This document shows, piece by piece, positions 1-63,889 of a DNA stretch of 63,889 nt. Each line of letters starts with the position of its first letter. The stretch's first letter is position 1. A model generated the notes under the pieces. It saw nothing but the letters and a program-made list of their open reading frames with translations, searched no databases and was not told the DNA's origin. Origin of the DNA: Roseitalea sp. MMSF_3546 (GTDB lineage: Bacteria; Pseudomonadota; Alphaproteobacteria; Rhizobiales; Rhizobiaceae); the NCBI RefSeq assembly GCF_030732865.1, contig NZ_JASHKB010000022.1, positions 1-63,889 on the forward strand, written 5' to 3'. The position numbers and the translations under genes were made by a program.

Positions 1-50
1 CCCCCCCCCCCGCCCCTTTTCGTCTTCCGCTTCCAGCACAAACCGATTTC

Positions 51-1169
51 ATGAGCCTGACCGAAGGCGACCGCCTCCACACCGTCAGCGGCGAGCACAT
101 TTCGAGCCAGCGCGTGCGGGCAGGCAGGACCGTCCTGTGGTTCGGCGCCCTCGTGATGGTCGCCGCCTTCGCCGTGCAGACGCTCAAGACGGCCGGGCTC
201 ACAACGGCCGGCTTCGACAACTGGCGGCCGGTCTTCTACGCCTATTTCTTCTGGGCCTTCGCGCTGTGCGCCTCGCGCGTGATCATCTACGGCGAACAGG
301 GCCAGAAGGCGCTGTTCGTGCTGCCGGCGGCGCTGTTCGTGATCTCGATGGTGGCGTTTCCGCTCGGCTTCGGGCTCTACATCTCGTTTACCGACTGGAA
401 CCTGTCCTCGCTCGACGGCGCCCAGTTCAACGGGCTCGACAATCTGCGGCAGATGTGGACCGACCCGTTCTACTGGAACGCGCTCGGCAACATGGTCATC
501 TATGTGCTTGCGATCCTTGTCGAATATGCGATCGCATTCGGTCTGGCGCTGCTGCTCAACGCGCAGATTGTCGCGCGCAAGTTCTGGCGCGTCGCCTTTC
601 TGCTGCCGCTGATGCTGTCGCCGGTGGCGATCTCCTGGATGGTCGGCAAGTCGATGTTCGAGGCCCGGTTCGGGCCGATGGCGCGGCTGGCGCGCTGGCT
701 GGGCTGGGAGAGCCCGTCCTTCTTCGGTTCGCCCGAAATGGCGCGGCTGATGATCATGCTGATGGATGCGTGGAACTTCATCCCCTTCATGATGATCATG
801 ATCCTGGCCGGGCTGCAGGCGCTGCCGCGCGAGGTGCTCGAGGCGGCCAAGGTGGACGGCGCCAATGCCTGGCAGACATTCTGGCAGGTGACCTTTCCGC
901 TCATGCTGCCGGTGTCGATCACCGCGATCATGATCCGCATCATCTTCAAGCTGAAGATCGCCGACATCATCATCAACGTCACCGCCGGCGGGCCGGGCGG
1001 GGCGACCGATTCGGTGACCAGCTTCATCTTCCGCGAATATCGCGACCGGTCCAATGTCGGCTACGGCACCCTGCTGGCCATGGTCTATCTGGTGCTGATC
1101 GTGATCTTCATGACGATCCTGCTCAAACTGTCGGACCGACTGGTGCGCCGGGCGACGGGCGGAGGCTGA
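51..1169 (+). CDS. CUT1 sugar ABC transporter permease (MalF/UgpA type)
   Basis: This is an inner-membrane permease of a carbohydrate ABC importer, 372 residues long. The EAA loop that docks on the ATPase is visible at about residues 261-275 (EAAKVDGAN). The protein is longer than a typical MalF-type permease of about 300 residues because roughly 80 N-terminal residues carry two extra hydrophobic segments (about 28-48 and 62-80) before the usual six. It is followed after 3 bases by a second permease. No clear ribosome binding site precedes the ATG, so the start is less certain than the identity. The binding protein is presumably upstream of the window. The substrate cannot be read from the sequence. 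Confidence 0.9.
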   Translation: MSLTEGDRLHTVSGEHISSQRVRAGRTVLWFGALVMVAAFAVQTLKTAGLTTAGFDNWRPVFYAYFFWAFALCASRVIIYGEQGQKALFVLPAALFVISMVAFPLGFGLYISFTDWNLSSLDGAQFNGLDNLRQMWTDPFYWNALGNMVIYVLAILVEYAIAFGLALLLNAQIVARKFWRVAFLLPLMLSPVAISWMVGKSMFEARFGPMARLARWLGWESPSFFGSPEMARLMIMLMDAWNFIPFMMIMILAGLQALPREVLEAAKVDGANAWQTFWQVTFPLMLPVSITAIMIRIIFKLKIADIIINVTAGGPGGATDSVTSFIFREYRDRSNVGYGTLLAMVYLVLIVIFMTILLKLSDRLVRRATGGG

Positions 1170-1172
1170 CCG

Positions 1173-2090
1173 GTGTCCGATCTGGAGATCACCCATGACG
1201 ACTATGACCGCCGCCGGCGCATGCGCTGGTGGCTGAGCCGGCTGGTCATCTACGCGCTGCTGATCGCCTGGACGCTCGTGTGCCTTTTTCCGATCTTCTG
1301 GACGGTGACGACCTCGTTCAAGCTGGCGCCGGACGTGATGCGCGGCAATCTGATCCCCTATGTCGACTTCCAGCCCAAGGATCGCGGCTGGGAATCGCTC
1401 GGCCTTTCGTTCGACACCATGTTCGAGGTGTCGACGGTGCGCGAGGAGTTCCTCAAGCGCTTCATGAACTCGACCGTGATCTCGCTGAGCGCGTCGTTCC
1501 TCGCCGTGGTTCTCGGCTCGCTCGCCGCCTACGGGCTGAGCCGATTCTCCTACCGGGTCGGCTTTCTGCGCAATTCGGACATCTCGTTCTTCTTCCTGTC
1601 GCAACTCATCCTGCCGCCGGTGGTGCTGGCGCTGCCTTTGCTGGTGCTCTATCGCGAATTGGCGCTGCTCGATTCGCGCGTCGGCATGGTCATGATCTAC
1701 ACGCTGATGGTGCTGCCCATCGTCATCTGGATCATGCGCGACCAGTTCATGGCGATCCCGGTCGAGCTGGAGGAGGCGGCGCTGGTCGACGGCATGTCGG
1801 TATGGGGCGCGTTCGCGGTGATCATCGTGCCGCTTGCCCTGCCCGGCATGGTCGCCGCCTTCATCCTGTGCCTGGTCCTGAGCTGGAACGAATACTTCTT
1901 CGCCGCGCTGCTGACCTCGACCAACGCCAACACCTTGCCGGTGATGATCGCCAGCCAGACCGGATCGCAGGGCATCAACTGGTGGTCGATGGCGGCGCTG
2001 TCGACGGCGGGCATCGCCCCGCTCGTGCTGGTCGGCATCTTCCTGGAGCGCTACATCATCAAGGGCATGACCGCCGGCGCCGTGAAATAG
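1173..2090 (+). CDS. CUT1 sugar ABC transporter permease (MalG/UgpE type)
   Basis: This is the partner permease of the preceding gene, 305 residues, with a cytoplasmic N-terminus, about six membrane segments and an EAA loop near residues 197-212 (EEAALVDGM). The start is a GTG three bases after the upstream stop, preceded by a GGAGG-like stretch inside the end of that gene, so the two are probably translationally coupled. No ATPase gene follows. The ATPase may be encoded upstream of the window or shared with another CUT1 system such as the one at 24128-25195. It ends 10 bases before the convergent SIS gene. Confidence 0.9.
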   Translation: MSDLEITHDDYDRRRRMRWWLSRLVIYALLIAWTLVCLFPIFWTVTTSFKLAPDVMRGNLIPYVDFQPKDRGWESLGLSFDTMFEVSTVREEFLKRFMNSTVISLSASFLAVVLGSLAAYGLSRFSYRVGFLRNSDISFFFLSQLILPPVVLALPLLVLYRELALLDSRVGMVMIYTLMVLPIVIWIMRDQFMAIPVELEEAALVDGMSVWGAFAVIIVPLALPGMVAAFILCLVLSWNEYFFAALLTSTNANTLPVMIASQTGSQGINWWSMAALSTAGIAPLVLVGIFLERYIIKGMTAGAVK

Positions 2091-2100
2091 AGCGTGTGGC

Positions 2101-2655
2101 CTACTCCATGTTGGTGTGGCGCGCGCGCATGGTCTGCGCCGTCTGGCCGAGCCGGCCCCGCAGATCGGCGATCATCGCCTCGAACACAAAGAACAGGGCG
2201 CCCTCATAGACCGAGCCCATGGGCAGCATGGACGTGCCGTCATCGCCGCCGTCGGACGCCATGGTCTGGGCCGGCACGGCGAGCACGAGATCGGCCAGTG
2301 CGGCCGATGGCGTGCCGGGCACGGCGGTGAAAAGGAGCAGCCGCGCGCGGGCGGCGCGGGCCGTGGTCATCTGCGCGGTCACCGTGGCCAGTTCGCCCGG
2401 CCCGGCCGAGACGATCAGCAGATCGCCCGCGCCCAGCGGCGGCATGGTCGTCTCGCCGACATAGCCGACCGCGCAGCCAAGGTGGTACAGCCGCATGGCC
2501 AGCCCGCGCAACTGGTAGCCCTCGCGGCCACAGCCATAAACGCCGATGCGCCGCGCACCGGCGATCATCGCGCAGGCGGTGTCGAGGCTGGCCGGATCCA
2601 CGCCGCCGAGCGCGGTCCCGACACGGTGCAGCGCTTCGTCGAACCGGCCATCCAT
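2101..2655 (-). CDS. SIS-domain sugar phosphate isomerase-like protein
   Basis: This 184-residue protein is essentially a single SIS (sugar isomerase) domain. It has a Rossmann-like start RIGVYGCGREG at about residues 36-46 and a second strand LLIVSAGPGEL near 79-89. The size and layout resemble 6-phospho-3-hexuloisomerase-type proteins, which interconvert phosphosugars, but the specificity is not established. The start was chosen because its ATG overlaps the stop of the kinase gene by one base (TGATG), as expected in an operon. A much longer in-frame opening upstream lies entirely inside the kinase gene. It is the last gene of the BtpA/M42/kinase operon. Confidence 0.8.
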   Translation of the reverse strand: MDGRFDEALHRVGTALGGVDPASLDTACAMIAGARRIGVYGCGREGYQLRGLAMRLYHLGCAVGYVGETTMPPLGAGDLLIVSAGPGELATVTAQMTTARAARARLLLFTAVPGTPSAALADLVLAVPAQTMASDGGDDGTSMLPMGSVYEGALFFVFEAMIADLRGRLGQTAQTMRARHTNME

Positions 2656-4157
2656 CACAGCGGCCCGTCGATGGCGGCCATCAGGTCCCTGGTCTGCGAA
2701 TAAAGGTTCTTGAAGATCGCATACTGGCGCTGATAGAGGGCGGCGTTTTCGGGCAACGGCGCCACCTCGCTCGCAATCGGGTTCCAGCGTTCGATATCGC
2801 CCGCCGCGACATCGCCGAGCGCCAGCGCGGCGAGAAAGGCGTCGCCATAGGACGCGCCGATCGACTTCTCGCGCATCACCTGACCCATTGCCGCGACATC
2901 GGAGGTCGCCTGCATCCAGACCGCGTTCCTGGTGCCGCCGCCGACGGCGTGCAGGCTTTCGGGCCCCTGGCCGATGTCGCGATAGGTCTCGATGACATGG
3001 GCCGTGCCATAGGCGATGCCCTCCAGCAAGGCCCGGAACATGTCGCCGCGCGTGTGGGTCAGATCGAGCCCGAACAGCATGCCCTTGGCGTGGGAATCGT
3101 GGATCGGCGTGCGCGCGCCGGAGAAATAAGGCAGCAAGATCAGGCCGTTGGCACCAGGCGGGGAGTCTTGCGTCTCGCCGACAAGGTCGGCAAAGGCCGT
3201 TTCGGCGTCCAGATCGCGGGCGAACTGGTCGCGGAACCAGTGCGTCAGCGTGCCCGCCGTCGGGATCCCGGCCATGGAGGCATATTGCCCCTCGAACAGC
3301 CAGGGCGCCGACCACAGCCGTCGGTCGCGCACCCACTGGGCGGTCGGCATGATGATGAAGATGGACGAGCCGTACATCACCATCATCTGTTGCGGCGACA
3401 GCACGCCGATGCTGACCGCCTCGGCCGCCGCGTCGATCGTGCCGGCGGTAACCGGCGTGCCGGCGGCAAGGCCGGTTTCGGCGGCCGCCTTCGCCGCGAC
3501 CTGGCCGACGATCTCGGTCGTCCAGACCGGCTCGGGCAGGCGTTCGGGCTCGATGATGTCGGCCGACAGGTCGGTGACGTAGCGCCGGGCGGCCATGTCG
3601 TAGAGCGGGGAGGTATTGGCGGCCGAATAGTGATCGATGACCACCCTGCCGGTCAGCCGCTGGACCAGAAAAGAGGTCGAGTTGAGCACATGGGCGGTCC
3701 TGGCATAGATGTCGGGATGGTTGCGCTTGAGCCAGAGGATCTTCGGGCCGACAGACTGGGCGGTCAGCGCGTTGCCGCAGCGTTCAAGGATCGCCTCCTC
3801 GCCGATTTGAGCGGTCAGTTCGTCGACCTGCGTGGCCGCGCGGTTGTCGACGCCGTAAAGGACCGCGTTCATCAGCGGCTCGCCCTGCGCATCGACGGGC
3901 AGCATGCACGGACCGATGGCGCTGGTCGCAACGGCGCGGATCGCGCCCGGGTCGATGCCGCTATCGGCCAGCAGCGTGCCCGTGACATGAACGAAATCGC
4001 CCCACCAGTCCTCGCGGGGGCGATGTTCCGCCCAGCCGGCCTGCGGCACCAGCATCTTGTGCCCGCGCGCGGCGCGGGCGACAATCCGGCCCTCGGGGTC
4101 GGCCAGAACGCCCTTGGTCTCGAAGGTGCCGATATCGACGCCCAGATAATAGCTCAT
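2655..4157 (-). CDS. FGGY-family carbohydrate kinase (xylulokinase-like)
   Basis: This 500-residue cytoplasmic kinase of the FGGY family would phosphorylate a sugar or sugar alcohol with ATP. The N-terminal nucleotide-binding strand VDIGTFETKGVLAD is at about residues 7-20. The second domain begins with GTIDAAAEAVSIGV, and the adenosine motif GGGTRNAVWMQ is near 406-416, as in xylulokinases and AI-2 kinases. The normal family length is 480-530 residues. Its ATG overlaps the M42 gene by four bases (ATGA) and its stop overlaps the SIS gene by one. The true substrate is unknown. The neighbours suggest it feeds a phosphorylated sugar to the SIS isomerase. Confidence 0.9.
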   Translation of the reverse strand: MSYYLGVDIGTFETKGVLADPEGRIVARAARGHKMLVPQAGWAEHRPREDWWGDFVHVTGTLLADSGIDPGAIRAVATSAIGPCMLPVDAQGEPLMNAVLYGVDNRAATQVDELTAQIGEEAILERCGNALTAQSVGPKILWLKRNHPDIYARTAHVLNSTSFLVQRLTGRVVIDHYSAANTSPLYDMAARRYVTDLSADIIEPERLPEPVWTTEIVGQVAAKAAAETGLAAGTPVTAGTIDAAAEAVSIGVLSPQQMMVMYGSSIFIIMPTAQWVRDRRLWSAPWLFEGQYASMAGIPTAGTLTHWFRDQFARDLDAETAFADLVGETQDSPPGANGLILLPYFSGARTPIHDSHAKGMLFGLDLTHTRGDMFRALLEGIAYGTAHVIETYRDIGQGPESLHAVGGGTRNAVWMQATSDVAAMGQVMREKSIGASYGDAFLAALALGDVAAGDIERWNPIASEVAPLPENAALYQRQYAIFKNLYSQTRDLMAAIDGPL

Positions 4158-5272
4158 GACGGATAGTCGTCCCTGTTCAGACTGAAGCCGGCATCGATGC
4201 GGCCTATTGCGGCGACGAGCAGTTCGGCCAGGCCGGTCAGGTCGCCCAGATCGCACATCTCCATGGCCGAATGGGTGTAACGGCAGGGAAAGCCGACATC
4301 GATGACCGCCACGCCCTCGCCGACCAGCTGGACATAGGCCGTCTCGGTGAGCGCCCCGGTATGGGCGCTGCGCTGCAATGGCAGGCCGGCCGCCGCGGCC
4401 GCGCCCTCGAGCAGCGCCACCAGGCCCGGATGCGGAAAGGCGCCGTTGAGCGTGCCGCGGCCGTGAAAGGCGTAAAGCGAAATGCCCGGCCCGCCGCCGA
4501 GCCGGACCTCGCCTCGGCTCGCCATGTCGGGCGTGTCGGCGGTTAGCAGCAGATCGAGCTGGATGGCGATCTTCGGCGCGAGCGCCTGCGCCGCCGGTAG
4601 CGCGCCGCGCAGGTTGAATTCCTCCTGGACCGAAAAGACGACATGGACGGTCGGCCGCGCCGTCACGGCGGCAAGCCGGCGAACGGCTTCGAGCTGAACG
4701 GCGCAGCCGGCCCGGTCGTCGACCGCGGTGCCGGCGATGCGTCCGCCGGCTAGGCGCGCCACATGCGGCCTGTAGACGACCGGTGCGCCGATCCTCACGC
4801 CCGCCTCGGCCGCCTCGCCGGCGCTGCGGAAGCCGCAATCGACGAAAACCTCCTGATAGGGCACGACGCGGTACTTCTCGTCCGGGCCGGTGGCATGATG
4901 GCTCTTGTTGGCGATCAGGCCGGGCACGTCGCGTCCCTCGCCGACCATGACCAGCACGGGCTGGGCGGCGAGCGCCCGCTCGGGCACGCCGCCGACGCGC
5001 TCGAGCCGCAAGAAGCCGTCGGGCTCGATCCTGCGGACGACGAAGCCGAGCTGGTCCATATGCGTGATCAGCATCACCGAAGGCAGGTCTGGATCGCCGT
5101 CGAGCGTTGCGATCAGATTGCCGAGCATGTCGGTGCGGCTGTCGATGCCGAGCGCGTCGAGCTGGCGCTTGAGCCAGGCGCGCACGCGGCCCTCATGGCC
5201 GCACAGGCCGGGGATGCGCATCAGTTCGTCGAGCGCCTCGCCGATGCGCTTTTCGGCCCCGGTCCCGGCCAT
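4154..5272 (-). CDS. M42-family metallohydrolase, SgcX/FrvX-like
   Basis: This 372-residue protein of the M42 family (glutamyl aminopeptidases and so-called endoglucanases) keeps the dinuclear metal and catalytic residues. They are His71 and Asp73 in THMDQLG, Asp185 in TAVDDRAG, the Glu217-Glu218 pair in VQEEF, Asp246 in TADTPD, and His334 in YTHSAME. Known members cleave N-terminal amino acids, but several with sugar operons (sgcX, frvX) have no proven substrate. This gene lies between a BtpA-family gene and a sugar kinase gene, so a sugar-linked substrate is an inference. The ATG at 5272 is favoured because it sits two bases after the upstream stop. Confidence 0.85.
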   Translation of the reverse strand: MAGTGAEKRIGEALDELMRIPGLCGHEGRVRAWLKRQLDALGIDSRTDMLGNLIATLDGDPDLPSVMLITHMDQLGFVVRRIEPDGFLRLERVGGVPERALAAQPVLVMVGEGRDVPGLIANKSHHATGPDEKYRVVPYQEVFVDCGFRSAGEAAEAGVRIGAPVVYRPHVARLAGGRIAGTAVDDRAGCAVQLEAVRRLAAVTARPTVHVVFSVQEEFNLRGALPAAQALAPKIAIQLDLLLTADTPDMASRGEVRLGGGPGISLYAFHGRGTLNGAFPHPGLVALLEGAAAAAGLPLQRSAHTGALTETAYVQLVGEGVAVIDVGFPCRYTHSAMEMCDLGDLTGLAELLVAAIGRIDAGFSLNRDDYPS

Positions 5273-5274
5273 GC

Positions 5275-6087
5275 TCACGCGCCCCGCGCCGCGCGCACGC
5301 GCGCCATGAAGTCGTCCGCCCGATCCGGATCGACCGGGTTCCAGGTATTGCCGTCGACCTTGAGCGAGGAGCCGACGACGCAGCCATCGGCGATGGCGAA
5401 TATGTCGGCCACGGTGGCGTGCCTGACGCCGGTATTGGCCATGACCGGCGTGTCGGGCAGCGCCTTCTTGACCGCTTCGAGATCGCTGATCGCGGCCGCC
5501 TCGCCGGTAATCTGGCCCGAAACGAGCACCGCGTCGGGGATCGAGGAGAAGACGGCGCTGCGCGCCCGGTCGGACAGCGGCCGGCGGTCGAGCGACCAGG
5601 CGAATTCCGCCGAGACGTTGAACAGCGTGACCAGGTCGGACCGGCCGAGCCGGTCGCGATAGCGCAGCGCCTTGCCGGCGTCGGGCGTCCAGGGCCCCAT
5701 GTCGGAGGCGTAGGTGCCGGTGAAGATCTCGCGCACGAAGCGCGCGCCGGTCGCGGCGGCCAGCGCCATGGTGCTCATCGGGTCCCACAGCACGTTGACG
5801 CCGAAGGGCATGGTCAGATCGTCCTTCAGCCGGCCGATGACGTAGGCCATCGCCGCGGTCGAGGCGGTATCGACCTCGAACTCATAGGGCCGGTCGTTCT
5901 CATTGCCGAACATGACCGCGTCGAAACCGGCCGCCGAAAGCGCCTTCAGATCGCGCCGGGCGGCCTCGACGATGGCCTGCATGCCGGCGCGGTGATCGTG
6001 CAGGGGCGTGCCCGGCAGGGCGCCCAGATGCACCATGGCGATGGCGGGCTTGGCCGTGCCGAAGACGGCGCTGAAACGTTCGGTCAT
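5275..6087 (-). CDS. BtpA/SgcQ-family TIM-barrel protein
   Basis: This 270-residue protein matches the BtpA family. Visible features are AMVHLGALPGTPLHD near the N-terminus, AGFDAVMFGNENDRPY, MPFGVNVLWDP, and a C-terminal phosphate-binding-like stretch VVGSSLKVDGNTWNPVD. BtpA was described as a photosystem I factor in cyanobacteria. Heterotrophic relatives such as E. coli SgcQ occur in sugar operons and lack a proven reaction. The ATG at 6087 is preceded by GGGAGGA with a 10-base gap, which rules against the ATG 12 codons upstream. It heads the four-gene operon ending at 2101 and diverges from the aldo/keto reductase gene. Confidence 0.85.
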   Translation of the reverse strand: MTERFSAVFGTAKPAIAMVHLGALPGTPLHDHRAGMQAIVEAARRDLKALSAAGFDAVMFGNENDRPYEFEVDTASTAAMAYVIGRLKDDLTMPFGVNVLWDPMSTMALAAATGARFVREIFTGTYASDMGPWTPDAGKALRYRDRLGRSDLVTLFNVSAEFAWSLDRRPLSDRARSAVFSSIPDAVLVSGQITGEAAAISDLEAVKKALPDTPVMANTGVRHATVADIFAIADGCVVGSSLKVDGNTWNPVDPDRADDFMARVRAARGA

Positions 6088-6089
6088 GT

Positions 6090-6138
6090 GCGATGTGTCC
6101 TCCCCTGCTGCCGAGGCTAGCACCGGGGGTCACATCGC
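6090..6138. promoter_or_regulatory. Widely spaced inverted repeat in divergent promoter
   Basis: The 117 bases between the divergent BtpA-like and aldo/keto reductase genes contain a perfect eight-base inverted repeat. GCGATGTG lies at 6090-6097 and CACATCGC at 6131-6138, so the arm centres are 41 bases apart, close to four helical turns. That suits a regulator binding two half-sites, but the left arm touches the ribosome binding region of the minus-strand gene and no regulator gene is adjacent. This is a candidate only. Confidence 0.3.
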
Positions 6139-6204
6139 TTCAAGCGTGGCCTTGCCGGCCGCCGCGCGCTGATTCATGATGGTGCCGCAAGGCGGAGGAT
6201 ATCC

Positions 6205-7227
6205 ATGAAAACAAGGCATTGGGAGCGGCTCGAAGGTCGCGGCATCGACTTCACCGAGCTCGGCTTCGGCACCGCCCCGCTGGGCAACCTCTACAAGGCC
6301 GTCAGCGACGAGGCGGCGCGCGAAACGCTCGATGCGGCCTGGGAGACCGGCTGCCGCTATTTCGACACCGCTCCGCTGTACGGGCTCGGGCTGGCCGAAA
6401 CGCGGCTGAACGGGTTTCTGCGGGGCAAGAAGCGCGAGGACTACGTGCTGTCGACCAAGGTGGGACGGCTTCTCGAGGTGTGTCCGCCCGAGCAGCGCCA
6501 CGGCATCGGCAAGTTCTTCGACACGCCCTCGCGGCGCGAGGTCTATGACTTCACCTATGACGGGGTGATGCGCTCGTTCGAGCTCTCGCTCGAACGGATG
6601 GGCGTCGACCGCGTCGATATATTGTTCGCGCACGATCTCGACCTGTTCAATCACGGCACCTGGGAGGCGCTCGAGGCCAAGCTGACCGAGTTCATGGCCG
6701 GCGGCTATTACGCGCTTATGTCGCTGCGCGACCAGGGCGTGATCAAGGCGTTCGGCGCGGGCGTCAATGAATGGAAGCCGGCGCAATGGCTGACCGAACG
6801 CGGCGATTTCGACATCTTCCTGCTCGCGGGGCGCTACACGCTGCTCGAGCAGGAGGCGCTGGAGAGCTTCCTGCCGCTGTGCGAGCAGCGCGGCATCGGC
6901 ATCGTCTTGGGCGGGCCGTACAATTCCGGCATTCTGGCGACCGGCCCGATCGAGGGGGCCTTTTACAATTACGATCCGGCGCCCCAGGACATTCTCGACC
7001 GGGTCGGACAGATCGAGGCGGTCTGCCGGGACCACGGCGTCAAGCTGATCGAGGCGGCGCTGAAGTTCCCGCTCAACCATCCGGTCGTGGTCTCGGTGAT
7101 CCCCGGCGGGCAGTCGGCGACGCAGGTGACCGGCAACCGGGCGATCTACGAGACCGATGTGCCGCCGGCGTTGTGGGCCGACCTCAAGCAGCGCGGACTG
7201 ATGCGCATGGACGCGCCAACGCCCTAG
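6205..7227 (+). CDS. Aldo/keto reductase, D-threo-aldose/L-fucose dehydrogenase-like
   Basis: This 340-residue cytoplasmic NAD(P)-dependent oxidoreductase carries the aldo/keto reductase tetrad at Asp54, Tyr59, Lys85 and His143. It has the family signature DTAPLYGLGLAETRLNGFL, and the cofactor-side stretch GGPYNSGILATG resembles D-threo-aldose 1-dehydrogenases and pyridoxal 4-dehydrogenases. Such enzymes oxidise L-fucose and related aldoses to lactones. This fits the nearby SMP-30 lactonase and L-fuconate dehydratase genes. The ATG follows GGCGGAGGAT. The stop TAG lies in a CTAG palindrome that also ends the convergent ribokinase-like gene. Pyridoxal as substrate remains possible. Confidence 0.85.
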   Translation: MKTRHWERLEGRGIDFTELGFGTAPLGNLYKAVSDEAARETLDAAWETGCRYFDTAPLYGLGLAETRLNGFLRGKKREDYVLSTKVGRLLEVCPPEQRHGIGKFFDTPSRREVYDFTYDGVMRSFELSLERMGVDRVDILFAHDLDLFNHGTWEALEAKLTEFMAGGYYALMSLRDQGVIKAFGAGVNEWKPAQWLTERGDFDIFLLAGRYTLLEQEALESFLPLCEQRGIGIVLGGPYNSGILATGPIEGAFYNYDPAPQDILDRVGQIEAVCRDHGVKLIEAALKFPLNHPVVVSVIPGGQSATQVTGNRAIYETDVPPALWADLKQRGLMRMDAPTP

Positions 7228-8135
7228 AATCGGTCGAGCAGGGCGCGCACCGCGTCCGGGCCGATCCGGTCGCGGTCGGCGACGGGCGTGGACACAAAAA
7301 GCGCGGCGGCGGCCATCGCGTAAGACAGCGCGGCGGCCATCGCATCGCCCTGCGCAAGCCTGGCGACGAGCGCGCCGCAGAACATGTCGCCGGCGCCGTG
7401 GCTCGAGGCGACCGGCACGCACGGGGCTTCATGGTGAAGGGCGCCCTGCCCCTTGCGGCGATGGACCAGACCGTCCGCGCCGAGCGTGACGATCAGGTCG
7501 GCCGGGCCGCCGGCCCACGGATCGACCGCGCGCAACGCCGCGTCGATTGTCGCGACCGGCCCGCCAAGCAGCGCCTCGGCCTCGATGCGGTTGACGATGA
7601 GAATATCGACCAGGGCGAGCAGGCCCGGATCGAGCGGGCGCATGGGCGCGGCGTTCAGAACGGTTTTCGCGCCCTGATCGGCCGCCATGCGGGCCAAAGC
7701 AAGGTTCACGGGCTCGGGCACCTCGTTCTGCAGCAGCAGATGGCCGGTGCCCGGCGGCCATGTCAACGCGGCCGGGTCGATGTCGCGATTGACGCCGGAG
7801 ACGACGACGGCGCCGTAATCGCCCCTGTCGTCGACAATGGCGACGCTCATGCCCGACGCGCCGGTTGCGGCCTGCTGAATGAGCGCGGTGTCGACGCCGG
7901 CGCTTTGCAGATTGGCGAGCAGCGTCTGCCCGAAACCATCGTCCGCCAGCCGGCCGGCGAAGGCGGTCGGGGCGCCGTGGCGCGCGCTCGCGACAGCCTG
8001 GTTGCCGCCCTTGCCGCCGCAGACATAGCGCACCGCGGCGCCCATCAGCGTCTCGTCGGGGCGCGGCAGGCGCGGCGCGTCGACGACGACATCGAGATGC
8101 AGCGCGCCGGCGACAAGGACGCGGCCGTCGCTCAT
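7224..8135 (-). CDS. PfkB-family sugar kinase, ribokinase-like
   Basis: This 303-residue kinase of the ribokinase/PfkB family has the first signature GGKGGNQAVASARHG at about residues 40-54 and the anion-hole/catalytic motif GAGD at 247-250 (Asp250 is the expected base). The usual Asp-Thr before GAGD is replaced by Ser-Ser-His. The length matches ribokinases. Its ATG overlaps the stop of the isomerase gene by four bases, so kinase and isomerase are co-expressed. It probably phosphorylates the ketose made by that isomerase, an inference from context. The stop codon shares four bases with the convergent aldo/keto reductase stop. Confidence 0.88.
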   Translation of the reverse strand: MSDGRVLVAGALHLDVVVDAPRLPRPDETLMGAAVRYVCGGKGGNQAVASARHGAPTAFAGRLADDGFGQTLLANLQSAGVDTALIQQAATGASGMSVAIVDDRGDYGAVVVSGVNRDIDPAALTWPPGTGHLLLQNEVPEPVNLALARMAADQGAKTVLNAAPMRPLDPGLLALVDILIVNRIEAEALLGGPVATIDAALRAVDPWAGGPADLIVTLGADGLVHRRKGQGALHHEAPCVPVASSHGAGDMFCGALVARLAQGDAMAAALSYAMAAAALFVSTPVADRDRIGPDAVRALLDRF

Positions 8136-9136
8136 CGCTCGGCGCCGCCGAACAGCGCCGCCTGCACGATGGCCTGGCTTGCCGGCGCATCCTGGCGGGC
8201 GATCGCCTCGGCCAGCGCGCCGTCGTCCATCAGCCGGCGGGCGATCGGGATCAGGCGATCCATCGCGGCGATGTTGGCGCGGCACTCGGCGACGGGATCG
8301 AGGCCGGACTGGTCGGGAAAGGTGTCGAAATAGACGGCCCGGTCATAACCGCAGCGCATGACTTCGACGAGCAGTTCGAGGGTCTGCACCGGGTGGACCG
8401 CGCCGGCCATCAGCCCGTCGTCGCGCTTGCCGTAGCCGTCATTGAGATGCACGCCCAGCAGCCTTGAATGGCGGGCGACGAGCGCGGCCGAATGGGCCGG
8501 CATCTCGTCGGCATAGAGCACATGGGCGAAATCGAGCGTGACGCCCATGTTGGGCGCGCCGACCTCGCCGATCGCCAGCAGCGTGGTCGCGACATCGGGC
8601 ATCAGCGCGAAGGCGCGCGGCTCGTTGGGCTTGTATTCGATGGCGATGTCGATCGACCGGTCATGCGCTGCGACCGCATCGAGAGCGGCGATGGTGTGGT
8701 CCCAGGCCCGCCGGTAGTCCAACTGGAAGGCGTAGTCGAACCCGTCCTGGCCCATCCACAGGGTCATCAGCCTGGTGCCCATCTCGGCGGCGGCGTCGAT
8801 GCCCTTTCTGGTGATGTCGATGGCGGCCTGGCGCACCGTCGCATCGGGATGAGTGAACGCGCCCAGCTTGAAGCCGTGATCGGTGTAGTAGCGCATGGCA
8901 AGGCCGTTGACGGCGATGCCGAGCCCGTCCATCGCCGCGCGCAGTTCGGCCGGACCCGTATCCTCGAGATGGTCGGGAAAATTGAGGTCGGCGGCGTTCA
9001 GGCCATCGGCCTCGGCGGCGCGCTCGAGCAGATCGAGCGTGGTGATCCGGTTCCTGCCGGGCCAGCGGCGCTCGGCGCCGATGCGGAAGGCGTTGAGCCG
9101 CGCCGCATAGCGCGGCCTGTCGGGAAAGCCGGACAT
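8132..9136 (-). CDS. TIM-barrel sugar isomerase (xylose isomerase-like superfamily)
   Basis: This 334-residue protein belongs to the xylose isomerase-like TIM-barrel superfamily and is most like the short L-rhamnose/sugar isomerase group. Metal-ligand candidates are the glutamate in DIAIEYKPNEPR, the aspartate and histidine in VTLDFAHVLYADE, the histidine in LGVHLNDGYGKRDD, and the acidic residue in VYFDTFPD. These are the expected positions for a divalent-metal aldose-ketose isomerase. The ATG is preceded by AAGGAG at seven bases. Downstream is a ribokinase-like gene, giving an isomerise-then-phosphorylate pair. The exact sugar is unknown, with deoxyhexoses plausible given the neighbouring fuconate genes. 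Confidence 0.8.
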   Translation of the reverse strand: MSGFPDRPRYAARLNAFRIGAERRWPGRNRITTLDLLERAAEADGLNAADLNFPDHLEDTGPAELRAAMDGLGIAVNGLAMRYYTDHGFKLGAFTHPDATVRQAAIDITRKGIDAAAEMGTRLMTLWMGQDGFDYAFQLDYRRAWDHTIAALDAVAAHDRSIDIAIEYKPNEPRAFALMPDVATTLLAIGEVGAPNMGVTLDFAHVLYADEMPAHSAALVARHSRLLGVHLNDGYGKRDDGLMAGAVHPVQTLELLVEVMRCGYDRAVYFDTFPDQSGLDPVAECRANIAAMDRLIPIARRLMDDGALAEAIARQDAPASQAIVQAALFGGAER

Positions 9137-9170
9137 GTGTGCTCCTTGAGGAAAGGCCGTCGGCGGGCCG

Positions 9171-10088
9171 TCACGGCCCCGGATAGGGCAGGCCCGACAC
9201 GTTCACATAGGTGGCATAAAGGCTGGTCGTGCCGCAGATGAAGAGCCGGTTGCGCCGGGCGCCCCCAAAGCACACATTGGCCACGACCTCGGGCACGGCG
9301 ATCTTGCCCAGAAGGGCGCCATCGGGCGCATAGCAATGGACGCCATCGCCGGCGCTGGTCCAGACATTGCCGTGGACATCGATGCGAAAGCCGTCGAACA
9401 GCCCATTGTCGCATTCGGCGAAGACATCCCCGCCCGACAGGCGGTCGCCGTCGACGGAAAAACGCCGGATGTGGCGAGGGCCGTTGTCGACATGGGTCGC
9501 GCCGGTGTCGGCGACGAACAGTTCGGTACCGTCCGCAGAAAAGGCAAGACCGTTGGGCTTGACGAAGTCGGTGCCGGCCGCCTTGACGGCGCCGGTGCCC
9601 GGGTCGACGCGGTAAAGGTGCGAGGCGCCGATCTCGCTTTCGGCGCGCGCGCCCTCATAGTCCATATCGATGCCATAGGTCGGATCGGTGAACCAGATGG
9701 CGCCGTCGGCGGCGACCACGACGTCATTGGGCGAATTGAGCCGCCGGCCCTGGTGGCTGTCGGCGATCACCGTGACCGTGCCGTCATGCTCGGTGCGGGT
9801 GACGCGGCGGCCCAGATGCTCGCAGGTGACGAGCCGACCCTGGGCATCGCGCGTATTGCCGTTGGCGTTGTTCGCCGGTTCGCGGAAGACCGAAACGCCG
9901 CCATCCGTCTCGTCGAAGCGCATCATCCGGTCGTTGGGAATGTCGGAGAAGATCAGGTAGCGCCCGCCGCCGAACCAGGCCGGTCCCTCCAGCCAGCGCC
10001 CGCCGGTCCACAGCCGTTCGAGATGGGTGTTCATCAGGACGAGCGCGGCAAAGCGCTGATCGATAATGCGAAGATGGTCCAGAAACAC
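9171..10088 (-). CDS. SMP-30/gluconolactonase-family lactonase
   Basis: This 305-residue six-bladed propeller enzyme of the SMP-30/regucalcin family hydrolyses sugar lactones using one divalent metal. Expected ligands are visible: Glu34 in WLEGPAWF, the asparagine of NSPNDVVVAADG, the asparagine of KPNGLAFSADG, and the aspartate of FDGFRIDVHGN. The start is a GTG with GGGAGGG eight bases upstream, which I prefer over an internal ATG at 10034 that has no such site. It would act on the lactone made by a sugar dehydrogenase such as the one at 6205. It diverges from the L-fuconate dehydratase gene and heads the isomerase-kinase group. Confidence 0.85.
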   Translation of the reverse strand: MFLDHLRIIDQRFAALVLMNTHLERLWTGGRWLEGPAWFGGGRYLIFSDIPNDRMMRFDETDGGVSVFREPANNANGNTRDAQGRLVTCEHLGRRVTRTEHDGTVTVIADSHQGRRLNSPNDVVVAADGAIWFTDPTYGIDMDYEGARAESEIGASHLYRVDPGTGAVKAAGTDFVKPNGLAFSADGTELFVADTGATHVDNGPRHIRRFSVDGDRLSGGDVFAECDNGLFDGFRIDVHGNVWTSAGDGVHCYAPDGALLGKIAVPEVVANVCFGGARRNRLFICGTTSLYATYVNVSGLPYPGP

Positions 10089-10155
10089 GCGCTCGGCCCT
10101 CCCGTGCCGCTTGTCTCCGTGTCGGCCAATGGCGGCGGCGCGTCAAGGCGGCCAT

Positions 10156-10168
10156 GGCTTGCCAAGCC
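10156..10168. promoter_or_regulatory. 13-base palindrome between lactonase and fuconate dehydratase genes
   Basis: In the 140-base divergent region the sequence GGCTTGCCAAGCC forms a perfect inverted repeat (GGCTTG, one central C, CAAGCC). Its position between two oppositely transcribed catabolic genes is where an operator would be expected, but the arms are short and GC-rich. No regulator gene sits beside it. Confidence 0.3.
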
Positions 10169-10228
10169 CGGTTGCCGGAGACCAATATCGCACCGAGCAA
10201 GGGTTCAACGCCAGCCGAAGGTTCGACC

Positions 10229-11536
10229 ATGTCCGCCACCATCACCCATGTCCACGCCCAGGACATTCGATTTCCCACCTCGCGCGCGCTCGACGGCTCG
10301 GACGCGATGAACCCGGCGCCGGACTATTCGGCCGCCTATGTGACGCTGCACACCGACCACGGGCCGACGGGGCATGGCCTGACCTTCACGATCGGGCGCG
10401 GCAATGAATTGTGCGTCGCGGCCATCGATGCGCTGGCGCCGCTGCTTGTCGGCCATCGGCTCGACGACCTGTTCGCCGATATGGGCGCGATGTGGAAACG
10501 GCTGACCGGCGACAGCCAGTTGCGCTGGCTCGGCCCGGAAAAGGGCGTCATCCATCTGGCCGGCGCGGCGCTCGTCAACGCGGTCTGGGACCTCTACGGC
10601 AAGAGGGAAGGCAAGCCGGTCTGGCGGATCCTGGCCGACATGACGCCGGAGGAAACCGTGCGGCTGGTCGACTGGACCTATCTTGCCGACGCGCTCGATC
10701 CGGGCGAAGCGCGCGAGCGCCTCGAGGACAAGGCCGCCGGCCGCGCCGCGCGGATCGCCGAGATGGAGGCTGGCGGCTATCCGGCCTACACGACCTCGGC
10801 GGGGTGGCTGGGCTATTCGGACGACAAGATGCGGGCGCTGTGCGAAGCGGCGATCGCCGATGGCTGGAGCCATTTCAAGATGAAGGTCGGCGCCGACATT
10901 ACGGACGATCTGCGGCGAGCGGCGATATTGCGAGAGGCGATCGGGCCCGAGCGCAAGCTGATGATGGATGCCAACCAGGTGTGGAGCGTGGACACCGCGA
11001 TCGCCAACATGAAGCGGCTCGCCGCCTACGAGCCGTGGTGGATCGAGGAGCCGACGAGCCCGGACGACATTCTCGGCCATGGCCGGATCGCGCGCGAGAT
11101 CGCGCCGATCAAGGTGGCGACCGGCGAGCACTGCCACAATGCGGTGATGTTCAAGCAGTTCCTGCAGGCAGATGCGCTCGGTTTCTGCCAGATCGATTCA
11201 TGCCGGCTGGCCGGGCCGAACGAGATCGTCGGCGTGCTGCTGCTGGCCGACAAGTTCGGCGTGCCGGTCTGCCCGCATGCCGGCGGCGTGGGCCTTTGCG
11301 AATATGTCCAGCACATCTCGATCTATGACTATGTCGCCGTTTCGGGCTCGCTGGAGAACCGTGTGCTCGAATATGTCGATCACCTGCATGAGCATTTCAT
11401 CGATCCGGTCGTCATGCGCGACGGCCACTACATGCCGCCGACAGCGCCGGGCTATTCGATCGAGATGAAGCCCGACAGCCTGGCCGCGCACCGCTTTCCC
11501 TCGGGCGAAGCGTGGACGGCGATGCCGGCTGCCTGA
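10229..11536 (+). CDS. L-fuconate dehydratase (enolase superfamily)
   Basis: This 435-residue enzyme removes water from L-fuconate to give 2-keto-3-deoxy-L-fuconate. The length and motifs match the fuconate dehydratase subgroup: Lys217-Met-Lys219 in HFKMKVGAD, metal ligands Asp247 (MDANQVW), Glu273 (WIEEPTSPDD) and Glu300 (ATGEHCHN), and general base His350 in VCPHAGGVGL. The ATG at 10229 follows GAAGG by six bases. An in-frame opening 25 codons upstream looks spurious. The divergent lactonase gene fits the same non-phosphorylative L-fucose pathway. The following dehydrogenase step may be one of the SDRs at 44940-46488, though those are far away. Confidence 0.9.
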   Translation: MSATITHVHAQDIRFPTSRALDGSDAMNPAPDYSAAYVTLHTDHGPTGHGLTFTIGRGNELCVAAIDALAPLLVGHRLDDLFADMGAMWKRLTGDSQLRWLGPEKGVIHLAGAALVNAVWDLYGKREGKPVWRILADMTPEETVRLVDWTYLADALDPGEARERLEDKAAGRAARIAEMEAGGYPAYTTSAGWLGYSDDKMRALCEAAIADGWSHFKMKVGADITDDLRRAAILREAIGPERKLMMDANQVWSVDTAIANMKRLAAYEPWWIEEPTSPDDILGHGRIAREIAPIKVATGEHCHNAVMFKQFLQADALGFCQIDSCRLAGPNEIVGVLLLADKFGVPVCPHAGGVGLCEYVQHISIYDYVAVSGSLENRVLEYVDHLHEHFIDPVVMRDGHYMPPTAPGYSIEMKPDSLAAHRFPSGEAWTAMPAA

Positions 11537-11543
11537 CGGCCGG

Positions 11544-13190
11544 TCAGGCGTCTCGCCCCATCACCTTGCCCGGCGTCAGCACGCGCGGGTCCGGCAGCAC
11601 CTCGATCAGGGCGGCGGTCTCAGTGGCCATGGCGCGCTCGAAGGCGGGCGCGAAATCGGCCGTCCGGGCGACGCGCTCGCCATGCAGGCCATAGGCGCCG
11701 GCCAGCGCCATGAAATCGGGATTGAACAGGTCGGTGCCCGAAACCCGGCCCGGATAATGCGCCTCCTGATGCATGCGGATGGTCGCATACATGCCGTTGT
11801 TGACGACGATGACGATGATCTTGAGCTGGTGCTCGGCGATGGTGCCCAGCTCCTGCATGGTCATCTGCAGGCAGCCATCGCCGGCGAAACAGACAACGGT
11901 GCGGTCGGGATGAACCAGCTTGGCCGCGACAGCGGCCGGCAGGCCGTAACCCATCGAGCCCGATGTCGGCGCGAGCTGGGTGCGGTAACGGCGATGGCGG
12001 TGGAAGCGGTGCAGCCAGACCGAATAATTGCCCGCGCCATTGGTGATGATGGCGTCCTGGGGCAGCCGATCGCGCAGCCAGACGACCGCTTCGCCCAGAT
12101 TGAACGCGCCCGGCAATGCCGTGGCGGTGTCCGAAAAGGCGCGATAGTCGGCATTGGCGGCTCTCGTCCAGTCGACCCAGGCGCATTGCGCAGGTGCCGC
12201 GAGCCGCGTTGCCGCGGCGAGGAATTCGCCGACCGTTGCATTGATCGCCATGGCGCCGTGATAGACGCGGCCAAGCTCCTCGGCATCGGCGTGGATGTGG
12301 ATCAGGCCCTGGGCGGGTCCGGGGATGTCGATCAGGGTGTAGGACGAGGTGGTGCAGTCGCCAAGGCGTGCGCCAAGCGCCACGATCAGGTCGCTTTCGC
12401 CGATGCGCGCGGCGAGCCTTGGATCGATGCCGAGTCCGGCAACGCCGGCATAGTTGGGATGGTCGTTGGGGAACCGGTCCTGGCAGCGAAAGGCGGCGGC
12501 GACCGGCAGCGACCAGCGCCCGGAGAGGCCGACCAGCGCGGCGCAGTCATCGGCCGTCCAGGTCTCGCCGCCGACGATCATCAGCGGGCGCCGGGCCGCG
12601 GCGAGCCGCTCGCCGAACCGTGCCATCTGCGCGCGCGAGGGCGCGGGCCGGCCGACCACGGCCTCGGGCACCGGTGCCGCCTCCGCCTCGCCCGACAAGA
12701 CGTCCTCGGGCAGGCCGAGCACCACCGGGCCGGGCCGGCCCGACATGGAAGTGGAAACGGCGCGGGCGAGATATTCGGGCAGGCGCGCGGTGTCGGACAC
12801 GGTCGCGGCCCATTTTACCTGGTCGCCGAACATCGCCTTGACGTCGATCTCCTGGAACGCCTCGCGCTCGACAAAGCCGCGCTCGATCAGCCCGACCAGC
12901 AGGATCATCGGCACCGAATCCTGGGCGGCGACATGCACCCCGGCATAGGCGTTGGCCGCGCCCGGCCCGCGCGTGACCAGCGCGATGCCCGGCCGTCCGG
13001 TCAGCTTGCCAAAGGCCTCGGCCATCATCGCCGCACCGCCCTCCTGCCGGGCGATGGTCAGGCGGATGTCGGGCGCGTCGACCAGCGCATCCAGGATCGG
13101 CAGAAAACTCTCGCCGGGAACCGAGAAGACGTGGTCGATCCGATTGGCCCGCAGGGCCTCGACGACGATCCGGCCGCCGGATTTCAGCAT
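11544..13190 (-). CDS. ThDP-dependent enzyme, acetolactate synthase large-subunit-like
   Basis: This 548-residue thiamine diphosphate enzyme has the N-terminal pyrimidine-binding domain with the activating Glu50 in ARQEGGAAMM. It also has a central domain and a C-terminal ThDP/metal motif that starts with GDG at 437-439 and ends with NN at 464-465. The overall layout is that of acetolactate synthases, but no small regulatory subunit is nearby. Stand-alone homologues include decarboxylases and carboligases of catabolic operons. The ATG at 13190 is preceded by GGAG at eight bases. It diverges from a GntR regulator gene that may control it. The substrate is unknown. Confidence 0.82.
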   Translation of the reverse strand: MLKSGGRIVVEALRANRIDHVFSVPGESFLPILDALVDAPDIRLTIARQEGGAAMMAEAFGKLTGRPGIALVTRGPGAANAYAGVHVAAQDSVPMILLVGLIERGFVEREAFQEIDVKAMFGDQVKWAATVSDTARLPEYLARAVSTSMSGRPGPVVLGLPEDVLSGEAEAAPVPEAVVGRPAPSRAQMARFGERLAAARRPLMIVGGETWTADDCAALVGLSGRWSLPVAAAFRCQDRFPNDHPNYAGVAGLGIDPRLAARIGESDLIVALGARLGDCTTSSYTLIDIPGPAQGLIHIHADAEELGRVYHGAMAINATVGEFLAAATRLAAPAQCAWVDWTRAANADYRAFSDTATALPGAFNLGEAVVWLRDRLPQDAIITNGAGNYSVWLHRFHRHRRYRTQLAPTSGSMGYGLPAAVAAKLVHPDRTVVCFAGDGCLQMTMQELGTIAEHQLKIIVIVVNNGMYATIRMHQEAHYPGRVSGTDLFNPDFMALAGAYGLHGERVARTADFAPAFERAMATETAALIEVLPDPRVLTPGKVMGRDA

Positions 13191-13234
13191 GGCTTGCACT
13201 CCGTCTTGCAATAAGCGGTTGCGTTCGCGCCGAC

Positions 13235-13254
13235 TTGGCCCATTGTGGGACCAA
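13235..13254. promoter_or_regulatory. Candidate GntR operator between ThDP enzyme and regulator
   Basis: The 182-base divergent intergenic region contains an imperfect 20-base palindrome of the form TTGGNCCN6GGNCCAA. Six of ten base pairs are symmetric, with perfect four-base outer arms. FCD-type GntR proteins often bind short palindromes in their own divergent promoters. No promoter elements could be fixed with confidence. Confidence 0.35.
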
Positions 13255-13372
13255 ATCGATATCGGGAACGGCCATCGGCGCGCCAGGCGCAGGTGGACGA
13301 TGGTCTTGTGGTTTGTGATTTGCCGGCATCTGGTGTATTCGAGCCAGCAAAAGCAACGATCACGAAGCAGCC

Positions 13373-14107
13373 ATGGACGACCAAACCGCAACCAGAAGCC
13401 GAACCAATTCCGACTTTCTTGTCGCCCATGGCGAACGGGCACGGTCCGATGCCGAGCGCCAGCGCATCTACGCCAAGCTCAAGGACGCCATCGTCACCGG
13501 CACGTTCGGCGAGGATGGAAGGCTGCCGACCGAGCGGGCGCTTGCCGAGCATTTCGGCACGGCCCGCAACACCATCCGCAAGACCATGAGCATGTTGGCC
13601 GAAGAGGGCCTGATCGAGCGCCATGTCGGGCGCGGCACCTTCGTTGCGCGCGCGAGCCAGACGCGCGCCGACGCGCCGGCCGAGGAGTACAACCTCGCCG
13701 AACTGCTCGAGGCGCGGCTGCTGTTCGAGCCCAATATTCCCGACCTTGTCGTCGAGCGGGCGACAGACGACGACATCGCGCTGATGGAGGCCTATCTGGC
13801 CGAGATGCACTCGGCGCGCAGCTGGCGCGAGTTCAAGGAGGCCAAGTACTGCCTGCACCTGGCGATCGTGCGGGCAACCCACAACCGCTTCATGAGCTTC
13901 GTGTTCGAGCAGATCGTCGCCTCGCGCCGGCGCGCGCAATGGGGCCGGCCCGGCGGCCATCCGAGCCCGGTGGCGGCGGTGCGCGAGGCGGCCTACCGGG
14001 ACAATGCGCGCATTGTCGATGCGCTCAAGGCGGGCGAAGCGGAGGCGGCGCGCGAGGCGATCCGCTCGTACCTGATCCATACGCTGGCCATGGCCAGTTC
14101 GAACTGA
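13373..14107 (+). CDS. GntR-family transcriptional regulator, FCD type
   Basis: This 244-residue regulator has a winged helix-turn-helix at about residues 45-90 (GRLPTERALAEHFGTARNTI, followed by GLIERHVGRGTFVAR). A C-terminal all-helical FCD effector domain of about 130 residues follows. FCD regulators usually respond to small acids. It is divergent from the ThDP enzyme gene and convergent with the oligopeptide-type permease gene, whose end is 20 bases away. It is therefore a good candidate to control one or both. The ribosome binding site before the ATG is weak, so a somewhat later start is possible. Confidence 0.88.
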   Translation: MDDQTATRSRTNSDFLVAHGERARSDAERQRIYAKLKDAIVTGTFGEDGRLPTERALAEHFGTARNTIRKTMSMLAEEGLIERHVGRGTFVARASQTRADAPAEEYNLAELLEARLLFEPNIPDLVVERATDDDIALMEAYLAEMHSARSWREFKEAKYCLHLAIVRATHNRFMSFVFEQIVASRRRAQWGRPGGHPSPVAAVREAAYRDNARIVDALKAGEAEAAREAIRSYLIHTLAMASSN

Positions 14108-14127
14108 CCCGGTATTGCGGCGCGCGC

Positions 14128-14997
14128 TCATCGGCTGTTCATCCGGCGCTGCAGGGCGCGGCCGACCAGCATCAATGCAAGCGACGTGATCAGCACCGCC
14201 AGACCCGGAAAGATCGAGATCCAGGGGGCAAACAGGATATAGTCCTTGCCCTGTTCGAGGATCGCGCCCCAGTCGGGGGTGGGCGGCTGCACGCCAAGGC
14301 CGAGAAAGCCGAGCGCCGCCTGAATCTGCAGGATCAGTGGAAACAGGATCATGTACTGGGTCAGCATCAGCGGCATGACATTGCGCGCCACGTGGCGGCC
14401 CAGGATCGTGGTGTCGCGCAGGCCGACGCTGCGCGCCGCCTCGACATAGGGCAGGCTCGCCTCGCTCATCGCGCCGGCGCGGGCGATGCGGAAGAAGACC
14501 GGCATGTAGACGATCGACAGGGCAAGGACGAGATTGACCATTTGCGGGCCCAGAATGCCGGTGATGATGATGCCCAGGATGATCGGCGGAAAGCTGAGCA
14601 TGACATCGACGAGGCGACCGAGCACCTGGTCGATCAGCCCGCCGAAATAGCCCGAGATCAGCCCGAAGAAGCCGCCCAGGATCGCAGAGAGCAAGAGCGA
14701 GCCGGCGCAGATCGAGAGGGTGACGCGTGCGCCGTGCACGACGCGGGCGAACAGGTCGCGGCCGACATCGTCGGTGCCGAACCAGTGGGCTGCCGATGGC
14801 GGCTGGAGGGTGGCGGCGGAGTTGATCGCAAAGGGCGATTGGGCGGCGAACAGGCCCGGCACGGCCGCAACGACCACCAGCGCGCCGATCAGCGCCAGGC
14901 CCGTGGCCATGGCCGGCTCGTTGCGGGCGCCGCGCAGGAGCCTGACCGGCCAGGAGGGCGAAGCCGGCCGTGTCCGCTCGGGCAGCGTCATGGTCAT
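14128..14997 (-). CDS. Oligopeptide/dipeptide-type ABC permease, DppC/OppC-like
   Basis: This 289-residue inner-membrane permease has the DppC layout: a cytoplasmic N-terminus, a first membrane helix at about 30-50, a periplasmic stretch with WFGTDDVGRDLFARVVHGAR, and then five more helices. The EAA loop is around 185-202 (YVEAARSVGLRD). It pairs with the upstream permease, whose stop overlaps this start by four bases. It is the last gene of the long minus-strand operon that begins at 22383. Systems of this type also import oligosaccharides, opines and sugar acids, so a peptide substrate should not be assumed. Confidence 0.9.
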   Translation of the reverse strand: MTMTLPERTRPASPSWPVRLLRGARNEPAMATGLALIGALVVVAAVPGLFAAQSPFAINSAATLQPPSAAHWFGTDDVGRDLFARVVHGARVTLSICAGSLLLSAILGGFFGLISGYFGGLIDQVLGRLVDVMLSFPPIILGIIITGILGPQMVNLVLALSIVYMPVFFRIARAGAMSEASLPYVEAARSVGLRDTTILGRHVARNVMPLMLTQYMILFPLILQIQAALGFLGLGVQPPTPDWGAILEQGKDYILFAPWISIFPGLAVLITSLALMLVGRALQRRMNSR

Positions 14998-15938
14998 GAC
15001 ACCCTCATGCGCGGGTCGATGGCGTGGTAGGCGATGTCGATGACCAGATTGACGATCATGGCCACCAGCACGACGAGCAGAAGCGCGCCCTGGACGACCG
15101 GGTAGTCGCGCGTTTCGATCGCCGTCAGCAGCAGCCGGCCCAGGCCGGGCAGCGCGAACAGGCTCTCGATGATGACGACACCGCCAAGAATCTGGATCAG
15201 GATCAGCCCCATGAAGGTGACGATCGGGATCGTGACGTTGCGCAAGATGTGCTTGAAGAAGACGATGCGCGTGGGCAGGCCCTTGGCGACGGCGGTGCGC
15301 ACATATTGCTGCTGCAGCGCGGAGACGACGTTCTGGCGCACGAACTGGCTGTAGGCAGCGACCTGCAACAGGGCGAGGCTCGACACCGGCAGAACCAGGA
15401 TGGCGGCATTGTCGGCGAGCGACTGCGTGGGCGGCACGAAGCGCAGCGGCGGCGACCAGGACAGAGCGCTGGAGACGGCAACCAGCAGCATCAAACCGAC
15501 CCAGAACACGGGCGCGGACAGGCCGATCACGTTGAAGCCCTGAATGAGCGTGTCGATTGGCCTGCCCTCGTAAATGCCGGCGAGGATGCCGAGTGGCACG
15601 CCGATGACGGTGGCCACGGCAAGCGTGACGAGCCCCAGTTGCAGGGTCACCAGGAAGGACGACACGACCATGTCGGTGACGGGAATGCCGCGCGTCCAGC
15701 TCACGCCCAGATCGCCGCGCAGCGCATCGCCCAGCCATGTGACGTACTGGACATGGATCGGCGCATCGAGGCCGAAAAAGGCGCGCAGCGCGGCCTCGGC
15801 CTCCGGTCCGCCGGCCTGACCCATCATCTGCGCGACGACGTCGCCGGGCACCATGCGCACCAGCGCGAAGATCAGAAAGGTCGCGAGCAGCGCGGTGACG
15901 ATCGAGGCGCCGAGGCGCTTGAGAAGATAGATGCCCAT
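14994..15938 (-). CDS. Oligopeptide/dipeptide-type ABC permease, DppB/OppB-like
   Basis: This 314-residue permease has the DppB hallmarks: an N-terminal helix followed by VRMVPGDVV, a periplasmic segment with YVTWLGDALRGDLGVSW, and the EAA-type loop YVRTAVAKGLPTRIV. It forms the channel with the DppC-like protein. A 77-base gap separates it from the binding-protein gene upstream, and that gap holds a strong hairpin annotated separately. The start ATG gives the normal family N-terminus. Confidence 0.9.
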   Translation of the reverse strand: MGIYLLKRLGASIVTALLATFLIFALVRMVPGDVVAQMMGQAGGPEAEAALRAFFGLDAPIHVQYVTWLGDALRGDLGVSWTRGIPVTDMVVSSFLVTLQLGLVTLAVATVIGVPLGILAGIYEGRPIDTLIQGFNVIGLSAPVFWVGLMLLVAVSSALSWSPPLRFVPPTQSLADNAAILVLPVSSLALLQVAAYSQFVRQNVVSALQQQYVRTAVAKGLPTRIVFFKHILRNVTIPIVTFMGLILIQILGGVVIIESLFALPGLGRLLLTAIETRDYPVVQGALLLVVLVAMIVNLVIDIAYHAIDPRMRVS

Positions 15939-15970
15939 CGGGGAACCATGGCTGTTTCAGCATGTGGCGA

Positions 15971-15992
15971 CCGGGCGCGCCTTGGCGCCCGG
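15971..15992 (-). other. Intercistronic stem-loop after binding-protein gene
   Basis: A perfect eight-base stem (CCGGGCGC pairing with GCGCCCGG, six-base loop) lies 24 bases past the binding-protein stop and before the permease start. There is no run of T residues, so it is more likely an RNA-stabilising or attenuating hairpin than a full terminator. Such hairpins often raise binding-protein levels over permease levels. Confidence 0.55.
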
Positions 15993-16015
15993 CCGCGCAA
16001 TGTCAAGCGAAGGCC

Positions 16016-17623
16016 TTACTCGTCCAGCCAGGTGCGCGCGATACCGTAATACCAGCCGGTGGGATGTTGGCTGTAATTCTGTACCGCCTCGTCCCGCACC
16101 ACGATGTGGTCCGAGGAGAACATCATGATCGTCGGCACGGTCTCGGCGAGCACCTTCTGGAACTGGGCATAGATATCTTTGCGTTCGTCGTAATCGCTCT
16201 CCGAACGGCCCCTGGCGAGCAGTTCGCTGGCTTCCTCATTGTTCCAGTTGCGGAAGTCGGCGCCCTCGGGCTGCTTGTGGAAGTGACGGAAGAACAGTAG
16301 GTTCGGATCGGGCTGGGTCGCCCAGTCATTGAAGGTGAAGCCCATCTGGCGCGAGCGGAAGTTGTCGATCCACACGCCCAGATCGACGCGCTGGATCTGC
16401 AGGTCGATGCCGATCTCGCCGAGTTGCTCCTTGAGCGTGACCGCGGCCGGGTCCATCCAGTCATAGCCGTTGATGGTGGTCAGCGTGATGTCGACGCCGT
16501 CGCCATGGCCGGCGTCCTCCATCAGCGCGCGGGCCCGCTCCAGGTCGCGCGCCTGAAAGGGCAGTTCGGAGGCCGGCACGCCCCAGCGGTCTTCCAGGCC
16601 GGCCACGATGGTGGTGATCACCTGACCATAGCCGCCGATCGCCGCCTGCATGATCTCTTCCTTGTCGATGGCGAGCGAGATCGCCTGGCGCACGCGCACA
16701 TCGTCGAGCGGCGGAGTTTCCGAGCCCAGATCGACGGTTTTCTGGTTGAGCGACGGGAAGCGCTCGATGACCAACCCTTCAATGCCCTCGACCTGGGCGA
16801 CGTCCTGGGGTCGCTCGAGGTTGACCACGTCGATGCGACCGTTGCGCAGCGCGACCAGCATGGAGGCACTGTTGGGCAGGAAGGCGAAGTTGACCGCATC
16901 GAGATAGGGCGCGCCCTCCTCCCAGTAGTCCTCGAAACGCTCCAGCGTGAGGTTCTGGTTGGGGTTGAACTCGGCCAGTCTGAACGGGCCGGTGCCAACG
17001 CTTTGGGAGTTCATCGCCGTCCTGGCGTTCTCGTCGTCGAAATAGCCGGCCGGGATGACGGCGCCGTATTTGTTGCCGAGCGTCATGGGCAGTGCCGCGT
17101 TGGGCTCGGACAGGGTCATGACCACGGTCAGCGGACCGGTCGCCTCGACGGAGTCGATGATGGCGAAGTCGCCGGCGCCGGGCGAGCCGTTTTCGGGATC
17201 GCGGATGTAGTTGTAGGAATAGGCGACGTCCTCGGCGGTCATATCCTTGCCGTTGTGGAACTTGACGCCCTCGCGCAGCTGGAACGTGTAGGTCAGCCCG
17301 TCCTCGGAGACCTCATAACTCTCGGCCAGAAGCGGCTTGGCCTCGCCGTCGGCGGCCTCGTAGAAAAGGCCCTGATAGATCAGCACGGTGACGCGGATGC
17401 GCGCATCGGCGGCCTGGTGGAACGGATCGAGCGCGGGCGGCTCGACCAGCATGCCGACATCGAGCGTGCCGCCCATCTGCGGGGCATCGGGCACCGGACC
17501 GTAGAGCTCGGCCCAGGCCGGGCTCGCGGCGGCGCCGGCAAGCGCCGCCGCAGTGAATGCAGTGATGATGGATTGCCGTGGCCTCCGGCCGATTGCGGCG
17601 ACGATGGATTTGTGCATGGACAT
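16016..17623 (-). CDS. Oligopeptide-type ABC transporter substrate-binding protein (SBP family 5)
   Basis: This 535-residue periplasmic binding protein has an N-terminal signal peptide ending near AAASPAWA (about residue 37). The mature part begins with a family-5 pattern: LDVGMLVEPPALDPFHQAAD, then TYTFQLREGVKFHNGKDMTAEDVAYSY. The start at 17623 is set by GGAGGAG seven bases upstream. It delivers substrate to the DppBC-like permeases. Family 5 members bind peptides, but also opines, heme and oligosaccharides. The operon partners (racemase/dehydratase-type enzyme, epimerase, RidA) suggest a sugar acid or amino-acid conjugate, which is inference. Confidence 0.9.
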   Translation of the reverse strand: MSMHKSIVAAIGRRPRQSIITAFTAAALAGAAASPAWAELYGPVPDAPQMGGTLDVGMLVEPPALDPFHQAADARIRVTVLIYQGLFYEAADGEAKPLLAESYEVSEDGLTYTFQLREGVKFHNGKDMTAEDVAYSYNYIRDPENGSPGAGDFAIIDSVEATGPLTVVMTLSEPNAALPMTLGNKYGAVIPAGYFDDENARTAMNSQSVGTGPFRLAEFNPNQNLTLERFEDYWEEGAPYLDAVNFAFLPNSASMLVALRNGRIDVVNLERPQDVAQVEGIEGLVIERFPSLNQKTVDLGSETPPLDDVRVRQAISLAIDKEEIMQAAIGGYGQVITTIVAGLEDRWGVPASELPFQARDLERARALMEDAGHGDGVDITLTTINGYDWMDPAAVTLKEQLGEIGIDLQIQRVDLGVWIDNFRSRQMGFTFNDWATQPDPNLLFFRHFHKQPEGADFRNWNNEEASELLARGRSESDYDERKDIYAQFQKVLAETVPTIMMFSSDHIVVRDEAVQNYSQHPTGWYYGIARTWLDE

Positions 17624-17782
17624 TTCGCTCCTCCAGGCTCGCATGCCACCGCAAAACCGCCGCGCCAAGGCGCGACGCCGCCCGGAGGTGGCCTTTCCGG
17701 GCGATCGGTCGAACAATTCGGGCTCAGCTTGCAATACCGATTCACGCAATCCGCCCAAGCTCCCGTTCTCCCTTGGTTTTCG

Positions 17783-18241
17783 TCAGTCGCGCACAGCGAC
17801 CGTCATCTCGATCTCCACCGCACAGTCGCGCGGCAGTTCGGCAACGCCCACGGCGGCGCGCGCATGCCGGCCGGCCGCTCCAAAGATCTCGCCGAGCAGG
17901 TCAGATGCCGCATCCAGAACACTTGGCTGACCGTTGAAGCCGGGCGCCGATGCGACATAGCCGTTGATCTTCAGGATGCGCTCGATCCGATCGAGCGAGC
18001 CCAGTTCCGCCCGAAGGCAGGCCAGACCCTGTAGGACGCAGACCCGCGCTTCACCCTGCGCGGTTTCAAGATCGACCTCGGCGCCGACCTTGCCGAAGAC
18101 GCGCACCTCGCCGTCGACCTTGGGCACCTGGCCGCTGACATAGGCGACGCCGCGATGCACGGTCACCGGCACGTAGTTGAAGGAGGGGCTGGCCGGATCA
18201 GGCAGGTTGATTCCAAGCGACTTCAGCCGTTCTTCATGCAT
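17783..18241 (-). CDS. RidA/YjgF-family protein
   Basis: This 152-residue protein of the RidA superfamily has the usual core GVAYVSGQVP near residues 31-40, the central helix region, and the C-terminal strand CAVEIEMTVAVRD. It lacks an obvious match to the arginine-containing RidA active-site segment, having instead HARAAVGVAELPRDCAVEIE, which does contain an arginine after the variable helix. RidA proteins hydrolyse reactive enamines or imines. Its presence hints that the pathway passes through such an intermediate. The start overlaps the preceding epimerase gene by eight bases. A 159-base gap to the next gene may hold a second promoter. Confidence 0.82.
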   Translation of the reverse strand: MHEERLKSLGINLPDPASPSFNYVPVTVHRGVAYVSGQVPKVDGEVRVFGKVGAEVDLETAQGEARVCVLQGLACLRAELGSLDRIERILKINGYVASAPGFNGQPSVLDAASDLLGEIFGAAGRHARAAVGVAELPRDCAVEIEMTVAVRD

Positions 18242-19190
18242 TGGCAGGCTCCTTGGCGAGCATGGACTTGACGACGTCGGCAAGGCCGAAGGCCGGGGCG
18301 AAGCCGAATCGGCTGCGAAAGCGTGCATCGTCGATGAGAGGAAAGGTCCGCGCCTGCGGCTCGGGGTCGATGGCGATGTCGAGGCTGCCGAAGCGGCCTT
18401 CGAGTTCGGCCGTGACATCGGAGAGCCGCGCGGTGAAGCCGTTGATGTTGTAGACCGCCTCGGCCTGGCCACGTCGCGTCAAGGCCAGGACCATGGCATC
18501 GGCAACGTCGGCCACGTGCATCAGGTCCATCGGATCGTCGTGGAATGCGGCGCGAAGCGCCCTGCCGGCGCCGGCAGCCTCGATCAGCGCGACGATGGTC
18601 GAGGCTGCGCCCTGGTACCACAGGCCAGGGCCGAGCACGAGCGGCAGGCGCAGGCCGACCACGTCGAGCCCGTACCGATTGCGGTAGTGCACGGCCACGT
18701 CTTCGGCCATCTGCTTTGTCAGGCCATAAAAGGTGATCGGGCGGCGCGGCGCGGCCTCGTCGACGCGGCCGGGCGGATAGGCATCCGCATCGCCATAGAC
18801 GACGGTCGAACTCGTCCAGACGACGCGGCCGACACCGGCTTGGCGCGCCGCTTCGAGCGTGTTGCGGAAGCCGAGCACGTTGATCGCCAGCGCCCGGTCG
18901 GCCTCGGCCTCGCCCGAACGCATCAGCCCGCTGCGGCCGACGCTGTGGGCGGCCATCGTCACGAGCGCGCGGGCACCGGTGTCATGGATCGCAGCGACGA
19001 TGGCATCGCGATCCTCGACGCTGCCATGGGTCTCGTCGAACCGGCCGGCGAGGTCGGCGAGCAGATCGTCGGCCATGGGCGGGCCGAACAGGTGCGGGCG
19101 GATGCCCGCCTCGATCAACCGTCGCGTCAGATGGCTGCCGACGAAGCCGCGGCCGCCGAGCACGAGCACGCTTGCCAGTTTCCTCGGCAT
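18234..19190 (-). CDS. NAD-dependent epimerase/dehydratase (extended SDR)
   Basis: This 318-residue extended short-chain dehydrogenase has the glycine motif GGRGFVG at residues 12-18 for NAD binding and the catalytic set Ser128 or Thr129, Tyr155 and Lys159 (TSSTVVYG and FYGLTKQ). These proteins change or oxidise sugars, often nucleotide-linked, and some act on free uronic acids. The ATG at 19190 sits one base after the OppF stop (TGACATG), which supports this start over the one seven codons earlier. It lies inside the Opp-type operon, so a role in modifying the imported compound is likely. Confidence 0.83.
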   Translation of the reverse strand: MPRKLASVLVLGGRGFVGSHLTRRLIEAGIRPHLFGPPMADDLLADLAGRFDETHGSVEDRDAIVAAIHDTGARALVTMAAHSVGRSGLMRSGEAEADRALAINVLGFRNTLEAARQAGVGRVVWTSSTVVYGDADAYPPGRVDEAAPRRPITFYGLTKQMAEDVAVHYRNRYGLDVVGLRLPLVLGPGLWYQGAASTIVALIEAAGAGRALRAAFHDDPMDLMHVADVADAMVLALTRRGQAEAVYNINGFTARLSDVTAELEGRFGSLDIAIDPEPQARTFPLIDDARFRSRFGFAPAFGLADVVKSMLAKEPANA

Positions 19191-19191
19191 G

Positions 19192-20205
19192 TCACAGAGC
19201 GATGTCGTCACGGATGCAAGCCTTGAACTGATCGGGCGCGACCTCGCGCAGCGGCGGCACGGTCCTCGCGCAATCGGCGATGGCGAAGGGGCAGCGCGTG
19301 CGGAAGACGCAGCCCGAGGGCGGCGCGGCCGGGCTCGGAATCTCGCCCTTCAGGATCACACGGTTCTCCGGCGAGACGGCGCCGGGCACTGCCTGCAGCA
19401 GTGCGGCGGTGTAAGGGTGTGCCGGCCGGCGATAGAGTGCCTCGGTCGGCGCGCTCTCCATGACACGGCCCAGGTAGAGGACGACCACGCGGTCGGCGAT
19501 GACCTCGACGACGGACAGGTCATGGCTGATGAACATCAGCGCCAGCCGCAGTTCCTGCTGCAGCGACCGCATCAGGTTGACGACATCGGCCTGCACCGAC
19601 ACGTCGAGCGCGGAGACCGGCTCGTCGGCGACGATGAACTTGGGCGAGGAGGCCAGCGCGCGGGCGATGGCGATGCGCTGGCCCTGTCCGCCCGAGAACG
19701 AGCGCGGATAGCGCTTCATGTGCCGGGCCGACAAGCCGACCTGCTCGAGCAGCCTGACGGCGGCGGCCTCGGCGGCGCGCCCGTCCAAGCCGAAATGCAG
19801 GCGCAGCGGCTCGGTCAGTATGCCGCCGACCGTCATGCGCGCATTGAGCGAGGAAATCGGATCCTGGAAGATCATCTGGAAATTGCGGCGGAAGCGACGC
19901 AGCGCGTTGGCGTCGAGCGCGCCCAGATCCTGGTCCTCGAAACTCACCGTGCCTGAAGTCGCCTCCAGAAGGCGCAGCACCAGCCGGCCCAGGGTCGACT
20001 TGCCCGAGCCGGATTCGCCGACGACGCCCACCACCTCGCCGGGCGCGATGTCGAGATCGACCGCCTCCACCGCGCGTACCGTGCCGCGCCGGGACGGCAG
20101 CAGGGAGCGGCCGATCGGAAAATGCTTGGTCAGCGCGCGTGCGCTGAGCAGCGGCGCGGCCTCATCTCGCGTCGCCTCTGGCGCCATGGCGACGGCCGCA
20201 CTCAT
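19192..20205 (-). CDS. Oligopeptide-type ABC ATPase, OppF/DppF-like
   Basis: This 337-residue cytoplasmic ATPase has Walker [10 protein letters not shown] at about 63-71, signature FSGGQGQR, Walker B FIVADEP, and the OppF/DppF C-terminal extension with cysteines in CVFRTRCPFAIADC. It energises import together with the OppD-like subunit, whose stop overlaps this start by four bases. The N-terminus is about 20 residues longer than usual and poorly conserved. Confidence 0.92.
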   Translation of the reverse strand: MSAAVAMAPEATRDEAAPLLSARALTKHFPIGRSLLPSRRGTVRAVEAVDLDIAPGEVVGVVGESGSGKSTLGRLVLRLLEATSGTVSFEDQDLGALDANALRRFRRNFQMIFQDPISSLNARMTVGGILTEPLRLHFGLDGRAAEAAAVRLLEQVGLSARHMKRYPRSFSGGQGQRIAIARALASSPKFIVADEPVSALDVSVQADVVNLMRSLQQELRLALMFISHDLSVVEVIADRVVVLYLGRVMESAPTEALYRRPAHPYTAALLQAVPGAVSPENRVILKGEIPSPAAPPSGCVFRTRCPFAIADCARTVPPLREVAPDQFKACIRDDIAL

Positions 20206-21263
20206 GCGACGATCTCCCGATGGCGCATGCAGGCGGTCCAGTGACCCTGCGAGGCCTCTTCAAGGCGCTGCACCCTTGTGGCACAGCCGGCCTGCGCATA
20301 GGCGCAACGGTCGTGGAAGGCGCAGCCGGCCGGAGGGTCGAGCGGGTCGGGGAGCGTGCCCGGGATCGGATGCAGCGCCTGGCTCTCTGCGGAAGCATAG
20401 TCGCGTTTCGGGATGCAGGCGATCAGCGCCCTGGTATACGGATGCCGCGGCCGTTCGAGCACTTCGGCGACATTGCCCTCCTCGACCACGCGGCTGGCAT
20501 ACATTACCGCCACCCGGTCGGCGATCTCGCCGACCAGCTTGAGATCGTGGGTGACGAAGATCATCGCCATGTTGCGCTCGCGCTGCAGGTGGCGAAGCAG
20601 GTCGACGATCTGTGCCTGGATGGTCACGTCGAGTGCGGTGGTCGGCTCATCGGCGATCAGAAGGCGCGGATTGCAGGCCAGTGCCAGCGCGATCATGACG
20701 CGCTGGCGCATGCCGCCTGACAATTCGTGCGGATAGGCGTGCACGCGCCGCTCTGGATCGGAAATGCCGACCTGGGCGAGCAAATCGACCGCATCGCGCA
20801 TTGCCGCACGCCGGTCCTTGCCCAGATGCAGGCGCACCGACTCGGCGATCTGCTCGCCGATGGTGAAGACCGGATTGAGGCTCGACATCGGGTCCTGGAA
20901 GATCATCGCGATCTCGTTGCCGCGAATGTCCTCCATGACGCGCTCGTCGAGCTCGAGCAGGTTGGCACTCGCCCCGTCGCGACGGCGGAAGGTGACCGAG
21001 CCGCCGACGACGCGCGCCGGCGTGCGCGCCAGGAGCCGCATCACGGTAAGACCGGTCACCGACTTGCCGGATCCGGACTCGCCGACGATGGCCAGCGTCT
21101 CGCCCTCGGCGACGCTCAGCGTGACGCCGTCGACGGCGCGGATGATACCCGCCTCGGTGTAGAAATGGGTCTGAAGGTCGCGCACCTGAAGGATCGGCGT
21201 TGCAGTCCCGGCAGCGTCCGCCTGCGCCTTGCCCGTTTGCATGACAGCGTCAGCGGACGGCAT
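20202..21263 (-). CDS. Oligopeptide-type ABC ATPase, OppD/DppD-like
   Basis: This 353-residue ATPase has Walker [10 protein letters not shown], signature LSGGMRQR, Walker [13 protein letters not shown] and the C-terminal cysteine motif [14 protein letters not shown] of the OppD family. I place the start at 21263 because GGTGGAG precedes it by five bases. This makes the gene overlap the upstream racemase-like gene by 14 bases. An ATG at 21242 is a possible alternative but lacks a ribosome binding site. It forms a heterodimer with the OppF-like protein. Confidence 0.92.
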
Positions 21264-22383
21264 GGCGCTCCACCGCGTCCATATCGATCTCAATGCCAAG
21301 GCCCGGGGCATCGGGCACGGCGATCGTGCCCTCTTCTGGCGCGAGCGGCGTCTTCAGCAGATCTTCGCGCAGCGGGTTCTCGCCCAGGTCGTACTCGAGA
21401 AGAACCGGCTTCGGCACATTGTGCGCATGCGGGTAGACCGACAGCGCCGAAACATAATGAAGGGCGGCGGCAAGGCCCACCGCGCCGCCCCAGACATGGG
21501 GCGAGATTCGCAGGTGATTTGCATGGGCGAGTTCGGCGATCTTGCGGCCCTGCCAGAACCCGCCGCATAGCGACAGGTCGGGCTGCAGCACGTCGGCCGA
21601 GCCGGCCTCGGCAATCGGTCTGAAGTCATGGACCGTGAACAGCGCTTCGCCCGTGGCGATGGGCACGCCAGCGACCGCGTGCAGGCGCGCGAGCCCATCA
21701 TAGTCGCGCGGGGCGAGCGGTTCCTCCACCCAGCCGGGCCGATAGGGCCGCATGGCATCGATCGCCTGGCGCGCGATGTCGAAAGTGTAGTTGGTGTTGA
21801 TGTCGACCAGGATCTCGACATCCTCGCCCAGGATCCGCCGCGCCGTCGCAAGGCGCTGCGCGTCCGATTGCGGCGACAGGCCGATCTTGATCTTGACGTG
21901 CCGATGGCCGGCCTCGGCCATCGCCTCGATCTGCGGAGCGTAATCGGCCTGGGGCGTTTCGGTCAGATAGCCGCCCGAAGCGTAGATCGGCACGCGGTCG
22001 AGATTGCGCCCACCGACCAGCCGGCAGACCGGCACGCCCAGAGCCTTGCCGGCGGCGTCCTTTGCGGCGATGTCGATACCCGAAATCGCGGTCATCATCG
22101 CGTTCTGAAGGCCGAAATGGTAGTGCCGGGCGAGGATGCAGTCATAGACATGCTCGATATCGAGAACATCGGCGCCGACGAGGTAGCCGCTCAGAAGCGA
22201 CAGGTAGGCTTGGTTGAAATCGGGCGGGCCCCAGGCTTCCCCGAAACCGGTGGTGCCGTCCTCGAGCGCAAGGACGACCAGCGTCGACTGGCGGCCGGTC
22301 GCCAGCGCCTTGGACATGCCATAGGACTTGCCGTCGGCCAGCGGGACGTTGAGGGCGATGAACTCGATGGACCTGATCTTCAC
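21250..22383 (-). CDS. Enolase-superfamily enzyme, mandelate racemase subgroup
   Basis: This 377-residue enzyme has the two-domain enolase-superfamily fold. The base pair is KIK in HVKIKIGLS, the metal ligands are the aspartate of VDINTNY, the glutamate of GWVEEPL and the glutamate of ATGEALF. The Asp/His dyad of the mandelate racemase subgroup is QPDLSLCGG and SPHVWGG. The reaction would be proton removal next to a carboxylate, giving dehydration or epimerisation of an acid sugar or amino acid. It is the first gene of an operon carrying an oligopeptide-type importer, so the imported compound is probably its substrate or precursor. The specificity is unknown. Confidence 0.85.
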   Translation of the reverse strand: MKIRSIEFIALNVPLADGKSYGMSKALATGRQSTLVVLALEDGTTGFGEAWGPPDFNQAYLSLLSGYLVGADVLDIEHVYDCILARHYHFGLQNAMMTAISGIDIAAKDAAGKALGVPVCRLVGGRNLDRVPIYASGGYLTETPQADYAPQIEAMAEAGHRHVKIKIGLSPQSDAQRLATARRILGEDVEILVDINTNYTFDIARQAIDAMRPYRPGWVEEPLAPRDYDGLARLHAVAGVPIATGEALFTVHDFRPIAEAGSADVLQPDLSLCGGFWQGRKIAELAHANHLRISPHVWGGAVGLAAALHYVSALSVYPHAHNVPKPVLLEYDLGENPLREDLLKTPLAPEEGTIAVPDAPGLGIEIDMDAVERHAVR

Positions 22384-22490
22384 GCCACACGTACCCCGTC
22401 ACTCGCCGCTGGACATTGCGCTTTCGCCGCCGGTCGCCGAGCCGGTCAAGCTCGCGTTCGAGCGGACGGCACCAAGCGCGGGCATTTGTG

Positions 22491-22524
22491 AACCATTTCC
22501 AACCATATTGCAAGAACCACTTCC
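22491..22524. promoter_or_regulatory. Three AACCA direct repeats in divergent intergenic region
   Basis: Between the racemase-like gene and the hydrolase gene (207 bases without a coding signal) stand three similar blocks: AACCATTTCC at 22491, AACCATATTG at 22501 and AACCACTTCC at 22515. The surrounding DNA is visibly more AT-rich than the genes, as in promoters. A regulator binding direct repeats is possible. No regulator gene is adjacent. Confidence 0.3.
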
Positions 22525-22590
22525 CATCGCGCCACAAGATCGGCTAAGCCTCCGAAAAACAAGGGGACGAGAAGGGACCAGGCGCTTGCA

Positions 22591-23463
22591 ATGATGCAAC
22601 CAATATGGGCAAAGCTGTCGCCCGAAGAGCATGAATTCCAGTACAATCCGCAGCACGCCTTTCCCGATTTCGCCAAGGCGCGGGCGAAGCGGGCACCCTA
22701 CAACGACCGGGCGCGCGAGGCGCTGACCGTCACCGCCGATGTGCCCTTCGGCGCTCACGCGCTGCGCCGGCTCGACATATACCCCGCCGCCAAAGCCGAT
22801 GCGCCGGTTCATGTGTTCATCCATGGCGGCTATTGGCGGGCGCAGGACAAGGCGAATTTCGCCTTCATCGCCGGCGCGCTGGTGCCGCACGGCATCACCA
22901 CGGTAATCGTGAACTATGAACTGTGCCCGGCCTCGACGCTCGATGGCGTGGTCGATTCGGCCATTGCCGGCTTTGGCTGGATCGCCCGGAACATCGGTGC
23001 CCATGGCGGCGATCCGGCGCGGATCACCCTGTCGGGCCATTCGGCGGGCGCGCATCTGGGCGCGGCGATCATGGCCCATGACTGGCCCGAGCCGACGGCG
23101 ATGGGGCTTACCGGTGTGGTGCTGACCAGCGGCATTTACGATCCCGCGCCGGCGATCCACACGTCGGTCAACGCGCAGCTCAATCTCGATGCGGCGATCG
23201 CGGCGCGGCACAATGTCGAGCGTCGCGCACCCGTGCTGCGCCCGGACGTGACGATCCTGGCCGGCGCCGGCGAGCCCGACCAGTTCGTCGACCAGTCCTT
23301 CCGCTACTACCACAATCTGCGCGCGCACGGATTTGAGCCGGCGCTGCATGTGCTGGCCGGCTACGACCACTTCAACATTCTGGACGAATATCTTGATGCC
23401 GACAGCGTGACGATGCGCACGATCCTCCGCCAGTGCGGCGTTGCAAAGGAGGGACGGCCATGA
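22591..23463 (+). CDS. Alpha/beta hydrolase, kynurenine formamidase/esterase-like
   Basis: This 290-residue hydrolase has the oxyanion motif HGGYW at 78-82, the nucleophile elbow GHSAGAH with Ser151, and a C-terminal histidine in GYDHFNI. The acid is probably the aspartate of AGAGEPDQF. The HGGYW form is typical of arylformamidase-like and related carboxylester or amide hydrolases. AAGGGACC precedes the ATG. It overlaps the next gene by four bases (ATGA), so the two proteins likely act together. There is no kynurenine pathway gene nearby, so kynurenine formamidase activity is not assumed. Confidence 0.82.
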   Translation: MMQPIWAKLSPEEHEFQYNPQHAFPDFAKARAKRAPYNDRAREALTVTADVPFGAHALRRLDIYPAAKADAPVHVFIHGGYWRAQDKANFAFIAGALVPHGITTVIVNYELCPASTLDGVVDSAIAGFGWIARNIGAHGGDPARITLSGHSAGAHLGAAIMAHDWPEPTAMGLTGVVLTSGIYDPAPAIHTSVNAQLNLDAAIAARHNVERRAPVLRPDVTILAGAGEPDQFVDQSFRYYHNLRAHGFEPALHVLAGYDHFNILDEYLDADSVTMRTILRQCGVAKEGRP

Positions 23464-24104
23464 CGGAGGCGGCAAGACGGATCCGGCTGGCGGTCTACGA
23501 TCTGTCCGAAGGCGAGACGCAATTGCCCAACGATGCCGGCACGGTGCATTTCGTCTATGTGAAGACGGGGGCGGCAAGGTTCGACCGCGACGGCCACAGC
23601 GTTGGGCTCGGCGCTGACGAAGGCGCGTTCGCAAACGGGCATGTGATCGTCGCGCCCGGATCGGAAGTCTGGCTGTTCGAAAAGGCACCAGTCGCGGCGC
23701 CTTACGCGCCGGCCGAACCCGTGGCCGCCCATCCGGCGACGCTCGGCTTTGCCGGCCCGGTGCTGGTGCGCGTCGACCGCATCGAATCACGCCATGGCGC
23801 GCAGACGCCCAGGCATGGCCATCGCGGACCGGGCATGCGACGGCTGGTCTTCGGCACGCTGCGCGCCGATGTCGGCGAGGCGGTGCATCGCATCAGGGCG
23901 GGCGATGCGTGGTTCGAGACCGGCACGGAGCCGGTGGTCGGCACCAATTACGGCGGCGCGAACGCGGCCTTCGTGCGCATGCTGGCGCTGCCGGCCGAAC
24001 TCGAAGGGGGCAAGTCGTCCTTCATCGCCGCCGATGCCGGCGAGGCGGCCAAGCCGCGATCGGTCGACCCGCGCCTGTTCGGCGAGGTGCTGGAGGCGGA
24101 ATAG
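23460..24104 (+). CDS. Cupin-like protein
   Basis: This 214-residue protein looks like two cupin-type beta barrels. The first half contains GTVHFVYVKTGAARFDRDG and the second has a histidine-rich turn TPRHGHRGPG followed by AGDAWFETGTEPV, reminiscent of cupin motifs 1 and 2. Histidines in RHGH could bind a metal. The start overlaps the hydrolase stop, with AAAGGAGGG upstream. I cannot name a reaction. Cupins paired with hydrolases or sugar-acid enzymes are often isomerases or sensors. Confidence 0.65.
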   Translation: MTEAARRIRLAVYDLSEGETQLPNDAGTVHFVYVKTGAARFDRDGHSVGLGADEGAFANGHVIVAPGSEVWLFEKAPVAAPYAPAEPVAAHPATLGFAGPVLVRVDRIESRHGAQTPRHGHRGPGMRRLVFGTLRADVGEAVHRIRAGDAWFETGTEPVVGTNYGGANAAFVRMLALPAELEGGKSSFIAADAGEAAKPRSVDPRLFGEVLEAE

Positions 24105-24127
24105 ACGATTTCGGCAGATCTGCGCGT

Positions 24128-25195
24128 TCAGTCCGGCACGATGCGCGCCTCGGTGGCCGTGTCGAACAGATGGACATGTTCGGGCGCAACGCGGATATGG
24201 ACCGTATCGCCGGGCTTGACGGTGAGCCGCTGGCGCAGATAGGCGGCCACGGCGTGCCCGTTCATGTCGGCGACCAGCAGCGTATCGAGGCCGGTCGGCT
24301 CGACATTGGTGACGGTCGCCGCCGGCCCCTCGCCCTCGCCGACCAGTTCGACATGTTCGGGGCGGAAGCCATAGACGATCGGCCCCTGGGGCGTTCCGGC
24401 GACCGCGTGGGACAGGGACGCGCCGCCACCGAAGCCGACGGTGCCGCTCGCCGGATCGTTTTCGCCCTCAAGAAGGTTCATGGCGGGCGAGCCGATGAAG
24501 CCGGCGACGAACAGATTGGCCGGCCGGTCATAAAGGTCGAGCGGGGCGCCGGCCTGCTCGATCACGCCGTCGCGCATGACGACGATCCGGTCGGCCATGG
24601 TCATCGCCTCGATCTGATCGTGGGTGACATAGATGGTGGTCGTGCGCAGCCTTGCATGCAGATCCTTGAGCTCGGCGCGCATCTGCACGCGCAGCTTGGC
24701 GTCGAGGTTGGAAAGCGGCTCGTCGAACAGGTAGACGCGCGGCTGGCGCACGATGGCCCGGCCCATGGCAACACGCTGGCGCTGGCCGCCCGAAAGCTGG
24801 CGCGGATAGCGGTCCAGATAGTCCGACAGCCCCAGAATGCGCGCCGCCTCCTGCACGCGCTGTCTGATCTCGGCCTTCGATCGTTTGGCGAAGCGCAGCG
24901 AAAAGCCCATGTTCTGCTCGACCGTCATGTGCGGATAGAGCGCGTAGTTCTGGAACACCATGGCGATGTCGCGGTGCTTGGGCTCGACGTCGTTGATGAC
25001 GTGACCGCCGATGGAAATCGTGCCGCCGGAGATGTCCTCGAGCCCGGCGATCATGCGCAGAAGCGTCGACTTGCCGCAACCGGACGGGCCGACCAGGACA
25101 ACGAAGGCGCCGGCGGGCACGTCGACCGAGACGCCCTTGATCGCTTCCACATTGCCGTAGAGCTTCCGCACATCGTTGATCTCAACGACCGCCAT
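24128..25195 (-). CDS. CUT1 sugar ABC ATPase (UgpC/MalK type)
   Basis: This 355-residue ATPase has Walker A GPSGCGKST, signature LSGGQRQR, Walker B VYLFDEPLSNLD, and a C-terminal TOBE-type domain with VYGFRPEHVEL. It powers the importer encoded upstream in the same operon (binding protein, two permeases). I use the ATG at 25195, with GAGG about seven bases before it. An in-frame TTG two codons earlier is less likely. The gene overlaps the epimerase gene by 14 bases. Confidence 0.92.
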   Translation of the reverse strand: MAVVEINDVRKLYGNVEAIKGVSVDVPAGAFVVLVGPSGCGKSTLLRMIAGLEDISGGTISIGGHVINDVEPKHRDIAMVFQNYALYPHMTVEQNMGFSLRFAKRSKAEIRQRVQEAARILGLSDYLDRYPRQLSGGQRQRVAMGRAIVRQPRVYLFDEPLSNLDAKLRVQMRAELKDLHARLRTTTIYVTHDQIEAMTMADRIVVMRDGVIEQAGAPLDLYDRPANLFVAGFIGSPAMNLLEGENDPASGTVGFGGGASLSHAVAGTPQGPIVYGFRPEHVELVGEGEGPAATVTNVEPTGLDTLLVADMNGHAVAAYLRQRLTVKPGDTVHIRVAPEHVHLFDTATEARIVPD

Positions 25196-26423
25196 GGGCA
25201 ACCTCGTCCTTTTCAGTGGCTGTATGCGTTGTGGCGCCGATCGCCGCCAGAAGGCTCAGGCCGGTGTGATAGCCCGGATCGAGATCGGGCGTGGCCGGCA
25301 CGAAATCGACCGGGCCACCGGGCACAAGGGTCTGGTAGGCGTAGCCGCGACCGGCCTGCCAGTACCGTTCGAAGAAGGCCGCGTCCGCGGCCTGCCAGAT
25401 CTCGGCCATGTCGGCGCGCCCGGTCAGGGCGTGAGCGAGCGCGGCGGCGCGGATCGTCTCCGGCAGGGGCCACCAGGGGCAGTGCGGATCGCGCACCTCG
25501 CCGGTTTCGGCCGAGACCGACAGGACGATGCCGGGGCCCTTGAAGCCGGCGCGGAAGCAGGCGCGCAGGATATCGGCCAGCGTTTCGACGCGGGCCGGAT
25601 CGGCGGCAAGGGCCGGATCGTCGAGCGCAAAGCCGACCAGCTCGATTCCGTGGCCGACATTGCACGCCGGCTCGCCCGGCACGTTGAGCAGCAGGCCGGT
25701 CCCGGTATCGAGATGGTGCGAAAGCACGTGCTCGAGGAAAGCGGGTCCGAAACCGGCATGGTCGCCAAGACCGAGCCGGCGCAGCATGCCGCAGGCGCCC
25801 AGCACGATCATGCGCGGGCCGAAATCGGCCGGCTGGGCGGCAAGGGCCGCTTCGCCCAGGGGCGCGCGTTCGTTCATCTGAAAGCGCCCTGCCCGCACCG
25901 CTTCGACGACGCGGTCCAGATAGGCAAGGCGTTCGGGCAGTTCGGCCGGCGCATGGCGCGCCGCGCCGGCGACGAGCCCCTTTGCGGCGAAGGCATCGGA
26001 AAAGGTCCAGATGTCGGCCGGCCTGCTCTGCGCGACGATGCCTGCCTGATCGGCAAGAACGGGCCGCATGTCCCGGTCATAGCAGAAATAGATGTGGCCA
26101 TCTTCGGCCAGAAGATCGGCCAGTGCGCGATAAAGCCGCCGCCCCGCCGCATCGAGCGCGCGGGCCAAGCCGGGATCGCGTGCCTCGAAGAAGCGCGCAT
26201 GCGTCGCCAGCGCCTCGAGCGCGCGCCCCTGGATCCAGCCATAGGTGTAATCGGGACCGCGCAAACCGTCGGCGCGGGTGTAGTCGGCGCCGGTCATCGG
26301 GTTGACCTTGGTGTCGACGAACCCCGGACCGCGCAGGCCGCGGCCGAGCATCCATCCGAGCGCGGCGGCATTGCAGGCCGCGTAGCGTTCTGCCGCGGCG
26401 CCGGTATCGAATCCGCCGGTCAT
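25182..26423 (-). CDS. AGE-family (N-acylglucosamine 2-epimerase-like) protein
   Basis: This 413-residue protein has the (alpha/alpha)6-barrel pattern of the N-acylglucosamine 2-epimerase family, with NVGHGIELVGFAL, DPHCPWWPLPETIRAA and DPGYHTGLSL holding the usual histidines and acids. Family members epimerise N-acetylglucosamine/N-acetylmannosamine or isomerise mannose, or act as cellobiose epimerases. It sits between the permease and ATPase genes of a CUT1 importer, and both ends overlap its neighbours. It probably converts the imported sugar before the NagA/NagB steps encoded nearby. Confidence 0.82.
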   Translation of the reverse strand: MTGGFDTGAAAERYAACNAAALGWMLGRGLRGPGFVDTKVNPMTGADYTRADGLRGPDYTYGWIQGRALEALATHARFFEARDPGLARALDAAGRRLYRALADLLAEDGHIYFCYDRDMRPVLADQAGIVAQSRPADIWTFSDAFAAKGLVAGAARHAPAELPERLAYLDRVVEAVRAGRFQMNERAPLGEAALAAQPADFGPRMIVLGACGMLRRLGLGDHAGFGPAFLEHVLSHHLDTGTGLLLNVPGEPACNVGHGIELVGFALDDPALAADPARVETLADILRACFRAGFKGPGIVLSVSAETGEVRDPHCPWWPLPETIRAAALAHALTGRADMAEIWQAADAAFFERYWQAGRGYAYQTLVPGGPVDFVPATPDLDPGYHTGLSLLAAIGATTHTATEKDEVAHGGR

Positions 26424-27334
26424 TCCTTCATGCCCGTGCTGGCAACGCCCTGCACGAAGTTGCGGCGCAGGATGACGAACAAGGTCACCGACGGAACGAG
26501 CACCGCAGCCGAGGCGGCGCTCAGCCGGCCCAGGTCGACCGTGAACCCGGTCTGGAACAGCGCCAGTCCGACCTCGATCGTGTAGGCATCACGCGTCGTG
26601 GCAACGATGATCGGCCAGGCAAAGGACGTCCAGGCCTGAAAGAAGGCAAGAACGGCCAGCGCGCCCAATGCGCCGCGCAGCAGCGGCAGCACGATGAAGA
26701 CGAAGATCCACATCTCGCCGGCCCCGTCGATGCGCGCGGCCTCGAGCAACTCGTCGGGTATGGCATGCATGACGTTCTGACGGATCAGGAAGATGCCGAA
26801 GCTCATCACCAAATAGCCGAGCAGCAGGCCCCAGATCGAGTTGAGGATGCCAAGCGCCTGGGCCTGGAAATAGAGCGGGATCATGTAGACCTCGAAGGGC
26901 ACGATCGCCGTCGCCAGGATGACCAGGAACAGCAGGTGCAGGCTACGGAACGGGAACTTGGCCAGCACATAGCCGGCAATCGCCGAGGTGGCGACGATGG
27001 CGATCATCGAAAGGACCGCAAAGGAAAAGCTGTTCCATATCCACAGCAGAAGCGGCGTGTCGCCGAGCACCGAACGGAAATTCTCGAGCGTCGGGTCTTC
27101 GGGGATGATGCGCGGCGGCCATGCGACCATTTCCTGGGGCGTCTTGAAGGCGTTGGACACCAGGAACACCAGCGGCAGGATCATCAGCAGACCGAAGGCG
27201 AACAGGAAGGCGTCGATCGCAAGATCGGTCAGACGCGCCCTGGTGCGGCGCGACAGGCCGAGTGGGCCGGTGCGGGGAGCGTACCGGTCAGGTGTGGAGG
27301 CGTCCTGCGGATCGATGTCTGTGCTCTGGGTCAT
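26420..27334 (-). CDS. CUT1 sugar ABC permease (MalG type)
   Basis: This 304-residue permease has about six helices and the EAA loop LLEAARIDGAGEM near residues 200-212. The ATG overlaps the stop of the MalF-type gene by four bases, which rejects a much longer in-frame opening upstream. The N-terminal 35 residues are hydrophilic and cytoplasmic. It works with the MalF-type permease at 27331-28218. Confidence 0.92.
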   Translation of the reverse strand: MTQSTDIDPQDASTPDRYAPRTGPLGLSRRTRARLTDLAIDAFLFAFGLLMILPLVFLVSNAFKTPQEMVAWPPRIIPEDPTLENFRSVLGDTPLLLWIWNSFSFAVLSMIAIVATSAIAGYVLAKFPFRSLHLLFLVILATAIVPFEVYMIPLYFQAQALGILNSIWGLLLGYLVMSFGIFLIRQNVMHAIPDELLEAARIDGAGEMWIFVFIVLPLLRGALGALAVLAFFQAWTSFAWPIIVATTRDAYTIEVGLALFQTGFTVDLGRLSAASAAVLVPSVTLFVILRRNFVQGVASTGMKE

Positions 27335-28218
27335 CGGCGCCCCTTTTCGCGCAGCAGGCCGAACTGGACGAGCGTCAGCAGCAGGACGATGGCAAGCAGG
27401 ATCACCGCTTCGGCGGCGGCATAACCGATCCGGTAGTTGCGGAAGGCGTTCTCCAGCATGTCGAGCACCAGGACGCGGACCTGTCGCCCGGGCGCGCCCT
27501 GGCTGTCGGAGGCGAGCACGAAGGCCTGTGCATAGACGTTGAAGGCCGAAATGAGCGTGACGACCGAGACGTACAGCGTGATCGGCTTGAGCATGGGCAC
27601 GGAGATGTACCAGAAGCGGGCAATGCCGCCGGCGCCATCGAGCTTGGCCGCCTCGAACAGCGAGACCGGCAGATTCTTGAAGCCGACCAGATAGATCAGC
27701 ACCGCATAGCCCAGCGCCTGCCACGAGCACAGGATGATGATGGCGATGACCGAAAGCACCGGGTCGAACAGCCAGGGCTGTGCCGGCAGGCCGACCGACT
27801 GCAGAAGGCCGTTTAGCGGACCGAGATTGGCGTCGAAGATCCACTTCCACGCCATGGCGGCGGGCACCAGCGAGACGATGTGCGGAATGAACACGGTGGT
27901 CTCGTAAAAGCCGGCGAAGCGGCTGCGCGTGCGGTGGTAGATCAGCGCCGAAATGACGAGCGCGGTCGGAATGGTGATGAACAGCACGCCGAACGCAATG
28001 GCCGACGTGTTGATCAGCGCCTCGAGGAAGAGCTGATCCTGAAACAGCTCACGAAAATTCTGCAAGCCGATGAACGGCTTGTTCTTGGACAGGATGTCCC
28101 ACTGGTGAAGGCTCAGCCGCAGCGTCTCGACGATTGGGTACATGCGCACCCAGGCAAAGATCGCCAGGGTCGGCAGAATGGCCAGCATGGCAAAGCGCCA
28201 TCTCTTCCATCGCAGCAT
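27331..28218 (-). CDS. CUT1 sugar ABC permease (MalF type)
   Basis: This 295-residue permease is of normal length, with the EAA loop LFEAAKLDGAGGIA around residues 190-203. GGAGAC precedes the ATG. It follows the binding-protein gene after 68 bases that contain a strong hairpin. Together with the next permease and the ATPase it makes a complete importer. Confidence 0.92.
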   Translation of the reverse strand: MLRWKRWRFAMLAILPTLAIFAWVRMYPIVETLRLSLHQWDILSKNKPFIGLQNFRELFQDQLFLEALINTSAIAFGVLFITIPTALVISALIYHRTRSRFAGFYETTVFIPHIVSLVPAAMAWKWIFDANLGPLNGLLQSVGLPAQPWLFDPVLSVIAIIILCSWQALGYAVLIYLVGFKNLPVSLFEAAKLDGAGGIARFWYISVPMLKPITLYVSVVTLISAFNVYAQAFVLASDSQGAPGRQVRVLVLDMLENAFRNYRIGYAAAEAVILLAIVLLLTLVQFGLLREKGRR

Positions 28219-28238
28219 GTGCCGTCTCCAAATGCGCG

Positions 28239-28261
28239 CCGGGGCGCGCGAGGCGCCCCGG
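28239..28261 (-). other. Intercistronic stem-loop after CUT1 binding-protein gene
   Basis: A perfect nine-base stem (CCGGGGCGC with GCGCCCCGG, loop of five) lies 25 bases past the binding-protein stop and just before the first permease gene. It has no T tract. It matches in position and form the hairpins at 15971 and 48875. Confidence 0.55.
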
Positions 28262-28286
28262 ATCCCTGTAAGAAGTCCGCCGGGCC

Positions 28287-29570
28287 CTATTGGGCCAGAA
28301 GGCCTTCGCGCTCAAGGATGCGATTGGTCTCCTCGGCCGCTGCGGCCAGATAGGCGTCAATCGCCGCGTCGTCTTCGGCCAGGGAGGCGTCGCCGAAGGC
28401 ACGGGTGAGCTGGGCGGCAAACCGGGTGAGGATTTCCTCGATCGGTCCGATCGCCGGCAGGGTGAAGAACTCGTAGTCCGCAGGATAGTCGACGAAGGCG
28501 GAAAACTGCGGAATCGCCTCGGTGACCGGGGAATAGTCGACATTGGCGCGGTTGGGCAGCCAGCCGACATTCTCCAGCATCCAGACCAGGTGCTCGGGCT
28601 CGTTGGCCTCGCGCGTGAAGGCCCATGCCGCCTCGCTGTCCGCATCGCTGACATAAAGATTGACGGCCAGGGCAATCGAGCCCTCGGGCAGCGGCGCGGT
28701 GGCATAGTTGAGGTCGGGCGCCTTGGCGGCGGTGTCGCCGATCACCCAGCTTTCGCGGATGAACATGGCCGTCTGCTCGCGCTGGAATGCCTCGGCATCG
28801 GCCGGCATCTGCTCGCTCACCGTATTGAGCGTGTGCACGTTCTGAAGGTACTGCTTGAGCGCCTGCCGGCCCGCCTCGTTGGCATAGGCCGCGCGCCACT
28901 TGCCATCGTCGGTCTGCTCGAGCAGATCGCCGCCGAACTGGAACAGGTTGATCCAGAACTTCTCGGCGATGCCCTGCCCGCCACCGGACAGCCGCAGGCT
29001 CCAGCCGGACACCGTCGGATTGCCGTTGTCGTCGCGCTGGGTCAGCTTTTCGGCGTAATCGGTGTATTCGGCCATGGTCGCAGGCGGTCCGTCCAGGCCG
29101 GCCGCTTCGAGCATGTCGACATTGTAGAACAGCGCACCCTGGCCCCGGAACAGCGGCACACCGTAGACGGTGCCGTCATCGGAGGCCGATTCGACGAAGA
29201 ACTCGCCGAAGTTCTCGGGATCGGTCACGAAGTCCGCAAGGTCGTCGGGGACCGGCGGCAGAAGGTCGTTCTCGATGTAGCGCTGGGCGGTCGAACCGGC
29301 CAGTTCGATCACCTTGACGCCGCCGGCGCCGGAGGTCAGGCCAAGCGCGATGCGCTTTTCGTGTTCGCGCAGCGCGATCGCCTCGACGTTCACCTCAAGG
29401 TCCGGATAGTCCTGCTTGAGCGCCTCGGCGACGCGTTCATAGAACGGTGCCATCTCCGGAAAGCCGCTCCAGACGGTCAGCGTTTCGGCATGGGCGGGCG
29501 CGGCGGCGAGCATCGTCGCCGATGCGAGGCTGGCCGCCAAGGCGAGTGGTTTCATGGTCCCAACTTTCAT
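28287..29570 (-). CDS. CUT1 sugar ABC substrate-binding protein (SBP family 1)
   Basis: This 427-residue periplasmic protein has a signal peptide cleaved after AAPAHA (about residue 28). The body is typical of extracellular solute-binding family 1: TLTVWSGFPEMAPFYERV near the mature start, then VPLFRGQGALFYNVDMLEAAG. AGGGAGAT stands before the ATG at 29570, which rejects the far longer frame upstream. It is the first gene of the importer operon and lies just after the LacI-type operator at 29629-29646. Given that regulon, an amino sugar or its oligomer is the likely ligand. Confidence 0.92.
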   Translation of the reverse strand: MKVGTMKPLALAASLASATMLAAAPAHAETLTVWSGFPEMAPFYERVAEALKQDYPDLEVNVEAIALREHEKRIALGLTSGAGGVKVIELAGSTAQRYIENDLLPPVPDDLADFVTDPENFGEFFVESASDDGTVYGVPLFRGQGALFYNVDMLEAAGLDGPPATMAEYTDYAEKLTQRDDNGNPTVSGWSLRLSGGGQGIAEKFWINLFQFGGDLLEQTDDGKWRAAYANEAGRQALKQYLQNVHTLNTVSEQMPADAEAFQREQTAMFIRESWVIGDTAAKAPDLNYATAPLPEGSIALAVNLYVSDADSEAAWAFTREANEPEHLVWMLENVGWLPNRANVDYSPVTEAIPQFSAFVDYPADYEFFTLPAIGPIEEILTRFAAQLTRAFGDASLAEDDAAIDAYLAAAAEETNRILEREGLLAQ

Positions 29571-29628
29571 TGCGATCTCCCTGCGATCTCCCTGGGTGCG
29601 CGGTGGATGCCGCGTCGGAAAACAGTTG

Positions 29629-29646
29629 CATGCAACCGGTTGCATG
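29629..29646. promoter_or_regulatory. LacI-type operator upstream of the importer operon
   Basis: A perfect 18-base palindrome CATGCAACCGGTTGCATG has the central CG and symmetry typical of LacI-family operators. Read on the minus strand, a perfect -35 box TTGACA (29650-29645) overlaps its edge, so a bound repressor would block the promoter of the binding-protein gene 59 bases downstream. A weak -10 candidate (AACTGT) follows 17 bases later. The identical 18 bases recur at 33718-33735 beside a LacI-family gene. Confidence 0.85.
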
Positions 29647-29685
29647 TCAATCTGGGAAAGCCCGGGGCATTGGCGCCGATGCGGG

Positions 29686-30930
29686 TCATTGCCGCGCCAG
29701 TGCGACGGCGGTGTCGGCAAGCGTTTCGGCGCACCCGGGCGCAAAGCTTGCCGGCTGGCCGTAATAGCGGTGGGCTTCGTCGACCTCGTAGCCGCCATGG
29801 GCATATTCGCCCGCCGGCGGAATGTAGCCGGGATTGTCCTCGCAGAAGCCGGCGAGCATGAGCGGGCCGGCCCCGATTCGCTCGCGCAGATCGAGCCCCG
29901 TGGCCGCGAAGATCTCGCCGGGCATCCCGACGAGCCCCATTCCGCCCCAGTCAAGCACGCTGACGCGCGCCGGCAGCGGATCGAGCGGGCGCGGCGCAAC
30001 GGCTTCGGCCCAGCGCACCCAATGGCGCAACAGGGTCGCACGAACGGGATCGGCGGTTTCGGCCTCACTTGCCCACCGCGCCGCCAGTTCGCCGGGCGGC
30101 GCCGGCTCGCGCCGCTCAAATCCCAGCGACACATCCGCGTTTCGGACCGATGCGGTCACGCCGAGCGGCGTCAATGATGCGGCCAGCGCATTGGTCGCGA
30201 TGCGTGCGCCATAGCTTTCGGCGGTCGGAAAATCGCGACCGGGCTGACCGGATGTGCTCAGCGAGGCTGCGGCCGAATGGCCCGTGTTCAGATCGCCGAT
30301 GCACCCTGTCAGGAACAGCGCGGTCGCGCCGGGCAGCGCGCGCTCGATCGCGGCGCGGACGAAATGGGGATAGTCGGCCGTCCACAGGGTGTTGTCGGCG
30401 CCGAGCACGACGGGGTGGCAGGCATAGTTGACCAGCACCGCCATGGGGGCGCCATCGGCCCCGTCGACGCGCAGCACGGGCAAGGCGCGGTCGATCGGCC
30501 CGTCGGCGTGACGGCGATTGCGGGCAATGTCCGGATCGGCTGCCATCGCAAAGCTCAGCGTGGCCGGCCGCCGGCCGGCGACAGCCCGCCCGATGGCCTC
30601 GATGCATGCGGATTGGAGCGCTTGCATGTAGGCGGGGTCGGGGTCCGGGCTGAGGCGCCCGGGCATGGTGGACGGACCGCCATGGGTGTGCATGGCCTGG
30701 ATGACGATATTGCCGTCCGGCAGCGGCGCGGCGTCCCGGACACGCGCGCAGAACGCGCGGTCGAGGCCGATCACATCGACCACCAGGAGCGCCGTGTCGC
30801 CGACAACCAGGGCACGCGCGGTGAGCCGGTCATGGGTGCCGGAAGCCGGTTGGGTGCGCGCGGCGAAGCCGGCCATGGCAAGCCCGGCAGGGGGCGTGAC
30901 GTCGATGGCGGCAACGCCGGCGGCGATCAT
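29686..30930 (-). CDS. Neutral ceramidase-like (N-terminal domain) hydrolase
   Basis: This 414-residue protein resembles the N-terminal catalytic domain of neutral/alkaline ceramidases. It has the zinc-type motif HTHGGP at 81-86, a second histidine in NYACHPVVLG (His172), and FLTGCIGDLN, and starts with IDVTPPAGLAMAGFAAR. It has no signal peptide and no C-terminal ceramidase domain, so it is probably cytoplasmic and not a lipid amidase. The start overlaps nagA by four bases. In this operon it may remove an N-acyl or other group from an amino-sugar compound. That role is inference and I know of no proven example. Confidence 0.72.
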   Translation of the reverse strand: MIAAGVAAIDVTPPAGLAMAGFAARTQPASGTHDRLTARALVVGDTALLVVDVIGLDRAFCARVRDAAPLPDGNIVIQAMHTHGGPSTMPGRLSPDPDPAYMQALQSACIEAIGRAVAGRRPATLSFAMAADPDIARNRRHADGPIDRALPVLRVDGADGAPMAVLVNYACHPVVLGADNTLWTADYPHFVRAAIERALPGATALFLTGCIGDLNTGHSAAASLSTSGQPGRDFPTAESYGARIATNALAASLTPLGVTASVRNADVSLGFERREPAPPGELAARWASEAETADPVRATLLRHWVRWAEAVAPRPLDPLPARVSVLDWGGMGLVGMPGEIFAATGLDLRERIGAGPLMLAGFCEDNPGYIPPAGEYAHGGYEVDEAHRYYGQPASFAPGCAETLADTAVALARQ

Positions 30931-32081
30931 GGCCTCACGGCCCGGCCGGCGAGCCAGACCTCTCCGATATCGAGTTGCCTTGCGCCGCCGGCGGGCGGCA
31001 TCTCGAACCGGATGATGTCGGCGCGGGCGCCCGGCGACAACCCCTCGTCGCGTCCGACGAAGCGGCCCGGATTCGTGGTCGCCAGCGGCAACACGTCGGC
31101 AAGCGGCAGCCCTGCCATGTCCATGGCGAGGGGCACGCAGGCGGCGAGCGGAATGCCGGCACCGGCCAGATAGGGCGTTCCGGCCATCGAGATACGGCCG
31201 TTTTCGGCGACGTCGACGGTGCCGCCGATGGCCTGCTCGTAACGGCCCGGCGGCATGCCGGCCATGGCCACGCTGTCGGAGACAAGGATCGACCGGTCCA
31301 GGCCCTTGGCGCGAACCATGGCCTTGAACGGTGCCGGAGGCAGGTGATGGCCGTCGGCGATGAAGGAGGCCATCAGCGCGTCGGCGGCAAGCTGCGACCA
31401 GATCAGATTGGGATGACGCGGCAGTTCGGCCGCCGCGCCATTGCCCAGATGTGTCGACAGGCGTGCACCGGCGCGGACCGCCGCATCGATCTGTTCGGGC
31501 GTGGCGCCGCTATGGCCAATGGCGCAATGGACATCGCGCTGCCGCAGGGCGGCGATGTATTCGAGGGCACCGGGCTGCTCGGGCGCGAGCGTGACCAGGC
31601 GGACCAGCCCTGCCGCCGCCTTCTGCCAGGCGGCGAACTCATCGAGCGATGGCCGGCGGACATGGGCCGCAGGATGGGCGCCGCGCGGGCCGTCGAGCGG
31701 TGAGATGGACGGGCCCTCGACGTGGACGCCGGCAATCATGGCCGCGGCGACCGGGTCGGTGTCGCGGGCGGCGCGAATGGCCGCCAGCGCATTGCAGATC
31801 GTCGGCTGGTCGGCGGTGATCACGGTCGGCAGGAAGCCGGTGACCCCCAGGCGCACAAGGCGCGCGCACAGGTCGCGCACCGTTGCGGGCGTCAGCGCGC
31901 CGTCATTGAGATCCAGGCCGGCAAAGCCGTTGACCTGCAAATCGATCAGGCCGGCGGACAGAAGTCCCGGTTCGGGGTCGCCATGCGGCTCGACGGCGGT
32001 GATCGTCTCGCCCTCGACCGTTACCGCAATGCCCCGGCCGGTCAGCGCGTCGGTTCCCGTGATGGGCGCGCGGTCCGTCAC
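30927..32081 (-). CDS. nagA: N-acetylglucosamine-6-phosphate deacetylase (NagA family)
   Basis: This 384-residue amidohydrolase removes acetate from N-acetylglucosamine 6-phosphate. Key positions are the metal ligand Glu122 in HVEGP, His190 in IGHSGAT, His211 in STHLGNGA and catalytic Asp269 in VSDSVAMAG. The usual THLFNAM is changed to THLGNGA, which could alter specificity. The start is a GTG overlapping the SIS stop by four bases. With NagB it channels amino sugars into fructose 6-phosphate. Position between SIS and ceramidase-like genes supports a shared pathway. Confidence 0.87.
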   Translation of the reverse strand: MTDRAPITGTDALTGRGIAVTVEGETITAVEPHGDPEPGLLSAGLIDLQVNGFAGLDLNDGALTPATVRDLCARLVRLGVTGFLPTVITADQPTICNALAAIRAARDTDPVAAAMIAGVHVEGPSISPLDGPRGAHPAAHVRRPSLDEFAAWQKAAAGLVRLVTLAPEQPGALEYIAALRQRDVHCAIGHSGATPEQIDAAVRAGARLSTHLGNGAAAELPRHPNLIWSQLAADALMASFIADGHHLPPAPFKAMVRAKGLDRSILVSDSVAMAGMPPGRYEQAIGGTVDVAENGRISMAGTPYLAGAGIPLAACVPLAMDMAGLPLADVLPLATTNPGRFVGRDEGLSPGARADIIRFEMPPAGGARQLDIGEVWLAGRAVRP

Positions 32082-32872
32082 AGGCCGCGCACCCGATGGC
32101 GAAATCGGTCCAGAAACCGGGCATTGGCCTGATCGCCGCCGGGGGCGTTGCCGCTGCGCCAGACGGGCGGCTCGATACCGCGCTCGACGAGCAGCGCGAT
32201 CGTGCGGATGGACAGGCAGTTGAGCGCAAAGGCGTTGGCGAAGGTTGAGATGGCCGCGACGTTCTCGCCCAGACCGGGCACAGAAACGACCGCATCGCCG
32301 ATCGGCACGTCGGTGTCGATATGGATGTCGACGAGGTCGTGCAGATTGTGCCCGGTGGGGTGGCGTGCCGGGTGATCGGGCGCGGTTCCCTGCGCATGGG
32401 CGCGCGAACTGACGCCGATCAGCGCGACACCGCGTTGGCGCGCCTCCAGCGCCGCATCGATGAGCGCGGCGTTGATGCCATAGGCGTTGACGAGCACGAG
32501 CAGATCGTCAGCGCCCAGACCGCGGTCGGCGATGACCACGCGACCATAGCCCGGCGTGCGCTCGATCGCCATGGAGCGCAGCGCGCCATTGGACAACAGC
32601 GTGCCCTCGTCGAGGATCGCGGCGATGTGCATCAGCCCGCCGGCGCGGAAGAACAATTCCTGGGTCGCGAGATTGGAATGCCCGCCCGGTCCGAAGATGT
32701 GGACCAGTCGGTCGGCGGCGATCTGGTCGGCGAGCCGCGCGGCGGCCTCGCCCAGCGCGCCGGACTGGCCGTTCTGGATCGCCGACAGTTGCGCATTGAT
32801 CGCCTGCAGATAGCCGGCGCACAGCGCCTGGGCGTCAATGGGATCGGTCGGCGGCGTTGTCGTGGGGGACAT
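32078..32872 (-). CDS. SIS-domain sugar phosphate protein
   Basis: This 264-residue protein has a SIS domain with a phosphosugar-binding start RLVHIFGPGGHSNLATQELF and a second half beginning ADDLLVLVNAYGINAALID. It resembles the UPF0309/YckB-like group rather than GlmS. GGAGG lies nine bases before the ATG at 32872, so the gene begins 38 bases inside the end of nagB. Its role may be to isomerise or sense an amino sugar phosphate. Confidence 0.8.
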   Translation of the reverse strand: MSPTTTPPTDPIDAQALCAGYLQAINAQLSAIQNGQSGALGEAAARLADQIAADRLVHIFGPGGHSNLATQELFFRAGGLMHIAAILDEGTLLSNGALRSMAIERTPGYGRVVIADRGLGADDLLVLVNAYGINAALIDAALEARQRGVALIGVSSRAHAQGTAPDHPARHPTGHNLHDLVDIHIDTDVPIGDAVVSVPGLGENVAAISTFANAFALNCLSIRTIALLVERGIEPPVWRSGNAPGGDQANARFLDRFRHRVRGL

Positions 32873-33653
32873 TGCGGGCGGCCTCCGTGTCCAGATAAAC
32901 GGTGCAGTTGTCATGGCGGCGCAGGATCGAGGCCGGACAGGCCGTGCTGATCGGGCCGGTCAACGCGGCGGCAACCGCGTTGGCCTTGTGGGCGCCGGGC
33001 ACGACGCAAAACAAGGTCCGGGCGCGCATCATCTGCGGAATCGTCAGCGTCAGCGCATGGGTGGGAACGTCGTCGAGCGTGGCGAATCCCTGATCATCGA
33101 TCTGCTGGAGGCGACAGACCTGGTCGAGTTCGACGCGCTTGACATCGAGCGGATCGTCGAAATCGGCGACGGGCGGGTCGTTGAAGGCGATGTGACCGTT
33201 CACGCCGATGCCCAGGCACACGATGTCGATCGGCGCCTGGGCCAGCAAGGCCGCATAGCGCCGCGCCTCGGCATCGGGGTCCGGCTCGGGCACGATGCGG
33301 TGAACCGTGGCGCCGGGCAGATGATCGAACAGATGCCGGTCGAGCCACCTGGCGAAGCGCTGCGGAGCGTCGGCCGGCAGGCCAATGAATTCGTCCATGT
33401 GGAACAGCGTGACCCTGGTCCAGTCGATCCCCGGCTCGGCGAGCAAGGCGGTGAACATGGCGCCCTGGCTGGGTGCGGCGGCAACGGTCATGCGCAAACG
33501 GCCGGCCTGCGCCAGGATCTCGCGCATGTGGCCGGCGATCGCACCGGCGGCGGCCGCCCCGAGCGCGGCCGCACCGGGATGGATTTCCACCCGCAACGCA
33601 CCAAAGCGCCGAATGACCGGTGGCGTTGGGCCGTAAACGACGGCATCGGACAC
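32835..33653 (-). CDS. nagB: Glucosamine-6-phosphate deaminase-like protein (NagB family)
   Basis: This 272-residue enzyme would convert glucosamine 6-phosphate to fructose 6-phosphate and ammonia. It has FHMDEFIGL (Asp-Glu pair) and the active-site loop GIGVNGHIAFNDPP. In E. coli NagB the loop reads DGHIAFNE. Here the first Asp is Asn, as in Bacillus NagB, and the last Glu is Asp. The start is a GTG at 33653 with GGAG nine bases before it. A second GTG two codons upstream is too close to that site. It is the first gene of the minus operon behind the operator at 33718. Confidence 0.87.
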   Translation of the reverse strand: MSDAVVYGPTPPVIRRFGALRVEIHPGAAALGAAAAGAIAGHMREILAQAGRLRMTVAAAPSQGAMFTALLAEPGIDWTRVTLFHMDEFIGLPADAPQRFARWLDRHLFDHLPGATVHRIVPEPDPDAEARRYAALLAQAPIDIVCLGIGVNGHIAFNDPPVADFDDPLDVKRVELDQVCRLQQIDDQGFATLDDVPTHALTLTIPQMMRARTLFCVVPGAHKANAVAAALTGPISTACPASILRRHDNCTVYLDTEAARNVPHDNAADRSH

Positions 33654-33717
33654 GGACACGATCTCCTGTGCTGCATTGGCGGGCGGGCGCGCGGTGGCGC
33701 CGGACCCCAGCCGATGC

Positions 33718-33735
33718 CATGCAACCGGTTGCATG
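33718..33735. promoter_or_regulatory. LacI-type operator between nagB and the regulator gene
   Basis: This is an exact second copy of the palindrome CATGCAACCGGTTGCATG. It lies 65 bases before the nagB start and 80 bases before the LacI-family start. On the minus strand a TTGACA -35 box (33739-33734) overlaps it in the same way as at the importer operon. The site can therefore control both the nag operon and the regulator itself. Confidence 0.87.
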
Positions 33736-33814
33736 TCAACTGCTTGCGGCGGCCCGCGCGCGCGGGCATATAGGCCCAGTATTCGGCGCCGGGGCGCCGC
33801 GCGATGGGGTCGGC

Positions 33815-34795
33815 TTGGCAAGACAACGGCATACGGTGACGATAAGCCAGGTGGCCGAGGCCGCCGGCGTGGCGCGCTCGAGCGTCTCGCGCGCCTTCAC
33901 CCGGCCGCATCTGCTCAGGCCCGACACGGTCGAGCGCATCAAGGCGGCCGCGGCGCGGCTGGGCTATGTGCCCAACCACAGCGCGCGGGCGCTGAGCACA
34001 GGGCTTTACGGCAATCTGGCGATGATCGTTCCCGACGTCGCAAACCCCTTCTTTCCGCCGATGATCCGGGCCGCGCAGGATGCTGCCGACGATCTCGATT
34101 TCTGCGTGCTGCTGGGCAATTCCAACGAGGATCCGGCCAATGAGGACCGGCTCGTGGGCAAGTTCGTCGCGCAGACCGAAGGGCTCATTCTCGCCTCCTC
34201 GCGCCTGCCGCGCAAGCGCATCCTCGATCATGCGCAGCGGCGCCCGATCGTGCTCATCAACCGCGACGTCGAGGGCATTCCGCGCGTGCTGATCGATTCG
34301 GCGAGCGGGGTCGCGCAGGCGGTCGCGCATCTGGCCGAACGGGGCCACCGCACCATCGCCTATGTCAGCGGGCCGGCCTCGTCGTGGTCGGACAAGTCGC
34401 GCCGCGCGGCCGCCGAAAAGGCCGCCGCAAGGCTGGGCGTGACCTTGATCACGCTACCGGCGCGGATCCCCAGCTTCGAGGCGGGCCGCGATGTTACCGA
34501 CGTGCTGATCGGAACCGAAGCGAGCGCGGCGATCGCGTTCGACGACCTGACCGCGCACGGCATCATGGAAGGCATGATGGCCCATGACCGGGCGATCCCG
34601 GGCGATTTTGCCATTGTGGGCTGCGACGACGTGCTGGCCAACCTGACGCGTCCGCCGCTCACCTCCATTTCCAGCCGCTCCCAGGAGGCCGGTCAACTGG
34701 CCGTCTCCCTTCTGTGCGAGCTGTTGCGATCGCGGTCGGTCAAGGATGCGCGGATCGTTCTGGACACGCAACTGGTGGTGCGCCAGACGAGCTAA
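33815..34795 (+). CDS. LacI-family transcriptional regulator
   Basis: This 326-residue repressor has the LacI helix-turn-helix TISQVAEAAGVARSSVSRAF at the N-terminus, the hinge helix LGYVPNHSARALSTG, and a periplasmic-binding-like effector domain (LAMIVPDVANPFF onward, with IAFDDLTAHGIMEG and PPLTSISSRSQEAG). The likely start is TTG at 33815 (MARQRHTV-). A GTG at 33836 would give 319 residues. Upstream in-frame sequence overlaps the operator and is not coding. The effector is probably an amino-sugar phosphate, inferred from the neighbours. Confidence 0.9.
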   Translation: MARQRHTVTISQVAEAAGVARSSVSRAFTRPHLLRPDTVERIKAAAARLGYVPNHSARALSTGLYGNLAMIVPDVANPFFPPMIRAAQDAADDLDFCVLLGNSNEDPANEDRLVGKFVAQTEGLILASSRLPRKRILDHAQRRPIVLINRDVEGIPRVLIDSASGVAQAVAHLAERGHRTIAYVSGPASSWSDKSRRAAAEKAAARLGVTLITLPARIPSFEAGRDVTDVLIGTEASAAIAFDDLTAHGIMEGMMAHDRAIPGDFAIVGCDDVLANLTRPPLTSISSRSQEAGQLAVSLLCELLRSRSVKDARIVLDTQLVVRQTS

Positions 34796-34878
34796 CGGAA
34801 CGATTTTGACATCTGTTACCCGGTCGATGCCGCGCTCGCAAGCAGACGCCGGATACAAAGATCCAATGAAATCAGTGG

Positions 34879-35976
34879 TTATGACTGGTCATGGGGCTCC
34901 GGCATCCGCAATGAGGTGCGATGCCAACGCGATGCGAATGCCGGAATCCGACCACGACTGGTCCAATCGAGCGCCTCGACGACATAGGATGCAAGGTTCG
35001 GCTTGCCATTGAGATATGCGGCGAGCCGTTCGCCATGCACTGTGCGCGGTGTTGAGAGCGCGCGCTCGACGGCATCCCGCAACGGACCCCAGCCTTGCTG
35101 GCTGAGTGCCGTCAGCAGCCCGCACCGCGCAAGCTCGCGCGTGGTCGCAGGGTGATCGGCACCATCGTAAATGGCCGGCGTGCCCACGAAAGCCGATTCA
35201 TGGCCCATGCTGGCGCTCTCGCCCACATAGAGATCGCAGAAGGCCATCAGGTGATGCATCGCATCGGGCTTCGCCCGGTAGCGGTAGGCCTCGAACCGGG
35301 CGGGCAGGTCGCGCTCGCTTGAGATATGCACGCGGCCCCGCGCGGCGAGCAAGTCGCACAGGGCGACCAGATCGGCTTCGCGCCAGCCGGTCTTGCCCCT
35401 GTCATGATTGGCGTTCCACTTGACCGTGCGGATCAGGTAGTTCGGCCGGTCCGGATCGAGTCCGCTGGCAAGCGCGGTCTCGCGATCCGGCGAGAAATTG
35501 TCCGGGTGCAGAAAGCACAGCTCCTTGCCGCCGGCAAAGCGCGTGGTCCGACCTTCGGGCACAGGGCCGCTATAGGACTGTGGCACGTACAGATGGCCGA
35601 TGAAGGGCCAAGTGATGCGGTTCTGCAAGGTGGCGGTCTCGGTGTCGTAAAAACTAACGGAGGGAATGCGAAGCAGCGCCCCGACATGCGATACTGCCAC
35701 ACCGCCAAAGCCGACCATCACATCGGGCCGAAAGCGCAGCGCGTGGCGCGCAACGGCAAGGTCCCGCCACGCCAGTTCGAGCGCCAGCCCCGGCAGCCCT
35801 TTAAGGGCGGTCGAGACCGGCGTGTGATCGAGCCGATGGGCATCGAGCAGCGCACAGGCAACGTCCTTGTGCCGCGACAGGATGAGGATCTCGTCGCCAC
35901 GCTCTTGAAGGATACGGATCGGGTTGAGGAAGAAGAGCACATGGGCGGGATGAACGATGTCGATCAGGACGCGCAT
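34879..35976 (-). CDS. DUF354-family glycosyltransferase-like protein
   Basis: This 365-residue protein starts with MRVLIDIVHPAHVLFF, the hallmark of the DUF354 family. These proteins resemble GT-B fold glycosyltransferases or UDP-sugar epimerases, and this one has a conserved C-terminal YVGESASMGHESAFVGTPA segment where GT-B enzymes bind the nucleotide sugar. The ATG at 35976 is separated from the previous stop by one base (TGAGATG). It belongs with the flippase-like and GT2 genes in a glycan-type operon. The product is unknown. Confidence 0.75.
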   Translation of the reverse strand: MRVLIDIVHPAHVLFFLNPIRILQERGDEILILSRHKDVACALLDAHRLDHTPVSTALKGLPGLALELAWRDLAVARHALRFRPDVMVGFGGVAVSHVGALLRIPSVSFYDTETATLQNRITWPFIGHLYVPQSYSGPVPEGRTTRFAGGKELCFLHPDNFSPDRETALASGLDPDRPNYLIRTVKWNANHDRGKTGWREADLVALCDLLAARGRVHISSERDLPARFEAYRYRAKPDAMHHLMAFCDLYVGESASMGHESAFVGTPAIYDGADHPATTRELARCGLLTALSQQGWGPLRDAVERALSTPRTVHGERLAAYLNGKPNLASYVVEALDWTSRGRIPAFASRWHRTSLRMPEPHDQS

Positions 35977-35977
35977 C

Positions 35978-36853
35978 TCAAATCTCTTGAGCGATGGCCG
36001 TGCGGCGGGTGCCCAGAAGAACAACCGCCATCGTGCCGTTCACCGTCAGGCCGATCAGCCGGTGCAGGGCGAGCACGACGAGCGCGCCCGCTGCCGAACC
36101 GTCTCGAAGCGTGGCCAAGCCGGCGCCGGCCAGTTCCGTGATGCCAAGCCCGGCCGGCGCGATGCCGGCAATCGTGCCGAGCAGTCCCGCGCCCGACAGA
36201 ATCGCCGCATCGCCCGCGTCGGCCGACACGTTCAAAGCCGCAAGGAGCACGAACAGGCTGAGGACCAGAATGGCGATCATGGACGCTCGCACGGCTACCA
36301 AGCCCACCGCCACCCATGGTGGCGCCTGTCGTAGAACCAGCGCGACCACGATTCCCGCGCCGGCAAGGCCTGTGCTCGTGACCAGAAGGCGTCCAGCAGT
36401 GGCGGGCAGGGCAAGCCCTGTACACGCGACCGCCAGAGCGATCCACATGGCGGCCGCATAGCCCAGGACCTTGCCGACTCCCCCCAGCGAGACGCCAGCC
36501 TCGGCCAGAGCCTTGCCACGTATGGCGATGCTCGCCGGCACGGGCAGCAGATTTGAGACGACACCGATCGTGCTCGCCTGCAGAGCCGGCCGGAAGCCCA
36601 GATGCCGCCCGGCAGCGCGGGCACACAAACGCAATTCGCTCGCGTTCAAGACCATCGAGACCGGGGCCGCGATGAGCGCAATGGCGAGTATAGCCCGCCA
36701 GTTCACGTCGTCCCAGACAATGCCGAGCGTGCCGATCGCCCATACAATGCCGGCGGCTAATGCGCTTGCGGCGATCGCCAGGATCGCGCCGCGCCCGCGT
36801 TCCGCAAAGGCCAGGATGGCTCCATGCCAACGCCGCAGATGGCCAAGGATCAT
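35978..36853 (-). CDS. Flippase-like / lysylphosphatidylglycerol synthase TM-region membrane protein
   Basis: This 291-residue integral membrane protein has about eight hydrophobic segments. The pattern of the UPF0104/AglD-type family is visible: a conserved SNLLPVPASIAIRGKAL block near the middle and a C-terminal PAGLGITELAGAG with a small-residue loop. Members move or modify lipid-linked sugars or phospholipids. It starts one base after the GT2 stop and ends one base before the DUF354 start, so all three are co-translated. Confidence 0.75.
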   Translation of the reverse strand: MILGHLRRWHGAILAFAERGRGAILAIAASALAAGIVWAIGTLGIVWDDVNWRAILAIALIAAPVSMVLNASELRLCARAAGRHLGFRPALQASTIGVVSNLLPVPASIAIRGKALAEAGVSLGGVGKVLGYAAAMWIALAVACTGLALPATAGRLLVTSTGLAGAGIVVALVLRQAPPWVAVGLVAVRASMIAILVLSLFVLLAALNVSADAGDAAILSGAGLLGTIAGIAPAGLGITELAGAGLATLRDGSAAGALVVLALHRLIGLTVNGTMAVVLLGTRRTAIAQEI

Positions 36854-36854
36854 C

Positions 36855-37865
36855 TCAGCCGGCCTTCCGGAGGTCTTCCGTCGCCTGACCCTCGGCGCGC
36901 GGGGCGGTGGTGGTAGGCAGGACGAACAGCCGCTCCTCGACACGATTGAGCCTTTCGAGCGTGAACTCGAGCAATTGCCGGTTGCGGCCGACCAGATCGG
37001 CGACCAGCCCCAACATGAGCGCCACGGTGCCGAGCGTGACAAGCGCGCCACCCATGACAAGCGACTGGATGTGGCCAGCACCATCGCCCAGTGCAAAGAA
37101 GACCAGAAACCGGACGATTGGGAGAACGCCGAGCAACGTCATCGCCGCTCCAAACCACACGAAGATGCGCAATGGATTGTACATCGCGTAAGCGCGCGCA
37201 ATGGTAACGCCGGTTTCCGCGATGAATTGCGGGATGCTGGAGAACAGCCTCGAAGGCCGCGTCGCCCTGTTGGTTACGATCGGCACCGAGACTATCGCAA
37301 GGCGATTGCGGCCGGCCTGGATCAGCATCTCGGTCGTGTATGAGAAGCTGGAGACAACGACGAGTCGCTGCGCGGCCTGCCGGCTGATCGCCCGAAATCC
37401 GCTGACGGCGTCTTCGATATCGGTGTTGGACAGTCGCGCCACGACCGCGCTGCCCATACGCTGCAACAACCGCTTGGCCGGGCTGAAATGCGGGTTTTGC
37501 CGGTTCTGCCTGTCACCGACGACGATGTCGGCGCGACCTTTGACGATAGGCGCGACCAAATCGACGATACAGGCCGGATCATACTGGTTGTCGGCATCGG
37601 TGTTGACGATGATGTCAGCGCCGGCCTGCAGTGCCGTGTCGATGCCGGTACGGAACGCGGCGGCGAGACCCCGATTGGCGCGGTGCCGCACGACATGGTC
37701 CACGCCCCAATTGTGCGCCACCTGGCTTGTATTGTCGGTGCTGCCATCATCGATGACGAGCGTTTCGATGACGCTGATCCCGGGGATCGATTTGGGCAGG
37801 GCGATAAGCACTTGCGGCAGCGTTTCGGCTTCGTTCAGGCAGGGAATCTGGATGATGAGCTTCAT
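36855..37865 (-). CDS. Family 2 glycosyltransferase with C-terminal membrane helices
   Basis: This 336-residue enzyme has the GT2 (GT-A fold) start LIIQIPCLNEAETLPQVL, the nucleotide motif VIDDGSTDNT at about 38-47, and the metal motif NTDADNQYDP with Asp90 and Asp92. Two hydrophobic segments near 240-330 anchor it in the inner membrane, as in dolichol-phosphate-mannose synthase-like enzymes that make polyprenyl-phosphate sugars. GAGG precedes the ATG. It could supply a lipid-linked sugar to the membrane protein encoded divergently at 38141. Confidence 0.87.
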   Translation of the reverse strand: MKLIIQIPCLNEAETLPQVLIALPKSIPGISVIETLVIDDGSTDNTSQVAHNWGVDHVVRHRANRGLAAAFRTGIDTALQAGADIIVNTDADNQYDPACIVDLVAPIVKGRADIVVGDRQNRQNPHFSPAKRLLQRMGSAVVARLSNTDIEDAVSGFRAISRQAAQRLVVVSSFSYTTEMLIQAGRNRLAIVSVPIVTNRATRPSRLFSSIPQFIAETGVTIARAYAMYNPLRIFVWFGAAMTLLGVLPIVRFLVFFALGDGAGHIQSLVMGGALVTLGTVALMLGLVADLVGRNRQLLEFTLERLNRVEERLFVLPTTTAPRAEGQATEDLRKAG

Positions 37866-38140
37866 GAAACCTCGCCTGGATTGCCACACACGCTCCATAC
37901 GCCTTGCAGCGAGACCGATCAGCGGCCGCCCGCGCGAGGCGAGGCCGGCATCGCTGCGCCTCGCCCCGATGATGCGGGCCACACTCAGTCCTCTTATGTC
38001 TCCCGCTTTAAGGTCGGGTTAATCCGGCGCGTCCGCCGAGCCCGACCAAGCCATCGGAGCGGCTTCAGGCCAATTTAACGCTTGCCGCGCTAGTCATGGT
38101 GGCGGTGGCCGCCCTGGGCGGCTGTGCCGAGGACCAGACA
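37866..38140. other. Divergent intergenic region of the glycan genes
   Basis: These 275 bases separate the GT2 gene from the large membrane protein gene. I see no coding signal. The part around 38000-38090 is less GC-rich and contains TTAATCCGG and TTTAACGC, where promoters for both directions could lie, but no clear -35/-10 pair can be fixed. Confidence 0.4.
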
Positions 38141-40096
38141 ATGCGCCTGACAGCGAACATGTGGCAAAGCCGAGCCATTCCGGCGGTGGCCGTCATCACG
38201 GGCGAGCGGCTCGCGCTTGCCTGCCTTGCCCTTGCCCTTGTGGCCGGCCTTCTGGCCCTGCCCACCGCCGCGTTTACGCTCGATGAAGCCGTCTACATTC
38301 AGATGGCGCGCGCCATGGCCGAAGCGGGATCCTTCGCCATCGGCACCAATGGCGGTGTCGACGGAGCGCCGACCCTTTTGCAGCGGCTCACGCATGAGGT
38401 TGGCGGTCAGGCAATGCCGCAATACCCGGGCGCCTATGGCCTCGTCGCTGCCCCGTTCTACGCGCATGCCGGCTTGAAGGGCCTTGTTCTGCTCAACACA
38501 GTGTCGGCGCTGGCCGCGGTGATCCTGACGCGACAAATCGCGATGCGGCTGTATGACGATCGTTCCGTGGCCTTTGCAGCCGCCGCACTGCTTGGTGGTG
38601 CGACATTCCTTTCTACCTATGCACTGGGCATCTGGCCACATGCGCTGGCTCTGGCGCTGATTCTCGTCGGCATCGAGCGCGCGATCCTCTGCACCCGGTG
38701 GTCGCGCGTCGTCTCCGGACTCGCGCTGGGGCTCGCGGTGAGCATACGAGTCGACGCGATCCTCGCCGTGTTCGCGGTGTTCTTCTGGTTGCGGCTGTTT
38801 GCGGCTCCTGCGCGCCGCGCCGACGCGGCGGTCTTCCTGCTCGGCCTTTTGCCGGGGCTCGCACTTGCAAGCCAGGTCAATTTCGTCAAGTTCGGTGTCG
38901 CGGCGCCGCTCGCCTACGGACCGGCGGACGGCGGCACCATGTCCGAGCGCTATATTGCGCTGATGGTCGCCATGGGCATCGCGCTCATCGTGGCGATGGC
39001 GGTCAATGTCCGCCACATTCAGCCCCTGCTTGCCAGCGCCTTGGCGCGGCCGTTGCGCATCTGGGGCTTGACGCTTGGTGCCCTTGCCCTGCTGCTGACG
39101 GCCAGTGGGACGCTGCGTGACCTGCTCTGGAACGCCTATGTCCTCGTCGCCGACCTGCAGTGGATCGACGACGAACGCTTCCAGGACGGCATGGTGCGGC
39201 TCGACAGCGGCTGGATCGTCTTCTGGGGCACGAGCAAGGCGGCATTGCTGCAGTCGGTTCCCTTTGCCGTCCTTGCGCTTGTGCCGGCGGCACGATTCCT
39301 GGCCGGCGAGCGGGCCCGCGATCATGCCCTTCCGCTGGCGATGATCGGGGCCTACATCACCTTCTACTCGCTCAATCAGTGGCATGGCGGCTATGCCTCG
39401 GCGATGCGTTACTTTCTGCCGGCGCTGCCGTTCCTGGCGATCCTGTCGGCGCTGGCGCTGCGCCGGATCGCGGCGAGCGCACCCCTGTGGGACGATTCGA
39501 TGCGTCGCACGCTACTGTGGAGTTCGGCAGTAGCCGCCCTTCTGGGGCTTGTCTCGCTGCAAGGGCCGCTAGAGATGCAGTTCGCGGTCGAACTGTACGT
39601 GCCGCTGATCATTGCCGCAGCGCTGGCTCTCGGACTGTGTGTTTTCCTGTGCGGCGCCGAGCGGCCCGCCATGCGCCGCGCGATACTCCACCTGGCCATG
39701 ATCGCCATCGCGTTTTCGGCGGTTGCGAGCTATCGCGACATCGGCGTTCTGTATGCACGACTGGCGGACAACGCCATTGCCGGCCAACGATTGAAGCAGG
39801 CCATCCCCGCCGGCTCGCTGGTTTTCACGACGTCCCATTCCGCGCTGGTCCCTGCGAAGCTTGCCGGCGTGCATGCTTACAATCCCGTCGCCGGCAATGA
39901 GGGCGTGGCCGCCGCACGCGCATTCGCTGATGCCGGACGGTGTGTGTTCGCCTATCCGCTGGAGGCCGGCGTGACCGCCGCAGATGAGGCGGGCCTGACC
40001 ATCCGTCCGGTCACGCTCCCCGGCCTTCAAGAGCCGATGGGCGTGCTCGTCGGCGATGGCGGTCCGGCGAGCGGCTGTGCGCCCGCCGGATTTTAG
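38141..40096 (+). CDS. Polytopic membrane protein, GT-C glycosyltransferase-like
   Basis: This 651-residue protein has about 11-12 membrane helices. The acidic loop after the first helix, FTLDEAVYIQMARAMAEAG, carries the Asp-Glu expected of GT-C enzymes (ArnT/PMT-like) that use lipid-phosphate sugars. The C-terminal 120 residues form a soluble domain. I use the ATG at 38141, preceded by GAGGAC. An ATG 15 codons earlier lacks a site. With the divergent polyprenyl-sugar-type GT2 gene this gives a plausible membrane glycosylation system, but the acceptor is unknown. Confidence 0.72.
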   Translation: MRLTANMWQSRAIPAVAVITGERLALACLALALVAGLLALPTAAFTLDEAVYIQMARAMAEAGSFAIGTNGGVDGAPTLLQRLTHEVGGQAMPQYPGAYGLVAAPFYAHAGLKGLVLLNTVSALAAVILTRQIAMRLYDDRSVAFAAAALLGGATFLSTYALGIWPHALALALILVGIERAILCTRWSRVVSGLALGLAVSIRVDAILAVFAVFFWLRLFAAPARRADAAVFLLGLLPGLALASQVNFVKFGVAAPLAYGPADGGTMSERYIALMVAMGIALIVAMAVNVRHIQPLLASALARPLRIWGLTLGALALLLTASGTLRDLLWNAYVLVADLQWIDDERFQDGMVRLDSGWIVFWGTSKAALLQSVPFAVLALVPAARFLAGERARDHALPLAMIGAYITFYSLNQWHGGYASAMRYFLPALPFLAILSALALRRIAASAPLWDDSMRRTLLWSSAVAALLGLVSLQGPLEMQFAVELYVPLIIAAALALGLCVFLCGAERPAMRRAILHLAMIAIAFSAVASYRDIGVLYARLADNAIAGQRLKQAIPAGSLVFTTSHSALVPAKLAGVHAYNPVAGNEGVAAARAFADAGRCVFAYPLEAGVTAADEAGLTIRPVTLPGLQEPMGVLVGDGGPASGCAPAGF

Positions 40097-40102
40097 GGCG
40101 CC

Positions 40103-41752
40103 TCAGCGCTCTTCGGCCTGAAGGCCGCGGACGATCGCCCAGCACATCAGCAGCAGGACGAGCGTAAACGGCAGCCCGGTGGAGATCACCATGGCCTGCA
40201 GCGCGGTCAGTCCGCCGCCGATCAGCAGCACGATGGCGACCAGCCCCTCGAAGGTGCACCAGAACACGCGCTGGCTGACCGGCGCATCGACCTTGCCGCC
40301 GGCGGTGATCGTGTCGATGACCAGCGAACCGGAGTCCGAGGAGGTCACGAAGAACACGATCACCAGCACGATGCCGATGGTCGAGGTGATGGCGGCCAGC
40401 GGCAGGCTTTCCAGCATCGCGAACAGCGAAAGCTCCGGCGAGTAGTTGTCGATCACATTGGCCTTGACCGCCGAGGTCTCGGGGTTGGCGATCATGTCGC
40501 TGATCGCCGCGCCGCCGAACACCGCCATCCACAGGATACACACCAGCGAGGGGATGATCAGGACGCAGGTGATGAACTCGCGCACCGTGCGGCCGCGGCT
40601 GACGCGGGCGATGAACATGCCCACAAAGGGCGACCAGGAGATCCACCAGGCCCAGTAGAAGGCCGTCCAGCCCTGCATGTAGCCGGTGTCCTCGCGCCCG
40701 AACGGGTTCGACAGCGGGATCAGCTGCTGGGCGTAGGCGACCAGGCCCGAGCCGAACTCGCTGAGGATCGTGGCCGCGCCCGCCGCAAACAGCACGAACA
40801 GCAGCAACAGCGCCGCAACACCCATATTGATCTCGGAGAGCACCTTGACGCCGCCATCAAGCCCGCGCAGCACCGAGACCAGCGCCACCGCCGTGATCGC
40901 CAGGATCAGGATCACCTGCACCGTGGTCGAAAACGGGATGCCGTAGACATAGTTCATGCCGGCATTGGCCTGCTTGGCGCCAAGGCCCAGCGACGTGGCA
41001 AGGCCGAACAGCGTGGCGAACACGGCGAGCGTGTCGATCACATGTCCGGTCCAGCCCCAGACGCGCTCGCCGAAGATCGGATAGAAGGACGAACGGATCG
41101 ACAGCGGCAGGCCCTTGTTGTAGGTGAACAGCGCTAGCGCGAGCGCGACCACCGCATAGATCGCCCAGGGGTGCAGGGCCCAGTGATAGGAGGTCGCCGC
41201 AAGGGCGATCTCGCGAGCCTGCTCGACATTGGCCGATATCAGGTCGCCGTCTTCGGTGAACGGGCGCACCGTGCCGAGCGGCGCGTCGCCCCAGGGAGTG
41301 GCGAAATAGTAGGCCGGCTCGAGCACGCCGAAGAACATCAGTCCGATGCCCATGCCGGCGGCGAACAGCATGGCGAACCAGCCCAGATAGGAATAGTCGG
41401 GCGTGGCCTCCTTGCCGCCCAGGCGCACGCTGCCCCAGGGACTGACGATCAGCGCCAGGCAGAAGATGACGAAGATGTTGGCCGACGACAGGAAGAACCA
41501 GTCGAACGTGCTGGTCAGGGCCGGGCGCAGCCAGCCGAAGAAATCGGACGCCTGGCCCGGCGCGATCAGCGCATAGGCCACAAACGCGATCACCGACAGG
41601 CCGGAGATCAGAAAGACAGGGTTGTGAATGTCGAAGCCGAAGGGTCCGAGCTTGCCTTCGATGTTGTCCTGACCGATCTCGAAATCGGTATCGATCAGGT
41701 CGGATGCGCCTTCGGGTTCGGGAATCCCCGTTGGGGTCGCTTGATCAGTCAT
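40103..41752 (-). CDS. BCCT-family glycine betaine/choline/carnitine transporter
   Basis: This 549-residue secondary transporter has 12 helices and the BCCT hallmarks GMGIGLMFFGVLEP and the tryptophan-rich segment WAWWISWSPFVGMFIARVSRG. It imports quaternary amines for osmotic protection or catabolism. The N-terminal 45 residues are hydrophilic and acidic. AGAGGAT precedes the ATG. A UspA-type gene lies 45 bases upstream in the same direction, so the two are probably co-transcribed. Confidence 0.92.
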   Translation of the reverse strand: MTDQATPTGIPEPEGASDLIDTDFEIGQDNIEGKLGPFGFDIHNPVFLISGLSVIAFVAYALIAPGQASDFFGWLRPALTSTFDWFFLSSANIFVIFCLALIVSPWGSVRLGGKEATPDYSYLGWFAMLFAAGMGIGLMFFGVLEPAYYFATPWGDAPLGTVRPFTEDGDLISANVEQAREIALAATSYHWALHPWAIYAVVALALALFTYNKGLPLSIRSSFYPIFGERVWGWTGHVIDTLAVFATLFGLATSLGLGAKQANAGMNYVYGIPFSTTVQVILILAITAVALVSVLRGLDGGVKVLSEINMGVAALLLLFVLFAAGAATILSEFGSGLVAYAQQLIPLSNPFGREDTGYMQGWTAFYWAWWISWSPFVGMFIARVSRGRTVREFITCVLIIPSLVCILWMAVFGGAAISDMIANPETSAVKANVIDNYSPELSLFAMLESLPLAAITSTIGIVLVIVFFVTSSDSGSLVIDTITAGGKVDAPVSQRVFWCTFEGLVAIVLLIGGGLTALQAMVISTGLPFTLVLLLMCWAIVRGLQAEER

Positions 41753-41797
41753 GGCAAATCCTCTTGAAAGATCGATGTGCGGATGTGCGCCCCGCGC

Positions 41798-42217
41798 TCA
41801 TGCATCGCGAACGACGAAGACCGACGCCTTGGCGTGGCCGGCCACGCGGCCGCCATTGGAGGGCCAGATGTAATCGGTCAGTGTGGGGACGTGCGATGCC
41901 ATCACCACCAGGTCCGCGCCGATATCGCCGACGCATTTGAGAAGCGCATCGTCCAGATCGGTGGTCGGGTCGTGCGAGGTGACGGGATGGATTTCCGTCT
42001 TGATGCCGTGCTCGTCGGCCTGTTGCTTGGCAAAGACCGACAGTTTCTCGGCAAATTCCTGCGGGTTGTGTCCCACCGGGCCGGGCGCGGCCGCCGCGAC
42101 GCTGACATAGCAGACCGTGGCATCGTAGTGCCGCGCCAGGTCCGCAGCGGTCTTCAGCGCCTTGCCGAGCTGATCGGTATGCCTCAGATCGACCGGCGTC
42201 ATGATCTTTCGGTACAT
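41798..42217 (-). CDS. Universal stress protein (UspA) domain protein
   Basis: This 139-residue protein has the UspA fold: MYRKIMTPVDL at the start, GADLVVMASHVP near residue 100, and a C-terminal HAKASVFVVRD. The Gly-rich ATP motif GxxGx9G(S/T) is not intact, so it may belong to the non-ATP-binding UspA group. GGGAGAC precedes the ATG. It sits upstream of the BCCT gene, a common pairing with transporters. A role in regulating the transporter is possible. Confidence 0.85.
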   Translation of the reverse strand: MYRKIMTPVDLRHTDQLGKALKTAADLARHYDATVCYVSVAAAAPGPVGHNPQEFAEKLSVFAKQQADEHGIKTEIHPVTSHDPTTDLDDALLKCVGDIGADLVVMASHVPTLTDYIWPSNGGRVAGHAKASVFVVRDA

Positions 42218-42653
42218 GTGCGTCGTCTCCCTCCAGATGTGATTGTCCGTTCTTTCGCGCGATGGCGGACCGTCGGTGTTGCGCGTGGCCGTGCCTGTGC
42301 GGACACGGCCGCCGATCGCAAGCAGACGCCCCGATTCGTGCGCCGGCCTTGCCGCGGCGGCCGCGTGCGGCTCGCACGGGGCAACCGCGCCGGAGCGCTG
42401 GCCGGCCATCGGCCGGCCCCGTTTTCGGGCGCGCCGGACCGAAGCCGACGGGCCCGATGACTGCGTTCGGTTCCGTGGACCTCGGGCATTGCCGTTGGCG
42501 GTTGCACAGAAGCCCTTCAAGGTCAACCAAGCGCGCCCGGCCGTCAACCGGAGCTTTGCGCGTCGGACCGGTGACGAGGAAGAATTCGACCCAACCGCGG
42601 GCCGGCCGCGGCCGCCTGTCCGGTCGAGGCGACCAGACGCGCCGGCGCTCCGG
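42218..42653. other. Gene-free region with a hairpin
   Basis: This 436-base stretch between the UspA gene and the L-rhamnonate dehydratase gene shows no convincing coding sequence. Long open frames here are shadows of GC-rich DNA. It contains an eight-base perfect stem GGCCGGCC, loop ATC, GGCCGGCC at 42400-42418, followed on the plus strand by CCGTTTT. That looks like a terminator for plus-strand transcription, but no plus-strand gene ends here. On the minus strand it could stop the rhamnonate operon transcript without a T tract. Confidence 0.4.
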
Positions 42654-43844
42654 TCAGCTTTCGGCGTAGGGCCTGTTGAGCGGCACCGCACCACGGTTCA
42701 GTTCGAGCCCGAAGCCCGGCTCGTCGGACAGCACCAGCCGGCCGTCCTGGGGTATCGCCTCGTTCTCGAACAGCGTGCCGAAGACCGGTTCGAGACGGTC
42801 GGCTTCGGGCGAGGTGATCAGATATTCGCAGAACGGACAGTTGGGCTGGCTCATCACATAGTGATAGCTGTAGGCGCCCGAGCCGTGCGGGACGACGGCG
42901 ATGTCGTAAGCGGCGGCCATGGCGGCCAGGCGCAGCGCTTCGGTCAGTCCGCCAAGCCACATCATGTCGGGCTGGATGATGTCGACGGCACGGCTGGCGA
43001 CGAGATCGCGATAGCCGTAGCGGGTGAACTCGTGCTCGCCGGTAGTCCATTTCTGGAACGGGGCGCGCTGCTTGAGCAGACGATGGCCGTCGACGTCGTC
43101 CGGCGAGAGCGGCTCCTCGATCCAGTTGATGTCGAGATCGCGCACCGCATAGGCAAGATCGACCGCATAGGGCACATCGAGGGCCATGTAGCAGTCGACC
43201 ATGAGCGCGAAGTCCGGGCCGACGGCATCGCGATGGCGGGCGAGGAAATCGCGGTTCTCGGCCAGGCCGGCTCGGCCGTCGGCGGGGCCGAGCGGCAGCG
43301 GCACCTTGCCGCCCCAGAAGCCCATCTGCCGGGCGATATCGGGGCGCGGGCCGGTGCAGTAAAAGCGCAGTTCGTCCCTGGTCCGGCCGCCGATCATCTT
43401 GTAGACGGGCTCGCCGCGCAGCCGGCCAAGGCCGTCCCAGAGCGCCAGGTCGACGACGCTGAGCGCGGCCAGCGTGACCCCCTTGCGCCCATAGGGCAGG
43501 CTGGCGCGATACATCTGGTCCCACAGCCGGGCGATGTCGCGAATGTCGGCGCCGATCAGGAAGCGGCGGAAGTGCCTTTCGATCAGGAAGCAGGCCGGAT
43601 CGCCGCCAAGGCCGGTGGCGATGCCGATCGTGCCGTCCTCGGTCTCGATCTCGACGAGTATGCTGCCGAGCACGTCGATGCCCCAGGAGGTGCGGCTGCG
43701 CTTGTAGGCCGGATAGGCCGACATCGGCGTGGCGATGGGGCTGTCGATCAGCCAGTGGCCGGCGTGGCGATCGTGATAGTCGCCGCCCGCCCCGCGCGCG
43801 TCGATCGTATGGGCGCGGATGTCGGCGATGGTCCAGCGTTGCAT
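42654..43844 (-). CDS. L-rhamnonate dehydratase-like (enolase superfamily)
   Basis: This 396-residue enzyme matches the rhamnonate dehydratase subgroup: HWLIDSPIATPMSAYP near the N-terminus, GKVPLPLGPADG, metal ligands in VDCYMALDVPY, WIEEPLSPDD and TTGEHEFTRYGYR, and the Asp/His dyad QPDMMWLGG and VVPHGSGAYS. It would dehydrate L-rhamnonate to 2-keto-3-deoxy-L-rhamnonate in the non-phosphorylative route. It is the last gene of the minus-strand sugar-acid operon that contains two SDRs and an isomerase. Substrate assignment rests on motif recall, so related acids such as L-lyxonate or L-mannonate remain possible. Confidence 0.87.
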   Translation of the reverse strand: MQRWTIADIRAHTIDARGAGGDYHDRHAGHWLIDSPIATPMSAYPAYKRSRTSWGIDVLGSILVEIETEDGTIGIATGLGGDPACFLIERHFRRFLIGADIRDIARLWDQMYRASLPYGRKGVTLAALSVVDLALWDGLGRLRGEPVYKMIGGRTRDELRFYCTGPRPDIARQMGFWGGKVPLPLGPADGRAGLAENRDFLARHRDAVGPDFALMVDCYMALDVPYAVDLAYAVRDLDINWIEEPLSPDDVDGHRLLKQRAPFQKWTTGEHEFTRYGYRDLVASRAVDIIQPDMMWLGGLTEALRLAAMAAAYDIAVVPHGSGAYSYHYVMSQPNCPFCEYLITSPEADRLEPVFGTLFENEAIPQDGRLVLSDEPGFGLELNRGAVPLNRPYAES

Positions 43845-43871
43845 GGTGCGATCCGTCCTCGTCGGGGCGCG

Positions 43872-44930
43872 TCAGCGTCTGGCCGCCTGGCCAGTCTCGG
43901 CGGAGCGGTACATGGCGTCGAGCACCTCGACGGCGCGCATGCCGACCGAGCCGTCCGCCTCGTTGGCGATATCCATGCCCCGGCACAGATCGACGAAGCG
44001 GTTGATCGGCCCCTCGGTGGAATAGGCGGCGGCGCCCTCGCCCGGCTTGAAGTCGTGCACATAGTCGTCACCGTCGAGCCGGCGCAATTCCAGCCGTTCG
44101 CGCTCGATGTCCAGGAACAACAGCCCCTCGTCGCCGTAGAGGCGAATGTCGATATGCGGGCCGACATGCTTGGGGATCGCCGCCGAGCCCGACAGCACGC
44201 AGGTGGCGCCGTTTTGCATGGTCACCACGGCCGCGTCGAAATAATCGGCGCCGGTGGGCGACTTGCCGGTCCTGGCATAGACCTCGGCGGGACGGTCGGG
44301 AACGATGCGGAACAGCGCGCCGAGCGCGTGCGAAAGCTGGCCCCAGCCATAGCCGCCGGCGTTCCTGGGGTCGGCCCAGGTCGAGGGCGGCGGGCGGAAG
44401 GTGTGCTCGGCGGTCTCGACCATGGGCTCGCCGCCGAACAGGTCGAGCAGCGCCGAGCCCATCTGGCAGGTGGCGTGGCGCAAGGTGCCGATGCGGCCCT
44501 CGGCGACCAGCCTGGCCGCCATGGGCATGAAATGGGTGAAGTTCCAGCCATGGGGGATCATGATCTGGCGGCCCGCCCTTTCGGCGCGGGCGACCAGGTC
44601 GCGCGCGTCCCGGGCCGATGTCGTCATCGGCTTTTCGATCAGCACATGGGCGCCGGCATCGAGCGCGGCGACCGCGTTGTCGTAATGGGCGGTGTGGGGC
44701 GAGGCGATGACGACGCCATCGGGTTTGGTCTGCGCCACCAGTTCGCGGAAATCCTCTGTGGCAAAGGGCACGTCGAAGCGCGCACGGACCAGTTCGAGCT
44801 CCTGGGCGCCAAGGCGCGAGACGCCGACGATGTCGCAGTCCTGTTCCCGCTTCTTCAGATTGGGCAGGTGGAATTCGGTCGCCCACCAGCCCGCGCCGAT
44901 CACGGCGATGCGTGCGCGTTCGCTCATCAT
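43872..44930 (-). CDS. Gfo/Idh/MocA-family oxidoreductase
   Basis: This 352-residue NAD(P)-dependent enzyme has the Rossmann motif VIGAGWWATEF at the N-terminus and the diagnostic EKPMTTS with the catalytic lysine near residue 97. Members oxidise sugars, inositols or sugar derivatives. GGGAGGACA precedes two adjacent ATGs (44930 and 44927). It probably oxidises the imported sugar or an epimerised intermediate in the same operon as the rhamnonate dehydratase-like gene. Confidence 0.88.
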   Translation of the reverse strand: MMSERARIAVIGAGWWATEFHLPNLKKREQDCDIVGVSRLGAQELELVRARFDVPFATEDFRELVAQTKPDGVVIASPHTAHYDNAVAALDAGAHVLIEKPMTTSARDARDLVARAERAGRQIMIPHGWNFTHFMPMAARLVAEGRIGTLRHATCQMGSALLDLFGGEPMVETAEHTFRPPPSTWADPRNAGGYGWGQLSHALGALFRIVPDRPAEVYARTGKSPTGADYFDAAVVTMQNGATCVLSGSAAIPKHVGPHIDIRLYGDEGLLFLDIERERLELRRLDGDDYVHDFKPGEGAAAYSTEGPINRFVDLCRGMDIANEADGSVGMRAVEVLDAMYRSAETGQAARR

Positions 44931-44939
44931 TGTCCTCCC

Positions 44940-45704
44940 TTAACGTGTCGTGTCGGCTTGCATGCGCCTGCCGATTTCGGGGTCGCGAATGTCGACCATC
45001 TGTCCGGCGAGATCGTCGACGCGGCCCGAAACCAGCCAGGCGATCATCTCGGCGGGCGCGGAAACGGGCGCCAGGTTCTCGCGCGGGATGTCGGAGACGC
45101 GGTTGATCCTGGCGGCACGGATCGCGGTCTGCATGCCGGTGTCGACGACGCCGGGCGCAAAGCCGAAGCCGCGGATGCCGACCGGCGTCCCTTCCAGATC
45201 GATCGAGCGGGTGAGCATCAGCAGCCCCGCCTTGGAGGCGCAATAGGCGGCCCAGCCCTCCATCGGCCCGACGGCGGCGCCCGACAGAAGGTTGAGGACG
45301 CGCCCGCCACCCATCAGCGTGTCCCAGGCGGCGTGGACCACCGCCAGCGCGCCCGACAGGTTGATGCGGCAGGCGCGGTCGAAGTCCTGCGGATCGATGG
45401 CGCCGAGCCTGGCCATGGGTTCGATCACCGCGGCGTTGTTGACGACGATGTCGAGCCCGCCGAGCTGTTCGACGGCGCCCTCGACGCGGCCGCGCACCGC
45501 GCCCAGATCGCCGACATCGAGCGCCCAGTCGAAGGCCTCGCCGCCGGCCTCCATGATCTCGGCGACCACGGGCTCGCAATCGCCGGGCTTGCGCCCGCAC
45601 ACGGCGACATGGGCGCCGTGCCGGGCCAGAACGCGCGCCGTCTCGCCGCCAATGCCGTGGCGGGCACCGGTGACGAGCGCGCGCCTGCCTTCAAGATCAG
45701 CCAT
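44940..45704 (-). CDS. Short-chain dehydrogenase/reductase
   Basis: This 254-residue classical SDR has TGARHGIG at 12-19, NNAA at 89-92 and the catalytic Ser141, Tyr154 and Lys158. The N-terminal 31 codons of a longer frame are discarded because GGAGAA lies seven bases before the ATG at 45704. It overlaps the upstream SDR gene by eight bases. In this operon it may oxidise L-rhamnose or 2-keto-3-deoxy-rhamnonate, as SDRs do in the non-phosphorylative rhamnose route. Confidence 0.88.
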   Translation of the reverse strand: MADLEGRRALVTGARHGIGGETARVLARHGAHVAVCGRKPGDCEPVVAEIMEAGGEAFDWALDVGDLGAVRGRVEGAVEQLGGLDIVVNNAAVIEPMARLGAIDPQDFDRACRINLSGALAVVHAAWDTLMGGGRVLNLLSGAAVGPMEGWAAYCASKAGLLMLTRSIDLEGTPVGIRGFGFAPGVVDTGMQTAIRAARINRVSDIPRENLAPVSAPAEMIAWLVSGRVDDLAGQMVDIRDPEIGRRMQADTTR

Positions 45705-46488
45705 AGGGGTTCTCCAGTTGCTCGGGATCGGGCGCGACACCATAGGCCTGAAAGCCGCCGGTGACATAGATGAACTCGCCGGTGATGAAATCGGCATCCG
45801 GGCCCATCAGGAAGGACACGGCGCCACCGACGTCGTCGGGCGTGCACCAGCGCCCGAGCGGTATGGTCTTGTGCACCTGCGCCTCGAAGTCCTCCCAGGC
45901 CATGCCCAGGCTGTCGGCCTTGGCCTTGAAATGCCTCGCCATGCCGGTGCCGGGGCCGACATGGCCCGGCCCGACGCCATTGACGCGCACGCCGGCGCGG
46001 GCGACCTCGACGGCCAGGCACTGGGTCAGCGCGTAGATGGCGCTCTTGGAGGCCATGTAGGCGGCAGAAAAGGGGTTTCCGAAATTAACGCGCGTGACGA
46101 TGTTGACGATGCGGCCCTGGCGTGCCCTGACCATGTGGCGCGCGCCCTCCCGGCACATCAGGAAGGTGCCGCGCGCATTGATCGAATGGATGCGGTCCCA
46201 GTCCTGGGCGGTGCTCGCCACCACCGAGACGTTCTTGTGCACGCCGGCATTGTTGACCAGGCCCCACAGGCCCCGGTCGCGGGCGATGGCGCCGACGGTT
46301 TCGACGACCGCGGCTTCATCGGCGATGTCCAGAACACACGCCTGGGCGCCGATCCCGGCGGCGGCCCGTTCAACGGCGGCGGCGTCGATATCGGCGATGA
46401 CGACCTGCCGGCCGTCATCGATCAGGCGCCTGGCGATGGCAAGGCCCAGACCGCCGGCCGCACCGGTGACGAGGACGGCGCCGGTCAC
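45697..46488 (-). CDS. Short-chain dehydrogenase/reductase with Thr at the usual Ser position
   Basis: This 263-residue classical SDR has TGAAGGLG at 8-15, NNAG at 79-82, and Tyr144 and Lys148 in AAYMASKSA. The expected catalytic serine aligns with Thr132 in IVNIVTRVNF, and the loop between it and Tyr144 is one residue shorter than usual. A threonine can sometimes stand in for the serine. The GTG start overlaps the isomerase stop by four bases. The C-terminal tail is long (about 20 residues after the last strand). Confidence 0.87.
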   Translation of the reverse strand: MTGAVLVTGAAGGLGLAIARRLIDDGRQVVIADIDAAAVERAAAGIGAQACVLDIADEAAVVETVGAIARDRGLWGLVNNAGVHKNVSVVASTAQDWDRIHSINARGTFLMCREGARHMVRARQGRIVNIVTRVNFGNPFSAAYMASKSAIYALTQCLAVEVARAGVRVNGVGPGHVGPGTGMARHFKAKADSLGMAWEDFEAQVHKTIPLGRWCTPDDVGGAVSFLMGPDADFITGEFIYVTGGFQAYGVAPDPEQLENPYG

Positions 46489-47303
46489 GCCGCGCTCCAG
46501 GCTCGAAAGGCGTCGCGCATCCTGACGGTCTCGGACAGGACGTCGTCATGGACCGTGGCCATATAGGCCTGGTGCACATACTCGATGGCGAGCCAGCCGT
46601 CATAGCCGGCATCGCGCAGGGCGGCGAAGAAGGCGGGGAAATTCAGCGTCCCCTCCTCCATCTTGGCCTGCAGCGCGCCGGGCCGCGCCTGGCGCAGATG
46701 GACATGGCCGGCATGCGGGACAAGCGCCTCGATCTCGTCCTGCCGGTAGCCGATGACGGCGAAGTGGGCCGGATCGAGCGTCAGCGCGAGACCGGGCACC
46801 TTGTCGATCAGCGCGGCAGCAAGCTCCGGGCTTTCCAGATAGGAATGCACATGCGGCTCGACGGTGACGGTCACGCCGGTGCCGTCGGCCGCCTCGACCA
46901 TCGGCTTGAGTGCCTCGGCGGTGCTGGCAAGCGCGCTGGCGCGCGACTGGCCCGGCCCGAGCAGCCCGGGCAGGACGAAGATCGTCGGCGCACCCACGGC
47001 CCGGCAGAAGGCGAGCGCGGCGTTGAAGTCGGCGAGGTTGCGCGCATCGGGCGGCGACTGGGCGAGATTGCGCTCGGCGGGATCGGCGCCGAACAGGTGA
47101 TAGAGGTTCGCCGCGGGGAGCGGCAATGCCCGCCGGAGCTCGGCGCCATAGGCCTGGGGTTCGGCCAGTAGCCGGTCCTTGTCGAGCGCGGCGCGGTAGA
47201 AGTAGCCAAGGTCGATGCCGTCAAGGCCGATGGCCCGGGCGATGCTCGCCGCCTCGGCCAGATCGCATTGCGGAAACGACCAGCTCGTCACGCTCAGTTT
47301 CAT
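46485..47303 (-). CDS. Sugar phosphate isomerase/epimerase-like TIM barrel (AP endonuclease 2 fold)
   Basis: This 272-residue protein has the xylose isomerase-like TIM barrel. Metal-ligand candidates are the glutamate of TVTVEPHVHSYLE, the aspartate and histidine of LTLDPAHFAVIG, the histidine of GHVHLRQARPG and the glutamate of WLAIEYVHQAY. It could isomerise or epimerise a keto sugar or sugar acid. GGGAGGACACCC precedes the ATG. It follows the importer ATPase gene after 38 bases. Confidence 0.82.
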   Translation of the reverse strand: MKLSVTSWSFPQCDLAEAASIARAIGLDGIDLGYFYRAALDKDRLLAEPQAYGAELRRALPLPAANLYHLFGADPAERNLAQSPPDARNLADFNAALAFCRAVGAPTIFVLPGLLGPGQSRASALASTAEALKPMVEAADGTGVTVTVEPHVHSYLESPELAAALIDKVPGLALTLDPAHFAVIGYRQDEIEALVPHAGHVHLRQARPGALQAKMEEGTLNFPAFFAALRDAGYDGWLAIEYVHQAYMATVHDDVLSETVRMRDAFRAWSAA

Positions 47304-47341
47304 CGGGTGTCCTCCCGGTCATTGGATGTCGGTTGCACCGA

Positions 47342-48838
47342 TCAGGCCGCCTTGCTGGAGCCGGCGGCGTGCATCAGCGCCTCGGCGCCGACCGGCCCGT
47401 CGAACCGCGCGACGCTGCGGCCCTTCTGGAGCACGGTCGCGGTGTCGGCAAGGCCGGCGATCTCCTCGGCGTCCGAGGAGATCACGATCACGGTCAGGCC
47501 CTGATCGGAGAGCGTGCGCAGATGGGCGTAGATGTCCCGGCGCGCGCCCAGATCGACGCCGCGGGTCGGCTCGTCGAGGATCAGCACGTTGAGGTCGTCG
47601 ACCAGCCAGCGGCCGATGCAGACCTTTTGCTGATTGCCGCCCGAAAGCCCGCGAATGGGCTGCTCGGGCCCGGTGGTGCGCACGCCGAGCGCGTCGATCC
47701 ACCTGGCCGCGAACTGCCTCTGGCGCGGCACCGAGATCGTGCCGCCGCGCACATAGCGCGACAGGAAGGGCAACGTGAAGTTCTCGCGCAACGGCATTTC
47801 GGCGACGATGCCCTCGGCCTTGCGCTCGCCGGGCACCAAGCCCACACCGCTTGCGATGGCATCGGCGGCAAAGCGCGGCCGGAACGGCGTGCCGTTCAGC
47901 GTGATGGTGCCGCCGGTCAGCGCATGGGCGCCGAACAGCGCCTTGCCGATGGTCTGGACGCCCGAGCCGATCAGGCCGAACACGCCGTGGATCTCGCGCT
48001 GGCGGGCGGTGATCGAGATGCCGGCCAGCGTGTCGCCGTCGGCGATGTCGCGGGCGACGAAGAACGGCGCGCCGGGCGCAATGGCGGGCGGCGGATAAAG
48101 ATGCTCCATCTGGCGACCGAGCATGGCCGCGAGCACCGAGTCATGATCGGTTTCGGCGGTCACGAACACGCCCGCATTGATGCCGTCGCGCAGCACCGAG
48201 ATGCGGTCGGAGACCTCGAAGACCTCGTCGAGATAGTGCGAGATGAAGACGATCGCGGTGCCGGCCTGCCTGAGGCCGGCCATGATGGCGAAAAGCTTGT
48301 CGCGCTCGGGCTCGGAGAGCGAGGCGGTCGGCTCGTCCATGACGAGCACGCGCGCCTTGCCGGCGAGAGCGCGGGCGATCTCGACCAGGCGCTGTTCGGA
48401 CAGGGTCAGCCGCGACAGGCGGGCACGCGCATCGATGTCGCCAAGGCCCAGCTCTTCGAGCAGGTCCTGGGCGCGGCGGACCATTTCGGCAAAACGCACG
48501 GTCGCCAGCGGTCCGTCGCCATTTGCGGGCATGGCGCCCAGAAAGACGTTCTCGGCCACCGACAGGTCCGGCAGGACGGACAGCTCCTGCGGGATCAGGC
48601 GGATGCCGTGGGCCATGGCATCGCGCGGCGCCTCGATGCGCACGGTCTCGCCGTCGATGCAGACCGTTCCGGCATCGCGGCTGTAGATGCCGGTCATGAT
48701 CTTCATCAGCGTCGACTTGCCGGCACCATTGGCGCCCAGAAGCGCGACGATCTCGCCGGCATCGATCGCAAAGCCGACGTCGTCGAGCACCAGATTGTTG
48801 CCGAAGGCCTTTCTTATGCCGGTCATGTCGAGCAGCAT
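47342..48838 (-). CDS. CUT2 sugar ABC ATPase (RbsA/AraG type)
   Basis: This 498-residue protein has two fused ATPase domains. The first has an intact Walker A GANGAGKST, signature LTLSEQRLVEIARAL and Walker B VLVMDEPTASL. The second begins at about residue 255 with a degenerate Walker A (FGLIGSGVQTIGKAL) and LSGGNQQK, as is normal for RbsA-type proteins. It drives the ribose-type importer whose permease is encoded on the other strand at 53112-54098. GGAAAGG precedes the ATG. Confidence 0.93.
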   Translation of the reverse strand: MLLDMTGIRKAFGNNLVLDDVGFAIDAGEIVALLGANGAGKSTLMKIMTGIYSRDAGTVCIDGETVRIEAPRDAMAHGIRLIPQELSVLPDLSVAENVFLGAMPANGDGPLATVRFAEMVRRAQDLLEELGLGDIDARARLSRLTLSEQRLVEIARALAGKARVLVMDEPTASLSEPERDKLFAIMAGLRQAGTAIVFISHYLDEVFEVSDRISVLRDGINAGVFVTAETDHDSVLAAMLGRQMEHLYPPPAIAPGAPFFVARDIADGDTLAGISITARQREIHGVFGLIGSGVQTIGKALFGAHALTGGTITLNGTPFRPRFAADAIASGVGLVPGERKAEGIVAEMPLRENFTLPFLSRYVRGGTISVPRQRQFAARWIDALGVRTTGPEQPIRGLSGGNQQKVCIGRWLVDDLNVLILDEPTRGVDLGARRDIYAHLRTLSDQGLTVIVISSDAEEIAGLADTATVLQKGRSVARFDGPVGAEALMHAAGSSKAA

Positions 48839-48874
48839 GGCGCGCCTTTCCGGAACGGCCGGTTGACGGTGGCC

Positions 48875-48895
48875 GGGCCCGCGCAGGGCGGGCCC
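48875..48895 (-). other. Intercistronic stem-loop after CUT2 binding-protein gene
   Basis: A perfect eight-base stem (GGGCCCGC with GCGGGCCC, five-base loop) lies 10 bases past the binding-protein stop and before the ATPase gene. There is no T tract. It is the third example in this window of a GC hairpin directly after a substrate-binding protein gene. Confidence 0.55.
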
Positions 48896-48905
48896 GAAGC
48901 GGCAA

Positions 48906-50057
48906 TCAGTTGGACGGGATCAGGGTCTCGTAGCCCTGCAGCTCTTCCTTGCCGCGCAAGCTCGCCAGGTGCTCCTCGAACGCCTCCTGCGGGAAGGTGT
49001 ATTCGAAGTCCGGCCCCTCGCCGCATTCGACATCGTAGAACTCGCAGATATTGGCCTTGGTCACCATGACATGGTTGACGAGGACGGCCGGGGGCACGTC
49101 GACGCCGGCAAGCTCCATCAGCGCGATCGGCACCAGATAGTTGCCGTAGCGCTCGGGGAAGTAGCCGACCGAGGCGATCAGGCGTTCCTCGGTGGCCAGC
49201 GTTTCGACCTCGTCGGCGCCCATGCCGACGAACAACGCGTTGTCGGCGCGGCCGGCCTGGGTGGTCGCGCGCAGCATGCCGGTGACCGACTGGTCGTTGA
49301 TGGCAATGCCCATGATCGGCACGCCCTGGGGAATGCGCCCGATGACGTTGTTCATCTGGGTGAAGGATTCCTGCAGCGTGTTCTTGGTGTCGATCCTGAT
49401 GATCTGATCTTCGGGGAAATCCTCGACGACCGCCTGAAAGCCGGCGATCTGGCCGCCGGTGCGCATGGCGGGAATGGCGCCCGACTGCGGCAGCTCGCCG
49501 ACGACCAGATAACCGTCATTGACCGCCTCTTCGCCCCATTCGGCGATCGCGGCCTGGGCCAGGAACGCCCCGCCCATGAAACCCGAACGCGGGTTGTTGG
49601 CGCCGAAGAAGGTCGCGCCGGGCATCGGGATGTCGATGGCGGTGACCGGAATGTCGGCCTCGTTGAACTTCTGCATCACCGTGGGGCCGAAATTGACGTC
49701 GGTCTGGAACTCGATGACATAGTCGACATTGCGGCGCACATAGCTTTCCGCGTTCTGCAATGCGACGGCGCCGTCGAGCCGGTTGTCGGTGACGAGCAGT
49801 TCGATGCCGGCCTTTTCGGCATTGGCCTCGATGCCCTGTTCGGTCTTGACGCCGAAGGGAATGTCGCGCTGCAGATTGGCAAAGCCGAAGATGTACTCGT
49901 CGCCATTGCGCGGCGGCGTGACCTCCTTGGCCGCGGCGACCAGTTCGTCATACTGCTCGGCGGTGATCTCCTGACCCTTGAGGTCTTCGGGCTCCAGTGC
50001 GAAGGCCGGCGCGGACAACAGGGCCAGCGCGGCGGTGGTGATCGTGAGTTTGTGCAT
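48906..50057 (-). CDS. CUT2 sugar ABC substrate-binding protein (RbsB-like)
   Basis: This 383-residue periplasmic binding protein has a signal peptide ending at ALLSAPAFA (about residue 20). The fold of family-4/RbsB proteins is seen in EYIFGFANLQRDIPFG, LLVTDNRLDGAVALQNAES and PVTAIDIPMPGATFFGANN. It is about 60 residues longer than RbsB, with an acidic C-terminal tail. GGAGGAG is seven bases before the ATG. It delivers the sugar to the RbsA/RbsC pair. The sugar acid pathway enzymes nearby suggest a deoxyhexose or its acid. Confidence 0.9.
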   Translation of the reverse strand: MHKLTITTAALALLSAPAFALEPEDLKGQEITAEQYDELVAAAKEVTPPRNGDEYIFGFANLQRDIPFGVKTEQGIEANAEKAGIELLVTDNRLDGAVALQNAESYVRRNVDYVIEFQTDVNFGPTVMQKFNEADIPVTAIDIPMPGATFFGANNPRSGFMGGAFLAQAAIAEWGEEAVNDGYLVVGELPQSGAIPAMRTGGQIAGFQAVVEDFPEDQIIRIDTKNTLQESFTQMNNVIGRIPQGVPIMGIAINDQSVTGMLRATTQAGRADNALFVGMGADEVETLATEERLIASVGYFPERYGNYLVPIALMELAGVDVPPAVLVNHVMVTKANICEFYDVECGEGPDFEYTFPQEAFEEHLASLRGKEELQGYETLIPSN

Positions 50058-50152
50058 CGTAACTCCTCCATGCGATGCGCTTGGGGCAGCGGGACGCCGC
50101 CCCTTCCCTGCGGCCGGTCGTGCCGGTCCGCAATCGGTGTGAGGGCGGGCCG

Positions 50153-51139
50153 TCACGAGACGGCCTCGCGCTGCGGGCCGCTGCCCGGCACCGGCTTTCT
50201 GAGCGGCCGGCCGGCCAGGTGATTGGCGATATCCTGGGCGACCAGCCCCTGAAGCCGGCCGATCGCCGCGTCCGAATACCAGGCGGCGTGGGGGGTCAGC
50301 AGCAGGTTGGGCGCCCGGCGCAGGGGCGAGTCCGCCGGCAGCGGCTCGACCGCGAAGACATCGAGCGCGGCGCCGCCGATAACGCCGTCCCTGAGCGCGG
50401 CGGCGAGATCGTCCTCGTCGATCAGGGCGCCGCGGGCGGTGTTGACGATGAGCGCATGCGGGCGCATGGACGACAGCCGCGCCGCGCCCACGAAGCCGAC
50501 CGTGTGTTCGGTTGCCGGCGCATGCAGGCTGATCGCATCGCAGGTCGCAAAAAGGGCGTCGGCATCCACCTTGTCGATGCCAAATTGCCCCGCTTTCTGG
50601 GCCGCAAGCGCCGGATCGGCGGCGGCGAAGGCAAAGCCGAAAGGCGCAAGCCGGCGATGAACGCCGCGCGCGATCTGGCCGAAGCCGAAAAACCCGATGC
50701 GCGTGTCCGAAAACGGTTTCAGCGGCGCGGCGACCGCGACCGCCGCCCACTCGTTGCGGCGCACCGAAGCGTCGAGCGCGGGCAGCTTGCGCAGCATCGC
50801 CAGAAGGCTGGCCGCGGTGTGGTCGGCGACCTCGTCGGGGCAATAGTCCGGCACATAGCCGACCGGATGGTTGCGCGCGCCGGCGGCGCGGACATCGATA
50901 TTGTCGTAGCCGATGCCGTATCGGATGATGGCGGCGCCGGGCGCCAGGCCGGCAATGGCGTCGGCGTCGAGTTCGGCGAACTGGACGATGGCGATATCGG
51001 CGCCGCGCACCGCATCGGCGACCTCGCCGGGGCTCTTGCATTGATGCGCGCGCAATCGGGCGCCGGCGGCCCGTGCCGCGGCGCATTCGCGCTCAAGATC
51101 GGGGAAGGTATAGTCGGTGACGACGACCTTGCGGGTCAT
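50153..51139 (-). CDS. D-2-hydroxyacid dehydrogenase family protein
   Basis: This 328-residue NAD(P)-dependent enzyme has the cofactor motif GFFGFGQIARGV and the catalytic set Arg (NTARGALIDEDDL), Glu (DVFAVEPLP) and His (LTPHAAWYS). It reduces a 2-keto acid or oxidises a 2-hydroxy acid. The ATG overlaps the GntR stop by four bases, so regulator and enzyme are coupled. It lies just ahead of the sugar-acid importer genes and probably handles a keto acid at the end of that pathway. Confidence 0.88.
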   Translation of the reverse strand: MTRKVVVTDYTFPDLERECAAARAAGARLRAHQCKSPGEVADAVRGADIAIVQFAELDADAIAGLAPGAAIIRYGIGYDNIDVRAAGARNHPVGYVPDYCPDEVADHTAASLLAMLRKLPALDASVRRNEWAAVAVAAPLKPFSDTRIGFFGFGQIARGVHRRLAPFGFAFAAADPALAAQKAGQFGIDKVDADALFATCDAISLHAPATEHTVGFVGAARLSSMRPHALIVNTARGALIDEDDLAAALRDGVIGGAALDVFAVEPLPADSPLRRAPNLLLTPHAAWYSDAAIGRLQGLVAQDIANHLAGRPLRKPVPGSGPQREAVS

Positions 51140-51858
51140 GGCTGCTCCGCCTGGCATGCCTTGGTGGTGTCGAGCACGAAGTCCATGTGCGCGGCCATGG
51201 CGGCGCGCGCGGCCTCGGCGTCGCCGGCCTTGAGAGCATCGACAATCGCCTCGTGATCGCCGACCGAACCGGCCAGGACCGCCGGCGTCTCCGAGGCGAT
51301 CTTGCGGAATTCGAGGCCCAGCATGTTGAGCGACTGGGCGGCACGCATCAAGAAGGGATTGTCGGCCATATGCGCCAGATGGGCATGGAAGTCGGTGTCC
51401 ACCTGCCGATAGCGCGAGGGGTCGTCGAGCACCTGCTTCTGCTCGTCCAGGAGCGCGTCGAGCCGGGCAAGGTGCCCCGATCCGGCATTGACGGCGGCCA
51501 GCGCGGCGATCTCGCCCTCGATCAGCCGGCGGGCGGCGTACAGCTTTTCGACCGTGACGTCCTGAAGCGTCAGGAAGAAGGTCAGCGGTTGCAGCAGGTC
51601 GGCCGCATCGAGCCGGGAGACGAAGACGCCCCCGCCGTGACGCACCTCGAGCACGCCCAGAACGCTCAGCGCGCGCAGCGCCTCGCGAATCGTCGGGCGG
51701 CTGACGCCGAACATCTCGGCGAGCCGGCGTTCGGGCGGCAGGCGCTCGCCGGCGGCGAGCTTGCCGGCGCTGACATAGCCGAGCAGCCGGTCGACCACGA
51801 TGCCGGTCACGCTTTCGCGGCGGATCGTCTCGACCTCGAAGGCCTCTGCCGGCTCCAT
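51136..51858 (-). CDS. GntR-family transcriptional regulator, FCD type
   Basis: This 240-residue regulator has the winged helix-turn-helix GERLPPERRLAEMFGVSRPT and then GVLEVRHGGGVFVS. A C-terminal FCD domain follows, with histidines in FHAHLAHMADNP and DHEAIVDAL that could bind a metal and an acid effector. GGAGGAG precedes the ATG. It is divergent from the enolase-superfamily gene at 51966, and the region between them has operator-like repeats. It most likely controls the whole locus 42654-54098. Confidence 0.9.
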   Translation of the reverse strand: MEPAEAFEVETIRRESVTGIVVDRLLGYVSAGKLAAGERLPPERRLAEMFGVSRPTIREALRALSVLGVLEVRHGGGVFVSRLDAADLLQPLTFFLTLQDVTVEKLYAARRLIEGEIAALAAVNAGSGHLARLDALLDEQKQVLDDPSRYRQVDTDFHAHLAHMADNPFLMRAAQSLNMLGLEFRKIASETPAVLAGSVGDHEAIVDALKAGDAEAARAAMAAHMDFVLDTTKACQAEQP

Positions 51859-51890
51859 GTCTCCTCCACGCTCCTCCGGGATCAGGTGAA

Positions 51891-51939
51891 AGTGGCCTGA
51901 CCACTTGTTGACTTACCAACTGCATCGGTGCTAGTCAAC
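51891..51939. promoter_or_regulatory. Operator-like inverted repeats at the divergent GntR promoter
   Basis: The 107-base divergent region contains AGTGG-N5-CCACT at 51891-51905, GTTG-N6-CAAC at 51907-51920, and a longer GTTGAC (51907-51912)/GTCAAC (51934-51939) pair. The area is AT-richer than the genes and is flanked by ribosome binding sites on both sides (GGAGGAG left, GGGAGGAG right). FCD regulators typically bind such palindromes. The exact operator cannot be chosen by eye. Confidence 0.5.
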
Positions 51940-51965
51940 CACCAAGCGGGAGGAGACCTGACGGC

Positions 51966-53093
51966 ATGAAGATCGACACCATCCAGTCATGGGTGCTGCG
52001 CTACCCCGACGCCAACGATCACGGCGAATGGCGGCTGACCGTCTTCGTGCGCGTTCAGACCTGCGACGGCGTGGTCGGCTGGGGCGAGGGCATCGCCATG
52101 TGGCCGGAGGCATGCAAGGCCACCAAGCTGTTGATCGACGAAGCCTTCGGCCCGCTGCTGATCGCGGCCGGCGACATCACCGTCGCCCAGGCCTGGGAGA
52201 TGATGCGCGGCCATTGCTGGTGGTATGGCGAGGGCGGCATCGCCTGCTTTGCCTATTCGGCGCTCGACATGGCGCTGTGGGACATTGCCGGCCAGATCGA
52301 GGGCAAGCCGCTTCATGCCCTGCTCGGCGGCAAGAAGCGCGATTTCATGCCGGCCTATGCGTGCAACCACGTCAACAAGGCTACCAATCAGGACAATATC
52401 GACGAGGTGGTCGGCTTCAAGCAGGCCGGGTTCGTCGGCGTCAAGCTGGGTTTCGGCAAGCGCGGGCTGTCCAATATCGGACGCGACCCGAAGAACGATG
52501 TGGCCTTCATTCGCGCTCTGCGCGCCGCCGTGGGCGATGACTTCGATATCCTCGTGGACGCCGGCCATGGCGTCAGATGGGACCTGTGCACGGGCATCAA
52601 CACCGTCAGGGCGATGGCCGAATACGGCATCGGCTGGATCGAGGAACCGTTCTATCCCACGCGGATCGAGGCGCATCGCGCGCTCAAGGCGGCGGTGCCG
52701 GTGCCGATCGCCATGGGCGAGCGCGCCTTCACCGTCACCGATTACGAACGGCTGATCGCGACCGGCGTCGCCGACGTGCTCGGCGTCGATCCGGGGCGCG
52801 TGGAGGGGATCACCGGTTTTGCGCGCGTCGACCAGCGCGCCGGCGCGGCGGGCCTGACCATGAACGCCCATGCCTGGAGCACGGCGGTGACGACGGCGGC
52901 AAGCCTGCATCTGTCGCTGGCCTCGGCCAACACCAGGCTGCTCGAACTCAAGCCCTTTGCCGTTTCGGTGCAGACCGAACTGGTCTCCGAGCCGATCGTG
53001 CAGCGCGACGGCAGAATTGCGCCGATCGAGCGGCCGGGGCTGGGCATCGACGTCAATGAAGACCTCGTCCGGCGCCTTGCCTGGGACGGCTGA
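51966..53093 (+). CDS. Enolase-superfamily dehydratase/racemase of unknown specificity
   Basis: This 375-residue enzyme has the enolase-superfamily fold with metal ligands in LVDAGHGV, GWIEEPF and MGERAF, and a C-terminal Asp/His pair in GVDPGRVEG and NAHAWSTAV. The second-strand base motif reads GVKLGFGKRG, so one base is Lys followed by Gly rather than a KxK pair, and the usual DAN is DAGH. This sets it apart from the fuconate and rhamnonate dehydratases here. GGGAGGAG precedes the ATG. It is followed by the CUT2 permease gene and is likely under the divergent GntR regulator. Confidence 0.82.
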   Translation: MKIDTIQSWVLRYPDANDHGEWRLTVFVRVQTCDGVVGWGEGIAMWPEACKATKLLIDEAFGPLLIAAGDITVAQAWEMMRGHCWWYGEGGIACFAYSALDMALWDIAGQIEGKPLHALLGGKKRDFMPAYACNHVNKATNQDNIDEVVGFKQAGFVGVKLGFGKRGLSNIGRDPKNDVAFIRALRAAVGDDFDILVDAGHGVRWDLCTGINTVRAMAEYGIGWIEEPFYPTRIEAHRALKAAVPVPIAMGERAFTVTDYERLIATGVADVLGVDPGRVEGITGFARVDQRAGAAGLTMNAHAWSTAVTTAASLHLSLASANTRLLELKPFAVSVQTELVSEPIVQRDGRIAPIERPGLGIDVNEDLVRRLAWDG

Positions 53094-53111
53094 TTTCGGG
53101 AGATCGCAACG

Positions 53112-54098
53112 ATGACGGACGTGCCCGCAAACGGAGCCAGGAAGACCAGGCACTGGCGCGACCTGCTCAGCCAGGACAATGCCGGCGTGGCCGTGCTCGG
53201 CACGCTGTTCCTGATCCTTGTGGTCGGCTTTTCGCTGCTCTCGCCCTACTTCCTCAACGTCAACAACTTGCTGTCGATCGGCACCAACATGGCGGTGATC
53301 GGGCTGATGGCGATCGTCGGCACGCCGGTCATCATCGCCGGCGCGCTCGACCTTTCGGTCGCCGCGATCGCCGGGCTGGCCGGGGTGCTGGTCGCGCTGC
53401 TCGCCGCCATGGGCATCAATATCTGGCTCGCCGCGCTGCTGGCGGTCATCATCTGCGGCATCATCGGCGGCGGCAACGGGCTGCTCGTGACCCGCCTGCA
53501 CCTGAACCCGCTGATCGTCACGCTGGGCACGATGAGCATCATCACCGGCTCGGCGCTGGTGCTGACCAACGGGCTGTCCAAGCCGCTGCTCGTGCCGGCC
53601 TTCAACTGGCTGGGGTCGGGGCGCGTCTTCGGCGTCCCCTTCCCGGTCATCGCCATGTTCGCCTTCGCCACGTTGTTGTGGTGGATCCTGGCGCGCACGA
53701 AGTTCGGCCGCGAGGTCTATGCCGCCGGCGGCAATCCGGAGGCGAGCCGGCTGATGGGCGTCAATGTCGAGCGCATCCAGCTTGTCCTTTACATCGCCTC
53801 GGGCGCGGTCGGCGCCATGGCCGGCATCATCCTGGCCGCCATGCTGGGCGCGGCGGCGCCCAACGCGGCCGGCCAGCAACTGCTCACCGTTGTCGCGGCC
53901 ATCATCCTGGGCGGAACCAGCCTTTACGGCGGGCGCGGCTCGGTGTGGGGCACGGTGTTCGCCGTGCTGATCCTGGGCACGCTCAATAACGGGCTGACCC
54001 TGATGAACGTCTCAAGTTTCTGGCAGGAGATCACCCGCGGCACCGTGCTCATCCTGGCCGTCGCCTTCGACCAGATCCGCACGCGGGCGGCGCACTGA
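53112..54098 (+). CDS. CUT2 sugar ABC permease (RbsC type)
   Basis: This 328-residue permease has about ten helices and the RbsC hallmarks NLLSIGTNMAVIGLMAIVGT, IIAGALDLSVAA, YAAGGNPEASRLMGVNV and the C-terminal GGTSLYGGRGSVWGT. It completes the importer whose ATPase and binding protein are on the minus strand at 47342-50057. It follows the enolase-superfamily gene by 18 bases. The split arrangement around one divergent promoter is less common than a single operon. Confidence 0.92.
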   Translation: MTDVPANGARKTRHWRDLLSQDNAGVAVLGTLFLILVVGFSLLSPYFLNVNNLLSIGTNMAVIGLMAIVGTPVIIAGALDLSVAAIAGLAGVLVALLAAMGINIWLAALLAVIICGIIGGGNGLLVTRLHLNPLIVTLGTMSIITGSALVLTNGLSKPLLVPAFNWLGSGRVFGVPFPVIAMFAFATLLWWILARTKFGREVYAAGGNPEASRLMGVNVERIQLVLYIASGAVGAMAGIILAAMLGAAAPNAAGQQLLTVVAAIILGGTSLYGGRGSVWGTVFAVLILGTLNNGLTLMNVSSFWQEITRGTVLILAVAFDQIRTRAAH

Positions 54099-54164
54099 GG
54101 GGCGGCCGCGCCCGCCGGCGGCGGGGAGATGCGCGGGCGCGAAAACTGCGCTAGAATTGCCGGC

Positions 54165-55124
54165 ATGCGCGATGCTCCCGCCGCAACCGCCGCCGATTTC
54201 GGGCCCGACAGCGCGCCGCTGGCCGTGTTGGCCGCGGCTCGGACGCCCGGCGTGCTCGCGGTGATCACGGGCGTGGAAGGCCCCTCCTACCGGCCGCTTG
54301 GCGCGATGATGGCGTTTGCCGCCGCTGGCGGGCAAACGGGCTCGCTGTCATCGGGCTGCGTGGAAGCCGACCTGGCGATCCATGCCCAGACGGCGCTGGG
54401 CGAAGGCAGACCGCTCGCGGTGCGCTACGGGCGCGGCTCGCCCTTCATCGACATCCAGTTGCCCTGCGGTGGCGGGCTCGAGATCCTGCTGGTGCCGGAC
54501 CCGGACCGGGCCGTGCTGGACGAGGTCTGCGGCCGGCTCGCCGCGCGCGGCCCGATCACGCTGAGGATCGACGCGGACAGCGGCGCGCTCGGCATCGACG
54601 ACGCCGCGGCGACGGGCTGGCAGGGGACGGCCTTTGCCGTGCATCTGCAGCCGGAGCTGCAGTTCCTGACCTTCGGCAAGGGGCCCGAGGCGAGCACCTT
54701 CGCCGCGCTCGCGCGCTCGGCCGGCTATCGGGCGATGCTGCTGTCGCCGGACGAGGAAACGCTCGCCCATGGCCGGCAGGCGGGCTGCGCGACACGCCAT
54801 CTGGCACGCCGGGCCATGCCGGCCGACATCGCCCCGGACGGCTGGACCGCGGTGACGCTGTTCTTTCACGACCATGACTGGGAGCCGCCGATCATCGAAG
54901 CCGTACTCGAAAGCCCGGCCTTCTATATCGGCGCGCAGGGCAGCCGGCGGGCGCGGCAGGCGCGCGATCTCGACCTTGAGGCGCGCGGCGTCGCGCGCGA
55001 GGCGATCGCCCGGGTGCGCGGACCGATCGGGCTGATCGCCTCGGCCCGCGATCCGCGCACGCTGGCGGTTTCGGTGATCGCCGAGATCCTCGATGCGGCG
55101 CGGCAGGCGCGGCTGCAGGCGTGA
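54165..55124 (+). CDS. XdhC/CoxI-family protein
   Basis: This 319-residue protein has the XdhC-type N-terminal domain GSLSSGCVEADL and LPCGGGLEILLVP, then a C-terminal Rossmann-like domain ending in YIGAQGSRRARQ. XdhC proteins sulfurate and insert molybdenum cofactor into xanthine dehydrogenase-like enzymes, but no such enzyme is encoded in the window. The ATG at 54165 is used. An ATG 12 codons earlier has its purine-rich stretch too close. It may serve a molybdo-enzyme elsewhere or act in another redox role. Confidence 0.85.
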   Translation: MRDAPAATAADFGPDSAPLAVLAAARTPGVLAVITGVEGPSYRPLGAMMAFAAAGGQTGSLSSGCVEADLAIHAQTALGEGRPLAVRYGRGSPFIDIQLPCGGGLEILLVPDPDRAVLDEVCGRLAARGPITLRIDADSGALGIDDAAATGWQGTAFAVHLQPELQFLTFGKGPEASTFAALARSAGYRAMLLSPDEETLAHGRQAGCATRHLARRAMPADIAPDGWTAVTLFFHDHDWEPPIIEAVLESPAFYIGAQGSRRARQARDLDLEARGVAREAIARVRGPIGLIASARDPRTLAVSVIAEILDAARQARLQA

Positions 55125-55133
55125 AGCGGCCCG

Positions 55134-55430
55134 TCAACGCGCCGAGGCGACCAGTGCCCCGGCATCGCGGATGCGGGCCTTGGCGTGCAGATTGCCGACC
55201 CGGTCGAGCTGCCAGTCGACGACCACCTGCTGGCTTTCGGCGACGGATCTGGCGGTGACGCATTGCGCCATCATCACCGGCGCGGTCCGGTTCATGCGAA
55301 TGCGGATGTTGGCGTCGGCTTCGCAGGCCTCGACGGAGGCATAGTGCGGGAAGGTTTCATTGCTCTGGCGGCAGACCATCATCGACTGGTCGCATCCCAG
55401 AAGCAGCATGACGGCGACGATCGTTTCCAT
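55134..55430 (-). CDS. Small exported cysteine-containing protein, unknown function
   Basis: This 98-residue protein begins with a short hydrophobic stretch (IVAVMLLLGC) that may be an export signal, and contains four cysteines (near positions 13, 20, 36 and 57), which could make disulfides or a lipoprotein. GGAGAGAAG precedes the ATG. It is convergent with the XdhC-type gene. I do not recognise a named family. Confidence 0.6.
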   Translation of the reverse strand: METIVAVMLLLGCDQSMMVCRQSNETFPHYASVEACEADANIRIRMNRTAPVMMAQCVTARSVAESQQVVVDWQLDRVGNLHAKARIRDAGALVASAR

Positions 55431-55522
55431 GTCTTCTCTCCAACTGTTCGTTGGGAAGACGATAGCGGCGGCCGCCGCGGGCCGCCGTGCGATCGGACAC
55501 AGTGCGCAGCCGGGCCGCGGCC

Positions 55523-56662
55523 TCAGGGATCGGCCATCGCCGCTTGAAGGATGGCGCGATAGTCGTCCGCCGTCAGCGGCCGTGGGTTGGTGGCGTTGGA
55601 GTGATCGAGCACGGCCGCCTCGGCGACATCGGCGACGATCGAGCCGGGCACGCCCATCCGTGACAGCGAGGTCGGAAGGCCAAGACGCGCGACCAGATCG
55701 GCCATCGCCCCGGGCAGGTCTTCGGCCGACCCGCAGCCGACGCGCCGGGCCAGCCCATCATATTTGTCGCCGGCAAAAGCGCGGTTGAAGCGCAGCACAT
55801 GCGGCAGCAGCACGGCATTGAGCGCGCCGTGATGCAAGCGCAGATCCTCGTAGCCGCCGAGCGGATGGGACAGCGCATGCACCGCGCCGAGCCCCTTCTG
55901 GAAGGTCAGCCCGCCTTCGAGGGCTGCCATCATCATGGCACTGCGCGCATCGCGGTCGGCGCCCCCGCCGACGGCACGCTCGATATGGGCCAGGCCACGC
56001 TCGAGCCCGTCGAGCGCGATTGCCTCGGCCGGCGGGTTGAAGCGCGGCGACAGATAGGTCTCGATGCAGTGAGTGATGGCATCCATGCCGGTCGCTGCGG
56101 TGAGCCAGGGCGGCAGGCCAAGCGTCAGTTCAGGGTCGCACACGGCGCGGCCGGGGATGAGGTGAGGGCTGATGAAGCCGAGCTTTCGGCCGTCGTCGAG
56201 CGTGATCAGGGCGGCACGGCCGACCTCGGCACCGGTGCCCGCCGTGGTGGGGATCGCGATCACCGGCGCGACATCGGCCGTGACGCGCTCGAGCCCGCCC
56301 AGAATCGCCGCATACTGGGCGAGCGGGGACGGATGGGTGGCGAGCAGCGCCACCGCCTTGGCCAGGTCGATCGGCGAGCCGCCGCCAAGCGCGACAAGGC
56401 CGTCGCAATGGCCGGCCCGATACTGATCAAGGGCGGCACGCACGGCGCGCTCGGTCGGGTTCGAGGGCGTGGCGTCGAAGACCGGCGCGGTCTTCAGCTG
56501 CGGGGCGGCGCGCAGCACACGATGTAGTAGACCGGCGGCGATGACGCCCTCGTCGGTCACGATGAGCGGGCGCTCGATGGCCAGCGCGGCAAGGTCGTCG
56601 GCGAGCGCGTCAATGGCGCCGGGCGCAAAGCGGATCGATGTGAGATAGCTGATCTGGGACAT
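55523..56662 (-). CDS. Iron-containing alcohol dehydrogenase
   Basis: This 379-residue enzyme of the group III Fe-ADH family has the NAD motif GGGSPIDLAKA and the metal ligands in GMDAITHCIE (Asp, His), ALSHPLGG (His) and LHHGALNA (His). It interconverts an alcohol and aldehyde, or reduces maleylacetate-like compounds. GGGAGGGG precedes the ATG at 56662, which rejects a start 12 codons upstream. No pathway partner is adjacent, so the substrate is unknown. Confidence 0.88.
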   Translation of the reverse strand: MSQISYLTSIRFAPGAIDALADDLAALAIERPLIVTDEGVIAAGLLHRVLRAAPQLKTAPVFDATPSNPTERAVRAALDQYRAGHCDGLVALGGGSPIDLAKAVALLATHPSPLAQYAAILGGLERVTADVAPVIAIPTTAGTGAEVGRAALITLDDGRKLGFISPHLIPGRAVCDPELTLGLPPWLTAATGMDAITHCIETYLSPRFNPPAEAIALDGLERGLAHIERAVGGGADRDARSAMMMAALEGGLTFQKGLGAVHALSHPLGGYEDLRLHHGALNAVLLPHVLRFNRAFAGDKYDGLARRVGCGSAEDLPGAMADLVARLGLPTSLSRMGVPGSIVADVAEAAVLDHSNATNPRPLTADDYRAILQAAMADP

Positions 56663-56767
56663 GGCCCCTCCCCGCGCCGGGTCCGTGGCAAGGCGCAATT
56701 GTTAGCGCGCCTTTCGCCTCGAGGAAACGGTGTTGCGGGTGGGCGGTCGCCATGGGGCGGATGTGGC

Positions 56768-56788
56768 GGAGCCGGCACGCCCGGCTCC
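56768..56788 (-). terminator. Hairpin downstream of the DUF1127 gene
   Basis: A perfect eight-base stem GGAGCCGG/CCGGCTCC with a five-base loop lies 26 bases past the DUF1127 stop on the minus strand. It lacks a strong T tract, so termination would be weak or factor-assisted. Confidence 0.45.
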
Positions 56789-56813
56789 ATTGGCGAAGAT
56801 GCGGGCGGGCGGG

Positions 56814-57041
56814 TCAGCGCCAGCTCTGCCAGGCCGGGTCGGCGGCGTGGGCCGCAATGCCCATGTCGCGCAGGTCGCGCGGCGAAAGGCCCATGTCGGC
56901 CAGGTGTTGGGGCGCGGTTTCGGCGAGCCGGGCGCGGTCGGCGAAGCGCCGCTCCCGGTCGATGAGCCAGGCGATGACGGCGCGGGCGCTGAAGCGGGTT
57001 GCGCGGGGTTCGGCGAAGTCGATATGGGCGATGGCGGCCAT
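56814..57041 (-). CDS. DUF1127 domain small protein
   Basis: This 75-residue protein ends with the DUF1127 pattern (HLADMGLSPRDLRDMGI, residues about 46-62). Such small arginine-rich proteins are abundant in alphaproteobacteria, and some bind RNA or affect phosphate and carbon metabolism. AGGAGAA precedes the ATG by six bases. It is divergent from the DUF1636 gene. The N-terminal half is basic and could contact nucleic acid. Confidence 0.83.
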   Translation of the reverse strand: MAAIAHIDFAEPRATRFSARAVIAWLIDRERRFADRARLAETAPQHLADMGLSPRDLRDMGIAAHAADPAWQSWR

Positions 57042-57114
57042 GGTGGTTCTCCTGGTTGGGCGCGGGGCCGTTGATGCGAGTGCCCTGTTCATGCCATCGC
57101 GCGAGGCGGTCCGC

Positions 57115-57130
57115 TGTGCGCCATCGCACA
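57115..57130. promoter_or_regulatory. Palindrome between the DUF1127 and DUF1636 genes
   Basis: The sequence TGTGCGCCATCGCACA forms a perfect six-base inverted repeat around CCAT in the 163-base divergent region. It is a candidate operator of an unknown regulator. Confidence 0.35.
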
Positions 57131-57204
57131 CGGGCGCGGCCGACGCCGGTTCCGTGCCGACGCCCGGTGGTGTAGGCAGCGCGAAAACCACCGGATGGGC
57201 ATGC

Positions 57205-57561
57205 ATGATCAGGATCGTTGTCTGCGCCACATGCACCGGCGACCGGCTGACCGCCGGCGAGCGCGTATCGGCGGTCGCGACGGCCATCAAGGCAGCCGGC
57301 CTGACCGACCGGGTGCGCATCGGCACGGCCGAATGCATGGGCGCCTGCGCCGAGCCGGTGGCGCTCGCTTTGCAGGGCGCGGGGCGGGCGAGCTATCTGT
57401 TCTCGGGCATCGCGCTCGCCGATGACGGCGCCGATATCGGCGCGACCTGCAGGGCCTATCTGGACAGCGACGATGGCTGGATCACCGATGCGCGGCCCTG
57501 CGGCCGGCTGCGCCTTTGCCTGCGCGCGCGCATCCCCGCCCTGCCCGCCGAAGGCAGATGA
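57205..57561 (+). CDS. DUF1636 putative metal-binding protein
   Basis: This 118-residue protein has cysteines in CATCTG and CMGAC near the N-terminus and middle, and further ones in ATCRAYL and RPCGRLRLC, consistent with a thioredoxin-like ferredoxin or metal site. DUF1636 proteins often sit in cobalamin gene regions (recalled, not checked), and a cobalamin-riboswitch operon lies about 5 kb away. The ATG lies in ATGCATG, and the first ATG of that pair is out of frame. The ribosome binding site is only GGATGGG-like. Confidence 0.75.
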   Translation: MIRIVVCATCTGDRLTAGERVSAVATAIKAAGLTDRVRIGTAECMGACAEPVALALQGAGRASYLFSGIALADDGADIGATCRAYLDSDDGWITDARPCGRLRLCLRARIPALPAEGR

Positions 57562-57721
57562 CGGCCGCATCCGCGTGACCGGCGAAAAACGGCTGGGGCG
57601 GTGCGGCGGCCGTGACGGCGCGCCGCGCCCGCGCCATTTGCCGCCGCCGCCCATGCAGATGGGACTGGACAAATCCGGCCCATGGGCCAAACCTACGCCG
57701 AGTTCAACGGGAGCCCGCACG

Positions 57722-58546
57722 ATGAAGACCCTCGCATTCGCATTGTCCGCCCTGGCGTTGTCCGCCGGCACCGCCCTTGCCACCGAGCATGGTGCCTGCG
57801 CCGACGGAAAGACGCTTGAAGACGGCGTCCTGACCATCGCGACCGGCAATCCGGCCTTCTACCCCTGGGTGCTGAACGACGCCCCGGAGAGCAAGGAGGG
57901 GTTTGAGGCCGCCGTTGCCTATGCCATCGCCAATGCGATGGGCTTTGAGGACGACCAGGTCGAATGGGTGCGCACCTCGTTCGACGAGGCGATCCAGCCG
58001 GGGCCGAAGGATTTCGACTTCAACATGCAGCAATACTCCATCACGCCCGAACGCGAGGCGATGGTCGATTTCTCCCTGCCCTACTACACATCGGCCATGG
58101 CCGTGCTGACCACGCAGGCGATGGTCGATGGCGGGCTCGAGCCGACCGTCGAATCGCTCAGGGGCGTGGTGTGGGGCGCCGATGCGAACACGACGGCCGT
58201 GCCGATGCTTCAGCAGATCGTGCAGCCCGAGCGCGATCCGCTGCTGTATGGCGACAACACCGACGTGACCGCGGCCATGCAGGCCCGCCAGATCGACGCG
58301 GCGCTGTTCGATCTGCCGACCGCGCTCTATCTGTCCGCCGTGGTGCTCGATGGCGGGGTCGTGCTTGGCCAGTTTCCGGCGGAGCGCTCGGAAAACCCCG
58401 ACCAGTTCGGCCTCTTGATGGAAGAAGGCAATCCGCTGAAGGAATGCGTGGACGCGGCGATCGCCGAGCTGACCGAATCGGGCGAACTCGCCGCCATCGA
58501 GGCCGAATGGCTGCAGGACGCCACCAACGTGCCCGTCATCGAGTAG
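57722..58546 (+). CDS. Polar amino acid ABC transporter substrate-binding protein
   Basis: This 274-residue periplasmic protein (SBP family 3) has a signal peptide ending at AGTALA (about residue 20). The mature part shows LTIATGNPAFYPWVL, DFDFNMQQYSITPEREAMVDFSLPYY and VVWGADANTTAV, the usual ligand-binding order. GGGAG precedes the ATG by about eight bases. Permease and ATPase genes follow directly, making a complete importer. The likely ligand is an amino acid or small organic amine. Confidence 0.9.
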   Translation: MKTLAFALSALALSAGTALATEHGACADGKTLEDGVLTIATGNPAFYPWVLNDAPESKEGFEAAVAYAIANAMGFEDDQVEWVRTSFDEAIQPGPKDFDFNMQQYSITPEREAMVDFSLPYYTSAMAVLTTQAMVDGGLEPTVESLRGVVWGADANTTAVPMLQQIVQPERDPLLYGDNTDVTAAMQARQIDAALFDLPTALYLSAVVLDGGVVLGQFPAERSENPDQFGLLMEEGNPLKECVDAAIAELTESGELAAIEAEWLQDATNVPVIE

Positions 58547-59404
58547 ATGGCCGAGGCCGGACTGAGCAGCGACGCGGCGGCAGCGCCCGCCGCGCCGACG
58601 CGCCGCGAACTCTACGAGGCGCGCCAGCGCCGCCGCTCGGTGACGATCGCGGCGGCCTCCACCGCGCTGGTGCTGGCGGCGATCGTCGTGCTCGTGCCGC
58701 TGGCGCCCGGCTGGGAGGCCGTGCAGCGCAGCTTCTTCAATGGCGAGGTGTTCGCGCGCACCTTTCCGGGGCTTGTCAACGCGTTCGTGCTCAACATCGC
58801 GATCTTCGCCTGGTGCGCGCCGACGATCGCGATCCTGGGGCTTGCGGTCGCGCTGTGCCGGGACGTGCGCGCGCCGGTGCTGTTTCCGCTGCGCATGTTC
58901 GGCGCGCTTTATACCGACATCTTCCGCGGCCTGCCGGTGATCCTCGTGATCTATCTGATGGGCTTCGGCATTCCGGGCCTGGGCCTGCCGCGACCGTGGA
59001 ACTCGCCCTATCTTTGGGGCTCGGTCGCGCTCGTGCTGGTCTATGCGGCCTATGTGGCCGAGGTGTTCCGTTCGGGCATCGAATCCATTCATGAAAGCCA
59101 GCGCGCGGCGGCCACCTCGCTCGGCCTTTCGGACCGCGACACCATGCGCTATGTCGTCCTGCCCCAGGCGATCCGCAACGTCATGCCGGCCAACATGAAC
59201 CTGTTCATCGCGCTGCAAAAGGACGTGGCGCTGCTGTCCTTCATCGGCCCGGTGGAGATCTTCCGCCAGGCCGGCGTCTACAAGTCGCTGTTCGCCAACT
59301 TCACGCCCTATGTGGGGGCGGCGCTGATCTTCCTGGCGATCACGATACCGGCGACGCGCTATGCCGACTATCTGTTGCACCGGCAGACAAGGCAGCGCCG
59401 GTGA
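58547..59404 (+). CDS. Polar amino acid ABC permease
   Basis: This 285-residue permease of the HisMQ type has a hydrophilic N-terminus of about 35 residues, then five helices and the EAA-like loop ESQRAAATSLGLSDRDTM. The gene begins immediately after the binding-protein stop and its own stop overlaps the ATPase start (GTGA). Only one permease gene is present, so the channel is probably a homodimer. Confidence 0.9.
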   Translation: MAEAGLSSDAAAAPAAPTRRELYEARQRRRSVTIAAASTALVLAAIVVLVPLAPGWEAVQRSFFNGEVFARTFPGLVNAFVLNIAIFAWCAPTIAILGLAVALCRDVRAPVLFPLRMFGALYTDIFRGLPVILVIYLMGFGIPGLGLPRPWNSPYLWGSVALVLVYAAYVAEVFRSGIESIHESQRAAATSLGLSDRDTMRYVVLPQAIRNVMPANMNLFIALQKDVALLSFIGPVEIFRQAGVYKSLFANFTPYVGAALIFLAITIPATRYADYLLHRQTRQRR

Positions 59405-60135
59405 CCGCGAAACTGTCGCTGAAGGCGGTGTCCAAGAGCTTCGGGCACAATCACGTGCTGCGCGGCATCGACCTGGATGTGCAAACGGGGCAGATGGCCT
59501 GCCTGATCGGCGCGTCGGGGTCGGGCAAGTCGACGCTTTTGCGCTGCATCAACCTGCTCGAGCCGATCGACGACGGCGCCATCGTGCTTGACGGCCAGGA
59601 CATCGCCGAGCCGGGCCTTGACCCGCAGCCGGTGCGCCAGCGCATCGGCATCGTGTTCCAGTCCTACAATCTGTTCCCGCACATGACGGCGGTCGACAAC
59701 GTCATGCTCGCCCCGGCCCGCGTCTACGGGCGCAGCAGGGCCGCCCTCAAGGCGCCCGTGACGGCGCTGTTCGAGCGCTTCGGCCTTGCCGGGCACATGC
59801 AGCACTATCCCGACCAGCTTTCGGGCGGGCAGCAGCAACGCGTGGCGATCATCCGGGCGCTGGCGATGGAGCCGGAGATCATGCTGTTCGACGAGATCAC
59901 CTCGGCGCTCGATCCCGAACTCGTCGGCGAGGTGCTCGACGTGCTCCGCCAGTTGCACCGCGACGGCATGACGATGATCCTGGCGACCCATGAGATGGGA
60001 TTCGCGCGCGAACTGGCCGACACGGTGTGCTTTCTCGATGCCGGCCGCATCGTCGAGGAGGGCCCGCCCTCGGCGCTGTTCTCGGCGCCGCGCCAGGAGC
60101 GCACGCGCGCCTTTCTTTCAAGGGTGCTGACCTGA
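59401..60135 (+). CDS. Polar amino acid ABC ATPase (GlnQ/HisP type)
   Basis: This 244-residue ATPase has Walker A GASGSGKST, signature LSGGQQQR, Walker B IMLFDEITSALD (Ile replaces the usual Pro after DE) and the family switch ATHEMGFA. The start is a GTG overlapping the permease stop by four bases. It closes a three-gene amino acid importer. Confidence 0.93.
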   Translation: MTAKLSLKAVSKSFGHNHVLRGIDLDVQTGQMACLIGASGSGKSTLLRCINLLEPIDDGAIVLDGQDIAEPGLDPQPVRQRIGIVFQSYNLFPHMTAVDNVMLAPARVYGRSRAALKAPVTALFERFGLAGHMQHYPDQLSGGQQQRVAIIRALAMEPEIMLFDEITSALDPELVGEVLDVLRQLHRDGMTMILATHEMGFARELADTVCFLDAGRIVEEGPPSALFSAPRQERTRAFLSRVLT

Positions 60136-60233
60136 ACGTCCCGCCTTTACGGTGTTGGCGCCGCGGCGCATCCACCGGGAGCACCGCATCTGCGCCAAGC
60201 GGATGATGATCGCACCGATCGCCAATCACGGCT

Positions 60234-61199
60234 TCAGCGCCGTGTGATACCTGACGGATTCGCGCTGTCGTCATCGCCCGCATCCTCGCTGTGCCCGCCG
60301 GCCCTGACATGCACGGAGGGGTTGCGCGCCTCGAGCGCCAGCAGCAGGGCGCTGTGGTCGTGTTCGGCATGGTCCTCGCCCAGTTCGGCGAACAGCGCCC
60401 GCGCGCGCTCGAACAGCGGCAGGTCAATACCGAGCGCGCTGGCCTCGGCGGCGATGGTGGCGAGATCCTTGTCGAAGATGCGCATCGGCCCGCCCGGCGC
60501 GAAGTCGCGGTCGGTCATGCGCTTGCCGTGCAGTTCGAGAACGCGGCTGTCGGCGAAACCGCTGCGAAGCGCGGTGCGCACGCGTTCGGGATCGGCGCCG
60601 CCGGCCGCCGCCAGAACCAGCGCCTCGCCCACCGCGCCGATGGACAGGGCAACGATGACCTGATTGGCAAGCTTGGCGAGCTGGCCGGTGCCCGATGCGC
60701 CGATATGGCTGGCATGGCCGAGCGCGGCGAACACGGGCCCGCAGCGGGCAAAGGCGCGCGCATCGCCGCCGGCCATGATGGCCAGGCTGGCGGCCTCGGC
60801 GCCCGCCGTGCCGCCGGAGACGGGCGCATCGAGATAGGCGCAGCCGCGGCTCGCCATCCGTTCGGCCAGTGCCCGCGCCGCAGATGGCGGGATCGAGCTG
60901 AAGTCGACGATCACGGCGTGGCGCGCAAGGCCATCGAGCACGGCCTCAGAAAGCAGCACCGCTTCGACCGCCTGCCGGTTCTCGAGCATGACCAGAACGG
61001 CATCGGCGTCGGCAACGGCCTCGCCGGCGCTGTCCGCAACGCTCGCACCATCGGCCACGAGCGGCTCGGCCCGGGCGCGCGTGCGGTTCCAGACCGTGAG
61101 GGCAAAGCCGGCGCGCGTCAGATTGCGCGCCATCGGAAACCCCATCAGGCCTGTGCCGATGAAGGCGAGCCTTTCGATCGGTCGCGCGTTGGTGTCCAT
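60234..61199 (-). CDS. Beta-hydroxyacid dehydrogenase (3-hydroxyisobutyrate dehydrogenase family)
   Basis: This 321-residue NAD(P) enzyme has the cofactor motif FIGTGLMGFPMARN, the substrate motif DAPVSGGTAGAEA, and the catalytic lysine in GQLAKLANQ. Members reduce or oxidise 3-hydroxyacids such as tartronate semialdehyde or 3-hydroxyisobutyrate. GGGGAGACC precedes the ATG. The last 25 residues are a polar, low-complexity tail (EDAGDDDSANPSG) beyond the usual family end. It is convergent with the amino acid importer. Confidence 0.88.
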   Translation of the reverse strand: MDTNARPIERLAFIGTGLMGFPMARNLTRAGFALTVWNRTRARAEPLVADGASVADSAGEAVADADAVLVMLENRQAVEAVLLSEAVLDGLARHAVIVDFSSIPPSAARALAERMASRGCAYLDAPVSGGTAGAEAASLAIMAGGDARAFARCGPVFAALGHASHIGASGTGQLAKLANQVIVALSIGAVGEALVLAAAGGADPERVRTALRSGFADSRVLELHGKRMTDRDFAPGGPMRIFDKDLATIAAEASALGIDLPLFERARALFAELGEDHAEHDHSALLLALEARNPSVHVRAGGHSEDAGDDDSANPSGITRR

Positions 61200-61418
61200 G
61201 CCGGTGGTCTCCCCTTCCCTGCCGGCTGCATGCCGGCACCCGGACCCTATGGGACAGGGCGGGCCGGATGCAAAGCCGGTTTGGGTCCGATATGACGCAG
61301 TGCCGCCATCGAATCCAACATCGACAGCCGGCCGGCGGCGCCGGGCCGGCCGATGGCCGTTCTGGCATGCGATGCGAAGTCCGATACCAGGTCGATGTCG
61401 GATGTCGGTCGCGACCGG

Positions 61419-61907
61419 TTAAGGCACGGTGACGACCGCGACAGCGCGCAGCGGGTCGTCGCCCACGGCGAGCGTGCGGTGGTCGTTGGTCGTCAGCGAC
61501 ACGGCGATGCGGTTTTCGCCACGGGGCAGGTCGGCGATGTGAAACCACGGTCCATAGTGGCGGGCGATCTTGACGCCGTTGACATAGACATGGGCGTGGC
61601 CCTCGCCGGCGCGATGGGCGCGGCTTGCGTTCTCCGGCGCGAAACGGAAGTTCTCGGTCCGGATGTTGAGGTTCCAGCCGGCCATCGGATCGGGTTCGAC
61701 GGCGATGGCAAGGCTCGGCGCGTCCGGCCCGGGCGCCACGACGTGAGTGGCGGTGTGATCATGGCCGTGAACTGCGGCACCGGCGTGGGCGGCATGGTCG
61801 CCATGATCGTGGCCGTCGAGCGTGATGCCGTTTCCGGCCGCCGTGACGAAGCCGATGCCGCCGCCGAACACCAGGCCGATGCCCAGCATGACGAGTGTGC
61901 GAGACAT
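61419..61907 (-). CDS. Exported histidine-rich protein in the cobalamin-riboswitch operon
   Basis: This 162-residue protein has an N-terminal hydrophobic signal or anchor (about residues 5-24). A run of histidines and aspartates (GHDHGDHAAHAG and HGHDHTATH, residues about 32-55) follows, very likely a metal-binding region. The rest is a beta-rich domain with TENFRFAPENAS and GHAHVYVNGVKIARHYG. It is encoded 83 bases after cbtA in the operon behind a cobalamin riboswitch, which suggests binding of cobalt in the periplasm. I do not know a characterised homologue. Confidence 0.75.
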   Translation of the reverse strand: MSRTLVMLGIGLVFGGGIGFVTAAGNGITLDGHDHGDHAAHAGAAVHGHDHTATHVVAPGPDAPSLAIAVEPDPMAGWNLNIRTENFRFAPENASRAHRAGEGHAHVYVNGVKIARHYGPWFHIADLPRGENRIAVSLTTNDHRTLAVGDDPLRAVAVVTVP

Positions 61908-61990
61908 GGGTCGATTTCCTGTCGTGACGATGCGCGGGGCGGACGCACCGGTGCGGGCGCCCCGCGTTCTTCAAGTGGCCCGCGCCCGGC

Positions 61991-62698
61991 TCACGCCGGC
62001 TGCGTCGCGCCCTGCGCCTGCCCTTCGCGCTGCCAGAAATGGCCCGCCATCAGGCCCAGCAGCAGCCAGGCGACCAGTCCCACGCCGAAGGCGCGGGCCG
62101 CGAACAGGGCGCCGATCTCGGTGGGCACCGGCCCGGTGAAGGCATCGGGCTGGGGCGCGCCGACGACGTGCGGGGCGACCAGCAGCAGCGCGGCGATGCC
62201 CCAGGCCAGCCAGCTTCGGCCAAAGGCGATCAGCCAGACGCCGACGGCAGCGGCCGCGACCGTCGCAAACCACCAGGCCTGTCGCGCATGGACATCGGCG
62301 GCGGCAACGCCGGGCACCTCGGGCGCGAGCGTGAAGCCCGGCGCCAGATGGGCGACGACAAAGCCGCAAATGCCCCAGATCATGCCGTTGCGCGCATTGA
62401 TGCGCGCGCCGCGCTGTTCGGCGAGCGCCATGGCGGCGACCATGATCAGCCCGTAACCGGCATAGATCAGCATGGTGAAGACGATGCTCAGCCCGTCGCG
62501 CAGCGGATCGATGCCGCCGACATCCTGATGGGCGCTGACAGCGCCTGACGCCTGGGCGCCGAAATGGACGAGCTCGCCCGATTCGTAGAGCTCGGCATGC
62601 AGCAGAACGGGCTGCACGAAGGAAAGCTGCAACAGGCTCGCGATCAGGCCGGTCGCAGCACCAGCGAACAGGGCGCTGGTGACGATGCGTGTGTACAT
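61991..62698 (-). CDS. cbtA: CbtA-family cobalt transporter subunit
   Basis: This 235-residue inner-membrane protein has about five helices, starting with YTRIVTSALFAGAATGLIAS and including a histidine-bearing helix near GFVVAHLAPGF. These are features of CbtA, predicted to import cobalt for cobalamin synthesis. The ATG at 62698 is used and the ribosome binding site is weak. It follows cbtB after 16 bases, so the two form the CbtAB pair. Confidence 0.85.
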   Translation of the reverse strand: MYTRIVTSALFAGAATGLIASLLQLSFVQPVLLHAELYESGELVHFGAQASGAVSAHQDVGGIDPLRDGLSIVFTMLIYAGYGLIMVAAMALAEQRGARINARNGMIWGICGFVVAHLAPGFTLAPEVPGVAAADVHARQAWWFATVAAAAVGVWLIAFGRSWLAWGIAALLLVAPHVVGAPQPDAFTGPVPTEIGALFAARAFGVGLVAWLLLGLMAGHFWQREGQAQGATQPA

Positions 62699-62714
62699 GG
62701 TTCGACGATCCGGC

Positions 62715-62885
62715 TCAGTGGCACGGAAAGCCGGTGGCGTGACGCACGTCATGGGCGGCGTCATGCAGCGCCCCGGCCTGGACGTGGCCGGCCACGAAGA
62801 CGACGCCAAGGCCGATCAGCGCGCACACGATGATCGGCAGCAAGCCGGATTTGCTGCCCGCAAGGGCGGTGGACTGGGTGTTCAT
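62715..62885 (-). CDS. cbtB: CbtB-family cobalt transporter subunit
   Basis: This 56-residue protein has one membrane helix (about residues 14-33) followed by the CbtB histidine signature HDAAHDVRHATGFPCH at its C-terminus. That signature is expected to bind cobalt. AAGGAG precedes the ATG by seven bases. It is the first gene behind the cobalamin riboswitch, as is typical for cbtBA in alphaproteobacteria. Confidence 0.9.
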   Translation of the reverse strand: MNTQSTALAGSKSGLLPIIVCALIGLGVVFVAGHVQAGALHDAAHDVRHATGFPCH

Positions 62886-62926
62886 GTCTTGCTCCTTCGC
62901 CGTCCCACTCGACGGCCGTTGCAGTT

Positions 62927-63118
62927 GATTCGGGCAGGTCTCCTGACTCGCGCTTCATTGCCGCCCCGCCGCCTTCCCGGGCCCAGTGGCCCAGTGGCTC
63001 GTGGCGGGTGGCTCGGCGCTCACAGTTGCGAGGGCAGTCCCGGATCAGGCCCCGAATTGGGTCGTCCCTACCGTGTTCCCTTTTCATCCCTTGAGCTCGG
63101 CTCGCAGGAACCCGAACC
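62927..63118 (-). ncRNA. Cobalamin riboswitch
   Basis: On the minus strand, the outer stem pairs GTTCGGG with CCCGAAT. Inside it are GGGATGAAAAGGGAACACGG, GGACTGCCCTCGCAACTGTG, and the B12 box AGCCACTG (62999-62992), followed by GGGAAGG and GAGTCAGGAGACCTGCC near the end. These are the conserved blocks of the cobalamin riboswitch. It ends 41 bases before the cbtB start, so binding of cobalamin would repress cbtB, cbtA and the histidine-rich gene. Confidence 0.95.
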
Positions 63119-63137
63119 GCCAGTGTAGGCGGCGACC

Positions 63138-63166
63138 AGATAAGCCACAATCGCATCAAGGGGCAA
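63138..63166 (-). promoter_or_regulatory. Promoter of the riboswitch operon
   Basis: On the minus strand, TTGCCC (63166-63161) and TTATCT (63143-63138) stand 17 bases apart and match sigma-70-type -35 and -10 boxes moderately well. Transcription would start a few bases before the riboswitch aptamer. Confidence 0.55.
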
Positions 63167-63210
63167 CCCCCTACGACTTTCGTCGATTACCGCGGCCGGC
63201 AGGGCCACGG

Positions 63211-63807
63211 CTAGCGAGCCGATGCGTCGGTGAAGCGGTGTTCGGCCGTCACCTCGAGGGCGCGGCTGGCGCGCGCATCGCCGTCGGCATCGGGCGCATG
63301 GCGGGCGATCGCCGCGTCGCGGGCACGGATCAGCCCGGCGATCGTGGGCTCGTGCGCCGCCACAACGGCGGTCAGCCAGCGGTTCACCAGGTAATTGGGC
63401 TGCGGCATGTGGACATCGAAACGCGGCAGCAATGAAACTGTCGGCTCGGCGGCGAGCCAGTCATCGCCGACCACCCATTGGTTCACCGTGAAAAGCCGCA
63501 CAAGACGCCCGTGCGGATCGACGCCTACCGCGCACAGATGGTGGATCGGGCCATCGGCGCCGTCGGGCCGGACAAAGCAGTGAAAATGGCCGTGCTCGGC
63601 TTCGTCGGCCGCCGGATGATGGCTGTGGTAGAACCATTGCGCGCCCGATTGCGGATCGAAAACCTCGCCTTCGGGATAACTCGTCCAGCTTTCGGGCTGG
63701 CCGACACCGCGCAGGGTTTCGGTGAGAACGGTTGCACCGCCCTTGGCCAGCACCTGTTCGCAAAAGGCGATCTCGGCGAGCGCCGCCTGGCCTGGCGTCC
63801 CGCTCAC
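63211..63807 (-). CDS. Conserved protein of unknown function, His-containing
   Basis: This 198-residue soluble protein has a central block GAQWFYHSHHPAADEAEHGH with many histidines and acids, then HFHCFVRPDG and LFTVNQWVVGDDWL. That pattern suggests a metal site or enzyme, but I cannot assign a reaction. The GTG start overlaps the stop of the partial upstream gene by four bases. It lies upstream of, and in the same direction as, the riboswitch operon, so it may be part of the same metal-related neighbourhood. Confidence 0.65.
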   Translation of the reverse strand: MSGTPGQAALAEIAFCEQVLAKGGATVLTETLRGVGQPESWTSYPEGEVFDPQSGAQWFYHSHHPAADEAEHGHFHCFVRPDGADGPIHHLCAVGVDPHGRLVRLFTVNQWVVGDDWLAAEPTVSLLPRFDVHMPQPNYLVNRWLTAVVAAHEPTIAGLIRARDAAIARHAPDADGDARASRALEVTAEHRFTDASAR

Positions 63808-63889
63808 GATGCGCCGCCGGTGCGAAGACCGTCAGCCTCGGAGCCGTCATCGGGCAGAGGCGCGGGCGGGGGCGGCGGTGCGGCGCGGC
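63804..63889 (-). CDS. Partial gene, C-terminal end only
   Basis: Reading the minus strand from the window edge gives a frame that ends in TGA at 63804-63806, overlapping the next gene start as GTGA. The visible C-terminus is proline-rich (RAAPPPPPAPLPDDGS-). The coupling pattern supports a real gene, but only about 28 codons are seen, so the identity is unknown. Confidence 0.4.
   Translation of the reverse strand, partial: RAAPPPPPAPLPDDGSEADGLRTGGAS

Follow-up and report, generated by a model that had tools for sequence, protein, structure and literature searches.

Genes at the locus

Near the start of the window, by which we mean the whole stretch of 63,889 nucleotides analysed here, four minus-strand genes encode a BtpA/SgcQ-family protein, an M42 metallohydrolase, an FGGY carbohydrate kinase and a SIS-domain protein (table 1). 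They lie where the original prediction placed them and are as tightly packed: 2 bases separate BtpA from M42, the M42 and FGGY genes overlap by 4 bases, and the FGGY and SIS genes by 1 base. The BtpA gene starts with ATG, with AGGGGAGG upstream. Ten genes of the window were scanned with protein profiles. Neighbourhoods of related loci were labelled by phmmer with 73 reference proteins, which leaves other gene families unlabelled, and clusters of antisense ORFs were discarded as high-GC artefacts.

Table 1. Positions of the operon genes and their neighbours in the window.
Feature	Position	Strand	Remarks
MalF-type ABC permease	51-1169	+	PF00528; converges on operon; relative in 56/81 loci
MalG-type ABC permease	1173-2090	+	PF00528; relative in 55/81 loci
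SIS-domain protein	2101-2655	-	184 aa; optional member; TIGR03127, 13/80 loci
FGGY carbohydrate kinase	2655-4157	-	500 aa; clade mostly BtpA-linked; FGGY_N/FGGY_C
M42 metallohydrolase, SgcX group	4154-5272	-	372 aa; PF05343, tree
BtpA/SgcQ-family TIM-barrel protein	5275-6087	-	270 aa; heads run; PF03437, TIGR00259
Aldo/keto reductase (AKR)	6205-7227	+	PF00248; divergent from BtpA; frequent, not constant
PfkB/ribokinase-like kinase	7224-8135	-	PF00294; relative in 30/81 loci
Xylose-isomerase-like TIM barrel	8132-9136	-	PF01261; nearest chain 3ktc; relative in 34/81 loci
L-fuconate dehydratase-like enolase-superfamily enzyme	10154-11536	+	PDB matches; in 3/81 loci

An ABC binding protein is found in 50 of 81 loci. 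The contig begins at base 1, so that a binding-protein gene beside the permeases would be lost from the window. A long binding protein taken from another locus (L069) has two PDB relatives, too weak (E about 0.001) to hint at a substrate. On the other side of the operon, the nearest PDB chains of the AKR are L-galactose dehydrogenases. The fuconate dehydratase-like enzyme matches L-fuconate dehydratase 1yey (529 bits), 4ip4 (571 bits) and human ENOSF1 4a35 (560 bits); the true start of its gene is probably about 75 bases further in.

Conservation of the triad

The original prediction was to stand or fall on whether the families co-occur in other genomes. Three of them do: of the 80 closest named loci, 76 combine BtpA, M42 and FGGY, and contig ends interrupt two of the four that lack the full triad. 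These loci, whose record titles name Hyphomicrobiales, Rhodobacterales and Rhodospirillales, encode BtpA proteins 72-82% identical to that of the window. The tight joints are also conserved. Of 77 BtpA-M42 joints, 50 are overlaps of 4 or 1 bases and 70 lie within 31 bases; for M42 and FGGY, 54 of 76 joints are such overlaps and all 76 lie within 31 bases.

The reverse tests agree. When 385 genomes of the class were searched from the side of the kinase, with at most four candidates scored per genome, 13 of the 15 strong matches (window included) sat with a BtpA gene, 11 of them adjoining it directly and two with M42 in between. One strong match (G148) comes from a genome without BtpA. Among 33 BtpA loci drawn from sets of 385 and 398 genomes, 30 have an FGGY or PfkB-type match nearby, which is weak (less than 100 bits) in six of them, and one further locus is an sgc cluster with a phosphotransferase system (PTS). 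Kinase or PTS thus accompanies BtpA in 31 of 33 loci; labelling found no kinase in loci L151 and L167.

The claim that all four families form one unit does not hold. A SIS relative occurs in only 13 of the 80 named loci, and the best other SIS relative in the 385 genomes lies in a locus without BtpA. We therefore rejected the four-gene unit as the core. What is conserved is a single co-directional unit of BtpA, the SgcX-type M42 and an FGGY kinase mostly linked to BtpA; creatininase, amidase or SIS genes are optional fourth members. In three full-length loci (L054, L068 and L073) the triad and the importer are the only genes labelled by the 73 reference proteins, which suggests that three enzymes may suffice. 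In the literature listings that we searched (titles and the beginnings of abstracts, with two of the lists covering 30 of 250 and 40 of 889 entries), there was no description or characterisation of the triad, nor any characterisation of BtpA from a heterotroph.

Proteins of the operon

The window BtpA belongs to its family (PF03437, 251 bits for a cut-off of 30; TIGR00259 BtpA/SgcQ, 254 for a cut-off of 153) but not to the cyanobacterial BtpA model NF045918, on which it scores 164 bits versus 400. After reduction of 158 sequences to 24 diverse members at 72% identity, residues H20, N62, R119, R169, D185 and K243 were kept in 22-24 of the 24. A search of the PDB by sequence gave no BtpA relative (four matches with E of 0.17 or worse were taken as chance), and viral contigs gave no confirmed one. 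The AF2 model, built from an alignment of the window BtpA with 49 of the 80 named loci, is a TIM barrel (pLDDT 88.1). Among the best 50 of 302 matches in a fold search (E up to 0.001) are KDPGal aldolase, GGGP synthase, HisF, TrpF, TrpA and RPE, along with D-allulose and L-ribulose 3-epimerases and biotin synthase; the likeness of these 50 is at the level of the superfamily only (query TM 0.47-0.63, identity 11-17%). Most of the nearest matches work on phosphorylated compounds; the two 3-epimerases use unphosphorylated sugars. A nucleosidase-like role of BtpA in loci of the window type is not favoured.

The hydrolase is a member of family M42 (PF05343, 242 bits for a cut-off of 23). H71, D185, E217, E218, D240 and H334, which from M42 structures we take to be the metal ligands and general base, are identical in SgcX and in all 83 aligned sequences (the window and 82 relatives passing length and score filters), so the metal residues are indeed all kept. 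In a tree with three outside rows, all long-branched, the window type groups with E. coli SgcX (98/97) and not with FrvX or YpdE. M42 is one of several amide-bond hydrolase families that recur near BtpA, the others being creatininase, amidase, M20 and PIG-L.

The kinase is an FGGY protein, with PF00370 and PF02782 both over their cut-offs (FGGY_N/FGGY_C, 152/102 bits). Its best-scoring named family is XylB (TIGR01312), where its 301 bits fall below the cut-off of 380. In a first tree of 42 rows, a very long AraB branch landed inside the group of BtpA-linked kinases, and one kinase that is itself BtpA-linked, from locus L164, fell outside their clade. In a second tree of 27 rows, seven of them outside rows, that left out AraB, FucK, LsrK, RhaB, L164 and several nearer rows, the kinases of two types of BtpA cassette formed one clade of 20 rows apart from XylB (97/96).

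The SIS domain is recognised just above its cut-off (25.5 bits for 25). The nearest family is the 6-phospho-3-hexuloisomerase HxlB of the RuMP pathway, to which the protein does not belong (TIGR03127, 134 bits for a cut-off of 160), and the nearest PDB chains are YckF and AF1796. It shares with HxlB the SIS fold, the PMGS..E motif and a C-terminal RH.N.E-like motif. Unlike in HxlB, two motifs are altered: GRSG, found unchanged in YckF and AF1796 as is GSGE, has become GRE, and GSGE has become GPG, in 15 of 15 aligned SIS proteins. No HxlA-like partner was found among the ten window genes scanned.

Relation to sgc and other clusters

The E. coli cluster sgcXBCQAER resembles the triad in pairing a BtpA protein (SgcQ, 47% identity) with an M42 of the same tree group (SgcX), and its DeoR regulator SgcR has a counterpart in six loci of the CUT2 variant. 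The two differ in how sugar would be brought in: triad loci have an ABC importer and an FGGY kinase, sgc a PTS and no kinase. An epimerase, SgcE, is also encoded in sgc. The PTS genes stand in place of ABC and kinase in the sgc loci of both E. coli and a second genome (G616). SgcA, SgcB, SgcC and SgcE have no match in the whole window. SgcA, SgcC and SgcE have none in 86 window-type records either, searched for ORFs of at least 90 aa on contigs that may stop before a distant gene; SgcB, with 92 aa, could escape that search. Passages of a 2026 study (PMC13343008) name no substrate and describe sgc mutants without a growth defect. The recurrence of the triad and the grouping of its M42 with SgcX bear out the view of an uncharacterised operon of the sugar type that is conserved and related to sgc.

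Cassettes of the DeoR-BtpA-FGGY-SDR-ABC type (Shinella, Labrenzia, Thermus, Rhizobium) have BtpA and a sister-group kinase, with a dehydrogenase, in some an HAD phosphatase, replacing M42; no amide hydrolase was seen in those of Shinella, Labrenzia and Thermus. In E. coli, frv and fry likewise place an M42 hydrolase (FrvX, YpdE) in a sugar-transport operon with PTS, but outside the SgcX group and with no BtpA among the annotated neighbours. A kinase gene is in view in the BtpA cassette of S. fredii, and those of Rhizobium and Pantoea combine a kinase with TenA, M20 and phosphotriesterase-like genes, the setting that led us to consider a nucleosidase-like role.

A candidate pathway and its alternatives

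The reading that we prefer, without granting it quite an even chance, is that the operon is dedicated to the catabolism of an ABC-imported sugar derivative, with M42, the kinase, BtpA and the optional SIS protein acting in that order. M42 would cleave an amide- or acyl-type bond and release a sugar, possibly a ketose. The kinase would phosphorylate it, taking the role of the PTS in sgc. BtpA, as a barrel of the ribulose-phosphate-binding type, would then convert the sugar phosphate for entry into central metabolism by epimerisation, isomerisation or aldol cleavage. Where present, SIS might carry out a further ketose-phosphate isomerisation similar to that of 6-phospho-3-hexuloisomerase.

In the original prediction M42 and BtpA come first, with a sugar or sugar conjugate as their substrate, and kinase and SIS follow. 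This fits the gene order (BtpA-M42-FGGY-SIS), the presence of two epimerases for unphosphorylated sugars among the best 50 of 302 fold matches, and a BtpA cassette of Phyllobacterium with no annotated kinase in view (its gene table is incomplete). Against it, the PTS of sgc would phosphorylate the sugar at entry, ahead of SgcQ; kinase or PTS is nearly always found with BtpA; and most of its nearest folds act on phosphorylated compounds. We consider action of BtpA before phosphorylation less likely, and the order as originally proposed rather unlikely. More doubtful again is a role of the triad as an auxiliary to nearby genes of L-fucose/L-galactose oxidation, namely those for AKR, lactonase and fuconate dehydratase, in which it would serve a fucose-linked compound or a by-product. 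The AKR scores over 350 bits in 45 of 80 loci, a lactonase-like Amidohydro_2 gene is found in 30, 29 of them with AKR, and the window has its fuconate dehydratase-like enzyme. Yet 21 of 52 full-length triad loci, including loci from Devosia, Dongia and the CUT2 variant, have no AKR above this score, so the AKR appears to be dispensable for the triad.

The remaining alternatives are improbable to different degrees. BtpA and SIS could be a RuMP-like pair, an aldolase like 3-hexulose-6-phosphate synthase and its isomerase: HxlB is the nearest family of SIS, and the synthase shares the barrel superfamily of the BtpA fold matches. The score below the HxlB cut-off, the altered motifs and the fact that 67 of 80 loci, including some incomplete ones, yielded no SIS make this improbable. 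Very improbable is a non-catalytic BtpA that serves in assembly or regulation, the role suspected for the cyanobacterial protein of that name, next to an M42 that is an ordinary peptidase. Cyanobacterial BtpA is reportedly linked to photosystem I or tetrapyrrole synthesis, but the low score on NF045918, the conserved residues and the steady pairing with sugar kinases all argue against such a role here. The least probable is that the locus is an ordinary operon for a pentose or pentitol and its kinase a xylulokinase. The kinase is of the same superfamily as XylB, its best named family, but falls below the cut-off and clusters in the tree with BtpA-linked kinases, and the genome's own XylB (537 bits) lies on another contig beside ribose-type ABC genes, with a relative of XylA. 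The ordinary xylulokinase in a xylose operon that could have overturned the original prediction is thus not what we found, and we rejected the identity of the locus as a xylose operon.

A bolder form of the preferred reading, which we regard as unlikely though more plausible than any of these alternatives, is an undescribed route in which M42 proteins of the SgcX type would be sugar-conjugate amidases and not peptidases, the kinase clade or the Sgc PTS would phosphorylate the freed ketose, and BtpA/SgcQ would add to the ribulose-phosphate-binding barrel superfamily a new epimerase or aldolase for sugar phosphates. The sgc cluster would then be the PTS-fed form, acting on a nitrogen-containing sugar conjugate.

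The triad operon resembles a differently fed sgc, and hence offers a route to the function of both sgc and the BtpA family. The version with ABC importer and kinase should be easier to tackle, since a kinase and a binding protein lend themselves to direct screens on sugars more readily than a PTS does. Once identified, the product of the kinase would be a candidate for the natural substrate of BtpA and provide a strong guess for sgc.

The four-gene run and its conservation

The original prediction placed genes for a BtpA-family protein, an M42 hydrolase, an FGGY kinase and a SIS protein in one minus-strand run; they are real and lie where predicted (table). BtpA and M42 are separated by a 2-base gap, M42 and the kinase overlap by 4 bases, and the kinase and SIS by 1. 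BtpA matches PF03437 (251 bits) and the NCBI BtpA/SgcQ model (254 bits), both above the cut-off, M42 matches PF05343 (242 bits), the kinase matches both FGGY domains and SIS barely exceeds its Pfam cut-off. Because the contig begins at base 1, a binding-protein gene, if present, lies beyond the window edge.

Features of the window and selected genes at compared loci (L-numbers)
Feature	Location	Strand	Remarks
MalF/MalG-type permeases (two genes)	51-1169, 1173-2090		converging on the four-gene run
SIS	2101-2655	-	184 aa; fourth in reading order
FGGY kinase	2655-4157	-	500 aa; third
M42	4154-5272	-	372 aa; second
BtpA	5275-6087	-	270 aa; first
Aldo/keto reductase	6205-7227	+	divergent from BtpA; nearest PDB entries are L-galactose dehydrogenases
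SMP-30 lactonase-like gene	9171-10088	-
L-fuconate dehydratase-like enzyme	10154-11536	+	529 bits to L-fuconate dehydratase
Thiamine-pyrophosphate enzyme	11544-13220	-	adjoins the sugar genes; NCBIfam PRK08199 802, cut-off 539
Two dipeptide-type ABC permease-like ORFs, family 5 binding protein (SBP_bac_5)	14128-17758	-	ORFs read from translations
BCCT betaine/carnitine/choline transporter	40103-41752	-	578 bits
Cobalamin riboswitch	62916-63130	-	109 bits, gathering score 31.5
Amidase-family gene	L024:13447-14919	+	directly 3' of kinase; Pfam-tested
Gamma-glutamyltransferase-like gene	L106:14358-15869	+	after BtpA-linked kinase
Gamma-glutamyltransferase-like gene	L083, ~13.5 kb	+	after BtpA-linked kinase; cassette type different from L106
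SIS relative	L190:8778-9341	+	genome G015

Searching named genomes with the window BtpA gave 452 relatives, of which we analysed the 80 best. Strong M42 and FGGY relatives accompany BtpA in 76 of these 80 loci, whereas SIS occurs in only 13; the predicted unit of four families thus stands for the first three and not for SIS. The four loci without the full triad end right after BtpA (L031, L052), lack M42 (L037) or lack the kinase (L087). At the BtpA-M42 joint, 50 of 77 loci have an overlap of 4 or 1 bases, and in 70 the two genes join within 31 bases. The seven longer gaps measure 141 (L046), 206 (L086) and, in five loci, about 1 kb, these five containing a CUT2-type permease. M42 and the kinase overlap by 4 or 1 bases at 54 of 76 loci, and at none of the 76 are they more than 31 bases apart. 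The module is real and conserved, and its core is three genes; we found no described function for it among the literature matches listed.

The slot after the kinase holds SIS, SIS followed by a creatininase-family gene, the latter directly, an amidase (L024 and, by resemblance to this Pfam-tested case, L035) or nothing clear. Creatininase-family genes occur in 23 of the 80 loci, some of which end early, and together with SIS in 7. Of 81 loci, 56 and 55 have relatives of the two importer permeases, 50 one of the binding protein and 40 an ATPase-like gene. Since nothing else is labelled in L054, L068 and L073, the triad and importer may be a complete route.

In the window, the reductase, fuconate dehydratase-like and SMP-30 genes are, judging from sequence, probably L-fucose/L-galactose oxidation genes next door. 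Among the 80 loci, 45 have an aldo/keto reductase and 30 a lactonase-like (Amidohydro_2) gene. We treat the reductase as a frequent neighbour, not part of the module, because 21 of 52 full-length triad loci lack one above 350 bits.

Reverse tests in Alphaproteobacteria

Because these loci had been found through BtpA, we ran reverse tests on one set of 385 genomes from the window's class (G-numbers). BtpA is rare, exceeding the cut-off in 18. The kinase search (E <= 1e-60) gave 15 matches in 14 genomes, the window included. Their coordinates place 13 of them with BtpA: 11 are its immediate neighbours and two (window, G272) are separated from it by M42. Of the others, one adjoins M42 at the end of G163 contig 69 and one (G148) lacks BtpA. 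M42 of the window kind (>400 bits) occurs in three genomes, adjoining BtpA in the window and G272 and lying at that G163 contig end; in addition, G224 has a cut M42 fragment adjoining BtpA. SIS relatives (E <= 1e-8) occur in five genomes, and only the window's belongs to a triad locus. Of the remaining four genomes, three gave no BtpA match and one carries BtpA on a different contig. The best other SIS relative (G015) is 51% identical to the window SIS, scores 159 bits on HxlB (cut-off 160) and lies with ABC and FGGY-kinase genes, without BtpA.

Identity of the kinase and the SIS protein

An ordinary xylulokinase in a xylose operon would have undermined the proposed pathway. The window kinase scores 301 bits on the XylB model, below the cut-off of 380. 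Among the six FGGY kinases of the Roseitalea genome, another, on contig 19, reaches 537 bits and neighbours ribose-type ABC genes and a frame matching E. coli XylA (625 bits). We therefore reject the xylose-operon identity. A 27-row tree groups the window-type kinases with those from DeoR-BtpA-FGGY-SDR cassettes in a clade of 20 rows (97/96), separate from XylB. This sequence-based BtpA-linked clade is supported but not exclusive, since a 42-row tree puts a very long AraB branch inside it and leaves out the L164 kinase, although that kinase is BtpA-linked. The SIS protein is nearest to 6-phospho-3-hexuloisomerase (134 bits, below the cut-off of 160). Window-type SIS retain the C-terminal motifs, but GRSG becomes GRE-something and GSGE becomes GPG-something in 15 of 15 aligned sequences, so the substrate probably differs.

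Other BtpA cassettes

BtpA also occurs in other cassettes. One is DeoR-BtpA-FGGY-SDR-ABC, with HAD in some loci. Another joins BtpA to a ribokinase-like PfkB and a ribose-type ABC importer (L109, L110, L137, L140, L142-L144, L149, L150), with variable M20 hydrolase, phosphotriesterase-like, GATase1-like and TenA genes; a haloarchaeal BtpA also adjoins PfkB. In L107 (Phyllobacterium) and L108 (S. fredii), a BtpA resembling SgcQ accompanies PIG-L deacetylase, Gfo/Idh oxidoreductase, alpha/beta hydrolase and sugar isomerase-like genes. The stretch in view of L107 has no annotated kinase; in L108 a gene for tagatose-6-phosphate kinase lies some 5 kb away, in a neighbouring gene group. Among 33 BtpA loci from the genome draws, 30 have an FGGY or PfkB-type match (six weak only), one is sgc-like with a PTS, and L151 and L167 have neither match nor PTS. 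In L105 (a Thermus thermophilus plasmid), BtpA is 71% identical to the window's and the kinase is of another cassette type, which suggests transfer or exchange between cassettes.

Several cassette types carry an amide-bond hydrolase alongside BtpA. This association is only suggestive, because no such hydrolase occurs in the cassettes of Shinella, Labrenzia and Thermus. The gamma-glutamyltransferase-like genes are a possible sign of an amide conjugate, gamma-glutamyl or otherwise.

Fold of BtpA and relation to sgc

We found no sequence relative of BtpA among PDB chains. Its AF2 model (50 sequences, pLDDT 88) is a TIM barrel with 302 Foldseek matches at E <= 0.001. The first 50 of these include KDPGal aldolase, GGGP synthase, HisF, dihydropteroate synthase, PcrB, TrpF, TrpA, IGPS, thiamin phosphate synthase, PdxJ, ribulose-phosphate epimerase, biotin synthase, D-allulose and L-ribulose 3-epimerases and designed proteins, with query TM values of 0.47-0.63 and 11-17% identity. 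For the modelled fold, similarity at this level points to a superfamily and does not assign a function. Most of these enzymes take substrates that carry a phosphate or diphosphate, unlike the two sugar 3-epimerases. Across 24 BtpA members with pairwise identities below 72%, H20 is present in all 24, N62, R119, R169 and D185 in 23 each, and K243 in 22. K243 follows a VGSSL segment, which we take to be similar to the phosphate loop that comes after strand 8 in barrels of this kind. The predicted fold lends no support to the RefSeq name of SgcQ, putative nucleoside triphosphatase.

The E. coli sgc cluster encodes SgcX (M42), PTS B and C, SgcQ (BtpA), PTS A, SgcE (epimerase) and SgcR. The window BtpA is 47% identical to SgcQ, and the window M42 clusters with two sgc-type M42s, SgcX itself and the one at L136 (98/97), apart from FrvX, YpdE and one other, three long outside rows. 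F219, the Phe after the Glu pair, and Y313 are each present in 81 of 83 window-type M42 sequences and common to SgcX; three aligned PDB M42s have other residues there. SgcR-like regulators occur in six CUT2-variant loci, and SgcA, B, C, E and R all have relatives at L136. We found no relatives of SgcA, C or E in 86 window-type records, nor of SgcA, B, C or E in the whole window.

According to a 2026 E. coli study (PMC13343008), some nitrogen-containing carbon sources induce sgc, and its mutants have no growth defect, 190 Biolog carbon sources included. This fits, and does not show, a nitrogen-containing conjugate as substrate. Whereas sgc has a phosphorylating PTS, window-type loci have a kinase and an ABC importer in its place, the main reason to think that phosphorylation would precede the BtpA step; we infer this order, as we do the BtpA chemistry. 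The module is best seen as an ABC/kinase form of sgc.
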